This document shows, piece by piece, positions 1-64,000 of a DNA stretch of 64,000 bases (the stretch's first letter is position 1; every line of letters starts with the position of its first letter). Below the pieces are notes generated by a model. That model saw only the letters and a list, made by a program, of their open reading frames with translations. It was not told the origin of the DNA and searched no databases. Source of the DNA: Cinnamomum chago (Eukaryota; Streptophyta; Magnoliopsida; Laurales; Lauraceae); the NCBI GenBank assembly GCA_038049695.1, contig CP142458.1, positions 47,397,001-47,461,000 of the forward strand, given 5' to 3'. A program made the translations under genes and the position numbers.

Positions 1-220
1 ATGTGAGTAAAAAGTAAATCTAACATGATAAAATTATAATCAAATAATTTTGAAAACCATGATATGTAACTAAAATGGTGTATGAAGACAAAATCAATTG
101 ATCACAAATAAACATTGCATTTTAAGAAATGTAACTATGAAAGAACAAAATACAAATGTAGTTATGGCCAACAAAATGATTTAACTAAAAAGGATAGGTT
201 GGTCAAGGAGGTTCAAGAAA
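1..220 (-). mobile_element. S3 element: 3' noncoding part, cut by the window edge
   Basis: Read on the minus strand this follows the gag stop of S3 and matches the start of the noncoding region after gag in S1 (from 34817). It begins the same hairpin series: arms GACCAAC and GTTGGYC around a TAGTTAAATC loop. No coding frame is seen. The rest of S3 lies beyond position 1. Confidence 0.7.
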
Positions 221-400
221 TTAAGGTTTGTCTAAGTATCTAACTTTAGGAATTCACCTAAGGTCTTGAGAGTGTTGATCTTTGAGGCCTAGTTTAGAAG
301 TCCCACTAACTTAGGAGATTTGACTTGATAAATTTTTAATTTGAACTCATCACCATGATATTTAGATTTGACTAAATTTAGCTTAGATTGGTGATTACTC
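221..400 (-). pseudogene. 3' end of a Sirevirus-like Gag (S3)
   Basis: The minus strand aligns without large gaps to the last 60 or so codons of the S1 gag (about 34645-34816), including the tryptic stretch close to the end (DLR.IPKVRYLDKP-like) and the stop codon at 221-223. The proximal part of this gag is missing: at about 400 the similarity stops and a Copia Gag of another family (P) begins. The other end of S3, with its LTR and first 17 gag codons, is at 41174-43145. A deletion that removed the middle of the S3 gag together with the 3' half of P explains the junction. Boundary is good to about 10 bp. Confidence 0.65.
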
Positions 401-403
401 TTA

Positions 404-757
404 GTGTTTTCATACTGGGGGTTCCCTGAACCATCTTAGTGTTTATCAGCACCTTCATAGCAGCTTGCCTAGCAGGTCTAACCTGGTCTCAAACATCTCC
501 TTTAAGTTCGATATAATATTGTATGCTGACTTATAGGATTGATGTTGGTGTTGTAAAACACTAGACATGGATGCCTGTATAAAACATCTGGCTACCTCAT
601 TGTCTTTTGTCCATTTGGTGTAAAGGTCCTTTTCATACTGAGGTGCATGAAGTTCAGACTCAGGAAGGAAGGGTATGGTAAGGATATATCTGCATCCTGA
701 AGCTGTTAGGATAATATACAGGGTCCTTTTCCAGTCTATAAAGTTGGATTTCATCAA
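404..757 (-). pseudogene. Ty1/copia Gag fragment of element P (UBN2-type)
   Basis: The minus-strand frame from ATG at 757 reads like the N-terminal half of plant Copia Gag: an N-x-x-x-W-K/R-R-x-L start, a central YxK....D.EVARCFIQASM stretch, an LQHQHQ segment and an AY.II.NLKEMFE segment. It stops at 455-457, but the next frame continues family-typical sequence (RQAAMKVLINTKMVQGTP) down to about 404, so one frameshift lies near 470-490. Gag normally forms the particle; this copy is truncated (about 115 of the usual 250-300 residues) and has no zinc knuckle, protease or RT after it. P's primer site and LTR lie upstream at 4203-41173. Confidence 0.75.
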
Positions 758-972
758 CTTATTCTACTTGAGGATGGTCGCAAGTGGATTGAAAGTATTT
801 GAATTCATGCTTGAAAAACTGTAGCACATAACCATACATTCAATTAATGAATTTAAATGACATTAGGGTTTAGTATTCTACCAAATTTATGTGGGAATTC
901 TCATAACCACTATATTCAGAATACATCGGAATCCCAATCTCTGGGGTATGCCTCCTTGGGGAGTGTGAATAC
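758..972. other. junction region; tail may be a polypurine tract of L0
   Basis: No reading frame seen. The right end, TTGGGGAGTGTGAATAC just before TG at 973, resembles a plus-strand polypurine tract next to a 3' LTR. If so, part of this segment is the 3' internal end of L0 and the rest is P leader upstream of its gag ATG. The border is not clear. Confidence 0.35.
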
Positions 973-1260
973 TGTTAGTGTCACAGTTCTGTGATCACTG
1001 CTTTTGTATTGTCAATTCCATGCCAATGTGTTCCGGAGGCCTTTTCTCTCGAAGTGTGTCAAGGAAGATCTATTTCAAGAGATTCTTTTAACTTTTGGAT
1101 GGCCCCGGATTCGTCAAGATTGCCTCATTGTGTGTGCGAACCATCTCAGGTATTTCGGACCCAGAACCATTTCCTTTCTGGACCCTCTGGAGCCTTGGTT
1201 TAAAACTTGTTTTCAAACTCTTTTATTCACATTCTGTTTTGTCCAAAAAAAGGAGGTTTG

Positions 1261-1853
1261 GTGACCTTTCGGTCACCTGGCGGCTAGCCTCTTTGCAAGA
1301 AGCGGCTAACCGCCAGGTAACCGAAATTCCTCGGTTACAATTCCAGTATGCAACTTTCTGGGAAAATTAGTTCGGCCACCTAGCGGTTAACTAGCGGCTA
1401 CCGGCAGGTAACCAAAAATCCCACGGTTACTTTTCTAGTATGAATACCTCTGATGTTAAGGAAGTTCGGCCACCCCGCGGTTACCTTGTGGCTAACCGCC
1501 ATATGGGCTGACGGCTAACCTCCAGGTAACTGAGTTATTGCAGTTACATTTCCAGAATGCATACTATCTGCTGTTAAGGGAGTTCGGCCACCCCACGGTT
1601 ACCTTGCGGCTAACCGCCATATGGGCTGGCGGCTAACTGCCAAGCAACCGAATTTCACGGTTACTTTTCCAGTATGCATCATTTTCTGGGTTGTGATTTC
1701 GGACACCCAACGGTCACCTCACAGCTAGCTGCCAAGGCCTCCAACGGCTAACCACGAGCTGACCGAATTAGAAAATATAGTCGTTACCTCAGAACAATTG
1801 AAATGAGGCTAGCCGAACTGCCATAACTAGCCGTTGGGATCTTTTCTATATAT
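1261..1853 (+). promoter_or_regulatory. L0 promoter: CGGCTAACCG array, MSA-like site, TATA box
   Basis: About a dozen copies of CGGCTAACCG / CGGTTACC-like words, many as inverted pairs, fill 1261-1815. TAGCCGTTGGG at 1828-1838 is the reverse complement of CCCAACGGCTA, an exact fit to the MSA consensus YCYAACGGYYA. A TATATAT box follows at 1847-1853. Confidence 0.5.
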
Positions 1854-2600
1854 TTCTGGAGTTCGTTTTGCACTTTGAGCAGCACAGTTTTGAGAGCTTT
1901 GATGCCTTATTCCTCCCTATCCTTTCTAAGCTCTTAAACCCTTTTCCAAACACACTTGTACCTTATCTAGAAAATGTATGAGCTATCTTTAGCCTCAATA
2001 TAAGTGTGAATGGAAGAAAGGCTTCTAGGTTGATTCTCAAATAGAATAGATTCATGTTATCCTAGAACCCAAATCTCTTAAACCTTGGTTGTGCAACACA
2101 ATGGAAGATCAACATCAACACCAAGCTTGCTTCAAGAGGTTAAAGCTTCAACTACAGGTGGAGCTTCATTGAACACTTCCAGTCATCATCAAAGGCAAGT
2201 GTTCTTCTCATCATCAACATCTACAACTTGTGTATTTTATGATAGTGGTGTGAATATGTGTGATTCATCCACTCCAAAATGTATGTGGGGGATTAGATTT
2301 GTGTGATCGAACCTCGTTACCAAAATTACCTTGTGTATGTGATTGATGTCATTACTTGTGTAGTTTTGATTCATCATAGTGGAACCAAGGGACTTTGTGA
2401 CCCTTGGGAGTGGATGTAGGACATATGGTCCGAACCACCATAAATTTGTGTGCATCTTCTCATATGGCTTGTCTCAATGTCTTGATATAGTTTTGAGCAT
2501 TATTTTATGCACACACCTTGTCTTCACATCACTTAGTTTCTTTGTCATCTTGTTTAATAAATGAAAAAAAAAGGGTATGAATTTTCGTAGTCCTATTCCC

Positions 2601-2620
2601 CTCCCCCCCCCCCCCCCCCC
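2601..2620. repeat. C homopolymer tract near the L0 3' end
   Basis: An uninterrupted C tract close to 20 bases, in the position where every Sirevirus-like LTR of this window has a CCCTATTCAC(C)n CTCTAGG motif. Length here may be affected by sequencing. Confidence 0.75.
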
Positions 2621-2634
2621 ATAGGACTTGTACA

Positions 2635-4202
2635 TTGGCCCTAATTGCTCTTTAAAATACCACCTAGATTGGTGCGGATCAAAGTTGGTCAAAATTAGGA
2701 TTAAGACTAACTTTCCATGATCCCTTTCATTCATTATTATCTAGGTATCTCATACCAAATAATAAATGACTCCCGATTAACTTCGGTTTCTAAAATAAAT
2801 GAGGAAAATCCTTGGGGATACTACATTATTTTAGTTAAGTGTGACCCACGTACCAACTAGCATTGCATGAGAACCGGTGCGGGCAGCTCCTCCTTGGGGA
2901 GTGGGCCCCCGCTCCGTCTCACCAATACTATCCATAGGAGATCCATATCTAGTAACCAGACAAGTAAAAGCCCTCAGTGGGGAACGGCCATTCTCAAGAT
3001 GGCGCAAGGCTAATAATTTCCTTACAATGGACCTATGGTGGAAAACCATGGGGATTTTCTCAATTTAAATGCCCCGCTCCCACTTAATATTTTAGAATTG
3101 AGGATTTCCTTTTAGGTATTTGGACCCACAAATATAGATATCAAATCATCTCATGATATGACCAATGATTGGTTCCGAGTCAAGTTATTTTATGGAAGGT
3201 CTAGTTTCTTAATTTAGTGTTACAGATGGATCCATCTCATGGGCCCATCAACTCTAATTAGAACTCTTTCCAAAAATTAATTTGATTTGACCAATTTTGG
3301 TAACTTGCTATGTTTGGATCAGATTTGGAAACATTCTAAATTAAGCATTCATCCATAAATAGAAAAAGCTAAAATTAGAAACTAGTCCTCTCTTCCACAT
3401 GGCCCAAGCGGAATAGACTTCTTGGACTTCTAGACTTTCCAAAACTTTGGGATTCCTCAAACTCTTTGGGCATCACCAAAAAGCTTTTGGTAATCTTCAA
3501 ACTCTTTGATTAGGAGTCCAACTTTACTTTCCTTCCTCTTCTTAGACATCGCCAAAATTTATAAATTTAGATAAATTACATAAATTCCTATGCCTCAATT
3601 ATGAGACTTACATGGTAATCTAAACATGGAAATAAAAGGGCTATAGGGAAATTCACCATGCCTTGTCCTTTCACGGGAAACCAAGGAAACCATGATGCCC
3701 TTTACACTTAGCCTCAAATAAACCAATAATCATAAAAAGAAAGTAAAAGACTTGTGGGCCATATGGAGAGGACATGATCATCTGCAAGTTAGAATCTCAT
3801 ACAACCATACAAATCACAAAAATAGGCTGCCAAATAATGCTGGAAAAACAGGATGTAAGAGAAGACCCGAAACCGAAAAATCCAATTTCTGCAACCTGCT
3901 GTGCAGTGTCCTCGGTTGACCGGCCAAAGGGCTCGGTCGACCGAGCTGACGGAAACCTGCAACTTGGGTTTTTGCAGTTTGTGTCCAATCTTCACCAAAT
4001 CACTTCTAAAGTGTTTCAATGGATTCCTACCATCCTTCCATCATTATTAAACTCTTTTGTGACTATCAAAACATGAATTTACTATTAAACCAAGTAAATT
4101 CATCAAGAACTGATCCTTACATAGCCCTTGCTCTATCATCTTCACATCTCATGCAAAGATTAGAACAAGCTTGTTGATCTAACATGATTAGAGATGAGGT
4201 AT
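2635..4202 (-). mobile_element. P element: 5' leader, minus strand
   Basis: Lies between the P primer site and the L0 insertion and continues to the P gag ATG at 757. No credible coding region on either strand. It holds one pair of 10-bp palindromes, CGGTTGACCG (3913-3922) and CGGTCGACCG (3934-3943), 21 bp apart, like the LTR arrays elsewhere. Without L0 the leader would be about 1.8 kb, long for a Copia element, so further insertions may be hidden in it. Confidence 0.5.
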
Positions 4203-4215
4203 GGCTCTGATACCA
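4203..4215 (-). other. primer-binding site of P (initiator Met tRNA)
   Basis: Minus strand TGGTATCAGAGCC, two bases after the LTR end (..TTCCAACA at 4218). It is complementary to the 3' end of plant initiator methionine tRNA. This fixes the minus orientation of P and its 5' LTR border. Confidence 0.85.
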
Positions 4216-4217
4216 AT

Positions 4218-4445
4218 TGTTGGAAATAGGTGGGCCGTTCAGATAGGTTTCAAAAACTTTTGACCCACTTGATGCAGGGATCAACTATCTATAACGATCA
4301 ACTATCTATAAGGCAACTAAACTCAAGCCAGGATGCAATCCCTCAAACTCACAAATCATGTACAGCAATATAACCAATTTAGAAGATAGAAAACAACACC
4401 TAAATATGCAACCACGAAATCTACAACATACAAGGATGTAGATTA
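4218..4445 (-). mobile_element. P 5' LTR, segment 1 (3' end of the LTR)
   Basis: Plus strand begins TGTTGGAAATAGGTGGGCC, the reverse complement of the LTR 3' terminus. It is an inverted copy of about 40985-41173. Interrupted by S4 at 4446. Segments 2-4 are 6344-6690, 14200-14494 and 38834-41173; together the LTR is about 3.2 kb. Confidence 0.8.
4441..4445. repeat. TSD of S4 (GATTA), left copy; right copy 6339-6343
   Basis: GATTA directly before TGAAAG (4446) and again directly after TAACA (6338). Confidence 0.9.
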
Positions 4446-6338
4446 TGAAAGTCCACGAGGATCCTAACCCTAGAGGGGGGGGGGTGAATAGGGTGAGCTA
4501 CAATTGTGAACAATTTAGACCAATTTTAACTTCTTAACAAAAACTAGTCACATGTGATGATTAAACAAACAATATGCGGAAGCTTAAACAAAAACAATCA
4601 CCACATAGCAATCACCACAACACAATATTTATAGTGGTTCGGCCAACGTGCCTACATCCACTACCGGCTTGTGAATCCAACACCCCACCGGATTTCCACT
4701 ATTTATGCTTTTTACTAGGCTAAGCAATAACCCTTACAATGTTGCTTTTCAAGGCTAAACAACAACCTCTCAATGTGCTTTTAGAGGCTAAGCAATAACC
4801 TTTACAAAATGCTTTTCTTAGGCTAAGCAATAACCTTACACAATGCTTTTCTTAGGCTAAGCAATAACCTTTACAAATCAATATTTCTCTAAGAAAGTGT
4901 TTACTCAACACTCTAAGAGATTACAATTTAAGCTCAAATAAATTGCCTCTAAATAGGCGGATATGAAAATGAAAATCCTAACTCACACAAACACTCAATG
5001 AATGCAAAGATGTATGCTTATGAAGTGTGTGTGTGAAAACTTCAATCAAGTTTAAAAGTAAGCTCAATCAATTTATGCTTAATGCAATTTGAAAGTTTAA
5101 GGCACAAAAAGATATGATTGAAGTTCTATGCAAATCACTTGAACAATTACACACTTGTGAATGATATGAAAATCTAAAGATCACAAGTTGTATGAAAGTG
5201 TTTAAGCCTAATCAAGTGATGCATGTGCAATGTTGTTTTCAAAACTAATTAGTTTAACTAAAGTTTAAATGTATGAAAACAACAAAGGAAGTTTCAACCA
5301 AGTGAAAGAATCATGCAATGAAAGAAATCAAAGATTTAGGCTAAGCATGATTAAGAAAGATTAAAACAAAACTTGGGTTGAAATCAAAGTGATGAATCCA
5401 ATCTTGAATATCAAAGATGAAAGGAAGAAAGGATTCAACACATCATTGTTATCATGCTTGAAATCATTTTCCAAAGATTCAAATAAAGCACATAACAAAT
5501 GATTAATTAAAAGTAAAACTTACTTGGAGATTTAACTTAGTTGATCCAAGCTTAAGATTTACTTAATGACCCCTTGATGTCTCTTAGATCATCCCCTTTG
5601 TCTTCTCTCAAAGCTCCTCAAAGAAGGCTTCAAAAATCTCCAACCATTGACAAAGGAAAGAACTCATTTATAACCCCAAAACAGCTCAGCGGCTAGTTTA
5701 CCCGGTTAACCCCATGACAGGCCGGTTAACCGGGTAAGCCCAACGATCAGAAAAAGAGCCGTTGAGCTCAGGATCCCGGTTAACATCCAGTGTGGCCGGT
5801 TGACCGGCCACACATGGCCGGTTGACCGGGCCTGCAGCCCCATTTTTCCCATTTTTGGGTTTTTGAAGATTTTCTTTGGGGATCTTTTGGGCCATTAAAA
5901 TCAAGCTTTTTCACATGTTTTAAATCATTCAAAGATGTATAAAAACTTGAAACATGGAAAAGCAAAAATGTTTTCAATCTTTTAAAAACAAGAACTAGCT
6001 TGATTTTCAAAACTTTCTTTTCAAATAAATTGAATTTTTGAAAGTTTTCTGAGGGGACATTTGGGGTCATTGAATCAAGCTTTAAAACAAGTTTTAAATC
6101 AATCTTAGAGTTTTAAAACCAAAGGCATGCTTGATTCAATAAAACTCATTTCAAAACTAAATGTATCCAAGATAAAGAACATATCATGCATGATTGAATA
6201 CTTTTTCAACTCTTGAAAGCAATGCATGTCTAAATCAAGATTTCAAGTGTTTTAAAATCAAAGCATGTGTGAAAATGCGAATGATGAATAAAATGATTAT
6301 GCATCCATCAAATTGCAATCTATACAAAATTCCTAACA
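4446..6338 (-). mobile_element. S4: solo LTR, Sirevirus-like, minus strand
   Basis: 1893 bp, bounded by TG...CA (minus strand starts TGTTAGGAATTTTG and ends GGACTTTCA) and a perfect 5-bp TSD, so it is a solo LTR. Minus-strand order: array of CCGGTTAACC / CCGGTTGACC palindromes (5702-5829), TATA (5666-5672), tandem GGTTATTGCTTAGCC units (about 4725-4875), CCGGTAGTGGATGTAGGC block, then a C tract (G run at about 4476-4485 on the plus strand) and the LTR end. About as long as the S1 LTRs. Confidence 0.85.
5666..5829 (-). promoter_or_regulatory. S4 promoter: GTTAAC palindrome array and TATA box
   Basis: Palindromes begin at 5702, 5722, 5776, 5796 and 5818, spaced 20, 54, 20 and 22 bp. The core is CCGGTTAACC, with CCGGTTGACCGG in the last two. 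An AACGG site (minus strand, about 5755-5765) lies between the groups. TATAAAT on the minus strand at 5666-5672. Confidence 0.6.
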
Positions 6339-6343
6339 GATTA

Positions 6344-6690
6344 TACCTTTGGAGCTTAGTAGTGCTCTAATGGAGAAGTTGTGACTTTCTTTGATGATGA
6401 AACACTTTCACTAATCAAATCAGAATCTCCAACACCTTTTGATCTTCCACGCTATGACCCATATCAGATTCTCTTTTCTCAAGAAAATGTTGGAATCTAC
6501 AAGAGAAAACCCTAAAGGAAACTAGAAGAGAACTTAAAGAGGGTGAGAGAGAGTGGTGTGCAACTCTTGCACAATCTTAGCGCCTTGGGCGTGAATCCCA
6601 ATGCATGGAATAGTGTTGGACGTCCAAGGCCTCTTCTCCCCTTTTTATATCACTTAAGCAACCTCCTCTTACTAATTTAAATAGAAGTCT
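6344..6690 (-). mobile_element. P 5' LTR, segment 2
   Basis: Inverted copy of roughly 40630-40970. The matching words include the block with GATCTTCCACGCTATGACCC and its plus-strand counterpart GGGTCATAGCGTGGAAGATC. Bounded left by the S4 TSD and right by the S0 TSD. No gene. Confidence 0.8.
6686..6690. repeat. TSD of S0 (AGTCT), left copy; right copy 14195-14199
   Basis: AGTCT directly before TGTTAGGGAT (6691) and directly after ..CTTACA (14194). Confidence 0.92.
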
Positions 6691-7085
6691 TGTTAGGGAT
6701 TTTGTAGATTACAATTTGATGGATGCATTTTCATTCTAGCATCATTTGATTCACACACACTTGCATTGTTTTAAATAAACTTGAAATCTTATTTTATTCA
6801 TTCATTGCTTTTAAGATTTGTAAAAGTATTGATTTATGCATGATTTGTCTTTTTATCTTGGATGCATTTGATTTAGAAAAGAGTTTTTAAGAAATCAAGC
6901 AAGCCTTTGTTTTAAAAGTTTTGAATCTTTTTAGGCTTTTTATGTCATGTTTTAAAAACCATTAGAATCTTTAAAACATGTTTTCCAAGCTTGATTTAGT
7001 GGCCAAAAGGTCCCCCAAAGAAATAACTTTGAAATGGCAAAAGTTGGATTTTTTGTCAAAAGGGGGGTTGTCCCGGCAGTGTCGC

Positions 7086-7250
7086 CGGTCGACCGAGATA
7101 CAGGTCTCGGTCGACCGAGACAACTGCAGGCAAAATTTGCCTGGGAGCACCAACGGTCAGAAATATGACCGTTGTGTGTTCTCGGTCGACCGAGGCCTGT
7201 GTGCCGGTCGACCGAGGACTAGCCGTTGGACATTTTTGGCTATAAATATG
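7086..7250 (+). promoter_or_regulatory. S0 5' LTR promoter: CGGTCGACCG array, MSA site, TATA box
   Basis: CGGTCGACCG at 7086, 7108, 7183 and 7205: two pairs, each 22 bp apart. Between the pairs lies an inverted repeat AACGGTCAG...TGACCGTT (about 7153-7175). TAGCCGTTGGA at 7220-7230 is TCCAACGGCTA on the minus strand, an exact match to the plant MSA consensus YCYAACGGYYA bound by three-repeat MYB proteins. The TATAAATA box follows at 7241. A cell-cycle response is inferred, not shown. Confidence 0.6.
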
Positions 7251-7410
7251 AGTTCTTTCCCTTGCCAAAAGTTGGGAATTTTAACCCCTCCTTGAGAGGA
7301 TTTGAGGCATATCAAAAGGGAAAAGAAACAAGGGATGAAGGGGATGATTAGGAAAGCTAAAGCTTGGATTAATGAAGTTAAACCACCAAGTAGGCTCTTC
7401 CTTCCTTAAT

Positions 7411-8004
7411 CATATGCTTTCATGCTTTTGTTTTATTTTTGGTAAATCATTTCTAGCATGTTAAACTATGTTTGTGTTGTGTCCTTAACATGTTTTATGT
7501 TTTGAGTTGATTTATTGTTTTGGATACAACACCATATGATTCAATACAAGTAGTACTTAACTTTGGTAAATCTAAGTAGATCATGTTAATGGAAAAATCT
7601 TTGGAATTATATGTAACATGATCCATATACTTGGTTGAATCTTTGGTTGTTGTTTTCCATCATAAGAAAATCACTTTCAAAACTATCTTATGTTTTGGAT
7701 TCAACTTCTTTACAAATCATATGTTTTCATGTTTTGTTTTATCATTGGTAAATCTTTGTAGCATGTTAATCTATGATTTGTTGTATCCTTAGCATGTTTT
7801 ATATTTTGAATAGATCTATTGTTTTGGATACATCACCATTGATTCATCAAAGTAGTACTTTATCTTTGGTAAATCTAAGTAGATCATGTTAATGAAATAT
7901 GTAACATGATTCATATACTTTGTTGAATCTTTGGTTGTTGTTTTCCATCATAAGAAAATCTCTTTCAAATGTATCTTATGTTTTGGATTCAACATCATTA
8001 CAAA
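7411..8004 (+). repeat. direct duplication of about 300 bp in the S0 5' LTR
   Basis: 7411-7717 and 7718-8004 share long runs, such as the GGTAAATCTAAGTAGATCATG and TTTGGTTGTTGTTTTCCATC words. The same duplication is in the 3' LTR (12698-13003 and 13004-13290), so it predates insertion. Confidence 0.8.
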
Positions 8005-8516
8005 TCATATGTGTATTATTGTTTTAAAGTTTTACAACTTGCTTTGCTTTGATTAGGTATATCATATTCAAGTTGTATTTTATAATTACATATGATTTGT
8101 CCCCTAATTTCAATCAAATCTATTTTTATGTTTTGAGCTTCATTGATGATTTGATTGACATCCCTATGCATCACATGTTTAGAGCTAATCCATTTCATAC
8201 AACTTGTGTAACTTTGATATCATTAACAAGTTGTTACTTTTAACATGTGATTGCATCACTTCCTCAATCATAAATGTTTTATGAGCTAAAACTTTCAAAA
8301 GCCTTAGGCATACATTTATGAGCTTTCATTTTCAAAATGATTGAGGACCACACACACACACTTCATATACTTTCATCTTTGCATTCATAGTGTGAGTGTG
8401 TATTAGTTTTTCACTTCCATATCCGCCTATTTAAGAGGCAATGTAATGAGCTTAATTGAATCTCCATCAAGTGTATCAAAGACACTATCTTAGTGAGATA
8501 ACCAACCTTTTGGTTG

Positions 8517-8655
8517 AAGAGGTTATTGCTTAGCCTATAAAAGCATAGTGTATAGGTTGATGTTAAGCCTTGAAAAACATCAATGTAAAGGTTATTGCTA
8601 AGCCTTGGAAAGCATATTGTAAAGGTTATTGCTTAGCCTATTGAAAAGCATAAAT
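8517..8655 (+). repeat. tandem GGTTATTGCTTAGCC units in the LTR
   Basis: Four imperfect units of about 33-36 bp, each containing AAAGGTTATTGCTTAGCCT and ending in AAAAGCAT. The same family of units is at about 13804-13940, 21485-21615, 38440-38575 and 15740-15810, and inverted at 4725-4875 and 41580-41755. Confidence 0.8.
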
Positions 8656-8908
8656 AGTGGAAATCCGGTGGGGTGTTGGTTCACAAGCCGGTAGTGGATG
8701 CAGGCATTGAGGCCGAACCACTATAAATACTTGTGTGATGGTGCTTGCTTTGTGGTGATTGTTTTCTTTAAGCTTCCGCATTTTGTTTGATAATCATCAC
8801 TTGTGACTAGTTTGTTTTAAAGAAGTTAAAAGATTAAAAATTGGTCATAAAAGAAGCTCACCCTATTCCCCCCCCCCTCTAGGGTTCGGATCCCCATGGA
8901 CTTACAAG

Positions 8909-8920
8909 TGGTATCAGAGC
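8909..8920 (+). other. S0 primer-binding site (initiator Met tRNA)
   Basis: TGGTATCAGAGC, two bases after the 5' LTR. Confidence 0.9.
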
Positions 8921-9180
8921 GGGTTACTCCATTTTAGGGCTTAAAAACTCGGAGTTGATCCTTGCTAGATTTGAACCCTAGTGTTGTGTTTATTGCATAT
9001 CTTTATGATGATTTCCACTTTGTTTGAAAATGTTTTTCCCTAGCCTCCTTGCACCACTCTAAGACTTTTCTAAGTTATATCTTGTAGAGTTGGTGAGTCC
9101 TCAAAGTGATTTCTCAAGGACACATTTTCAAGACCTTAGGTGTATTTTCAAAGGTAGAGTATTTGAGTAACCTTAAGGCC
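8921..9180 (+). other. S0 leader
   Basis: Short noncoding leader. It already holds one hairpin of the array type: arms CACCACTCTA (9052-9061) and TAGAGTTGGTG (9085-9095) around TAAGTTATATCT. No reading frame of note. Confidence 0.5.
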
Positions 9181-11420
9181 TTGATACCCCTAGACCAACC
9201 TATGCTTTTTAGTTATATCTTTTTGTTGGTCATGTTACATTTGCATTTTGTTTCTTTATAGTCACATCTTTTAAAATGCAATGTTTCTATGTGATCATTT
9301 GATTTTGTCTTCATGAACGTTTAAGTTATATCTCATGGTTTTCAAAATCCTTTGGTTGCATTACTTACATGATGGATTTGCATTTTGTTCATATAGTTAT
9401 ATCTCTTGTAGTGCATATCTATTCATGATCAATTGATTGTGATTTCAAATGCTTTCATAGCTAGTTTTTCATGATCAATTGATGTTGGAAAATCATTTGA
9501 TGTTTTTCATAGTTAGATCCTTTTTGGAAATCAAATGATTTGAAGCATTTTAGTTTTCCATTGATTTTCAAGTTATATCTTTTGATATGGAAAATTTGTA
9601 AGTGTCTATTGTTTTTACAAATTGAAAACTTTACAATAGTACACTTCTTGTTTTTCAAAATCACTTGCTCTTAATTCTATAAATGATTCTTTGTTGGAAT
9701 TTCATACATTGAAGTGATTTGAAAAACTTTGGAAAATGTTCTAAGCTTTATTGGTTGTATTCATAGAAACATTTTCCTTGAATTTATTTCCTTGTGCTTA
9801 ATTATGATTACATCATTTGAAAGGAAATAATTTTTACAAACAATTTGCATCTTTGCTCATGTAGTTATATTCCTTTTATGCAAATTGATTTTGTTGTCTT
9901 ACATTGCATGGTTGGATATGGTTTCATTGATTTGCATGTTTGTGCCTATTTTGGTATATAGTTTCATTAATACAAATTAATGAGTGTTTATGTGCTTTAT
10001 AGTAAAATCTTGTATTTGAGCTTTTTAAGTACATATGTGATTTTATGTGCTAAGTTCATTTGGTTTAAACCTCATATCCATTTTTCCATTGCATTGTAAG
10101 CTTAGTACATTTGCTAAGAGTGGAGATGTTACATGATTGCTTAATGGATCATTTTAGATGAATTGGAATTAAACCATTGTTCTTAATAGGTATATCTATT
10201 TATGTGGTCCATCTTCATCTTTATGCAATCCATGTTGTCCCTCTAACTTCATACCTTCTTTGGCTTGCTTAGTTATACTCTTTATTGATGATATGGTATG
10301 AGTTAGATCTTGAGTGTTGATTGATCCTCTCTATGCAAATGTCAAATTGTTCTATGTATGGTTGTGATCTTAGTTATATTTGTTGAAACCATACTAGAAC
10401 TCAAATCCATCCTCTATGCTTTATAGTCATTTCTATTTGGATGGTTATGATGTTGATTCATGTGTATTTTCTAAGTGTTTTCATTCTTATACATGTTTCA
10501 ACTTCATAGTAGTGATCTTGATCATATGAAACTCTTTGAAATCCATTCCTCATATTTCTATATGTTTGATGGACATCTTAGATGTTGAATTCATATGATT
10601 TTGACACTTTGTAAATTGCATGCATTTCAAAGTTATATCCTTTTGCATTGCAATTTATCTTGTCCATCACCATGCTCTATAGTTATATCTTTAATAGTGA
10701 TGAATATGCATTTATGATGCTTGATGGAATTTTGTCACATTCTTGCTCTTTATCATGTTATCAAATTCAATTGGATTCAATTGGTATATTGTGTGATTGA
10801 TTTGATTTCTTGTGAATGTGATAAAACTTGTGTGCATTCGATTGAACTTGATAAGTAATATGATTGTTCCATGTCACACACCATTAGCATCATAATGCTC
10901 ATGTTGCCACCTCTCTTGCTCATATAGGTATATCTCATGACCACCATGTTTATGTGTTCATAATATTGGTTGGTTATTAGTTGAGGTTGGCTTCATGCTT
11001 GAATTTCATTTCACTCATCTTGCACTTTAATAGTCATATTTATTGATTGAATGAAATGAGTTCAAGATTTTCATAGCATATGCTTTCCATAGTTAGATTA
11101 TTTGATGCTATGATTAATAAACCCCATTGCATCATGGATAGCTCTAATTTGGATTTCTCATAATAGTTATACTTTTAAATCCATTTTAGAGTGATTGATT
11201 TAATAGTCATATCCTAAATCTCAATTGGTATTCTTTGTTTGTCCAATTGATATCCATGATTGCTTTTCTCATTAGACCTAGCTCTCTTTTGGTAATTTGA
11301 TCATATTGTGCTTTATAGTTAAATGAATCTAATCCTTTCTTTGAAGTTGACCCTCACTTGGTTAAACCATCTTCTTCTTGTACCTAATAGTTAAATCTTT
11401 GTCAAGAGTTTGACAAAAGG
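9052..11420 (+). repeat. hairpin array with a common loop (S0 interior)
   Basis: About 20 degenerate copies of (A/T)TAGTTATATCT, each at or near the middle of a short inverted repeat whose arms are unique. Clear arm pairs: 9193-9199/9225-9231, 9241-9248/9273-9281, 9301-9307/9343-9349, 9491-9501/9530-9540, 9554-9561/9587-9594, 9785-9793/9831-9839, 9841-9850/9878-9887, 10243-10255/10295-10306, 10356-10363/10387-10394, 10407-10412/10439-10444, 10613-10620/10649-10656, 10665-10670/10697-10702, 11006-11013/11052-11059, 11072-11079/11105-11112 and 11142-11155/11178-11191. Arms are 6-14 bp. No long reading frame. A homologous array is in S1. Function unknown. Confidence 0.7.
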
Positions 11421-11429
11421 AGAGAATGG

Positions 11430-11998
11430 ATTGAGGGGGAGTGTAAACCTTCATAAGAAGTATTAGTTTTGATCAAATTTACCCTTGGATTGCCTTTGAG
11501 CCCTTAGAGACTACTACCTCACATGATAGCCTGTTACGTATTTCATTTTCGATTTCATTTGTTAACAGGTGCTACTAAAGGTATTTTCCTTATTTCATGT
11601 GTGTAGGTACCTTTGCAATTTAATGTCAAAGGGGGAGAAATTATGCAAGTTCTCAAAAGGGTGAAGAGAAGTCCAAGCTTCCTAAGGGGAGGTTTTTGTA
11701 TGATCTTCTACAAGGGGAGAGAATACATACCTTGCCAAAGGGAGAAAGCGGCATGGTCAAAGGGGGAGAGCAAATAGAAGAAACAAAGCTTGGAGCTAAA
11801 GAATATGCTTGGCTAAAGAAAGAAAGATTGAAGAATGTTCAAGCACCAAGCATCATGAAGAATGAAGCCCAAGAGCCCAAGCTAAGAAGAGAAGCATCCA
11901 AGAAGATTTCAAGCCTTGTCCAGCTGAGGGGGAGCTGAAGACTAAGTGTGTAATTTCAGTGGTGAGTATGTTTGCCATCAAATTGCAAAGGGGGAGAT
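11430..11998 (+). other. S0 3' interior with repeated polypurine tracts
   Basis: Runs such as GAGGGGGAGTG, AAAGGGGGAGA, AAGGGGAGG and GAGGGGGAGCTG recur several times, the last (AAAGGGGGAGAT, 11987-11998) touching the 3' LTR and serving as the primer for plus-strand synthesis. Multiple polypurine tracts before the 3' LTR are known in Sireviruses. A short open frame at 11696-11938 has a relative in S1 (36806-37054), but the two differ in frame along their length, so coding is not supported. Confidence 0.65.
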
Positions 11999-14194
11999 TG
12001 TTAGGGATTTTGTAGATTGCAATTTGATGGATGCATTTTCATTCTAGCATCACTTGATTCACACACACTTGCATTGTTTTAAATAAACTTGAAATCTTAT
12101 TTTCTTCATGCATTGCTTTTAAGATTTGTAAAAGTATTGATTTATGCATGATTTGTCTTTTTATCTTGGATGCATTTGATTTAGAAAAGAGTTTTCAAGA
12201 AATCAAGCAAGCCTTTGTTTTAAAAGTTTTGAATCTTTTTAGGCTTTTTATGTCATGTTTTAAAAACCATTAGAATCTTTAAAACATGTTTTCCAAGCTT
12301 GATTTAGTGGTCAAAAGGTCCCCCAAAGAAATAACTTTGAAATGGCAAAAGTTGGATTTTTTGTCAAAAGGGGGGTTGTCCCGACAGTGTCGCCGGTCGA
12401 CCGAGACAACTGCAGGCAAAATTTGCCTGGGAGCACCAACGGTCAGAAATATGACCGTTGTGTGTTCTCAGTCGACCGAGGCCTGTGTGCCGGTCGACCG
12501 AGGACTAGCCGTTGGACATTTTTGGCTATAAATATGAGTTCTTTCCCTTGCCAAAAGTTGGGAATTTTTAACCCCTCCTTGAGAGGATTTGAGGCATATC
12601 AAAAGGGAAAAGAACCAAGGGATGAAGGGGATGATTAGGAAAGCTAAAGCTTGGATTAATGAAGTTAAACCACCAAGTAGGCTCTTCCTTCCTTAATCAT
12701 ATGTTTTCATGCTTTTGTTTTATTTTTGGTAAATCATTTCTAGCATGTTAAACTATGTTTGTGTTGTGTCCTTAACATGTTTTATGTTTTGAGTTGATTT
12801 ATTGTTTTGGATACAACACCATATGATTCAATACAAGTAGTACTTAACTTTGGTAAATCTAAGTAGATCATGTTAATGGAAAAATCTTTGGAATTATATG
12901 TAACATGATCCATATACTTGGTTGAATCTTTGGTTGTTGTTTTCCATCATAAGAAAATCACTTTCAAAACTATCTTATGTTTTGGATTCAACTTCTTTAC
13001 AAATCATATGTTTTCATGTTTTGTTTTATCATTGGTAAATCTTTGTAGCATGTTAATCTATGATTTGTTGTATCCTTAGCATGTTTTATATTTTGAATAG
13101 ATCTATTGTTTTGGATACATCACCATTGATTCATCAAAGTAGTACTTTATCTTTGGTAAATCTAAGTAGATCATGTTAATGAAATATGTAACATGATTCA
13201 TATACTTTGTTGAATCTTTGGTTGTTGTTTTCCATCATAAGAAAATCTCTTTCAAATGTATCTTATGTTTTGGATTCAACATCATTACAAATCATATGTG
13301 TATTATTGTTTTAAAGTTTTACAACTTGCTTTGCTTTGATTAGGTATATCATATTCAAGTTGTATTTTATAATTACATATGATTTGTCCCCTAATTTCAA
13401 TCAAATCTATTTTTATGTTTTGAGCTTCATTGATGATTTGATTGACATCCCTATGCATCACATGTTTAGAGCTAATCCATTTCATACAACTTGTGTAACT
13501 TTGATATCATTAACAAGTTGTTACTTTTAACATGTGATTGCATCACTTCCTCAATCATAAATGTTTTATGAGCTAAAACTTTCAAAAGCCTTAGGCATAC
13601 ATTTATGAGCTTTCATTTTCAAAATGATTGAGGACCACACACACACACTTCATATACTTTCATCTTTGCATTCATAGTGTGAGTGTGTATTAGTTTTTCA
13701 CTTCCATATCCGCCTATTTAAGAGGCAATGTAATGAGCTTAATTGAATCTCCATCAAGTGTATTAAAGACACTATCTTAGTGAGATAACCAACCTTTTGG
13801 TTGAAGAGGTTATTGCTTAGCCTATAAAAGCATAGTGTATAGGTTGATGTTAAGCCTTGAAAAACATCAATGTAAAGGCTATTGCTAAGCCTTGGAAAGC
13901 ATATTGTAAAGGTTATTGCTTAGCCTATTGAAAAGCATAAATAGTGGAAATCCGGTGGGGTGTTGGTTCACAAGCCGGTAGTGGATGTAGGCATTGAGGC
14001 CGAACCACTATAAATACTTGTGTGATGGTGCTTGCTTTGTGGTGATTGTTTTCTTTAAGCTTCCGCATTTTGTTTGATAATCATCACTTGTGACTAGTTT
14101 GTTTTAAAGAAGTTAAAAGATTTAAAATTGGTCATAAAAGAAGCTCACCCTATTCACCCCCCCCCTCTAGGGTTCGGATCCCCATGGACTTACA
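11999..14194 (+). mobile_element. S0 3' LTR
   Basis: 2196 bp. Same layout as the 5' LTR: palindromes CGGTCGACCG at 12394, a degenerate one (CAGTCGACCG) at 12469 and a perfect one at 12491; MSA-type site TAGCCGTTGGA at 12506-12516; TATA at 12527; duplicated segment 12698-13290; tandem units about 13804-13940; C tract about 14157-14164. It lacks one 22-bp palindrome unit present at 7086-7107 of the 5' LTR. Confidence 0.9.
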
Positions 14195-14199
14195 AGTCT

Positions 14200-14494
14200 T
14201 ACTTCCATAACAATTAGTTGCTTACTAAATCACAATTAGAAGTCTTACTTCAAATATGATTAGTAACTTCCTCTTTTACTAATTAAAATAGAAGTCTCAC
14301 TTCCATTAATAATTAGAAACTTACTATTGCTACTATTAAAAGTCTCACTTCAAATAGAAATAGTAACTTTCCATTTCCTTTTAGAGTTCTACTATAATTA
14401 GTATCTTTCTAATATCTTGGGTTAGCGTGGTGACCACTAGGGATTCCTTAGAAAGTTGGCTCCAACTGGGACACGCGACCCCAGATCTCATGTG
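14200..14494 (-). mobile_element. P 5' LTR, segment 3
   Basis: Inverted copy of about 40405-40640. For example ACCACTAGGGATTCCTTAG here matches CTAAGGAATCCCTAGTGG at about 40450. It continues directly into 38834 when S1 is removed. No gene. Confidence 0.85.
14490..14494. repeat. TSD of S1 (ATGTG), left copy; right copy 38829-38833
   Basis: ATGTG directly before TGTTAGGAATTTTG (14495) and directly after ..GGACTTTCA (38828). The flanks rejoin into the P LTR. Confidence 0.92.
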
Positions 14495-14536
14495 TGTTAG
14501 GAATTTTGTGTATTGCAATTTGATGGATGCATTATC

Positions 14537-14541
14537 ATTTT
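14537..14541. repeat. TSD of S2 (ATTTT), left copy; right copy 20192-20196
   Basis: ATTTT precedes TGTTAGAG (14542) and follows ..GGTCTTTCA (20191); the S1 LTR resumes after it. Confidence 0.85.
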
Positions 14542-14925
14542 TGTTAGAGTTTTTGTTTTGTTGCAATTTGATAGGATGCATTCACTTTCATAAGCTTGTC
14601 CTCTCATTCATTCATGGTCTTTGTCTTAGGATCTTCTTGCATATTTCTCTTTCTTAATCTTTGTTTTTATCTCATGATATGCATGATTTTCTATTCAGGT
14701 TTATCTCTTAAGATCATGGAGTTTTTTATTTCAAAAATCATCCAAGCTTTCCAAAGTTTCTATCTTTAAAATCATTATTTTGATTTGGAGTTTTCATGAC
14801 TTTAGAAATTCAGTTTTCATCTTTTTTGTGTCATGAATTCATGCTTGGATACGTGCCTCAAAGTCCCCTGAGTGGTGTCCTCAATATTGTAAATTTCCTC
14901 AAAAATCAGATTTCTGGGCATCTCC

Positions 14926-15087
14926 AGGTCGACCTGCCTGTGTGGCCGGTCGACCGGGCACACTGCAGGTCGACAGAGCTCTGAAGCTCCAACGGTCTGA
15001 TTTCTAGCCGTTGTGTGTACCCGGTCGACCCGGCCCTGCTCCAGGTCGACCGGGGACTAGCCGTTGGGAACTTTTTCTTTATAAAAA
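14926..15087 (+). promoter_or_regulatory. S2 promoter: GTCGAC palindromes, MSA site, TATA box
   Basis: Ten-base sites (AGGTCGACCT, CGGTCGACCG and variants) at 14926, 14947, 14967, 15022 and 15043, spaced 21, 20, 55 and 21 bp. TAGCCGTTGGG at 15058-15068 is an exact MSA match on the minus strand (CCCAACGGCTA). TATAAAAA at 15080-15087. Confidence 0.6.
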
Positions 15088-15874
15088 GTGGCTTTTTGTT
15101 TGGAAAAAGTTGCTGAAACTCAAGAGACTTTTGAGGCCAAGGACTTGCAACTTTTCAAGAGCATCTTTGAAGGGATTTTGAAGCCATTCCAATGATTCAA
15201 CCTTTGATCTTCAAATGGGTGTGCTTTCTCTAATCCTAAGTATTTCAAAATCATGTTTTGTTTCACCATCTTTGATTTACTTCAATGCATGATTAACAAG
15301 ATGCTTTTCTAATTAAAATGTTGTCCTTCATAACATGCTTAGTTCTTTAGAAATCTCATGAGTTTTATGAATGCAACATATTGTCTTTGTTACACATGAT
15401 ATAGTTTTCTTGTTTCAAAATTAACTTGCTAGACTTTAGTATATCTTCTTTGAAAACAAGTTAGTTCACATTGTTAAACTGATGTGTTTTACAATCCACT
15501 CTTTCTCAAACATATGATTATCATCTTTGCATCATTCAAGATTGTATCTTTTCAAAAAGAGAAAGAGTAATTTCTAGTAAATGCATTATTCATAAACTTT
15601 GTCATTCATATGCATGCTTCTAGAAATTGAGGTTTTCACTTTCTATTTAACCTATTTAGAGGCACTCTTTTGCACTTATATAGTTCTCTTAATCCATGCA
15701 TTCATAGGCATATTTCCTAAGAGAAAAGTTCTAGTTGTTAAGGTTTATGCTTAGCCTTGAAAAGCATATGTTGTAAAGGTTTATGTTTAGCCTTGAAAAA
15801 CATAGTGATGAATTGTAAGGTTTGAGGTGATCCAAAACCTTAAGTGACTTAGTGAAATCCGGTAGGTGTACCAG

Positions 15875-15879
15875 GAGTG
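15875..15879. repeat. TSD of T1 (GAGTG), left copy; right copy 19913-19917
   Basis: GAGTG directly before TGTCACGCC (15880) and directly after ..TTCTCACA (19912). Confidence 0.92.
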
Positions 15880-16559
15880 TGTCACGCCCCCAATCCAGGG
15901 CATCGGGGGCGCGAATGGGATGATTAAGCATAAATATATTTTCCTCCCAAGATCCGCGTGTGTGAAGACAACACATTCCAACACATTCTGAATATTTTGC
16001 GGAAGCTTTCGTGGCGTTGCGACCCGGAGTCCGTGGCCATCGGATTCCGCATCGCACCCAACCTCTAGCATAAAGCTATTATATCAAGAACCATATCAGA
16101 CTGGAGTAAACCATCACAACAAAGTACAGAGCTGACAGTAATAGGATATTACATTCCCATATATGTTCAAGTTACAATTATCAATGTACATTAATTAAGA
16201 ATCCCAAGAAAAGGCTAATAAAAGCCATACAACCACAAGGGATAACCACTACCCATATATGACGTAACTCCGATGTCAAGCTCAATGTCTACGTGACATA
16301 GCCGACAAACCAACCTGCAAAGCATGGCTCCACAGCCAACAAAGCTCTCAACTCGGGACGAAGAAATCTGAACCTGAGTACCAGAAGTAGTGGGCCAGAC
16401 ACGACGGTCTGGCAGGTGGATGAAAAGATCATAAATATACTGAAGAATAAAACATATGATGAATCGTGCTATTTGATCAAAATGCTGCATATAATTAAAC
16501 GGGTGAAAAATCATGAATGTCGGACAAAACATGTATTCGTTTCAAACATGGGTAAAACC

Positions 16560-17000
16560 TGAAGATCTAATAAAACATATGTTCAATTACATTATCTATA
16601 AAAGCATAGATATTTGACAATCGGGTGCTCGTCTAAAACATGTGTAAATATAGAGGTTTGACAAAACAAACTTTCATTTGAAACTTAGGTAAGAGCATAA
16701 GTATTTAACAAACCAAGTATTAATAGCAGTCTGGCAAAACCAATGTCCATTTGAAACATATGTAAAAAATACGGATATTTAATAAATCGGATATTCATTT
16801 AAAACAGATATAAACATAGGAATCTGGCAAAACAAATGTCATTTAAAACATATTTCAAAGCATGGATATTTAACCAATCGGGTATTTATTTAAAACAGAT
16901 ATAAACATAGGAATCTGGCAAAACAAATGTCATTTAAAACATATTTCAAAGCATGGATATTTAACCAATCGGGTATTCATTTAAAACATGTGAGTGTACA
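16560..17000 (-). repeat. about 90-bp tandem repeats in the T1 LTR
   Basis: Recurring words GGATATTTAAC, AATCGGGTATTCATTTAAAACA and TCTGGCAAAACAAATGTC with a period near 91 bp. The last two units are nearly identical. T2 has the homologous array at 47020-47480. Confidence 0.75.
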
Positions 17001-18272
17001 AGGAACATAAAACAATATAATAACAATAACTGAATTCACTTTGGAGACTGTTAACACTTGTTTAAATAATAACTTTCATAAAGGAAATGAATCATTTATC
17101 GGAGAACATATAAGCAATATAAAACATGTCAGGTATCCAAGGTATCGGGAACTGGCAAGATGGCAATCACAAGAAGCTAAGTCCTCTATCACCGAAGTGA
17201 CAAGAGTATAACGGGACGTTGGTCCCAGTCACACAAGGTGAGGAGACTCAACGCAAATCATATATACAATATAAATATACGGGAACGGAATGGGACCACG
17301 GCAGCAAACCGGGTATCGGGACGGGACCACGGTAATAATCGGGTATCGGGATCCAAACTGCAGCTGGCGGGACGGGAGGGGGATCTCCAAGTCAGTGGAT
17401 CAGACTGACATGGTTATCCAAGCTTAGTGATGCCGACTCATAGGTCAAAACTAATCGAGACATATGCAAGTAAATCAAGTACAGTAAATAAACGGGTAAA
17501 ACGGGGGTGCTCAAGGGCACACTGTCATTTCATATCGGGCAATACATTTCGGGACAAATAACTGTTACTAGAGTAACTTCAAATGCTTTCGGGAAAACAA
17601 GTCATATAATGCAAATCTTGGAAATGAGGTGAAACAATAAACTATAACAATTTCGGGAAAAATATTAATTTCAAGATCTATTTAAGTGAATAGGGGTCCC
17701 GTATGTCGATTATAGTCATTACTTGGTACTCCTTGAGTTTGAAGACATTCCGGGCTCCTTATGCACTTTTACGATTTTCAAACTTAAAATGAGCTTATGG
17801 TTAGAACTAGGTGTTACAATAGGAAAATCAAGACTTTAAACGGTCCATCCTAGGCATGACGTCAATCCGAAAACGTCGAGCAACCTACCCAGTCATCGAA
17901 AGGAATAGGATTCGCGATACCCAAGGAAATAGACCTTGCGTTTAAGTATGAAGAAAATATTGTGTCGTTCCATCCCGTTCAAGATTGAAATAGATTGAAC
18001 TTCGATGCATCCGAGCCAACCGTGAAGAGCATCGGCTCAAGACGCCCTCACATATGGTCAAATGAGTCCAAAGAGGGTAGCCAAGGTCCCACCTAGAACC
18101 AAGAATTAGTGCCTAGATCATCACCATTCTTTTCTTTTTAGTTCCCTGGTCTTGAAGACCTTAGATTAGGGCATAATTAGTCTTAACACTAATGTATATA
18201 CCCCAAGGACTCATAGAAAGCACAATTGTTTCCCAACAAAAATAATATCAAATTTCATTGTTACGGACAGGT

Positions 18273-18366
18273 CCGATCGATCGGCCTTACAGTCCGATCG
18301 ATCGGCTCGAAAAGCCTTACAGTTAATAACAGTCCGATCGATCGGCCTGCATGTCCGATCGATCGG
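18273..18366 (-). promoter_or_regulatory. T1 array of four CCGATCGATCGG palindromes
   Basis: Perfect 12-bp palindromes at 18273, 18294, 18334 and 18355: two pairs, each 21 bp apart, the same two-plus-two layout as CGGTCGACCG in S0 but with a different core. It lies at the place in the LTR where A and T2 carry GCGGCTAACCGC arrays. Confidence 0.7.
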
Positions 18367-20196
18367 ACTTGGGCGTACAGTAGGTCCGGGAAAGACTTGA
18401 TTTTTCTCCCCTTTTTCCTTTCCTTCCAACACATAAACAACTAACATTTTTCTTCCATAATCACTTAAAATCTTCATCAAAACTCCAATGAAAAATTAAA
18501 TTTAAACACCTCCTTTCTTCTCATTTCACAATAAACAAAGGGAAGAATCTCCAATATACACAAAAGTCCACTTGAGTCAGAAATCTAGAGATAAATCAAG
18601 ACTATTGATTCACATTTCCTTAACCATAGATGATTTAGCAAAACTCATTAAATGAGCATCTATTTCACATCAATGCAAGCTAGTAAACATAAAAATGGGT
18701 GGAGAAACCAACCCCATTCATTACAAAATCATATGAACAAACTTTGACTAAATGAAATGTATAATTTCCAAGAGATTTAACAAGAGAGAAAACAACCATT
18801 AATATGCATTTTCGAAATCAATAGAAATATGACAAGAAGCATGTGTGGAAACATATATCACATTATCAAGAACAAGTAATAAAACTTAGGATTTTCTCAT
18901 AAAATTTTGATAACATTCAAACCATCCATTCATCCACTTGCCTTGGGTTCCAAGCTAGCAAACCAAGCCTCTAATCACCTCTCAAGCTCAAGATCAACAA
19001 TCTCTACAAAACCCCCAAAACAAACCCTAAAATGGGTCAAACAATGAAAGACAAGGAATGGGCTCAAACCAAGCTAGGAAATAGAACTTAAGGGAAAGCC
19101 ATTGCACATAAAAGGAAAATAGGAAGGAGTCCTTACCTCTAGAGTCATGAATCAACAAGAAAAAGCTTGCAATAGGGGCTGCCCACCTTGGTTTCCCACG
19201 AAAATGGTGTCAAACAAGAGAGGAGATGAAGGAGAAGAAGTTGTCGGAGTTCCCTCGTCGAATTGGTGGCTTGGAGGCTCCATTAGAGCAAGAGAAATGG
19301 AAGAAATGAAGGAGAGGGGCTGCTGGCACTGTAGCTGGAGAGTTGCAGTCGTTGGAGTGGAGAAAATGAGGGAGAAGAGAGTGGAGAGACATCTTATAAT
19401 GGGTGGGTATGGGCCCCACCACACTTAAAACTTGCCAAGGGTAAAACATCTATTTGTGGGCCTCGGATGCGATCGACGAAGAAAATAAAAATGTTTATCA
19501 TAAAATCTAGTTTTCAAAAAGTATAATTTTGGCATGGTTCTGAGATCTCGAAATTTGGGTCCAGATTCAATGTGAAAAGACCGATTTTGCCCTCCGGGCT
19601 GGAAAAACTGATTTTCGGAGCTTCGAATGGGTACGGAGTGAACATGAAAGTTGTAGAGGTTAACAAAATAAGTCAAATGAGGCTAAAACAAGAATTATCA
19701 GGAATTTCGAATAACCTCCCAATCACGCGCAAAGTTACTAAAAGAACCCCCAAAGGGTCCCACTAATCACAAAGGCACTCAAAATTCCCCAAAACTAATG
19801 AAAAACCATTCTAGCTCACAAACTCAACTCAAAAAATACTAATCCCACTAAAAGAAACTAATCCACAAGAAAAACAACACTAATCCAAGAGATTAGGGGT
19901 CGGGTTCTCACAGAGTGGATGTAGGCAATTTGGCTGAACCACTATAAATGTGCTTGTCATGGTGATTGATCTTTTGCTCTCTTTACATGAATGATTTACT
20001 TTTGGTTGAATGAAGATTGTAGTTGGTGATTCCTTGTGTATACTTATCTTAGAGATTCCTATCTATCACAAGATAATTAATCTTCATCAAATCTTAATTG
20101 ACTTAAAAGTTAAAAGAATTCAAATTGGTCTAGGTTTTTAGAGCTCATCCTATTCACCCCCCCCCCTCTAGGATTCGGTCTTGGTCTTTCAATTTT

Positions 20197-21879
20197 AGCA
20201 TCATTTGAATTTACACACATGCATTGTTTTAGAAAAACTTGAAATCTTGATTTACACATGCATTATTTGAAATATTGATTTATGCATGTTTTGATTTTTA
20301 ACTTGGATGCATTTTTAATTGAAAAGAAGTTTTATTAATCAAGCAAGCCTATGAGTTTTAAATCTTTCCAGTCTTTTTAGGCTTTTTATGTTTCATGTTT
20401 TTAAACCTCTTAGTTTGATTTAAAACATGATTCCAAGCTTGATTCAGTGGCCCAAAAGTCCCCACATGAAAATACTTTGAAATATACAAGTTTAGAGGAT
20501 TTTGGTCGTAGGCCCGGGTCGACCCGCAGTGGGCTCGGTCGACCGGCCACACTACGCGGTCGACCGGGGCAAAGAGCCGTTGGCTCTTCCAACGGTCATT
20601 TTTCTGACCGTTTGTAGCCAGGTCGACCGGGCTCTGTACCAGGTCGACTGGGCACTCGCAGAAACCCACTTTTTGGTTATAAAATAAAGTTCATTCCCTT
20701 ACCAAAGGGAGAGATTTTTAAGCCTTCTTTAAGGTGTTTGGAGACAAGACAAAGGGGATGATTTAAAAGAGACCAAGGGGTCATTTGGGGAGCTAAAGCT
20801 TGGATTAATGAAGTTAAATTTCTAAGTAAGCTTTACCTTTCTTAATCATATGTTATATGCTTTGTTTAAATTATTGGTAAATGAATTTTAGCATTATAAC
20901 TATGATGTGTTGAATCCATTCTTATTTTAATCTTTGACCTAAGTTGGATTGGATTCTTCACTTTGATTTCAAACCAAGTTTTGTTTTAAAATCTTCATTA
21001 ATCATGCTTAGCCTAAATCTTTGATTTCTTTTATATCATGATTCATTTACTTGGTTGAAACTTTATTTGTTGTTTTCATTCATTTAAACCTTAGTCAAAT
21101 TTGTTTAGTTTTGAAAACAACATTGTATATACATCACATGTTATAAGTTAGTCATTTTCATACAACTTGTGAGTCTTTGATTTTCATATCATTAACAAGA
21201 TGATATTCATACATGTGATTTGCATTAAACTTCAATCAAATCTTTTATGTGCCTTAAACTTTGAAATGCTTTAAGCATATATTAATTATGCTTTGTTTTT
21301 AACTTGATTGAAGTTATCACACACACACACATCATGAGCATACATCTTTGCATTCATTTAGTGTTTGTGTGAGTTAGTCTTTCACTTTCATATCCGCCTA
21401 TTTTAGAGGCAAATATATTGAGCTTAAATTGTATCTCTTTGAGTGTTTTTGTAGACACTTCTTTAAGAGAAATCTTTTTCTTGCAAAGGTTATTGCTTAG
21501 CCTAAGAAAAGCATTGTGTAAAGGTTATTGCTTAGCCTAGAAAAGGATCTTGTAAAGGTTGTTGTTTAGCCTAGAAAAACAACTTGTAAAGGTTATTGCT
21601 TAGCCTATTGAAAAGCATAGATAGTGGAAATCCGGTGGGGTGATTAGATCACAAGCCGGTAGTGGATGTAGGCATTGAGGCCGAACCACTATAAATCATT
21701 GTGTGATGGTGAATGCGTTGTGGTGACTCCTTTTAGCTTCCGCATTTTGTTTGTTTATCATCACTTGTGACTAGTTTATTTTTAAGAAGTTAAAATTGGT
21801 CTAAATTGGTCACATATTGTAGCTCACCCTATTCACCACCCCCCCCCCCCCCTCTAGGGTTAGGATCCCAGGACTTTCA
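20197..21879 (+). mobile_element. S1 5' LTR, main segment
   Basis: Continues 14495-14541 after S2. Palindromes at 20516, 20536, 20557, 20620 and 20641; TATA at 20678; tandem GGTTATTGCTTAGCC units at about 21485-21615; CCGGTAGTGGATGTAGGC block near 21656; C tract about 21839-21852; ends GGACTTTCA. Very similar to the 3' LTR at 37087-38828. Confidence 0.88.
20516..20686 (+). promoter_or_regulatory. S1 promoter: GTCGAC palindromes, MSA site, TATA box
   Basis: Three sites at 20516, 20536 and 20557 (spacing 20 and 21), then TCCAACGGTCA at 20588-20598, an exact MSA match on the plus strand and part of an inverted repeat with TGACCGTTT, then two sites at 20620 and 20641 (21 bp). TATAAAATA at 20678-20686. 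Confidence 0.6.
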
Positions 21880-21881
21880 TT

Positions 21882-21893
21882 TGGTATCAGAGC
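21882..21893 (+). other. S1 primer-binding site (initiator Met tRNA)
   Basis: TGGTATCAGAGC, two bases after the 5' LTR end at 21879. Confidence 0.9.
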
Positions 21894-21977
21894 CTCGTGC
21901 TCTATATTAGGATCAAGTGTTTGGAACTCTTGATTAGGTGTAAAAACCTAGAGTCAAAACCCTAGTGTCGTGCTTTC

Positions 21978-22512
21978 ATGAAAATCATTAGAATGGATTC
22001 CACTATGATAGATTGTTTAGATTCTTGTGTAGATTCTTCTAGACCCCTCCTTCATCCTTCTATTGGAGATTCAAACCCTCAAATTAATGATTCTCAATTT
22101 GATTTAAAAGAAGAAGAAAATGATTATAATGAAGATGACCTTCAACAAGCCTATGAGGAATTATATACTTTGTCCTTAGAGCTTGATAAGAAAAATAAAA
22201 GATTAAGAGAAGAATCTAAAAATCTAAACAAAGAATTAGTTTCTTCTAAATATGAACTTAGAGAAAAAGAAGAAGTTATACAATGCTTAGACTCTAAGTT
22301 TATCATCTCTTTACATAACCTATCTAATATTAAAGAAGATCTAAATGAATTAAAGATAGGAAATGATGATCTTAAAAAGGAAAATTCAAAACTAAGAGAT
22401 CAATTACAAAGGCAAGACAAAAACATTAACAACCTAGAATCCAAGTTGACGATTTCTAAGAAAAATTTATCTAATTCTCAAAATAAGATAAAAACTCTAG
22501 AACTTGGATCTA
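21978..22512 (+). CDS. gag: S1 Gag, N-terminal part (interrupted by A)
   Basis: From ATG at 21978 the frame is open for 178 codons up to the A insertion at 22513-22518. The protein is acidic at first, then strongly coiled-coil: heptad-rich Leu/Glu/Lys segments such as ELYTLSLELDKKNKRL and a later DNLESKL-like run. Sirevirus Gags are known to carry such N-terminal coiled coils. The reading frame is preserved across the A insertion when one TSD copy is counted, and resumes at 33907. Gag would form the particle and bind RNA. S3 has the same start (ATG at 41223, minus strand). Confidence 0.75.
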
Positions 22513-22517
22513 ATGTT
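22513..22517. repeat. TSD of A (ATGTT), left copy; right copy 33902-33906
   Basis: ATGTT directly before TGTAAGACC (22518) and directly after GTCGCGACA (33901). Confidence 0.95.
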
Positions 22518-23879
22518 TGTAAGACCCCGACCCGAGTGAACCCGATTAGTGCTAATTAAGTTGTGTGTTAGTGCTAAGCTTGATTAGTGATTCCTGGTTA
22601 AGATGGGTTTGGATTAGCTTTGAATTTGGTTTTGGGCTGATTCGATCGTCTTGTTTTGCTTTGGTAACTTGTGGGGCCCTTTGGGGGTTCTCTTTTCGGC
22701 TTTGTATTTTCTCGAGGAATTTCCCGATTTATTGTGAATTGTGTTTTTGGCCCGTTGCATGCATCTTGTAGATCTCGACAACTTTCATGTTGATCCCGTG
22801 TTCATTCGAGACCTCGAAAACCGATTTCATAGCCTAGAGGGCAAGACAGTCATTTCACACCAAACCTGTACCCAAAACTCGATATTCTCGAAAACCGTGA
22901 AACATGTAATTTTTGGAAACTAGATATTTCGGCGACCATTTATTGCTTCTTCTTCGAATTCATTAGGAGCCCCGTTAGAGATGATCTCAGCCATTCAAGT
23001 CTCTTAAGTTGTGGGACCCAACCCCTCAAGTGTTAACAAAAGGGGAGCCATTGTCTCATTCACCTCATTCTTCATTGCTCCAGCACACATTTGAGTCTAG
23101 GGTTTTCTTCTTCTTCTTCTTGCTTCTTCGTCTCCAAGCCACATCAAGAGTTCATAGATCAAGCATTGGAACTCACCAATCACTCCCTCATCTCACAAGC
23201 TTTCCATTGATACTATTTGTGGAGGGATTCATCAACATTGAGATCTTCTTTGAACTAGTCCTCTTCATTTGAGGGTCATCCAAGTAAGTGATCATTTTCA
23301 TCTCTTAGATTAGTGTTCCTCTAGCCATTGAGATTCTACATGTGCATTATTGGAAGCTCTTTCATTTTCAAGCTTGGTGTAACCCATTTTAGGGTTGTTT
23401 TGGGGATTTTTGATTGTAGCTTGGCTTTGAGCAATAGAGGTGATCAAAGACTTGTTTTCAGCTAGCTTGGACTAGAGGCAAGTGAATGATTGGATGTTTT
23501 AAATTTTGAAATGAGTTGGTATAGTCTTTATGGATTTTCCATACTTTCATTTAATGAGGTTTGTTTGAAATAAATGCTCATGATGTATTTTGATAGTTTC
23601 ATTCAAGGTTTTATAAACATGTTAGTAGAGCATTTATTGTCATTGTGATAGCCTAGATGAATGTTTGTGAAATGGTTTACTTCCCTTTTTCTTTGCATTG
23701 GACTTGACATGGAAGAAGTAATGGAGAGCACTCATAATAGGGATTTGGAGAAGTGTAAAGAGGTGCATTGGAGGAGCTATTAGCTCAATGTTATTGTAAG
23801 GACTTTGTGGATGTGAGGAAGATGGTTTTGAGGAGGAAAATGACTCAAAACGGAGCACAGTGAGCATTTTCGTAACTAG

Positions 23880-24290
23880 TGGTCAGCTCACGGTTAGCCA
23901 GCGGCTAACCGCCGAGCCCATCGGCGGCTAACCGCCAGCTAACCGCGCACCGCGGTGACTTTTCCAGAGAGCATCGTTTTCCCCCTTAAAACATGGTCAG
24001 CCTCACGGTTAGCCAGCGGCTAACCGCCGAACATATCGGCGGCTAACCGCTAGCCAACCGCCCACTCTCGGTTACCTTTCCAGAGAGCATCAGAAATCTC
24101 CCCTGAAATCCGGTCAGCTCCACGGTTACCCAGCGGCTAACCGCCAGGTAACCGCGTTTGGGCGGCCAGCCTTCCAGTAAGTTGTATTTCCTGCAGCACA
24201 GTGGCGGTCAGCTGGGCGGTCACTCAGCGGCTAGCCGCATGCCCCAGCGGCGGCTAACCGCCAGGTGACCCCAGGTGACCGAAATTCCCC
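23880..24290 (+). promoter_or_regulatory. A LTR array of GCGGCTAACCGC inverted repeats
   Basis: Three to four blocks separated by about 115 bp, each with GGTTAGCC, then GCGGCTAACCGC twice, 23 bp apart (23901 and 23924; 24016 and 24039). The words are CpG-rich in an AT-rich LTR. The 3' LTR copy is at 32049-32459 with few differences. Arrays of the same word occur in L0, T2 and T3. Confidence 0.65.
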
Positions 24291-25233
24291 AGATTTCAGA
24301 GAATTCCTCATTCGAGCCAGTTTCTATGGTTCGATCGAGCACTGAGCTTTATCAGTCGAAGGAAATCCTTGGGGCATTGTACAAGGCCTCCGTGAAAGAA
24401 ACCACATCACAAATATGTCATTCGAAATTTGGAAAATCGTAGAAGTGCATAAGGAGCCCGGAATGTCTCAAAACTCAAAGAGTACCAAGTAAGGGCTATA
24501 GTAGACATACGAGACCCCTATTCACTTAGTTGGATTTCTAAATTGATATTTTGCCCGAATTTCATTATAGTGCATTGTTTCACCTCATTCCCAGGAATTT
24601 CATCGCATGACTTGTTTTCTCGAAAGCTTTGAGGCTACAATAGTGACAGTGAATTGTCCCGAAATGTATTGCCCAACATGGAAAGACAGTGTGCCCTTGA
24701 GCACCCCCGTTTTACCCGTTTATTTACTGTACTTGAACACTTGATATGTCTCGATTGGTTTTAACCTATGAGTCGGCATCACTAAGCTTGGATACCTTGT
24801 CAGTCTGATCCACTGACTTGGAAATCCCTCTCCCGTCCCGCCAGCTGCAGTTTGGATCCCGATGCCCGGTCTAATACCGTGGTCCCGTCCCGACACCCGG
24901 TTCGCTACCGTGGTCCCGTTCCTGTATAATTATATTGTATATATGTATACGTTGTTTCTCCTCACCTTGTGTGACTGAGATCAACGTCCCGTGATACTGT
25001 TGTCACTTTAGTGACAGAGGACTTAGCTCTATGTGATTGCCACCTTGTTAGTTCCCGAATCCTTGGATACCTGACATGTCTTATATTGTTTACTCGTTTT
25101 ATAGCAATGATTTACCTGTTTTATGAGAATTATTGCTCAATCAGATTTACATGCTTTCCAAGAGATTTCTTACATTATATATTGTTGTATCCTTGTTTTC
25201 TCTTGCCAGACCGTCGTGTCTGATCCTTTGCTT

Positions 25234-25335
25234 TGGTACTCAGGTCCCGTTGCCGGTTTCCTCGAGGAGGAGCCGGAGGAGGCAGTAGGCGAGCTGCAAC
25301 CTCTAGTTGAGTGGCGTGCTGACGATGTCATGTAG
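25234..25335 (+). CDS. short acidic frame inside the A LTR, function unknown
   Basis: Thirty-three codons plus TAG, rich in Glu (EEEPEEAVGE, then VEW.ADDV before the stop). Frames of exactly the same length and stop position occur in B (54159-54260) and T3 (56268-56369), with mostly conservative changes; the 3' LTR copy is 33403-33504. A pyrimidine-rich TTGTTTTCTCTTGCCAG just upstream (ending 25209) looks like a splice acceptor, so it could be a 3' exon. No good start codon is at hand. T1 and T2 lack it. It may instead be conserved RNA or DNA sequence. Confidence 0.35.
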   Translation, partial: WYSGPVAGFLEEEPEEAVGELQPLVEWRADDVM

Positions 25336-25735
25336 ACATCGGGTTGCCAAGAGGCGTAACATTTTGGGAGATCTACTTAACCATTCTTTTGGGTTAATAT
25401 TTTGTTTATATTGGCCTTTGTTGGCCTCTATTTTTGGGGAATGTACATAATTGATATTTTGTCTAACTTTAACAACTATTGGGAAACTTGCTATATATAT
25501 CATTGCTCATTCTGATACAGTATTTACACTTGATGTCATTGCTTCATGACTAGAGATAGTCTACTATTTGATTTACTACACGCTTCCGCATTTAACAGAA
25601 ATATTCAATTATGGTTATGATATCCTCACCGCGGACACATGTGGGAAATTAAATAAGATGTATATTGTGGATGTAGATCCTAAACATCATTATTAGTCCC
25701 GATCCCGGATCTCTCGGTCCGGGGTCGCGACAGAC

Positions 25736-25747
25736 TGGTATCAGAGC
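25736..25747 (+). other. A primer-binding site (initiator Met tRNA)
   Basis: TGGTATCAGAGC, three bases after the 5' LTR end. Confidence 0.92.
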
Positions 25748-25889
25748 GAGACGTGTTTCAAGCAATTAAAAGAAACTAGAAATCCTAAGGACGTGGCGAG
25801 GATCCGTTAGATCTTTCGTTAGCTAGTATCGTGTGAGCAATGTGTGACCCTTTATATTATTATGTGCTAACAAATTGTTTTGCAGTATC

Positions 25890-27155
25890 ATGCCTCCACG
25901 AAAGAGACCATTGAATGGTAACCCTACTGCAAGCAATAGTGAACATACAGGGCCTCTAGAAGAAGATATGGTGGAGAACCATGGTCATCCACCTAATCAA
26001 TTCCAGGATATGATGAGAGCAATGCTTGACCAGCAGCGTCAAGCCAATGAAAATCAAGCTAGGTTGCAAGAGCAAATGCTAAAAAGAGAGGAAGACCATG
26101 CTAGAGAGATGCAAGAAATGCAGAGGCAATTGCTTGAGGTCTTGCAGAGGAGACCCGAACCAGTTCAGCCCCAACCAGCTATAGTCATAAACCAAAGGCA
26201 ATATGATCCAAATGCCTTGTTTGAACGGTTCCGGAAGAGAGCTCCGAAGGAATTCCTTGGGGAAGAGGACCCATTAGCTGCAGATGATTGGTTGGAACAC
26301 ACCGAGAACATCTTTGAAATCTTTCAGTGTACAGGAGCAGATAGAGTGAAGTTAGCATCGTCCCTTTTTGTCGGCACAGCTGATAGATGGTGGAAGACAG
26401 TCAGGGAGGAGTACAGGGCTATGCCTGATGCTGAGATTTGGGCAAATTTCAAGAGACAGTTTCATGACAAATATGTACCCGCCCACGTCAAGAAGCAGAA
26501 GGCTATAGAGTTTCAACAGTTGGTTCAAGGAAGCATGACAGTCTTGGAATATCTCACCAAATTTGAGAGGTTGTCCAGGTATGCCCCGGAGTTGGTGGAT
26601 ACCGTTGAAAAGAAGATTGCCAAATTCTTTGAGGGGCTTAATCCCTTCATTGAGAGAGATGCCACTGGAGTGGTACCACAGGTAACTTTTGATGAAGCTG
26701 TGAAGAGAGCCTACAAGTTCGAAAATTTTCACAACAAGATCCTCAAGGTGCAAGGCAAGGGTTCAGCCCAGCAGCAGCAGAACTATCAGCATCAAAGGAA
26801 TCATCAAAATAAGAGGCAGAGGACAGGGCCTAATGTGCAGAATCCAGTGGTTTGTGTCCACTGTGGGAAGAACCATGCTAGTGCTGAGTGTCGTACTATG
26901 TTAGGAGCGTGCTTCAGGTGTGGTTCGATGGACCATAGGATGAGGGATTGTCCAAGGCAGAACAGACATCAGCAGCAGCAGCAACAAGGGCCACAACGTC
27001 CACCACCACCACAGCATGCAATGGTTGTCCAGAATCAACCAAGGCCACTTCAGCAGCAAGCACCACAGCAGCAACAGCAATTCAGACCAGCAACAGCAGC
27101 CACAGCAGCAGGCCCGCAATCAGCAGGGACAGCAGCGTCCACCACAGCAGAATAG
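25890..27155 (+). CDS. gag: A Gag polyprotein part
   Basis: The start is ATG at 25890 (MPPRKRP), conserved in B at 43796. A coiled-coil Gln/Glu-rich N-terminus ([16 protein letters not shown]...) leads into the retrotransposon Gag core (about residues 105-245; [25 protein letters not shown] and [14 protein letters not shown] are typical). Two zinc knuckles follow at 26853-26955: [13 protein letters not shown] (C-x2-C-x3-H-x4-C, slightly off standard) and [14 protein letters not shown] (standard CCHC). The Gln-rich tail then leaves frame and stops at 27153. In B gag and pol share one frame, so the A stop reflects a one-base indel in the CAG repeat (about 27040-27110) or a programmed shift. Confidence 0.88.
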
Positions 27156-29886
27156 AAATGCACCACCAGCCAGGCCACAGCAGGCACAGAATAGGCCCCA
27201 ACACCGAGGACAAATCTACGGGGTCAATAGAGTGGACGCAGAGGCAGCGGGGAATGTTGTAGAAGGTACACTCCTTGTTTGTGGGATTAAAGCTATGATT
27301 TTGTCTGACCCTGGCTCTACCCATTCCTTCGTATCCCATAAGTTTGCTAAGTTGATTGATATGCATGCTATAGAATTGGAGTTCATTTTGACTGTGGCAA
27401 CCCCAGTAGGTAAACAAGTTATTTGTAGAACCTTTTACCCTAGTTGCACAGTCCAGATAGGAGAAGTAGTTTTAACCGCAGATCTCATTTCTTTGGAGAT
27501 GTTTGATTATGATGTCATCCTAGGGATGGATTGGCTGGCAGGATACCATGCCACAATGGATTGTTTCCATAAGACCCTGACTTTCAAGTTGGATAAGACA
27601 CCAGCAGGGGTGTTGTTTCAGGGAGAGAGGAGGAGTCCTCGTGCAGGGTTTGTTTCAGCGTTGAAGGCTGACAGACTTTTGAGAAGTGGATGTGAAGCTT
27701 ATTTAGCGTTTATCACGGAGGATAAACGGTCCCAAGGGGTGGAGGAGATTCCAATTGTTTGGGAGTTCCCGGATGTTTTTCCGGAGGAGATTCCAGGTTT
27801 GCCACCCATGAGAGAGATTGATTTCACTATCGAGTTGCTACCAGGGACAGCTCCGATATCTATTGCACCATATAGAATGGCTCCAGCAGAGTTGGGGGAA
27901 TTGAAGAACCAGTTGCAAGAGTTGTTGGACAAAGGTTTTGTGAGACCGAGTGTTTCACCATGGGGAGCTCCAGTGTTGTTTGTTAAGAAGAAGGACGGTT
28001 CGATGAGAATGTGTATAGATTACAGAAGATTGAACCAAGTGACCATCAAGAACAAGTATCCATTACCAAGAATAGATGAATTGTTTGATCAGTTGCAAGG
28101 TGCATCATACTTTTCGAAGATTGATTTGAGATCCGGTTACCATCAGCTGAGAGTTAGAGAATCAGATGTGTTGAAAACAGCTTTCCGAACAAGATATGGC
28201 CACTATGAGTTCCTAGTGATGCCATTTGGTTTGACAAATGCACCGGCAGTGTTCATGGCATTGATGAATAAGATAATTGCAGAGTACCTGGATCAGTTTG
28301 TAGTGGTGTTCATAGATGACATTTTGGTGTACTCCAAGACCAAGGAAGAGCACGAAGAGCATTTGAGGATTGCATTGCAACTCTTGAGAGAGAACCAGCT
28401 GTATGCTAAGCTTAACAAGTGTGAATTTTGGCTAGACCAAGTAGCATTTTTGGGACACATTATCTCAAAAGAAGGATTATCAGTGGATCCGTCCAAGATT
28501 GAGGCAGTAGTGAATTGGGAGAGACCGAAGAATGTGACAGAAATCAGGAGTTTTCTGGGATTGGCAGGCTATTACAGGAGGTTTGTGCAGGGATTTTCGT
28601 CGATTGCGTCACCTTTGACGAAGTTGACAAGGAAAAATGCACCATATGTGTGGACAGAGAAGTGTGAAGAGAGTTTCCAAGAGCTAAAGAAGAGATTGAC
28701 CACAGCACCAGTCCTTACTTTGCCATCCGGGAGCGGCGGTTTCACCATTTTTACCGATGCTTCGAATGTTGGACTTGGTTGTGTGTTGATGCAAGAGAGA
28801 AAAGTGATTGCTTATGGATCTAGACAGTTGAAAGAGCACGAGAAGAACTATGCCACCCATGATTTGGAGTTAGCAGCGGTTGTGTTCGCGTTGAAGATGT
28901 GGAGACATTACCTCTATGGAGAACAGTTCGAAGTCCACTCCGACCACCGCAGCTTACAGTACTTGTTTTCACAGAAAGATTTGAACATGAGGCAGAGAAG
29001 ATGGATGGAATATATCAAGGACTATGATTTTCCAATCAAGTACCACCCGGGGAAGGCCAATGTAGTTGCAGATGCCTTGAGTAGGAAATCAGTAGGCTTG
29101 GCAAACCTTAGTGGCACGTGTATCTTTGAGCAATTTGAAGAGTTGAGTCTAGACGTGCAACCTCTGAGGAAGGGTGTCGTGTTGGCTAACATGACAGTGT
29201 CAGAACCTTCTTTCATTCAGAAGATCAAGGACAGTCAGTTACAAGATCCAGAGTTGGCTAAGATTTCAGGACATATAGCAGAACGTCCTGATTTTCGTAT
29301 CGTTGATGGAGTTTTGTATTACCGTGACCGTTTGTGTGTGCCTAACATCGAAGATTTGAGGAATGACATCATGACTGAGGCTCATAGCACGAAGTACTCT
29401 ATGCATCCAGGCAGCACGAAGATGTATCAGAACTTGAAAGACAGATTTTGGTGGAACAATATGAAGAGAGAGATTGCAGCGTTTGTCTCCCGTTGTATGA
29501 CTTGTCAGTTGATAAAGGCAGAGCATCAGAAGCCTCCAGGCTTGTTACAGCCATTAGAAATCCCGGAATGGAAATGGGAGCAAATTACTATGGACTTTAT
29601 TTCTGGATTACCGAGGACTAGCAGGGGTAATGACGCGATTTGGGTCATTGTGGACCGTCTCACCAAGTCAGCGCATTTCCTTGCTATGAAGACTGGGAAG
29701 AAGATGCATATGCTACCTTTGGCAGAGTTGTTTGTCAGCGAGATTGTTAGTCGACATGGGCAGCCAGTTTCTATCACATCTGACAGAGACAGCAGATTCG
29801 TTTCGAGGTTCTGGAAGACATTGCACGAGTCTATGGGTACAAGATTACAGTTTAGCACAGCGTATCACCCTCAGACAGATGGCTAG
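27016..29886 (+). CDS. pol: A Pol: protease, RT, RNase H, integrase (cut short)
   Basis: Open for 956 codons in frame 1 after the Gag shift; the first 70 codons are the Gln-rich linker. Domains: aspartic protease near residue 98 (SDPGSTHSF, Asp codon at 27307; DPG in place of the common DSG/DTG, as often in this clade); reverse transcriptase ([17 protein letters not shown] about 27985; FIDDILVYS with the catalytic Asp pair at 28315-28320); RNase H (TDASNVGLG, Asp at 28756; HSDHRSL); integrase zinc domain (HPGSTKMY..., CMTCQ about 29494); integrase core with first Asp in TMDFISG and second Asp at 29782. TAG at 29884-29886 falls two codons before the third catalytic residue, Glu. Confidence 0.9.
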
Positions 29887-30675
29887 TCAGAGAGGACAAT
29901 TCAGACCTTAGAAGACATGCTCCGTGCTTGTGTGTTAGATTTCAAGACTCAATGGGATGAGACTCTACCGTTGTGTGAATTCGCTTACAATAACAGTTAC
30001 CACTCGAGTATTGGAATGGCTCCTTTTGAAGCTTTGTATGGCAGAAGGTGTAGGACACCTGTTTGTTGGGAAGAAGTCGGCACTCGCAGTTTCCATGGAC
30101 CGACTATGGTTAGTGAGACCAGTGACAAGATCAAGTTGATTCAAGAGCGTCTGAAAGTGTCCCGGAGTAGGCAGAAGAGCTACGCAGACTCCCACCGCAG
30201 AGATTTACAGTTCAAGGAAGGAGACAAGGTCTTCTTGAAAGTGTCGCCTACAAGGGGAACGTTGAGGTTTGGACAGAAGGGCAAGTTATCACGGAGATAC
30301 ATTGGACCCTATGACATTGTGAGCAAGATTGGTGACGTAGCCTACAGGTTGGCCTTACCACCTGAGCTATCTGGTGTACACAACATCTTCCATGTGTCTA
30401 TGTTGAAGAAGTATGACCCCGATCCTTCTCACGTGCTCCGGCATGAGCCATTAGAGATCAAAGAAGATGCTACCTATGTAGAGAAGCCCGTTGAGATCAT
30501 CGACACAAAGGAACAAGAGTTGAGGACTCGGACTATTCAGTGGGTAAAGGTGCTATGGGAGAACCACGGACCGGAAGAGGCAACTTGGGAATTACGAGAT
30601 CAAGTGCAGAAGAAGTACCCACATCTTCTACCAGAGGTGAGTCTTACGTTTCATTTGGAGGACCAAATGCCCTAA
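29887..30675 (+). CDS. pol: A Pol, in-frame remainder: end of integrase and chromodomain
   Basis: Same frame after the TAG, stop at 30673-30675. It starts SERTIQTLEDML, where the Glu is the third integrase catalytic residue (D-35-E spacing from 29782). Then the C-terminal integrase region (GDKVFLKVSPTRG, GPYDIVSKIGDVAYRL, HNIFHVSMLKKY) and a chromodomain-like tail (IQWVKVLWENHG, EEATWE). The chromodomain places the element among chromoviruses, which use it to choose heterochromatin targets; the type fits the Tekay clade. No likely start codon close to the stop, so expression needs readthrough. Confidence 0.85.
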   Translation, partial: SERTIQTLEDMLRACVLDFKTQWDETLPLCEFAYNNSYHSSIGMAPFEALYGRRCRTPVCWEEVGTRSFHGPTMVSETSDKIKLIQERLKVSRSRQKSYADSHRRDLQFKEGDKVFLKVSPTRGTLRFGQKGKLSRRYIGPYDIVSKIGDVAYRLALPPELSGVHNIFHVSMLKKYDPDPSHVLRHEPLEIKEDATYVEKPVEIIDTKEQELRTRTIQWVKVLWENHGPEEATWELRDQVQKKYPHLLPEVSLTFHLEDQMP

Positions 30676-30686
30676 GGGGTGGAGGA
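30674..30686 (+). other. A polypurine tract
   Basis: AAGGGGTGGAGGA directly before the 3' LTR; it overlaps the pol stop codon. B has the same at 52606-52618. Confidence 0.85.
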
Positions 30687-33600
30687 TGTAAGACCCCGAC
30701 CCGAGTGAACCCGATTAGTGTTAATTAAGTTGCGTGTTAGTGCTAAGCTTGATTAGTGATTCCTGGTTAAGATGGGTTTGGATTAGCTTTGAATTTGGTT
30801 TTGGGCTGATTCAATCGTCTTGTTTTGCTTTGGTAACTTGTGGGGCCCTTTGGGGGTTCTCTTTTCGGCTTTGTATTTTCTCGAGGAATTTCCCGATTTA
30901 TTATGAATTGTGTTTTTGGCCCGTTGCATGCATCTTGTAGATCTCGACAACTTTCATGTTGATCCCGTGTTCATTCGAGACCTCGAAAACCGATTTCATA
31001 GCCTAGAGGGCAAGACAGTCATTTCACACCAAACCTGTACCCAAAACTCGATATTCTCGAAAACCGTGAAACATATAATTTTTGGAAACTAGATATTTCG
31101 GCGACCATTTATTGCTTCTTCGTCGAATTCATTAGGAGCCCCGATAGAGATGATCTCAGCCATTCAAGTCTCTTAAGTTGTGGGACCCAACCCCTCAAGT
31201 GTTAACAAAAGGGGAGCCATTGTCTCATTCACCTCATTCTTCATTGCTCCAGCACACATTTGAGTCTAGGGTTTTCTTCTTCTTCTTCTTGCTTCTTCAT
31301 CTCCAAGCCACATCAAGAGTTCATAGATCAAGCATTGGAACTCACCAATCACTCCCTCATCTCACAAGCTTTCCATTGATACTATTTGTGGAGGGATTCA
31401 TCAACATTGAGATCTTCTTTGAACTAGTCCTCTTCATTTGAGGGTCATCCAAGTAAGTGATCATTTCCATCTCTTAGATTAGTGTTCCTCTAGCCATTGA
31501 GATTCTACATGTGGATTATTGGAAGCTCTTTCATTTTCAAGCTTGGTGTAACCCATTTTAGGGTTGTTTTGGGGATTTTTGATTGTAGCTTGGCTTTGAG
31601 CAATAGAGGTGATCAAAGACTTGTTTTCAGCTAGCTTGGACTAGAGGCAAGTGAATGATTGGATGTTTTAAATTTTGAAATGAGTTGGTATAGTCTTTAT
31701 AGATTTTCCATACTTTCATTTAGTGAGGTTTGTTTGAAATAAATGCTCATGATGTATTTTGATAGTTTCATTCAAGGTTTTATAAACATGTTAGTAGAGC
31801 ATTTATTGTCATTGTGATAGCCTAGATGAATGTTTGTGAAATGGTTTACTTCCCTTTTTCTTTGCATTGGACTTGACATGGAAGAAGTAATGGAGAGCAC
31901 TCATAATAGGGATTTGGAGAAGTGTAAAGAGGTGCATTAGAGGAGCTATTAGCTCAATGTTATTGTAAGGACTTTGTGGATGTGAGGAAGATGGTTTTGA
32001 GGAGGAAAATGACTCAAAACCGAGCACAGTGAGCATTTTCGTAACTAGCGGTCAGCTCACGGTTAGCCAGCGGCTAACCGCCGAGCCCATCGGCGGCTAA
32101 CCGCCAGCTAACCGCGCACCGCGGTGACTTTTCCAGAGAGCATCGTTTTCCCCCTTAAAACATGGTCAGCCTCACGGTTAGCCAGCGGCTAACCGCCGAA
32201 CATATCGGCGGCTAACCGCTAGCCAACCGCCCACTCTCGGTTACCTTTCCAGAGAGCATCAGAAATCTCCCCTGAAATCCGGTCAGCTCCACGGTTACCC
32301 AGCGACTAACCGCCAGGTAACCGCGTTTGGGCGGCCAGCCTTCCAGTAAGTTGTATTTCCTGCAGCACAGTGGCGGTCAGCTGGGCGGTCACTCAGCGGC
32401 TAGCCGCATGCCCCAGCGGCGGCTAACCGCCAGGTGACCCCAGGTGACCGAAATTCCCCAGATTTCAGAGAATTCCTCATTCGAGCCAGTTTCTATGGTT
32501 TGATCGAGCACTGAGCTTTATCAGTCGAAGGAAATCCTTGGGGCATTGTACAAGGCCTCCGTGAAAGAAACCACATCACAAATATGTCATTCGAAATTTG
32601 GAAAATCGTAGAAGTGCATAAGGAGCCCGGAATGTCTCAAAACTCAAAGAGTACCAAGTAAGGGCTATAGTAGACATACGAGACCCCTATTCACTTAGTT
32701 GGATTTCTAAATTGATATTTTGCCCGAATTTCATTATAGTGCATTGTTTCACCTCATTCCCAGGAATTTCATCGCATGACTTGTTTTCTCGAAAGCTTTA
32801 AGGCTACAATAGTGACAGTGAATTGTCCCAAAATGTATTGCCCGACATGGAAAGACAGTGTGCCCTTGAGCACCCCCGTTTTACCCGTTTATTTACTGTA
32901 CTTGAACACTTGATATGTCTCGATTGGTTTTAACCTATGAGTCGGCATCACTAAGCTTGGATACCTTGTCAGTCTGATCCACTGACTTGGAAATCCCTCT
33001 CCCGTCCCGCCAGCTGCAGTTTGGATCCCGATGCCCGGTCTAATACCGTGGTCCCGTCCCGACACCCGGTTCGCTACCGTGGTCCCGTTCCCGTATAATT
33101 ATATTGTATATATGTATACGTTGTTTCTCCTCACCTTGTGTGACTGAGATCAACGTCCCGTGATACTGTTGTCACTTTAGTGACAGAGGACTTAGCTCTA
33201 TGTGATTGCCACCTTGTTAGTTCCCGAATCCTTGGATACCTGACATGTCTTATATTGTTTACTCGTTTTATAACAATGATTTACCTGTTTTATGAGAATT
33301 ATTGCTCAATCAGATTTACACGCTTTCCAAGAGATTTCTTACATTATATATTGTTGTATCCTTGTTTTCTCTTGCCAGACCGTCGTGTCTGATCCTTTGC
33401 TTTGGTACTCAGGTCCCATTGCCGGTTTCCTCGAGGAGGAGCCGGAGGAGGCAGTAGGCGAGCTGCAACCTCTAGTTGAGTGGCGTGCTGACGATGTCAT
33501 GTAGACATCGGGTTGCCAAGAGGCGTAACATTTTGGGAGATCTACTTAACCATTCTTTTGGGTTAATATTTTGTTTATATTGGCCTTTGTTGGCCTCTAT

Positions 33601-33901
33601 TTTTGGGGAATGTACATAATTGATATTTTGTCTAACTTTAACAACTATTGGGAAACTTGCTATATATATCATTGCTCATTCTGATACAGTATTTACACTT
33701 GATGTCATTGCTTCATGACTAGAGATAGTCTACTATTTGATTTACTACACGCTTCCGCATTTAACAGAAATATTCAATTATGGTTATGATATCCTCACCG
33801 CGGACACCTGTGGGAAATTAAATAAGATGTATATTGTGGATGTAGATCCTAAACATCATTATTAGTCCCGATCCCGGATCTCTCGGTCCGGGGTCGCGAC
33901 A
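30687..33901 (+). mobile_element. A 3' LTR
   Basis: 3215 bp, same length as the 5' LTR with about 25 substitutions, most of them C/T or G/A. Contains the same palindrome array (32049-32459) and acidic frame (33403-33504). Confidence 0.93.
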
Positions 33902-33906
33902 ATGTT

Positions 33907-34816
33907 ATTAATGAACTTAAATTTGATTTAAAACTTGCTCATGAAGAACTAATCAAATATAAGGAAATGGAAAATGAACTATTAAAAGTTAAAAATGAAA
34001 ATTCAATTCTTATAAACCAAATCACTCAACTTGAAAGCTATAAACAAAAGTATGAGTGCAGGTTTACCCAAGGTGAAGAGATATTTGAAAAGTTATTTAA
34101 ATTGGGTAAATCTCAAAGAGATAGGACGGGTCTTGGATTTGATTGGAATATTTCACATGACCCTAAATTCACCAACACATTTGTGAAAGGTGAGTCCTCT
34201 TTCTCTAGCACTCTTTCTCCTTTGCCCAAATCTAAATGTATTTATTGTGGCATTTTCAGGGCATTTTAGGTTTGAGTGCAAACTAAGAAGAAGCCATGTG
34301 TCTAAACCCATCTTTGAACCCAAAAAGGTAGAATCTAAATCTATGAAGGGTAAGACACTAAAAATCAAAGAAGACTCCAAAAAGATTAAACAAGCTAAAT
34401 CAATTAAAATGGAGTCTCCTAAGATAGATTCTAAAAAGTTTAAACAAGTTAAACCAAGTTTAAAAGAATCTATCAACAAAAAGCTTCTCAACCTATCTCC
34501 CTTAAATCAACACATGAAAGAACTTTTGAAGAAAGTTGCTAAGTTAAATTTAAAATTCAAAAGTCAAATAAAGGGAGAATATAAGAAGAAAAGAAAAATG
34601 AACCAATCCCCTAAGAAACAAACTCACCAACCTCAAAAGACTAATCACCAATCTAAGCTAAATTTAGTCAAATCTAAATATCATGGTGATAAGTTCAAAT
34701 TGAAAATTTATCAAGTCAAATCTCCTATAGTTGGTGGTACTCCTAAACTAGACCTCAAGGATCAACCCTCTCAAGACCTTAGGTGGATTCCTAAAGTTAG
34801 ATACTTAGACAAACCT
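33907..34816 (+). pseudogene. gag: S1 Gag, C-terminal part, frameshifted in its zinc knuckle
   Basis: Resumes the coiled-coil frame from 22512 and runs to about 34250. The CCHC knuckle is C-I-Y-C-G then, after a one-base insertion in a T run at about 34251-34255, S-G-H-F-R-F-E-C in the next frame (C-x2-C-x4-H-x4-C). The downstream frame stays open to TAA at 34816 and is Lys-rich (nucleic-acid binding type), ending RWIPKVRYLDKP, which resembles the GPK.WVPK end of Sirevirus Gags. Nothing like protease or RT follows. Confidence 0.75.
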
Positions 34817-36300
34817 TAAGGCTTTGAACCTCATTGACCAACCTATCCTTTATAGTTAAATCATATTGTTGGTCATGTTACATTTGCATTTTTGTTCCTT
34901 CTTAGTTACATTTCTTAAAATGCAATGTTTATTTGTGATCAATTGATTTTGTCTTCATACATCATTCTAGTTACATATCATGGTTTTCAAAATCATTTGA
35001 TTATAATTTCATCATGTTAGAATTGTTTTTTGCTCTTAGTTAGTTATATCTCTTGCATTCCATTTCTATACATGATCAATTGATTGTGATTTCAAAAGCT
35101 TTCTTAGCTAGATTATTCATGATCAATTCTTGTTATAAGCCATTTGCATATTTGCTTATTTAGTTATATTCTTTTTATATGCAAATGTCAATTGGTTCCA
35201 TGTATGGTTGTGATATTAGTTATATTTGTTGAAACCATACGAGTACCCAAATCCATCCTTTATGCTTTCTAGCCATTTTTTTAAAATGGATGGTTATGAT
35301 GTTGATTCATGTATACTCTCGAAGTGATGTCTTCCTTATACATGTTTCAACTTCATAGTAGTGATCTTGATCATATGAAACTCTTTGAAATTCATTCCTC
35401 GTATTTCTATATGTTTGATGGACATCTTAGTTGTTGAATTTATATGATTTTGACACTTTGAAAATTGCATGCATTACCTAGTTATACCCTTTTGCATTGC
35501 AATTTATTTTATTCATCACTATGCTCATTAGTTATATCATTATAAGTGATGAATATCCTTTTATGATGCTTGACGGAATTTTGTGTTTGTCACATCCTTT
35601 TTATTAATCATGTTGTCATATTCAATTGGTTTCATTTAATATAATTCTCGATTGATTTCATATCCAATTGATGTCTTATCTTGAGAATGTGATAGACCTT
35701 GTGTACATTGGATTGAACTTCATAGTCATATATTTTTGTTCCATGTCACATTTCATTAGCATCATAATTTTCATGTTTGCCACCTCTCTTGCTCATATAG
35801 GTAAATCTCATGACCACCATGTTTATGTATTCAAAATCTTGGTTGGTTATTAGTTGAGGTTGGCTTCATGTTTGAATTTCATTTCACTCATCTTGCACTT
35901 AATAGTCATATTAATGATTGAATGAAATGATTTCAAAAACCTTCATAGCATATGTTTTTCATAGTTAAATTGATTGATGCTATGTTTAGTAAACCCCATT
36001 TCATCATGGATAGCTCTAATTTGAATTTTTCATTATAGTTATATTTTTTACTCCATTTTAGAGTGATTGATTTTATAGACTTATCTTTGAATCTCAATTG
36101 GTATTCTTTTTTTTTTTTTCCAATTGGTATCCATGATTGCTTTTCTCATTGACCTTGCTCTCTTTTGGTAATTTGATCATATTGTGCTCTATAGTTAAAC
36201 ATGTCTAATCCTTTCCTTCAAGTTGACTCTCAATTGGTAAAACCATCTTCTTCTTGAACCAAATAGTTATATCTTTGTCAAAAGTCTGACAAAAGGAGAG
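34817..36300 (+). repeat. hairpin array with a common loop (S1)
   Basis: Homologous to 9190-11420 of S0. Loops near TAGTTATATCT are flanked by inverted arms, e.g. GACCAAC (34836-34842) with GTTGGTC (34868-34874), and ATTCATCACT/AGTGATGAAT (about 35515-35555). The latter is perfect over 10 bp here while the S0 counterpart pairs only over 6. Noncoding. Confidence 0.7.
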
Positions 36301-37086
36301 AATGGATTGAGGGGGAGTGTAAACCTTCATAGGAAGTATTAGTTTTGATCAAATTCACCCTTGGATTGACTTTGAACCCTTAGAGATTACTTCCATACAT
36401 GATAACCTGTTATGTATTTCATTTTCGATTTCTTTTGTTAACAGGTGCTTCTAAAAGGTATTTTCCTTGTTTCATGTGTTAGGTACCTTTGCAATTTAAT
36501 GTCAAAGGGGGAGAGAACATTCAAGTTTTCTAAAGGGGACACTACACCAAAAATCGGAAATTGGAACGGAAAAGCGTTCCTAATCCTTCCGTTCCTAATC
36601 CGTTAAAGTGTTCCAATTTCCGTTCCAATTTGGTACCAACCGTTCCTAATCCAAATTGGAACGGAAATTGGAACACTTTAACGGATTAGGAACGGAAGGA
36701 TTAGGAACGCTTTTCCGTTCCAATTTCCGATTTTTGGTGTAGTGGGAAGAGAATGCCCAAGCTTCCTAAGGGGAGATATTGTATAATCTTCTATAGGGGG
36801 AGAGAATGCATATCTTGCCAAAGGGAGAGAGAGTGCATGGTCAAAGGGGGAGAGTTGAAAGAAGAAAAAGCTTGGGAGCTAAAGAAGATGCTTGGCTAAA
36901 GAAAGAAAAATTGAAGAATGATCAAGCTCCAAGCATCAAGAAGATTGGAGAAAAAGTCCAAGAGTCTAAGCTAAGAGAAGGAGCATCCAAGAGATTTCAA
37001 GACGTGTCCAGTTTAGGGGGAGCTGAAGACTTAGTGTGTAAATTTCGGTGTTGAGTAAGTTGCCATCAAATTGCAAAGGGGGAGAT
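36300..37086 (+). other. S1 3' interior with repeated polypurine tracts and a MITE
   Basis: Repeated GAGGGGGAG and AAAGGGGGAG runs as in S0, the last AAAGGGGGAGAT at 37075-37086 adjoining the 3' LTR. Interrupted by the CACTA MITE at 36540-36744. Confidence 0.7.
36540..36744. mobile_element. CACTA-type MITE, 205 bp, nearly perfect palindrome
   Basis: Ends CACTACACCAAAAATCGG and its reverse complement, typical of CACTA (En/Spm) transposons, with a 3-bp TSD GGA on both sides. Arms of about 92 bp pair almost perfectly around a short centre (about TACCAACCGTTCCTAAT). No coding capacity. A second copy, identical by eye but with the centre inverted, is at 60265-60469. Confidence 0.92.
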
Positions 37087-38828
37087 TGTTAGGAATTTTG
37101 TGTATTGCAATTTGATGGATGCATTATCATTTTAACATCATTTGAATTTACAAACATGCATTGTTTTAGAAAATTTTGAAATCTTGATTTTCACATGCAT
37201 TATTTGAAATATTGATTTATGCATGTTTTGATTTTTAACTTGGATGCATTTTTAATTGAAAAGAAGTTTTATGAATCAAGCAAGCCTATGAGTTTTAAAT
37301 CTTTCCAATCTTTTTAAGCTTTTTATGTTTCATGTTTTTAAACCTCTTACTTTGATTTAAAACATGATTCCAAGCTTGATTCAGTGGCCCAAAAGTCCCC
37401 ACATGAAAATACTTTGAAATATACAAGTTTAGGGGATTTTGGTCCCAGGCCCGGGTCGACCCGCAGTGGGCTCGACCCGCCCAGGGGACCCGGTCGACCG
37501 GCCACACTGCGCAGTCGACCAGGACAAAGAGCCGTTGGCTCTTCCAATGGTCATTTTTCTAACCGTTTGTAGCCAGATCGACCAAGCTCTGTACTAGGTC
37601 GACCGGGCACTCGCAGAAACCCACTTTTTGGGTATAAAATGAAGTTCATTCCCTTACCAAACGGAGAGATTTTTAAGCCTTCCTTGAGGTGTTTGGAGAC
37701 AAGACAAAGGGGATGATCTAAAAGAGACCAAGTGGTCATTTGGGGAGCTAAAGCTTGGATTAATGAAGTTAAATCTCTAAGTAAGCTTTACCTTTCTTAA
37801 TCATATGTTATATGCTTTGTTTAAATTATTGGTAAATGAATTTTAGCATCATAACTATGATGTGTTGAATCCATTCTTATTTTAATCTTTGATCTAAGTT
37901 GGATTGGGTTCTTCACTTTGATTTCAAACCAAGTTTTGTTTTAGAATCTTCATTAATCATGCTTAGCCTAAATCTTTGATTTCTTTTATAGCATGATTCA
38001 TTTACTTGGTTGAAACTTTATTTGTTGTTTTCATTCATTTAAACCTTAGTCAAATTGGTTTAGTTTTGAAAAGAACATTGTATATGCATCACATGTTTTA
38101 AGTTAGTCATTTTCATACAACTTATGAGTCTTTGATTTTCTTATCATTAACAAGATGATATTCATACATGTGATTTGCATTAAACTTCAATCAAATCTTT
38201 TATGTGCCTTAAACTTTGAAATGCTTTAAGCATATATTAATTGTGCTTTGTTTTTAACTTGATTGAAGTTATCACACACACACACATCATGAGCATACAT
38301 CTTTGCATTCATTTAGTGTTTGTGTGAGTTAGTCTTTCACTTTCATATCCGCCTATTTTAGAGGCAAATATATTGAGCTTAAATTGTATCTCTTTGAGTG
38401 TTTTTGTAGACACTTCTTTAAGAGAAATCTTTTTCTTGCAAAGGTTATTGCTTAGCCTAAGAAAAGCATTGTGTAAAGGTTATTGCTTAGCCTAGAAAAG
38501 GATCTTGTAAAGGTTGTTGTTTAGCCTAGAAAAACAACTTGTAAAGGTTATTGCTTAGCCTATTGAAAAGCATAGATAGTGGAAATCCGGTGGGGTGATT
38601 AGATCACAAGCCGGTAGTGGATGTAGGCATTCAGGCCGAACCACTATAAATCATTGTGTGATGGTGAATGCGTTGTGGTGATTCCTTTTAGCTTCCGCAT
38701 TTTGTTTGTTTAACATCACTTGTGACTAGTTTATTTGTAAGAAGTTAAAATTGGTCTAAATTGGTCACATCTTGTAGCTCACCCTATTCACCCCCCGCCC
38801 CTCTAGGGTTAGGATATCAGGACTTTCA
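37087..38828 (+). mobile_element. S1 3' LTR
   Basis: 1742 bp. Palindromes at 37453, 37491 and 37512 plus decayed ones; the MSA-like site seen in the 5' LTR is mutated here (TCCAATGGTCA near 37544). TATA at about 37635; tandem units at 38440-38575; C-rich tract interrupted by one G (about 38792-38802). Confidence 0.88.
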
Positions 38829-38833
38829 ATGTG

Positions 38834-41173
38834 TAATCCGGACCCACAGTTAATTGTAAATAACTCCACTATATAAATGCAATTAAACTCCAGTCTTAGG
38901 AATATATTACAATGAAGTCCCTAAACTTCCCAATTACCACAAGTAGGCCCCTCCATCTATATCCATGGATCAATTGGACATGTCCACCAAAATAGATCCC
39001 TATTTTATTATCCTTGAGACTCAATTAATTATAGTGATCATTTGGTACCGATCCATTTAACTCTTAATTGGAATGGGTGCGTACTTACCAATGATAAATC
39101 CATTAATTGGCACAAGGGGATATTAAAGATAGATTCCATCTTGACCATTGAATGTTCCCACAGCTCTACTACCACGTACCCAAATCACCGAGGTGTTGAC
39201 CTACAATTGGCCTCACTCATTGGTGACTCAAAGCAAATGAATAGAAAGAAACTTGAGTTCATTAATGTCTCAGGATTATGAGCCTATTGCTAGGGAATTA
39301 TGAGAGTAGACCTTAAAGTAAAGACAGTGTACATAAGGTGCTTCTCATGGTCCTTCAATACATCCAATGTACCAGCACCATGATCCAGAATCTTACATTC
39401 TGATGATTGAGACAAATCACACTATCTCATAGTGATCAAAGTGCTGCCACCTTGTCAGATGAGATGCCCAATCTCATCACTGGTTGTGAAGATATTTAAG
39501 TATAAGATTTGCAATACATGTCTCCTATATGTGGATCTCATCCACACACATGTATTACATCTAGTGCACTTGTGGACTCCGCTTCATCTCATGAACCACT
39601 ATGTCATTCGTATTAGTTATGTGCAAACAAGTAATAAAACACCATTCATCTCATGAAAGGAAAGTAATAATATATATTGATAATAAAGAAATTAATCAAT
39701 TTATTGCATCATATACTGGTATTGAGACCATAAAACTAACATTCACAACCATTGATGAGACTGGGCATCTCATCTGGCAAGGTTGCAACACTTTGATCAC
39801 TATGAGATAGTGTGATTTGTCTCGATCATCAAAATGAAAGATTCTGGATCATAGTGTTGGTACATTGGATGTATTGAAAGACCATGAAAAGCACCTTATG
39901 AATTATTGTCTCGATTTAAGGACTGCTCTCATAATTCCTTAGCAATAGCCTTTTAATCCTGAGATATTGATGAACTCAAGTTTCTATCTATACATTTGCT
40001 TTGAGTCACCAATGAGCGAGGCCAACTTTTGGTCAACACCTCGGTGTCTTGGGTACGTGGTAGTAGGACTGTGGGAACATCCAATGGTCAAGATAAAATC
40101 TATCTATATTATCCCCTTGCACTAATTAATGGATTTGTCATTAGTCAGTGCACACCCATCTCTACTAAGAGTTAATTGGATGGTATTGATGATCACTGTG
40201 ATTAATTGGGTCTCAAGGATAATAAGATGCGGATCTAGGATTGGATGGGACAGATTTATTCCAATTGATCCATGGATAATGATAGAGGGGCTTACTTGTG
40301 GTAATTGAGAATTTTAGGGTCTTCATTGTAATTTATTCCTAAGACTGGAGTGCAGTTGCATTTATATAGTGGTATTATTTACAATTAACTATGGGCCCGG
40401 ATTCCACATGAGATGTGGGGTCACGGTGTCCTAGTTGGAGCCAGCTTTCTAAGGAATCCCTAGTGGTCCCCACGCTAGCCCAAGATATTAGAAAGATTTT
40501 ATTCTTACTTGAACTCTAAAAAGGAAGGAATTAGAAAGTTACTATTTCTATTTAAAGTAGGACTTCTAATAATGGTAATAGTAAATTACTAATTTATGTG
40601 GAAGTGAGACTTCTTATTCAATTAGTAAGAGAGAAAGAATAGGAGGTTGCTTGAGGGCTTTATAAGGGGAAATAACCCCTTCGACGTCCAATATATACCC
40701 CCACCAAGGGATTCACATCCAACCCTTGTTTGTGCAAGTGTTGCACATCTCTTCCTTCTCCTCTCTCTCTTCTAGTTACTTGGAGTTTCTAGTAGGATTT
40801 TCTCTTAGAGATTCCACCATCTTCTTGAGAAAAGAGATCTGATAAACGGGTCATAGCGTGGAAGATCAATAGGTCTTGGAGACTCTTGTTTGATACATGA
40901 AAGTGTTTCATCATCAAAGAAAAACGTAACTTCTCCATTAGAGCACTACCGGGCTCCAAAGGTATAATCTACTTCTCTACCTGTTGTAGATTATTTTGTT
41001 GCAAGTAGTTGCTGATTTCTATCTTCTAGATAGGTTATATTGCTGTACATGATTGATGAGAATGAGGGATTGCATCCTGGATTGAGTTTTGTAGCCTTAT
41101 GGATAGTTGATCCCTGAGTCAAGTGGGTCAAAAGTTTTGAAAATCAATCCACGAGGCCCACCTACTTCCAACA
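38834..41173 (-). mobile_element. P 5' LTR, segment 4, including the palindrome centre
   Basis: The left half (38834 to about 39500) is the inverted copy of about 39740-40395; the right half (to 41173) is inverted against segments 1-3. Plus strand ends GGCCCACCTACTTCCAACA. Several short open frames here are not supported as genes. The right flank GAAGA (41174-41178) is the expected TSD; its partner was lost with the deleted 3' part of P. Confidence 0.8.
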
Positions 41174-41223
41174 GAAGAATCTACACAATCTAATAAAGTA
41201 GAATCCATTCTAATGATTTTCAT
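41174..41223 (-). pseudogene. gag: S3 Gag, first codons only
   Basis: Minus strand from ATG at 41223 matches the first 17 codons of S1 Gag (MKIIRMDST-like). It is broken by the P insertion at 41173/41174; the 3' end of the gene is at 221-400. Confidence 0.7.
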
Positions 41224-41307
41224 GAAAACACAACACTAGGGTTTTGACTCTAGGTTTTTACACCTAATCAAGAGTTCCAAAACACTTGATCCTAAAATAG
41301 AGCACGA

Positions 41308-41320
41308 GGCTCTGATACCA
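41308..41320 (-). other. S3 primer-binding site (initiator Met tRNA)
   Basis: Minus strand TGGTATCAGAGCC, two bases from the LTR end at 41323. Confidence 0.88.
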
Positions 41321-41322
41321 AT

Positions 41323-43145
41323 TGAAAGTCCGGGATCCTAACCCTAGAGGGGGGGGGGTGAATAGGGTGAGCTACAAGTTAGTGACCAATTATGCTAAAT
41401 TTTAACTTCTTAAAAATTAACTAGCCACTATTAATAATTATCAAACTAAATGCGGAAGCTAATAAAAATAATCACCACAAAGCATGCACCATCACACAAG
41501 GACTTATAGTGGTTCGGCCTCAATGCCTACATCCACTACCGGCTTGTGAACCAACACCCCACTGGATTTCCACTATGTATGCTTTTCAAAAGGCTAAGCA
41601 ATAACCTTTACAATATGCTTTCCAAGGCTAAGCAATAACCTCTTATACTATGCTTTCCAAGGCTAAGCAATAACCTCTACAATGATGTTTTTCTAGGCTA
41701 AACAACAACCTATCAATGTGCTTTTCTAGGCTAAGCAATAACCTTTACAAGAAGAATATTTTCTCTTAAAGTAGTGTCTGCACAAACAGTAAAAGAAATA
41801 CAATTTAAGCTCAATTACAATGCCTCTAAAATAGGCGGATATGAAATTGAGAATATAACTCACACAAACACTATATAAATGCAAAGGTATATGCTCATGA
41901 TGTGTGTGTGTGTGTGATAACTTCAATCATGTTAAAAAGTAAGCTCAATCAATATATGCTTAAAGCATTTAAAAGTTTAAGGCACATAAAAAGTTTTGAT
42001 TGAAGTGAAATGCAAATCACATGTATGAATACTAACTTGTTGATGAAATGAAAATCAAATGCTCACAAGTTGTATGAAACTAATTAATCATAAACATGTG
42101 ATGCATGTGCAATGTTGTTTTCAAAACCAAACTAATTTAACTAAGGTTCAAATGAATAATGAAAACAACAAATAAAGATTCAACCAAGTAAATGAATCAA
42201 TCTATAAAAGAAATCAAAGATTTTGGCTAAGCATGATTAAAGAAGATTTTAAAACAAACTTAGTTTGAAATCAAGGTGAAGAATCCAATCCAACTTAGAT
42301 CAAAGATTAAATCAAGAATGGATTCAACACATCATAGTTATAATGCAAAAATTCATTTACCAATAATTTAAGCAAAGCATATAACATATGATTAATAAAA
42401 GTAAAGCTTACTTAAAGATTTAATTTCATTGATCCAAGCTTTAGCTTTACTAATGACCCCTTGGTCTCTCTTATTTCATTCCCCTTTTTCTTGTCTCTAA
42501 ACTCCTCAAGAGTGGCTAAAAAGTTCAACTTTGATCCACTTTGATCTCTCTCTTTTCCAAAGGAATGAACCTCATTTTATACTAAAAAATTGAGTTCCTG
42601 TGAGTCTCCAGTCGACCTACACTTTTCCTCGGCCGACCCGGGCTTAATGGTCATAAATCTAACCGTTTGAAAAAGAGCTCCAATGGCTATTTCTCGGTCG
42701 ACCTGCAGTGTGCGCAGTTGACCGGGTCCATGGGCTCTGTCGACCGAGCACACTGTAGGTCGACCCGGGTCCAAGGACCAATTTCCCCTAAAATGTATTT
42801 TTAAAAGTATTTCTTTGAGGGGACTTTTGTGCAACTGAATCAAGCTTGAAATCATGATTTAAATCAAATTAAGAGGTTTAAAAATATGAAACATAAAAAT
42901 CTTAAAATGATTTGAAAGATTTAAATCTCATAGGCTTGCTTGATTCATAAAACTTCTTTTCAAATTTAAATGCGTCCAAGTATAAAATCAAAACATGCAT
43001 AAATCAATATTTCTACAAGTCTTAATAAACAATGCATGTGTAAATCAAGATTTTAAGATTTTCTAAATCAATGCATGTGTGAAAACTTGAATGATGCTAA
43101 AATGATAATGTATCCATCAAATTGCAATATACAAAACCCCAAACA
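41323..43145 (-). mobile_element. S3 5' LTR, Sirevirus-like, minus strand
   Basis: 1823 bp. Minus strand starts TGTTTGGGGTTTTG and ends CCGGACTTTCA. On the minus strand: palindromes AGTCGACC / GGTCGACC in 42609-42765, TATAAAAT at 42573-42580, tandem TTATTGCTTAGCC units (41580-41755), C tract (G run near 41350-41359). Inserted in T3; the right flank is GCAAC, its partner beyond the window. Confidence 0.85.
42573..42770 (-). promoter_or_regulatory. S3 promoter: decayed GTCGAC array and TATA box
   Basis: Sites resembling CGGTCGACCT at about 42610, 42631, 42693, 42713, 42736 and 42756, spaced close to 20-23 bp with one gap of about 60 bp. AACGG-type sites lie in the gap, partly mutated. Confidence 0.5.
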
Positions 43146-43217
43146 GCAACACCCATTTCGAAATGGGTTCTTGTTTTCAGATTTGAATGGGTCTTGAATG
43201 GTTTTTCATGGGGTTTC
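43146..43217 (+). mobile_element. T3 LTR, small left segment
   Basis: Seventy-two bases between the S3 end and B. They run into 54676 when B is removed. Identity as T3 rests on continuity and on the resemblance of the joined region to the TTGTAGCTTGGCTTTGAG area of the A LTR. Confidence 0.55.
43213..43217. repeat. TSD of B (GTTTC), left; right copy GTTTT at 54671-54675
   Basis: Four of five bases agree, consistent with B being older than A. Confidence 0.7.
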
Positions 43218-43658
43218 TGTAAGACCCCGACCCGAGTGAACCCGATTACTGCTAATTAAGTCGTGTGTTAGTTCTAAGCTTGATTAGTGATTTTGGCTAG
43301 GTTGGGTTTGGAATAGCTTTTGTTTTAGTTTTGGGTAACTTTGAGTGCTTTGATAACTAGTGGGGCCCTTTGGGGGTTCCCCTTATGACTTTGCATTTAC
43401 TTAGGGGATTTTTCGGAATCGTTTTGAATTGTATTCTTATCCTGTTTCATTTATATTATTGATCTCTACAACTTTCATGTTGGTCCCATTTCCATTCGAG
43501 ACCCCGAAACCCGATTTACTAGCCTCGAGGGGCAAAACAGTCCTTTTACACTAAACTTGTACCCAAAACTTGATAAGCCCGAAACCTGCAAAACAAATAC
43601 GTTTTGGAAACTAGATATTTCGGCGATCATTTCTTCCTTCTTCGTCGAATTCATCCGA
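43218..43658 (+). mobile_element. B 5' LTR, truncated
   Basis: Follows the A and B 3' LTRs for about 440 bp to TTCATCCGAGATT, then jumps to interior sequence (CGAGCAATTAAAAG) that in A lies about 25 bp past the LTR. The primer site is gone, so B could not have been copied since. Confidence 0.85.
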
Positions 43659-43795
43659 GATTTCGAGCAATTAAAAGAAACTAGAAATCCTAAGGACGTG
43701 GCGAGGATTCGTTAGATCTTTCGTTAGCTAGAATCGTGTGAGCAATGTGACCCTTTATTTAAGTATTATGTGCTAACAATTTGTTTTGCAGCATC

Positions 43796-45004
43796 ATGCC
43801 ACCTCGTAAGAGACCAGTAAATGGCAATCCTTCTACAAGCAATAGTGATCACATAGGGCCACTTGAAGAGGATAGGATTGATAACAACGCGCCAAATCAA
43901 TTCCAACAAATGATGCAGGCAATGCTTGACCAACAGCGTCAGGCTAATGAGAATCAGATTAGACTGCAAGAGCAAATGCTTAAGAGAGAAGAAGATCATG
44001 CAAGAGAATTGGCAGAAATGCAGAGGCAGTTGTTGGAGGTATTACAGAGAAGGCCCGAGCCGGTTCCACCTCAACCCGCCATCGTCATCAATCAGAGGCA
44101 ACATGACCCGAACGCTTTGTTTGAGCGGTTTCGGAAGAGAGCTCCAAAAGAGTTTCTGGGAATAGAGGATCCATTAGCTACATATGATTGGCTAGAGCAT
44201 ACGGAGAACGTATTTGAGATCTTCCAGTGCACCGGGGGAGAAAGAGTAAAACTAGCCACATCTCTCTTTAGTGGTACAGTGGACAGATGGTGGAAGACAG
44301 TTAGGGAGGAATACAGGACTATGCCTGATGCAGAGATTTGGGTAAACTTCAAGAGAAAGTTCCATGATAAGTATGTACCCGCCCACATCAAGAGACAGAA
44401 GGCAATAGAGTTTTAGCAGCTTGTGGAAGGGAGTATGACAGTCTTAGAGTACCTCACCAAGTTTAAGAGGCTCTCCAGATATGCTCCGGAGTTAGTAGAT
44501 ACAGTTGAGAAGAAGATTGTCAAGTTCTTTGAGGGACTTAACCCTTTCATTGAGAGAGATGCTACCGGAGTAGTGCCACCTGCTACTTTTGATGAAGCGG
44601 TCAAGAGGGCCTATAAGTTTGAGAACTTCCATAACAAGATCCTTAGAGTCCAAGGCAAGAGTCCAGCTCATCAGCAGAACTACCAACACCAGAGAAATCA
44701 TCAGAACAAGAAGCAAAGGACATGACCAAATGTTCAGAATCCAGTGGTTTGCATCCACTGTGGGAAGAACCATGTGAGTGTTGAATGTCGTACCATTACA
44801 GGAGCGTGCTTCAGATGTGGTTCCATGACCCATCAGATGAGAGACTGTCCAAGGCCGAACAGAGATAATCAGCAGTAGCCACAGCAGCAGGCCCGTTATC
44901 AGCAGGGACAGAACCAAAATCAGTGTGCACCGCAATAGAATAGGAATGCACAACAAGGCAGGCCACAACAAGCTCAGAATAGGCCACAACATCGAGGGCA
45001 AATC
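43796..45004 (+). pseudogene. gag: B Gag, with four premature stops
   Basis: ATG at 43796 (MPPRKRP), closely similar to A Gag through the Gag core and both zinc knuckles (44750-44850). Stops: TAG 44414 (Gln in A), TGA 44723 (Gly in A), TAG at about 44875 and 44935 (Gln in the parallel A codons). Three of the four are CAG to TAG. Unlike A, the frame runs straight into pol. Confidence 0.85.
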
Positions 45005-46382
45005 TATGCGGTTAAGAGAGCTGATGCAGAGGCAGCAGGCAATGTAGTGGAAGGTACACTTCTTGTTTGTGGGATTAAAGCTAAGATTTTATTTGACCCT
45101 GGCTCTACACATTCATTCGTATCCCATAAATTTTCTGAGTTGATTGATTTGCATGTTAGAGAACTTGAGTTCATTTTGACTGTGGCAACCCCAGCAGGTA
45201 AACAAGTTATTTGTAGAACCTTTTATCCTAGTTACACAGTCCAGATAGGAGAAGTGGTTTTAACCGCATATCTCATTTCTTTGGAGATGTACGATTATGA
45301 TGTCATCCTAGGGACGGATTGGCTGGCAGGGTACCATGCCACGATGGATTGTTTCCATAAGACCCTTACTTTCAAGTTAGTTGAGACACCAGCAGGGGTG
45401 TTGTTTCAGGGAGAGAGGAGGAATCCTCGTGTAGGGTTTGTCTCAGCGTTGAAGGCTGACAGACTTTTGAGAAGTGGTTGTGAAGCCTATTTAGCATTTA
45501 TCACGGAGGATAAACGGTCCCAAGGGGTGGAGGAGATCACAATTGTTTGGGAATTCCCGGATGTTTTTCCGGAGGAGATTCCAAGTTTACCACCCATCAG
45601 AGAGATTGATTTCACTATTGAGTTATTACCAGTGACCGCTTTGATATCTATTGCACCATATAGAATGGCCCCAGCAGAGTTGGGGGAATTGAAGACCCAG
45701 TTGGAAGAATTGTTGGACAAAGGTTTTATGAGACCGAGTATTTCACCATGGGGAGCTCCAGTCTTGTTTGTCAAGAAAAAGGATGGTTCGATGAGAATGT
45801 GTATAGATTATAGAAGATTGAATCAAGTGACCATCAAGAACAAATACCCATTGCCAAGGATAGATGAATTGTTTGATCAATTGCAAGGTGCTTCATACTT
45901 TTCGAAGATTGACTTGGGATCCGGTTACCATCAGCTAAGAGTCAGAGAATCAGATGTGTGGAAAACAGCTTTCCGGACAAGATATGGCCACTATGAGTTC
46001 CTAGTGATGCCATTTGGGTTGGCTAATGCACCGGCAGTGTTCATGGCATTGATGAACAAGATATTTGCACAGTATCTGGATCAGTTTGTGGTAGTATTCA
46101 TTGACGACATCTTAGTGTACTCCAAGACCAAGGAAGAGCATGAAGAGCACTTGAGAATAACACTACAACTTTTGAGAGAGAACCAGCTGTATGCGAAGCT
46201 CAACAAGTGTGAATTTTGGTTGGAACAAGTAGCATTTTTGGGGCACATTATCTCCAAAAAAGAATTGTCAGTAGATCCATCCAAAATTGAAACAGTTATG
46301 AGTTGGGAAAGACTGAAGAATGCATCAGAAATTAGAAGTTTTCTGGGTTTAACAGGTTATTACAGGAGGTTTGTGCAGGGAT
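45005..46382 (+). pseudogene. pol: B Pol, first part (protease and RT), cut by T2
   Basis: In frame with gag. Protease FDPGSTHSF at about 45095; RT with [17 protein letters not shown] (about 45773) and FIDDILVYS (about 46100). Closely similar to A, without stops in this part. The frame ends where T2 is inserted, in the YYRRFVQG segment that follows the RT. Confidence 0.88.
46378..46382. repeat. TSD of T2 (GGGAT), left; right copy 50523-50527
   Basis: GGGAT directly before TGTCACGCC (46383) and directly after ..TTCTCACA (50522). Confidence 0.93.
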
Positions 46383-47694
46383 TGTCACGCCCCCGATCCA
46401 GAACCTCGGGGGCGGGAAATGGGATTAAGCATAATTATATATTTTTCTCCCAAGATCCGCGTGTGTGAAGACAACACATTCTGAATATTTTGCGGAAGCT
46501 TTCGTGGCATTGCGACCCGGAGTCCGTGGCCATCGGATTCCGCATCGCACTCAACCATTAGCACATAGCTATCATATCAAGAATCATATCAGACTGGAGT
46601 AAACCATCACAATAAAATACAGAGCTGACAGTAACAGGATGTTACATTCCCAAATATGTTCAAGTTACAATTATCAATGTACATTAATTAAGAATCCCAA
46701 GAAAAGGCTAATAAAAGCCATACAACAATAAGCTATAAACACTACCCCAAATATGACGTAGCTCCGATGTCAAGCCCAATGTCTACATGGCATGGCCGAC
46801 AAAACAACCTGCAAAACATGGCTCCACAACCAACAAAGCTCTCAAATCGGGATGAAGAAATCTGAACCTGAGTACCAAAAGTAGTGGGTCAGACACGACG
46901 GTCTGGCAGGTGGATGAAATGATAACAAATATACTACAGAATAAAACATATGATAAATCATGTTATTCGATCAAATGCTGCATATAATTAAACGAGTGGA
47001 AAATCGTGGATTCGGGCAAAACATGTATTCGTTTCAAGCATGGGTAAAACATGAATATCTAATAAAACGTGTGCTCATTTACATCATCTATAATCATAGA
47101 TATTTGACAATCGGTGTTCATCTAAAACATGTATAAATATAGTGGTTTGACAAAACAAACGTTCATTTGAGACTTAAGTAAAAACATAAGTGTACAACAA
47201 ATCAGGTATTCATAGCAGTCTGGCAAAACCAATGTCCATTTGAAACATATGTGAAAATACGGATATTTAACAAACCGGGTGTTCGTTTAAAACAGGTGTA
47301 AACATAGGAATCTGACCGAACACGTGTCATTTGAAACATATTTCAAAGCATGGATATTTCACAAATCGGATATTCTTTTAAAACATGTGTAATCATATAA
47401 ATCTAGTAAAATCATTGATCGTTTGAAACATATGTAAAAGCATGGGTATTCACCCAACCGGCATTCATTTAAAACATGTGCGTGTACAAGGAACATAAAA
47501 CAATATAATAATACTGGATTTACATTGGGGAATATGAACACTTGTTTAAATAACAACTTTCATGAAGGAAATGAATCATTTATCGGAAAACATATAAGCA
47601 ATATAAAACATGTCGGGTATCCAAGGAAGTCGGGAACTAGCAAGATGGCAACCACACGAAGCTAAGTCCTCTATCACTAAAGCGATAGAGCAAT

Positions 47695-47830
47695 AACTAG
47701 GCCCTGATCTCAGTCACTCGAGGTGAGGAGAAACAGGGGATCTCATAAATACATATACATATACTAGGCCCTGATCTCAGTCACTCGAGGTGAGGAGAAA
47801 CAGGGGATCTCATGAATGCATATACATACA
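47695..47830 (-). repeat. 67-bp direct duplication in T2
   Basis: Two units beginning ACTAGGCCCTGATCTCAGTC, with two or three differences between them. Confidence 0.85.
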
Positions 47831-48464
47831 CTATACATGACCACGGTAGCGAGCCGGGCATCGAGGACCACAGTAGCAATCTGCGGTATCGGGACAAGAC
47901 CACGGTAATAACCGGGTAGCGGGATCCAAACTGCAGCTGGCGGGACAAGAGGGGGATCTCCAAGTCGGTTGATCAGACCAACAGGGTTATCCAAGCTTAG
48001 TGGTGCCGACTCATAGGTCAAATACAATCGAGACAATGCAAGTAAATCAAGTGCAAATGCATAATCAAACGGGCAAGACGGGGGTGCTCAAGGGCACACT
48101 GACATATCATGTGGTGCAATGCACTTCGGGACAAGTAACTGTTATGCAAATCTCGGGAAATGAGGTGAAACAATGAACTATAACAATTTCGGGTAAAATA
48201 TTACTTTCAAGATCTATTTAAGTGCATAGGGGTCCCATACGTCGATTATAGTCATTACTTGGTACTCCTTGAGTTTGAAGACATTCCGGCCTCCTTATGC
48301 ACTTTTACGATTTTTAAAGATTTCGAATGACACCTTCGTGATATGGTTTCTTCCTCGAATGGCCTCATACAAAGCCTAGTGAATCTCCTTTGATCGACAA
48401 AGCTCAACGCTCGAACGAACCGGAGAGTTCGTTCGAGCGGGGAGCTTTTCGAAATCTGGGGAAT

Positions 48465-48785
48465 TTCGGTTACCTGGCGGTTAGCTGGCGGTTAGCCGCC
48501 GCTGGGGCAGGCGGCTAGCCGCTGGCTGACCGCGAAGCTAACCGCGGCTGGGCTGCAGAAAATATAGCTTACTGGAAAGCTGACCGCCAAGTGCGGTTAC
48601 CTGGCGGTTAGCCGCCGATGGGGTCAGCGGTTAGCCGCTGGCTAACCGTGAGGCTGACCGAGTTTTCAGGGGGAAAATGATGCTCTCTGGAAAAGGAACC
48701 GTGACATTTCGGTTACCTGGCGGTTAGCCGCCAGTCACCAGACGGCTAGCCGCCGGGTGACCGCAGGCTGACCGCCAGTGCGGGA
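48465..48785 (-). promoter_or_regulatory. T2 array of GGCGGTTAGCCGCC-type palindromes
   Basis: Blocks of GGTTACCTGGCGGTTAGCCGCC with a partner word GCGGCTAGCCGCTGGCTGACCG, repeated three times at about 120-bp intervals. Mirrors the A array on the opposite strand. Confidence 0.6.
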
Positions 48786-50527
48786 ATCACCCACTGTGTG
48801 CAGATTTGAGTCACTTTCCTCCTCAAAACCATCCTCCTCACTTTCACTTAGTCCTTGACACAAAACTGAGCTAAAAGCTCCTCCAATGCATCTATTTTCA
48901 CTTCTCCCAATACTCCAATATTTGTTCATTCATCCATTCCTCGATCCACATCAAATCCAATACAAGAAAGAAGGAATGAAACCATTTCACAAACAGTCAT
49001 TTAGGATATAACCAAAGGACAATACATGCTAAACCAACATGTTTACAAAACATTAAATGACTTAGCCAACCACATTCCTCATGAAAACTCCAATGAAAAG
49101 TAAAACTAAACATCTCCTTTCTTCTCACTTAAAACCAAACCAAAAGGGAAGAATCTCCATTGTATACAAGGGTCCATTTGCCATAATCAAGGGCTAATTA
49201 AAAACCATTGATCCCATTTCCAAAACAATAGATTAGTTGGCCAAACTCTTCAAATGAGCTTCTATTTCAAATCCATACAAGCTAGTAAACATAAACATGG
49301 GTGGGGAAAACCAACCCCATTCATTTCAAGACCATATGAGCAACTTTGACAATTTGAAAGCATATCTTTCCAAGAGATTAACAGGAGAGAAACAACCATT
49401 GATATGCAAATTTCGAAATCAATATATATGAGGCAAGAAGCATATGTGCAAACATGTATTCAATGATCAAGAACAAGTAATAAAACTTAGGATTTTCTCA
49501 TAAAACTTTGATAACATTAAAGCCCTCCATTCATCCACTTGCCTTGGGTCCCAAGCTAGAAAATCAAGCTTCTAATCACCTCTCAAGCTCAAGATCAACA
49601 ATCTCTACAAAAACCCCCAAAACAAACCCTAAGATGGGTTAAACAAAGGAAGACAATGAATGGGCTCAAATCACACAAGGAAATAGAACCTAAGGGGAAG
49701 TCATTGCACAAAAAAGGAAAATGGGAAGGAGTCTTTACCTCTAAGGCCATGAATGAACAAGAAGAAGCTTACAATAGGGGCTGCCCACCTTGGTTTTGCA
49801 CAAGAATCACATCCATGGGAAGCTAAAGAGATGGGGAAGAAGATGGCATAGTTAGGTTTCCAAATGGCAAGAGTTTCTTCCAAGAATGAGAGGAGAAAGC
49901 AAGAAGAAATGGAAGAAATGAAGAAGAGGGGCTTCTGGCACTGTAGCTCGGAGTTACAGCCGATGGGGAGTGGAAAATGAGGGAGAAAGAGTGAGTGGAG
50001 TCATTTTATAATGGGTGGGTGCGGGCCCCACTACACTCAAAGCTTGCCAAGGGTAAAACATCTATTTGCGGGCCTCGGATGCGATCGACGAAGAAGAGAA
50101 AAATGTTTCTCATAAAATCTAGTTTTCAAAAAGTATAACTTTGGCATGGTTCTGGGATCTCGAAATTTGGGTCCATATTTGGTGTGAAAAGACTGTTTTG
50201 CCCTCCGGGCTGGAAAAACTGATTTTCGGAGCTTCGAACGGTTACGGAGTGAACACGAAAGTTGTAGAGGTTAACAAAATAAGTCAAATGAGGCTAAAAC
50301 AAAAATTATCAAGAATTTCGAATAATCTCCCAACCTCGCGCAAAGTCACTAAAAGAACCCCCAAAGGGTCCCACCAATCACCAAGGCACTCAAAACTCCC
50401 CAAAACTAGAGAAAACCATTCTAGCTTACAAACTCAACCCAACAAATACTAATCCCACTAAAAGAAACTAATCCACAAATAAAACAACACTAATCCAAAA
50501 GATTAGGGGTCAGGTTCTCACAGGGAT

Positions 50528-52607
50528 TTTCGTCGATTGTGTCACCTTTGACGAAGTTGACAAGGAAGAATGCACCATATTTGTGGACAGATCAGTGTGA
50601 AGATAGTCTCCAAGAGCTGAAGAAGAGATTGACTACAGCGCCAGTCCTTACTTTGCCATCCGAAAGCGGCGGTTTCACCATTTTTCCCGATGCTTCGAAT
50701 GTTGGACGTGGTTGTGTGTTGATGCAAGAAGGAAAAGTGATTGCATATGGATCCCGGCAGTTGAAAGATCACAAGAAGAACTATGCCACCCATGATCTTG
50801 AGTTAGCATCGGTTGTTTTCGCATTGAAAATGTGGAGACATTACCTCTATGGAGAGAAGTTCGAAGTCCACTCCGACCACCGCAGCTTACAATATTTATT
50901 TTCTCAGAAGGAATTTAACATGAGGCAGAGAAGATGGATGGAATATATAAAGGATTACGATTTTCCAATCAAGTATCACCCGGGGAAAGCTAATGTAGTT
51001 GCCGATGCCTTGAGGAGAAAATCACTAGGCTTGCCAAATCTAAGTGGCACGTGTATTTTTGAGCAATTTGAAGAGTTGAGTATAGACCTGCAGCCACTAA
51101 GGAAGGGTGTTTTGTTGGCTAACATGACAGTGTCAGAGCCTTCTTTCATTCAGAAGATCAAGGATAGTCAGTTGCAAGATCTAGAGTTGGCCAAGATTTC
51201 AGAGCATAAAGCATAACGTCCTGACTTCCGTATTGTTGATGGAGTTTTGTACTACCTTGACCGTCTGTGTGTGCCTAACATTGAAGATTTGAGGAATGAT
51301 ATCATGACCGAAGCTCACAGTACAAAGTACTCTATGCATCCAGGCAGCACAAAGATGTATCAGAACTTGAAAGGCAGATTTTAGTGGAATAACATGAAGA
51401 GAGAGATTGCAGCGTTTGTCTCCCGTTACGTGACCTGTCAGATGATTAAGGCAGAACATCAGAGGCCTCCAGGGTTGTTACAACCGTTAGAGATTCCGGA
51501 ATGGAAGTGGGAGCACATTACTGTGGACTTTATTTCGGGACTACTGAGGACTAGCAGAGGCAACGATGTGATATGGGTCATTGTAAACCATCTAACCAAG
51601 TCAGCGCATATCATTCCTATGAAGATAGGGAAGAAGATGCACATGCTACCTTTGGTAGAGTTGTTTGTCAACGAGATTGTCAGTCGACATGGGCAGCCAG
51701 TTTCTATCACTTCTGACAGAGACAACAGATTTGTCTCGAGGTTCTGGAAGACGCTACATGAGTCTATGGGCACGAAACTACAGTTTAGCACTGCTTATCA
51801 CTCGCAGACAGATGGTTAATCAGAGAGAACAATTCAGACTCTTGAGGATATGCTCCGTGCTTGTGTGTTAGATTTTAAGACTCAATGGGATGAGACCCTA
51901 CCGTTGTGTGAGTTTGCTTGCAACAACAATTACCACTCTAGCATTGGGATGGCGCCTTTTGAGGCTTTGTATGGCAGAAGGTGTAGGACACTTGTGTGTT
52001 GGGAAGAGGTTGGAATTCGCAGTTTCCATGGACCGACTATTGTAAGTGAGACCAGCGACAAAATCAAGTTGGTTCAAGAATGTCTTAAAGTGTCCCAGAG
52101 TAGACAGAAGAGCTATACAGTCTCCCACCGCAGAGATTTACAGTTAAAGAAGGAGACAAGGTCTTCCTGAAGGTGTCACCTACGAGAGGAACTTTGAGAT
52201 TTGGACAGAGGGGCAAGTTATCATGGAGATACATTGGACCCTACGACATTGTGAGTAAGATCGGTGACGTGGCTTATAGATTAGCCTTACCGCCCGAGCT
52301 ATCCGGCGTACACAACGTCTTCCATGTGTCTATGTTGAAAAAGTATGTCCACGACCCGTCACATGTACTCCGGCATGAGCCATTGGAGATTCGAGAGGAT
52401 GCTACCTACGTTGAGAAGCCCGTTCATATCAACGATACAAAGGAACAGGAGTTGAGGACACGATCTATTCAGTGGGTAAAGGTACTATAGGAGAATCATG
52501 GACCGGAAGAGGCAACGTGGGAATTACGAGATCAAGTGCAAAAGAAGTACTCATATCTTCTAACAGAGGTGAGCGTTATATTTCATTTGGAGGACCAAAT
52601 GCCCTAA
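50528..52607 (+). pseudogene. pol: B Pol, second part (RNase H, integrase, chromodomain)
   Basis: Resumes after T2. RNase H ([10 protein letters not shown]: the usual T before Asp is P), HSDHRSL, integrase zinc domain and core are recognisable. Stops: TAA near 51214 (Glu in A), TAG near 51381 (Trp in A), TAA 51817-51819 (same codon as the TAG of A), TAG near 52487 (Trp in A). A one-base deletion at about 52144-52152 shifts the frame before the C-terminal domain. Ends TAA 52605-52607. Confidence 0.85.
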
Positions 52608-53836
52608 GGGGTGGAGGATGTAAGACCCCGACCCGAGTGAACCCGATTAGTGCTAGTTAAGTCATGTGTTAGTTCTAAGCTTGATTAGTGATTTTGGCTA
52701 AGTTGGGTTTGGAATAGATTTTGTTTTAGTTTTGGGTAACTTTGAGTGCTTTGATAACTAGTGGGGCCCTTTGGGGGTTCCCCTTATGACTTTGCATTTA
52801 CTTAGGGGATTTTTTGGAATCGTTTTGAATTGTGTTCTTATCCCGTTTCATTTATCTTATTGATCTCTACAACTTTCATGTTGATCCCGTTTCCATTCGA
52901 GACCCCGAAACCCGATTTACTAGCCTCGAGGGGCAAAACAGTGTTTTTACACTAAACCTGTACCCAAAACTTGATATCTCTGAAACCCGCAAAGCATACG
53001 CTTTTTGAAAACTAGATATTTCGGCGATCATTTCTTCCTTCTTCGTCGAATTCATCCGAGATTCCGAAAGACATGATTTCAGTCAAACAAGCTTCTTTAG
53101 CAGTGGGGCCCAACCCCATTTGTTATCAAAGGGAAACCCACTCTCCCTTTCATCTCATTTTCCTTTTCCAGCACAAAAAGTGAGTCTAGGGTTTGTTTGC
53201 AACTTTCTCTTCTTCTTCTTGCTCTCTCCATCTCCAATCCACACCAAACTTGCATCAATCAAGAAATGGAGCTCACCATTCTCTTCCTCATCTTGAAGGC
53301 TATCTTTTGATACCATTTGTTGAGAAACCTATCCACTTTGAGACTTCCTTTGAGCTAACTCTTTCCATTTGAAGGTCATCCAAGTAAGCAATCTTCTCCC
53401 TCTTCTAGATTTGTATTCTTCTAGCCTTAGGGAAGCTTCATTTTCATTATTGGAAGTTCTATCCTTTTCATTCTTTGTTTGACCCATTTTAGGGTTTGTT
53501 TTGGGGGTTTTTGCTTGTAGCTTGGAATTGAGCTTAAGAGGTGATTAGAGGCTTGGTTTTGGCTAGCTTGGACCTAAGGTAAGTGGATGATTAGGTGTTT
53601 TGAGTTTTAAATGATTTTGTGAAACATTAATGAATTACTCATGCTTTTATTGATTTGCATTGTTGAAATAAATGCTCATAATGCATCTTACTAGTTCATT
53701 TAATGTCTTGGAAACATGAGTTTACAGCTTTCTTATCTCTAGTCTTGTGGTGGCTGTATAAGTGTTGAAATGAGGGAAAAAGAGAAGGACCTAGCCCACT
53801 GCAAAGCAGAACCTGGGTTCTGTTTCGCAGTGTACG

Positions 53837-53928
53837 CGGTCGACCCCCGCAGGCTCGGTCGACCGGCGACACAGGGTCAGGCTCCAAAACACTGTGCACC
53901 CATTTCAGTTACAACTCCCGGTCGACCG
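53837..53928 (+). promoter_or_regulatory. B LTR array of CGGTCGACCG palindromes
   Basis: Sites at 53837, 53856 and 53919. In A, the equivalent place after the poly-homologous stretch carries the GCGGCTAACCGC array instead. Confidence 0.6.
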
Positions 53929-54158
53929 GCCATGGGCTAGAGGACTTAGCTTTGCGTGATTGCCATCTTGTTAGTTCCCGATTCCTTAGATACCTTACAT
54001 GTTTTATCTTGCTTATTTGTTTTCTAGTAAATGATTTATTTCCTTTATGAAAGTTCTTGCTTAAACAGATTTCTAGGCTTTCCAAGATATTTCTTTTATT
54101 ATATGTTGTTGTATCTTTTCACTCTCTTGCCAGACCGTCGTGTTTGACCCATTTCCTT

Positions 54159-54260
54159 TGGTACTCAGGTCCCGTTACCGGTTACCTTGAGGAGGAGCCG
54201 GAGGAGGCGGTCGGCGAACCGCAGCCCCTAGTTGAGTGGCATGCTGATGATGTCATTTAG
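54159..54260 (+). CDS. short acidic frame inside the B LTR, function unknown
   Basis: Thirty-three codons and TAG; differs from A at six residues, all compatible with an EEEPEEAVGE..VEWHADDV pattern. Upstream CTCTCTTGCCAG again resembles a splice acceptor, but the frame between it and Trp-1 differs by one base from A. Confidence 0.3.
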   Translation, partial: WYSGPVTGYLEEEPEEAVGEPQPLVEWHADDVI

Positions 54261-54675
54261 ATATCTAGTTGCTACGAGAGGCGTAACACTTTGGGAAAAC
54301 TGTTTAACCATTCTTTTGGGTTATTTTTTTTTATATTGGCCTTTGTTGGCCTCTATTTTGGGGAATGTAACTAAATGATCTTTTGTTTAAACTTTAACTT
54401 ACTTTTGGGAAACATGCTAATGATAATTGCTCATTCTGATACAGTATCTTATACTTATGATATTGGCTTCATGACTAGGGATAGTTTGACTATTTGATGT
54501 GCTACATGCTTCCGCACTTAAAAGAAATATTCATTTATGGTTGTGATATCCTCACCGCGGACACCTGTGGGAAATTAAATAAATGTATGTTATCATTAAA
54601 CCGATGTGGTACATCATCATTAGTCCCGATCCCGGACTGGCTCGTTTGGGCCCGGTCCGGGATCGCGACAGTTTT

Positions 54676-56735
54676 TGTAGTGTTTGGCTTAGCTCTTGGA
54701 TGGAAGTGCTTGAAGAGTGTTTGCTTGGCATTTGGGAAAAAAGTCAAGTAATCTCTATAGGTTGAATGTTGTATGTGTGTTTGAGGATTTCATTGCTACT
54801 CTTGAAAATTTCATACAACTTGTTATTAATCTTCACTGTTATGTTTTCTTTAGATTTCTTCTTATGTAATTTCTAATCAAGTATGTGCATTAATGTCAAG
54901 TGTTTGTTCAAACTTCTAAATTTCTATTTGGCTTCAAGCCCTTGTTTCATTATGAAATTTGGATTTGTTTTGATGGAGATTGAATGTTAGATTTTTGGAT
55001 TGAATGATATGGAAATGTGAAAATGAACCCTTAGAGAGCATGAAGGCTCAGGGATGTACAGGTGCTTAGTTGTGAGGAGAAGGGGAGAAAAATTTGTAGA
55101 AAATCTGACTTGAAACACACTGCCCGTGCAGCGTCGGTCAGCTGTCGGCTAACTGACATGCCCTTTCGGTTAACCAACAGCCAACCGAACTCTGTCGGTT
55201 CCTTTACCAGAAGCTCGCATCGCGTCAAGGATTTCTCGGTCAGCTGTCGGCTAACCGACATGCCCATTTCGATTAATCAACAGCCAACCGAACTCTGTCG
55301 ATCCCTTTTCCATAATGCTACATTTTTCCTGACATGGATTCAGGCGGTCAGCCGTCGGTTAGCTGACGGCTAGCCGACAGGTGACCGACATGCTGACCGA
55401 ATTAGCAAAATGACTTTTTTTTAAGGACTTTCTGTAAGAGTAAAGACTAGAATATGTTTAGGGATATTTAGCCTGATATTGTGTACTTGAAAACCTGAAA
55501 TGTCTTTTGACTTCCGGGGCACCAATTCTCTTTTAAATCCCAACATTTGGGTTTCAATTACACAATGGTCAACCAAAGGTCCTCACATATGCTTGATAGA
55601 CCCTGTTTTCTAACTTTAGTTTTGATACAATAAGTATCATCGTGTACTCATTTTGAAACTCAAGTATAAGCTCATTTGAAGATTCTTTCAAGAATAAAAA
55701 GGGGATTACTTCTTATGCTTGTATGCATATAATTGTGCCTCTTGCTAGTCGTGTCTTGTCTCGTTTTAATAAGTGATTCCCCCTTCAGATTCGATCGATT
55801 TAAGACGTGTTTCGCCGTGCTTTGTGCATTCATGAATCCAAGTGAACACCACTGAACTCGGACTGCCCTTTCAGCCTGATCCACTGTCTGGGGGTCCTTA
55901 AACATGTGGACTATCTGCAGATTACACATCGTGCGTGTCTGGTTCCACGGTCGGAAATCCCCGTCCACCTTTGTGTAGCGTGGGAATTGTGTTTTGTTTA
56001 TCGTGCTTGTCATGCGTGCTTGCTCTTTTCATTGTAAATGATAGAGAAAGGACGGGCTCTTATTGGATTTACTATTCATGATATTATAAGTATTCATGCT
56101 AGCGTGCTTTAGTATCTTAGTTTGTTTTGTATTTTAGTTTTGTTCATATTTTGGAAATGTACTTCAGTCAATTAATTATTTATTATGAATTTCTTAAAAC
56201 GTCTTTTGTTTCATGCTCATACCTAAATTGATTACCTGTCAAACCGTCGTGTTTGACCCTTGTATTTTGGTGCCCAGGTGCAGGTGATGTTGCCTTTGAG
56301 GAGGAGCGTCCGGAGGAGACTATTGAGCCACCCCCAGTCAAAGAGTGGCATCCTGATGATGTCAACTAGACGTCGGGCGGGATCTTGAGTTTCGCTTCAT
56401 TTTGTCATGGGTTTTATTTTTGTTATTTTGAGAATTGTATTGGCCTTTGTTGGCCTCTTATGGGATGTTATAAAACTTAACTTACTTTTGTGTTAACCTT
56501 ATAACTTGAACTATGTTGGGATTGCTATGTTATGATTCATTCTTCTGATATCTTGGACTTTATGCTATTTTAATGTCGCACTTGAAATTTTATTTGTGCT
56601 TGTCTTGATGTGATTTGCTACACGCTTTCGTAAACATGATTGTGTGAGTCAGATTCCACGTGTCTCGGGAATCCTCACCGCGGGAACCTGTGGGAAACAT
56701 GTCGTGGGCCCGGGCCTCGATCTGGGGTCGTGACA
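54676..56735 (+). mobile_element. T3: Tekay-type LTR, 3' portion
   Basis: Ends GGGGTCGTGACA. Contains AAACCGTCGTGTTTGACCC, the acidic frame and CGCGGGAACCTGTGGGAAA, each matching the A LTR in order. A CGGCTAACTGAC-type array is at 55130-55405. It is the oldest layer of the nest; its start and any interior lie outside the window to the left. Confidence 0.75.
56268..56369 (+). CDS. short acidic frame inside the T3 LTR, function unknown
   Basis: Thirty-three codons plus TAG, the same length as in A and B: AFEEERPEETIEP then KEWHPDDV. About half of the residues match A, and the acidic block, Trp and DDV end are kept. Confidence 0.3.
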   Translation, partial: WCPGAGDVAFEEERPEETIEPPPVKEWHPDDVN

Positions 56736-58428
56736 AGATCCACGGGCGACCCATTAGGTGGTGGACCCGTGCGAGGTGGGTCAAACATCGTCTGATCAAA
56801 GAGAGGGAGAGTATGTATATAACAACTGCTAGGAAAAATAATTATATTTCCACACAATTGAAAACATCCCAATTATATAGCAACTGCACTTGGAATGCTT
56901 TTAGCCCAGAAAATTTGATCTAATCATTCTCGTTGTTTTTCTCATGAAGAGATCTTACGATCTCATGAAGAGATGGAGCGGAAGGGTTTATCTCTTACTT
57001 GTTGCAGGCTGACCACTAAGAGTGACTGTGCTGCTGGAGTGCCTTTCGTTCGTTGTTTTGTATTCTCAAATATCAGAGTCATCGCCCTCTTATTCTTCCT
57101 TTCCGCTGCTCCTCTATTTCTTCCTCTCTTTCTCTTTTAACACACCCTTTTTTTCCAATGTTATCTGTATTTCCAGTATAGATCAGTTACGTAGTGGGTC
57201 CTTCTTTATTTTTTTTTAAGAAGTTATGCGGAAGTTAGTTTACAAGAGAGTGGAGAGTGGAGAGAAAGCATAGCATGACATGTGTCTTCATGAAGGGAGA
57301 ATATATTCCCTTAGTGACAGGTGTCTGCAGATTAATCATAAATTATTATCGGATCTGGTGTTTACGCAATGATCAATAGATTGGCTAATCGGGTGAGGGG
57401 TGCCATCATGATGAATCCAAAGATGGTTCAGACCAACATCTTAAAGTAAGGAAATAGATGATGTGTAGCCATAAACATCATCAGGTCTTGTGTTTGAAAT
57501 GATTGACTCATCCTACCTGATAGTGGACAGGTTGGCTAGTGGAGCAATGACTGTCATGATTTTTTTCGTATAAAATTTTACTTTGTTTGTTTGCTAGGAT
57601 TTTTCGTGAAAATTAAGTTTCTAAAATTAGAAACTGAACTTAATTTTTTGTTTCCAATTTATTGCATATTTGTCATAGTAAATCGGATCTAAGACATGAG
57701 ACTTCCAAATACTTTAATGCACATCATTATTCCTCAAAAGTAAACAGCTACCCATATTTTTTTTTAAGTTTCAATCATTGTTTGTGAATTTTATTTTTTT
57801 TAAGTTTTAATCCTTGTTTGGACCATTCAATTTTACAGCTCTTCAACTTGATATTCTTGCGTTGATACCGAAATACAGGTGGGCCACCCAATGACCCATC
57901 TGGTCCGTGGTTCCGAAGGAGAACCCACGAGTGAACCAATAGGTGCAGACCCGTGCGAGGTGGGCCAAACATCATCGTCTAATCAGAGAGAGGGAGAGCA
58001 TGTATATAGCAACTGCTAGGAAAAATAATTATATTTCCACGCAATTAAAACAACTCAATTATATAGCAACTGCACTTGAAATGCTTTTAGCCCAGAAAAT
58101 TTGATCTCAACATTCTTGTATTTTTTTTAGGAAGTTATGCAGAAGTTAGTTTAGAGGAGGGTGGAGAGTGAAGAGTGGAGAGAAAACATAACATGACATG
58201 TGTCTTCATGAAGGGAAAATACATTCCTTTAGTGACAACTGTCTTCATGTAAGGGAGACTACATTCCCTTAGTAATATAGATGCCGGCGTGCCAACTTTA
58301 CTGATTTGTTTTCTTCTTCTTTTTTCATAAAAGTGGAGAATATAGCATTAAAATTAACTTGGTTTTCCAAGTCGTAAAAGAAGGCCCTAGTTTGGTATTT
58401 TCGAATTGTTGAAAGGACAAAAGACCAA
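56736..58428. other. intergenic DNA with a diverged direct duplication
   Basis: 56745-57330 and 57930-58265 share long words (GACCCGTGCGAGGTGGG, CAACTGCTAGGAAAAATAAT, ATGCTTTTAGCCCAGAAAAT, GACATGTGTCTTCATGAAGG). The first copy has about 280 bp extra (roughly 56925-57205). No reading frame with family features. Confidence 0.65.
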
Positions 58429-58960
58429 GGGCATGTTTGTGTAACACTTTTCCGCGGAAAAGTTTACGGTTTTCCGCGGAAAACCCATTTTTTCGGCGTT
58501 TGGTGCGGAACAATTCCGCGGAAATGTTTTCCTGCATCGTCAGCATTTTCCTTGATAATTGTGGAAATGGGTTTCCCATGGGGGGGTATGGGAAATGGTT
58601 TTCCTCGGAAAACTTCTCCATCTTTTCCTCACTTTTGTCCATTTCAACCCAAAAACCTTATAACTCTTTCATTTTTTATTTATTTATATAAATTATTATT
58701 TAATGTTAAATAAATAATATACATGTTATGTTATTTTCTTCAAAAAATTATATCACCAAATAAGAAATTTTGATTTTCTATAAGGAATCCACAGCCGCAC
58801 CAAACAACATCTGCACCAATTCAATGAGGAAACTCTTTTTGCACCAAACATGAATTTCTAAATTCTACAGAAATCTTTTTCCGAAGTTTTCATTTCTATG
58901 GAATTTGCTGACGTGGCAATTTCCTGTTTCCGCGGAAAGGGTGTGTATACAAACGTGCCC
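58429..58960. mobile_element. MITE, 532 bp, rich in TTCCGCGGAA palindromes
   Basis: Ends GGGCATGTTTGTGTAACAC and, on the other strand, GGGGCACGTTTGTATACAC, followed inward on both sides by CTTTTCCGCGGAAA / CCCTTTCCGCGGAAA. Flanked by CAA on both sides, which would be a 3-bp TSD. Such GGGCATGTTTG termini occur in several plant MITE families; superfamily (Harbinger- or hAT-like) is not settled. No coding capacity. Confidence 0.7.
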
Positions 58961-58963
58961 CAA

Positions 58964-59737
58964 TGCAGAAAGAGTCCCCAAAAGATCGAGAGAACTTTCT
59001 TGGAATTAAAAGCTAATATCATACTACAATATTCAATAAAAGTTAAATTATCACATTTCAACTTTCAATTCAAGAGAAATACAATATCAAAACACAAATG
59101 TGCATTGGGGTTAATTTGAGAGCAATACATAGGACAAAATCAATAAGAATGAGATCACAATCTCCTCTCGTGAAATGTGCCCATTGGTGATAAGAGTAAA
59201 CGCCCATATCTTTCGTACCATCCTAAAAATCCACATACAGGAAGTGTCCACTTTAATATTTAATCATTAGACCAAACTTGTATCAGATCCGTAATCACTA
59301 TCAAATGGGTAGAGGGTAGAGGGTAGAGGGTAGAGGGTAGAGGAAAACGCTCACCTAAAATTCACGTAACTGGAAGACAAGGAAAGAGAGACCCCAAGAG
59401 TTGAAGATGGTCACCTTGATAATAACAACTCAGGATAAAGCAAAAGAGCGGGCCCTGCTTCCAGCCCTACCCAAATGGCAATTGGGAGTAGGACATGAGC
59501 ATTTTCAACAAGTGAGAAAAGGAACAAAAGAATTATTGCAGGTACCTAATCACTGAAAAAATGTGCTTATTGTGTTAACATGCAAGAAATTTCCAAATCT
59601 GCAGAAATGCTTAAAAATTTTAACGACCCATGTAAGGCCACTACCGAACACTGGGAAAGGAAATTCAACTCAAGACTCCTCGGGTCAAAGTACAATTTTT
59701 ATATCATCTACCGCCAATCGACATTAAGAAGTGACAT

Positions 59738-59771
<34 letters not shown>

Positions 59772-60264
59772 AATAGTAAATAATAACAACAACAACAATA
59801 ATAATAATTAACCAATAATAAATGCCGATTTCTGATCCCCCTTCAGCCCTTCTCGAATGGCAGTTAGGATTAGATATGAGGTTTTTCAACACGTAAAAAC
59901 GTAAATAAATAAAAATCATTGTTGGTTATTTTAGTAATTTTATGTTGTGTTCTTCTCTTGAGAAGCACTGTAGGTTAATATTTATAATATCATCAATAGC
60001 AGGTTAAATAAGGGTCCAAGGGGTATTTCTCGGTTAAAATCACCAGAAAATAAAATGTAAATAATGAACTAAACCCGGATAGAACAAGGAAAGATGCCCA
60101 AGACAAGATGGAGAAATGTAGTGACAAAATAAAAGTACCATATTGAAAAGGATGACTCCAGCACTGATAGTGTCAGGAAGAATACCAAGATGAGCATGCA
60201 AAAGCATCTCAGAACTAGGAGGAGCTTGATGTTTCGGCAAATGACAGTGCAAGCACCAAAGATA
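58964..60264. other. intergenic DNA, simple repeats only
   Basis: A GGGTAGA heptamer runs five times at 59309-59343. An AAT/AAC microsatellite lies at about 59738-59810. Otherwise no feature I can support, apart from the doubtful gene relic at 60060-60264. Confidence 0.6.
60060..60264 (-). pseudogene. possible DUF538-like gene relic
   Basis: The minus strand reads PPSSEMLLHAHLGILPDTIS, reminiscent of the LP.GLLPD.V motif of plant DUF538 proteins, then leaves any known pattern. The CACTA MITE at 60265 interrupts sequence directly upstream; across it, a hydrophobic FVEVSLVLALSFAE stretch appears in another frame. Frames do not agree, so at best a relic. Confidence 0.2.
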
Positions 60265-60469
60265 CACTACACCAAAAATCGGAAATTGGAACGGAAAAGC
60301 GTTCCTAATCCTTCCGTTCCTAATCCGTTAAAGTGTTCCAATTTCCGTTCCAATTTGGATTAGGAACGGTTGGTACCAAATTGGAACGGAAATTGGAACA
60401 CTTTAACGGATTAGGAACGGAAGGATTAGGAACGCTTTTCCGTTCCAATTTCCGATTTTTGGTGTAGTG
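60265..60469. mobile_element. CACTA-type MITE, second copy, 205 bp
   Basis: Same as 36540-36744 with the short centre reversed; TSD ATA on both sides. Both copies are the same length and appear identical when one is reverse-complemented. Confidence 0.92.
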
Positions 60470-61560
60470 ATACTTCCACAAAGCAGTGATTCTGTTTCCA
60501 GCAGCAGCAGTGGTTATGATTCTGGCAGCCTAAGTGACTACAGCCATGAGAGGCAACGGGAAAATGGTTATCCATGTAAAAACCAAAAGAGACATTAAAA
60601 AAAAGAACCCATAAAACAGCGAAAGAGTAACAGGTGACAATATGAAATAGAAGGGCGCTAGGAGCCAACATGTTTCTGCAACAGAAAGTGTTAATGAAAG
60701 GAATGAGGTCGTGGTCAATATAATAATGGTAAAGAATATGACCATAAAGGAAAGTGTTATGACTCAGGAAATGATGTTACAGAAAATCAAGAAACAATAG
60801 TGTGAGTGCCTAAAAGTTATGGATTTAGATTAGGTGAGTGTGAGACTCATGATTATGCTGTTTAAGCTTCTTTGGGGAAGATAGATCGCCTTAGAACTTA
60901 AAAGGGAAGGAGAAATAGAGATTAGAGACCGTACCTGCCGTCAGTCGAAGGCTCTCCGATACATGAGTTAGTGCTTTCATTGAACAAATGATGGAGATGA
61001 GAGGCGAGTATGCTAGTATTGCATGATGTTGTAAAAAACATACATCTGAAGGGATTCTTACTCTTGTATATGTAGAGGTTTTTATCTGGCGCTCCCTTAG
61101 TGGGAGTAGGTGGAGATACTGTCCGGTCGAATCAAGAGATGACCTCTGGTATCAATGTGGATGTGATTGATCAAGACAACACCTCATCACTATCCGGCAC
61201 CTATCTTGTCTATCAGTACGTTCTGCAATGTAGCCGTAACTTTGTGTACGTACAATCATGACCTAGTACTCATCTCCGAAGATAATATTGAGACCAGATT
61301 CAGATGCATCCTGGCACTATTGCCGATGTGCCTTATACTGAGACCGAAATGAGCCCAGTCGGTACTCTTACCGAGACTGGCCCAAGTTTGGCACAAGCTG
61401 ACACTGTTTGCCGAGCTGAGATGAGATGTCTAGCTAGTACCGTTACCGTGCTAGACGAATCTTGGCACTCTGGCCAAACTTGGATACCGAGATCGGGATG
61501 AGCTGAGCTGGTACTGCTACCAAGACTAGCGTAATCTGCTTTTAGGAAAATACCCCACAC
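60470..61560. other. intergenic DNA, possible LTR remnant
   Basis: 60470-60960: nothing supported. 61310-61540 has three loosely repeated units (GAGCCCAGTCGGTACTCTTACC, TCTAGCTAGTACCGTTACCG, GAGCTGGTACTGCTACC), period about 90 bp, followed by CACACAATTACCCCCTAGCTC, which resembles LTR U3 sequence of other gypsy elements. Confidence 0.35.
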
Positions 61561-61711
61561 AATTACCCCCTAGCTCACAACTTTTGGAGTTCTCTAACAT
61601 TTTGAGGGCGGGAGCTGAGTATCGTGTTTGAGAGATTTGAGGTACCAATTTGAATTTCGGCTCGGTGTTGGCTGATGACATCTAATCTTTATCATGAAGT
61701 CTGTTTGCCTT

Positions 61712-61935
61712 CCCGAGACAATAAATAGCACATCGGTGACGCTTCGTCTGCCCGATTTGATAAATATTAGGTAGGTGACGTTTCATCAGCCCAAGGCAAT
61801 AAATATAGCGTCTGAATCTCTATACGATATGAACTGGCAGTACCATGTGTCTCCATCTGGTTGGTCGTTTAGCGAAATCGAAGCGACGCGTGCCTTCATT
61901 AATTTGAACAAGCTCCATTCCGTCTATAAATAGGG
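61712..61935 (+). promoter_or_regulatory. LTR-like promoter with short tandem repeats and TATA box
   Basis: Three 35-45-bp units with CCCGA...ATAAATA...GGTGACG.TTC.TC (61712-61815) precede TCTATAAATAGGGC at about 61923. The TATA context is strong. Likely part of a Ty3/gypsy LTR, but I found no matching second LTR. Confidence 0.4.
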
Positions 61936-62369
61936 CATTTTCCTCCTTCGTCTCTTCACTTTTGGCATTCTTCGGAGAGAGCTCTGCAGCAAGAGAGAAG
62001 GAAACCCTGCCGGAGTTGTGCTGGAACTTTGACTTAGCAAACCGGAGTTCGGAGTTTGCCTCTTTCTGTGAGTCTTCCTCCATGTCCCTATCTTTTGCAC
62101 ACTGCCTTTTTTGTTTAGGGGTTCTGCTCTAGGGTTTAGGGTTTCTGTTTCTCTCCTTTTCCGGTATCACTATCCGTAGAAGAATGGGATCTTATAGGAG
62201 TTGGGTGGAGACCCCTTGTTGACAAGAAAAAAGTCACTTTGCCTCTTCAACAACAAGAAGCTACATGAAGCCACATCCTACTACAAAAGGGCGTTGCTGC
62301 TTCAAGCATTAGATCTTGTCAGAATCACTTGAAAAACTGATAGATCCTTCAAGACAGCCAAAACAGGAG

Positions 62370-63060
62370 TTCACATGAAGTTTCGGGCCATTCCGACATC
62401 ATTTGGCCCAACTTCACTCTTCCGGCAGCCAAACAGGCACTCTTGGCGGCGGCGGCGTCGAAGACATCAAAACTTCGATCGGAGCCTACGGATGGTCTCA
62501 AAATACCTCTAAGAGGCTCCACGTCGAATTTCAGGTCATTCCGACAACATTTGAACCGGCTTTGACGCTCCGAAAGAAAATCAAACCTCTTGGCGGCGAG
62601 AACCACCGAGACCATTACTCATCAAACAGAGCACTTGGACGGTTTCAACATGCTTCAAAAGGGCTACACGTCAAATTTCAGGTCATTCTAACAACGTTTG
62701 GCCCGACTTTGACGCTCCGACAAAAAATCAAGGCTACCGGCGGCGGGGCACCTCGAAACCATGACATCCAAATCGAAGCTAATGGATCGTCTCAAAATGA
62801 CTCCAATAGGCTCCCTGTCAAATTTTAGGTTGATTGGACATCGGTTGACGACACATTAAAACGCGACATCTTCCTCGTGGCAAGATCAAGCCTACCAGCG
62901 ACGGGAACCCAAACGGCTTCAAAACTAAAAAAAAAGCCCATTGTTGGTCCCATTCACTGCTCAGGAGGCTTCACGTCAAATTTCAGGTCATTCCGACATC
63001 GTTTGACCTAGTTTCAACTCTTGACAAAAATCAGCAACCCTACGCGGCAAAGCCTTCGAC
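62370..63060 (+). repeat. about 147-bp tandem repeat, five diverged units
   Basis: The word ACGTCAAATTTCAGGTCATTCC recurs (with changes) near 62376, 62517, 62667, 62813 and 62969, each followed by ACGCTCCGA...AAAATCAA and a GGCGGCG-type word. The 141-codon open frame at 62403-62828 is a by-product of the repeat: it has no family features. Confidence 0.75.
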
Positions 63061-63228
63061 TTTTCAAAAAAATAGGAAACTTTGTGCTCTGATTTGCACG
63101 ACTTCTCCTTAGGTTTTCTTCAGGAGAATCAAGCCAAAAAATGAAGAAAAATGTCAAGAAAAATATAGGAGAAAAAAAGAAACAAAAAACCTGAAAAACG
63201 GCCTACGAAATGGCGACCAAAGGGGAAA

Positions 63229-63243
63229 CCCCCCCCCCCCCCC
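63229..63243. repeat. C homopolymer tract
   Basis: Fifteen C bases in a row before CACGGTTGCC. Unrelated in context to the LTR C tracts. Confidence 0.8.
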
Positions 63244-63660
63244 ACGGTTGCCAGCGACCATGGACCCATGGCTGCCGGCGACCCTCAAAATTTGGGTCAC
63301 CGGATTTCCGCCGTGGGGACCGTTTTTCATCCTTTTTTCTCGTATTGGGGAGTTCCAGCCCCTGTAATTTCCTGAAAATCTGATTTTCGACGCCCGGGAA
63401 CGACTGATTTTCGTCGACATCTCGGATCCGCCGTCAAGAGCATGAAATCGTCATCGATCGCTCCAAGATCTCCAATCAGCTGACCAAGAAAGTGCACATT
63501 CTATCCGACCGATTGAGAAATCGACAAGACAAATGTCACCGACCCGTTGGTATCAACCAATGCCTGAAGATGCGTGATAATCCGACATCGATCAGCATGA
63601 AAATCCATCGTTGATCATCGCAAGAAGAATTTCAAAAGACGCGGCACGGCCCGCGACTCT

Positions 63661-64000
63661 TCAAATTCCCGGTGACCACTTAATGTTGTTAATTGACCCA
63701 ATTAAATGCAGTCATTAACTCATTATTTTGGACGGCCGAATCAGATTCAAGGAAATGAGAGTTACAAGTCCAAGTCATCATGACATTTAAGTTGTGAAAC
63801 TCCTCTCATCATGAAGATTAAAGGCGATTAAATGCCCATTATCTCCACCGACCAATCAGAAGCCAAGAAAAAGGAGTTACAAAACAAAGGAATTAAAACT
63901 TGTAACTCCACCCATTATGTGGTTTTAATACATTAAAGCTCATAAAGTCACCTAAAGGCTACCAAACGCTTATAAAAGGAGGTGATTCCAAGAAGAAACG
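63661..64000 (+). mobile_element. probable LTR end region of a further element, cut by the window edge
   Basis: AT-rich sequence with TTAATTGACCCAATTAAATG, repeated TTACAAGTCC / GTTACAAAAC / TTGTAACTCC words and TATAAAAGGAGGTGATTCC at 63971. This combination is common in U3 regions of plant gypsy LTRs. Family and borders cannot be set from here. Confidence 0.4.

Follow-up and report, generated by a model that had tools for sequence, protein, structure and literature searches.

In this study, we found that the non-coding interior of S0, an LTR element of the window (the whole 64-kb stretch of DNA that was analysed), carries a repeated structural module in which many of the hairpins share a common loop word while their arms differ, and this structure is well supported. 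The word resembles TAGTTATATCT and has 20 sense-strand sites with at most 2 mismatches between 8950 and 11500, spaced 40-292 nt apart (mean 122). We tentatively consider that the array is a repeated RNA module whose common loop docks the Gag of a helper element for packaging in trans. How helper proteins select LTR elements that encode no protein is an open question, and a loop word present about 20 times on interchangeable stems is a concrete and testable candidate for the signal. If this reading is true, packaging by dispersed signals would extend from viruses to plant retrotransposons.

Structure and classification of S0

The S0 element spans 6691-14194 (Table 1), and an alignment of its two LTRs shows 14 differences over 2195 sites, with 24 gap columns in addition. 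The interior measures 3.1 kb and its longest stop-free stretch is 104 of 1029 codons; degenerate coding sequence was ruled out as an explanation of the array, since stops occur throughout all six frames of the interior (66-84 per frame). The few LTR differences, the target duplication and the lack of a usable reading frame together indicate that S0 was moved by proteins made elsewhere, by which it would have been packaged and reverse-transcribed in trans. With so little LTR divergence, loss of genes after the insertion of S0 is excluded.

Table 1. Coordinates of the S0 element, its hairpins and the related arrays in the window. Hairpins are given as 5' arm / 3' arm.
Feature	Position	Strand	Remarks
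S0 5' LTR	6691..8906	+	starts TGTTAGGG, ends CTTACA; blastn self-comparison, sequence
S0 3' LTR	11999..14194	+	self-comparison, sequence
Target duplication AGTCT (5 bp)	6686-6690 and 14195-14199		outer sides of both LTRs
Primer binding site TGGTATCAGAGC	8909..8920	+	2 nt past 5' LTR; sequence; presumably initiator-tRNA-Met PBS
Five AGGGGGAG polypurine octamers	11434, 11630, 11761, 11927, 11989 (within 11434..11996)	+	
Hairpin array, 20 sense loop words (at most 2 mismatches)	9052..11420	+	S0 non-coding interior
CACCACTCTA / TAGAGTTGGTG	9052..9095	+	word at 9072; p 0.015; copy 2 keeps 3 of 10 pairs
GACCAAC / GTTGGTC	9193..9231	+	word at 9210; copy 2 arms identical
ACATTTGCATTTT / AAAATGCAATGT	9237..9284	+	word at 9259; copy 2 paired bases identical
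GATTTTG / CAAAATC	9301..9349	+	word at 9323; copy 2 arms identical
Hairpin	9368..9427	+	word at 9394; in copy 2, 9 pairs unaltered, 2 compensated and 2 broken
AAATCATTTGAT / ATCAAATGATTT	9490..9541	+	word at 9510
TTTTCCAT / ATGGAAAA	9554..9594	+	word at 9570
AAACAATTTGCAT / ATGCAAATTGATTT	9838..9891	+	word at 9862
TCTAACTTCATACC / GGTATGAGTTAGA	10242..10307	+	word (3 mismatches) at 10270
GTTCTATGTATGGTT / AACCATACTAGAAC	10349..10400	+	word at 10371
TAAATTGCATGCA / TGCATTGCAATTTA	10612..10657	+	word at 10630
CTTGAATTTCATTTCACTCA / TGAATGAAATGAGTTCAAG	10998..11066	+	word at 11031; T-A replaces the outer C-G in copy 2
TCATAGCAT / ATGCTATGA	11071..11113	+	word (3 mismatches) at 11090
CTCTAATTTGGATTT / AAATCCATTTTAGAG	11142..11191	+	word at 11164
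Second, diverged array (copy 2)	34637..36296	+	shares two collinear blocks with S0, at 76% and 89% identity
Third array piece, cut by window edge	1..402	-	91.5% to copy 2; stems p<0.05 at 2 of 4 word sites

The hallmarks of Sireviruses (Ty1/copia) given in the available text of PMC2829016 are clustered AGGGGGAG octamers before the 3' LTR, an AT/TG junction, an inverted repeat at the terminal PPT and CGG-CCG boxes in the LTR. All of these are found in S0: the last octamer joins the AT/TG of the 3' LTR (AAAGGGGGAGATTGTTAGG at 11987-12005), an inverted repeat read by eye surrounds the PPT/3' LTR junction (CCATCAAATTGCA before the PPT, TGCAATTTGATGG inside the LTR), and palindromic CGGTCGACCG CGG-CCG boxes occur four times in the S0 5' LTR (7086-7214) and twice in the LTR at 20187-21880, with none in the S0 interior. 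The octamers, the AT/TG junction, the inverted repeat and the boxes place S0 among Sirevirus derivatives, an assignment made from motifs, S0 having no coding region and copy 2 a gag-like remnant only; unlike Sireviruses, S0 lacks gag-pol. Judged by these motifs, S0 is a recently inserted, non-autonomous and protein-less Sirevirus derivative that is LARD-like, a context that the preliminary description does not name.

LARDs are placed with gypsy elements, and S0 differs from them as a derivative of Sireviruses. The likeness lies in the protein-less interior and may extend to the assumed mobilisation in trans and the well-conserved RNA secondary structure of LARDs such as Sukkula of the Triticeae, as described in the accessible part of PMC7215508, where no hairpin array with a common loop is mentioned. 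Of the properties by which LARDs are recognised, S0 has hairpins and arm conservation, seen in a way that does not separate the RNA from the DNA level, and it is a young insertion with a target duplication and without proteins of its own.

Related arrays in the window

The pattern of S0 is repeated in copy 2 and, more weakly, in the fragment at 1..402. The copy 2 array is located downstream of a gag-like remnant within an element at 20187-38828, the first LTR of which lacks the TGTTAGG start. A gypsy element (22518-33901) is nested in this element, whose polypurine region also holds a 205-bp foldback. Upstream of the array a reading frame of coiled-coil, zinc-knuckle-like character survives in two pieces, which we take to be a remnant of gag; a Pfam search of the frame gave coiled-coil-type matches only, below curated cut-offs. 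Relatives of the remnant comprised 8 hits to short proteins, three of them in bacterial-labelled records and one from a eukaryote transcriptome, and at a guess the bacterial-labelled ones may be plant contamination. The array therefore exists both beside a gag remnant (copy 2) and without one (S0), and a polypurine cluster forms its 3' limit in both.

The nested Ty3/gypsy element at 22518-33901 has 3.2-kb LTRs that are 99.2% identical, a gag frame of 426 aa, a pol in two frames (27016-29886 and 29917-30675) and a weak chromodomain match. For its gag, identity reaches 71% with proteins of Persea americana and 80% with another protein, over about 70% of the length, and a magnoliid host is therefore probable.

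Hairpin excess and the loop word

Inverted repeats with loops of 8-45 nt are far more frequent between 9000 and 11450 than in 15 dinucleotide shuffles, with 22 at a score of at least 8 (shuffle mean 5.1, maximum 9) and 14 at a score of at least 10 (mean 0.7, maximum 2). The non-overlapping repeats with a score of at least 7 number 28 in the same interval and cover 62% of the array. The loop contains the word (at most 2 mismatches) in 13 of these 28, against an expectation of 0.32 and a maximum of 3 in 200 trials. The hairpins that lack the word, 15 of 28 at 2 mismatches and 13 of 28 at 3, weigh against the docking model proposed below. Among repeats scoring at least 8, the word is fully inside the loop at 10 of the 20 S0 sites (rotation mean 3.1, p=0.0004), where 5-13 nt separate it from the 5' arm and 2-9 nt from the 3' arm; the corresponding count in copy 2 is 9 of 13 (rotation mean 1.7, p=0.0006).

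When the word is held fixed, a surrounding stem with a score of at least 6 exists at 17 of 20 sites, a score also attained by one in three positions of the region as a whole. Stems that beat shuffled flanks at p<0.05 were obtained at 12 of 20 sites in S0 (two printed as 0.050), 9 of 13 in copy 2 and 2 of 4 in the truncated third array. The other eight S0 sites, which likewise weigh against the docking model, are at 10000, 10187, 10300, 10424, 10680, 10925, 11204 and 11388, and those at 10187, 10300 and 10925 have no stem worth naming. The preliminary description had placed about 20 copies of the word at 9052..11420, at least 15 of them in loops. The coordinates and the number of copies are right, the figure of 15 is only loosely right, 12 being safer, and the claimed excess of hairpins withstood the comparison with shuffled sequence.

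A ranking of all 8-mers with at least 8 near-occurrences by their mean surrounding stem, which removes the reader's choice of word, put the word family at the top of 402 8-mers in S0 and of 183 in copy 2. The top 14 in each array are pieces or one-letter variants of the word, TTCAAAGT only in part. A tandem repeat was rejected, as Tandem Repeats Finder returned three short rows with a period of 8-10 in 8909-11997. The direct repeats that exist include five families with 3-5 copies of 20-27 nt, centred on the loop word, and 15 other families of two copies each that are mixed, some of them touching arms.

Pairing and conservation of the arms

The flanks of a word pair far better with each other than with the flanks of other words, with a mean of 7.83 for own versus 4.76 for swapped flanks in S0 and 8.54 versus 4.71 in copy 2 (p=0.00005 each); none of 20,000 permutations reached the observed own-arm mean, and random anchors in the same regions gave 5.36 (S0) and 4.93 (copy 2). 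The own arm was the best partner in 10 of 20 rows in S0 and 10 of 13 in copy 2, and admitting sites with up to 3 mismatches changed these counts to 10 of 27 and 12 of 20, with means of 7.37 and 7.92. This supports the earlier proposal of a common loop with arms specific to each hairpin.

In the two blocks that align S0 with copy 2 (9040-9483 and 10332-11420, S0 coordinates), S0 stems differ from copy 2 by 9.4% in arms, 20.7% in loops and 14.8% in the rest (rotation p 0.006), and copy 2 stems differ from S0 by 8.1%, 17.7% and 15.9%, respectively (rotation p 0.004), the conservation of arms being somewhat inflated because stems were chosen for complementarity in one copy. By block, with the second extended to 11661, the figures for arms, loops and rest of S0 stems are 11, 24 and 41% in the first and 7, 14 and 10% in the second, and the loop word itself differs by 13%. 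The S0 stems contribute 157 ungapped pairs to this comparison, of which 132 are the same in copy 2, 3 are compensated, 6 changed to G-U, 2 changed to A-C and 14 are broken. The preliminary description had named covariation between arms as a check: it is present across paralogous hairpins and weak between orthologous ones, where 3 compensated against 22 disturbed pairs weigh against the RNA model. A preference for G-U in the stem changes was not clear (10 G-U against 6 A-C in both stem sets). Pairing is retained mainly through absence of change, and compensation is thin at the divergence between S0 and copy 2.

In the LTRs, taken as a control, inverted repeats are likewise overrepresented, with 18-28% of arm positions changed versus 20-25% of the spacer; array arms are spared relative to loops, whereas LTR arms have no such protection. 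LTR hairpins, a few of which have word-like loops (8033-8077, 15409-15460), were left out as array members, since each LTR has 0-1 sense site and the arms are not conserved. The array could also be a functionless by-product of fold-back template switching during reverse transcription that spread with a dispersed repeat. Such an origin would fit the inverted-repeat excess with unconserved arms in the family LTRs and the fact that the multi-copy direct repeats are the stretches centred on the word, but the array arms are conserved relative to loops and rotated positions and paralogous arms differ yet pair, and we consider it improbable.

Orientation and accessibility of the word

Between 8909 and 11997, 27 sense and 10 antisense sites were found with at most 3 mismatches, and 8 of the 10 antisense matches are near-palindromic sense sites read in reverse. 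The 5' side of the word is rich in pyrimidines, and the word is followed by a short run of T. A weight matrix whose training set was the 33 sites of S0 and copy 2 gave 21, 15 and 4 sense sites in S0, copy 2 and the window-start fragment and 0 antisense sites; in seven stretches that are LTRs or resemble them it gave 0-1 sense site apiece.

The word is predicted to be unpaired more than other windows are, at 0.485 versus 0.278 in S0 and 0.619 versus 0.323 in copy 2. It is equally unpaired in the antisense fold, which weighs against a reading at the RNA level, and a folding signal of sense over antisense was sought and not obtained (mean hairpin z-scores -2.46 versus -2.74 in S0 and -3.18 versus -3.04 in copy 2). 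The RNA level is therefore suggested by the orientation of the word together with the context and life cycle of the element, not by energetics. The symmetry of pairing between the strands would suit a module of DNA, that is, a cruciform or arrayed protein sites, for instance with a cis-regulatory role, in the integrated element or its cDNA, and palindromic repeats proposed to be cis-regulatory are described for Sirevirus LTRs in the available texts of PMC2829016 and PMC10760457. However, the word is directional and lies between the arms rather than in them, the array is interior and outside the LTR, and the known boxes repeat their arm sequence where the array arms differ, which makes a DNA module quite improbable. 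The palindromes of maize Sirevirus LTRs resemble the array as structured repeats of a Sirevirus; they are a single palindrome, CACCGGACNNNGTCCGGTG, repeated in the LTR with its arms kept (PMC10760457, as far as its text is available), whereas in S0 the arms differ and the loop is kept.

Dimerisation of the RNA, which the preliminary description had offered among its possible roles, could proceed through kissing loops, as the near-palindromic word (AGTTATATCT against AGATATAACT) suggests. By mean loop-loop duplex energy, however, shuffled loops did as well in 14% of cases for S0 and 92% for copy 2, and common variants break the palindrome. Loop-loop pairing being no better than with shuffled loops, dimerisation by this route is not supported and appears extremely improbable.

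Possible function

Considering the above results, we propose a model in which the sense RNA of S0 would form a succession of short hairpins, roughly half of them presenting a common single-stranded word of about 11 nt with the consensus TAGTYA-N-ATYT, and in which the stem sequence would be immaterial so long as the arms pair. All these loops would bind one and the same protein, for which the Gag of an autonomous helper Sirevirus, with its zinc knuckle, is the most likely candidate, and many weak sites would jointly recruit S0 RNA to be packaged and reverse-transcribed in trans. For this model we observed the word, the hairpins, the association between them, the orientation, the conservation of the arms, the absence of coding sequence and the recent insertion; action as RNA, binding of a protein, the identity of that protein and packaging are steps that we infer.

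The Gag packaging model draws on an analogy with dispersed packaging signals. The core protein of HBV is reported, in the portion of PMC7612645 available, to use stem-loop packaging signals with a short motif in the loop, and the signals of HBV core, STNV and MS2 resemble the S0 array in having many stem-loops and a short recognition motif in the loop. Binding of the capsid protein was shown in those systems; for the S0 array, binding of Gag is a prediction. Packaging signals of retroelements are canonically near the 5' end, and, unlike these, the array extends through the interior as far as the polypurine cluster on the 3' side, which weighs against packaging. A stronger form of the model, that non-autonomous Sireviruses carry an expanded array of packaging hairpins, one loop word having been multiplied on freely evolving stems, and so out-compete the helper for Gag as parasites of a retrotransposon, seems to us doubtful.

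The structural evidence would fit equally well if the same RNA module were bound at its loop by a host RNA-binding protein, with a role in export, stability, a block of translation or shelter from silencing. Across its 33 sites the word is rich in T and has A, G and A at invariant positions, and many single-strand motifs of the host are similarly T-rich with fixed positions. No known RNA family was matched in Rfam at gathering score within the 64-kb window, which is neutral rather than contrary to a host protein. We regard this explanation as unlikely.

A source or decoy of host small RNAs, such as hairpin-derived siRNA or miRNA-like species, is very improbable: the stems, at about 7-17 bp, are on the short side for Dicer, and a source of small RNAs would call for the opposite arrangement, with the arms conserved and the loop free. 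Structured Sirevirus regions of maize do attract small RNAs according to the accessible text of PMC10760457, which speaks for such a role.

Such an array was not found described in the literature searched, which was covered by titles and abstract openings, so that its absence from print is not established. The part of PMC2829016 available lists no hairpin array of the interior as a motif, and the term 'hairpin' is absent from the main text. IMG/VR gave no exact match to two patterns of the element; 62 primer-site matches from it and one bacterial match had nothing in common with the window by BLAST, and plasmids gave no match.

Other repeats in the window

Within the S0 LTR, a segment of about 310-330 bp is tandemly duplicated at 7408-8026 with 85% identity, and parts of it correspond to gaps in the other four family LTRs compared. 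An LTR hairpin with the arms TGTTGTTTTCA / TGAAAACAACA occurs at 5231-5284, 21068-21122 and 42113-42170; its arms are identical in 3 of 5 family LTRs, 10 of 11 pairs are kept in a fourth and 5 of 11 in S0, and its loop varies. Long GC-rich inverted-repeat arrays around CGGTTAGCC are located at 32048-32430, 48399-48763 and 1267-1530.

Near-perfect foldbacks of 205 bp with CACTACACCAAAAATCGG ends lie at 36540-36744 and 60265-60469; they are identical and in opposite orientation, with apparent 3-bp duplications (GGA and ATA), and one of them is in the polypurine region of copy 2. P0001, P0003, P0014 and P0015 are retrotransposon-like proteins filed under Streptomyces, perhaps through plant contamination of bacterial assemblies.
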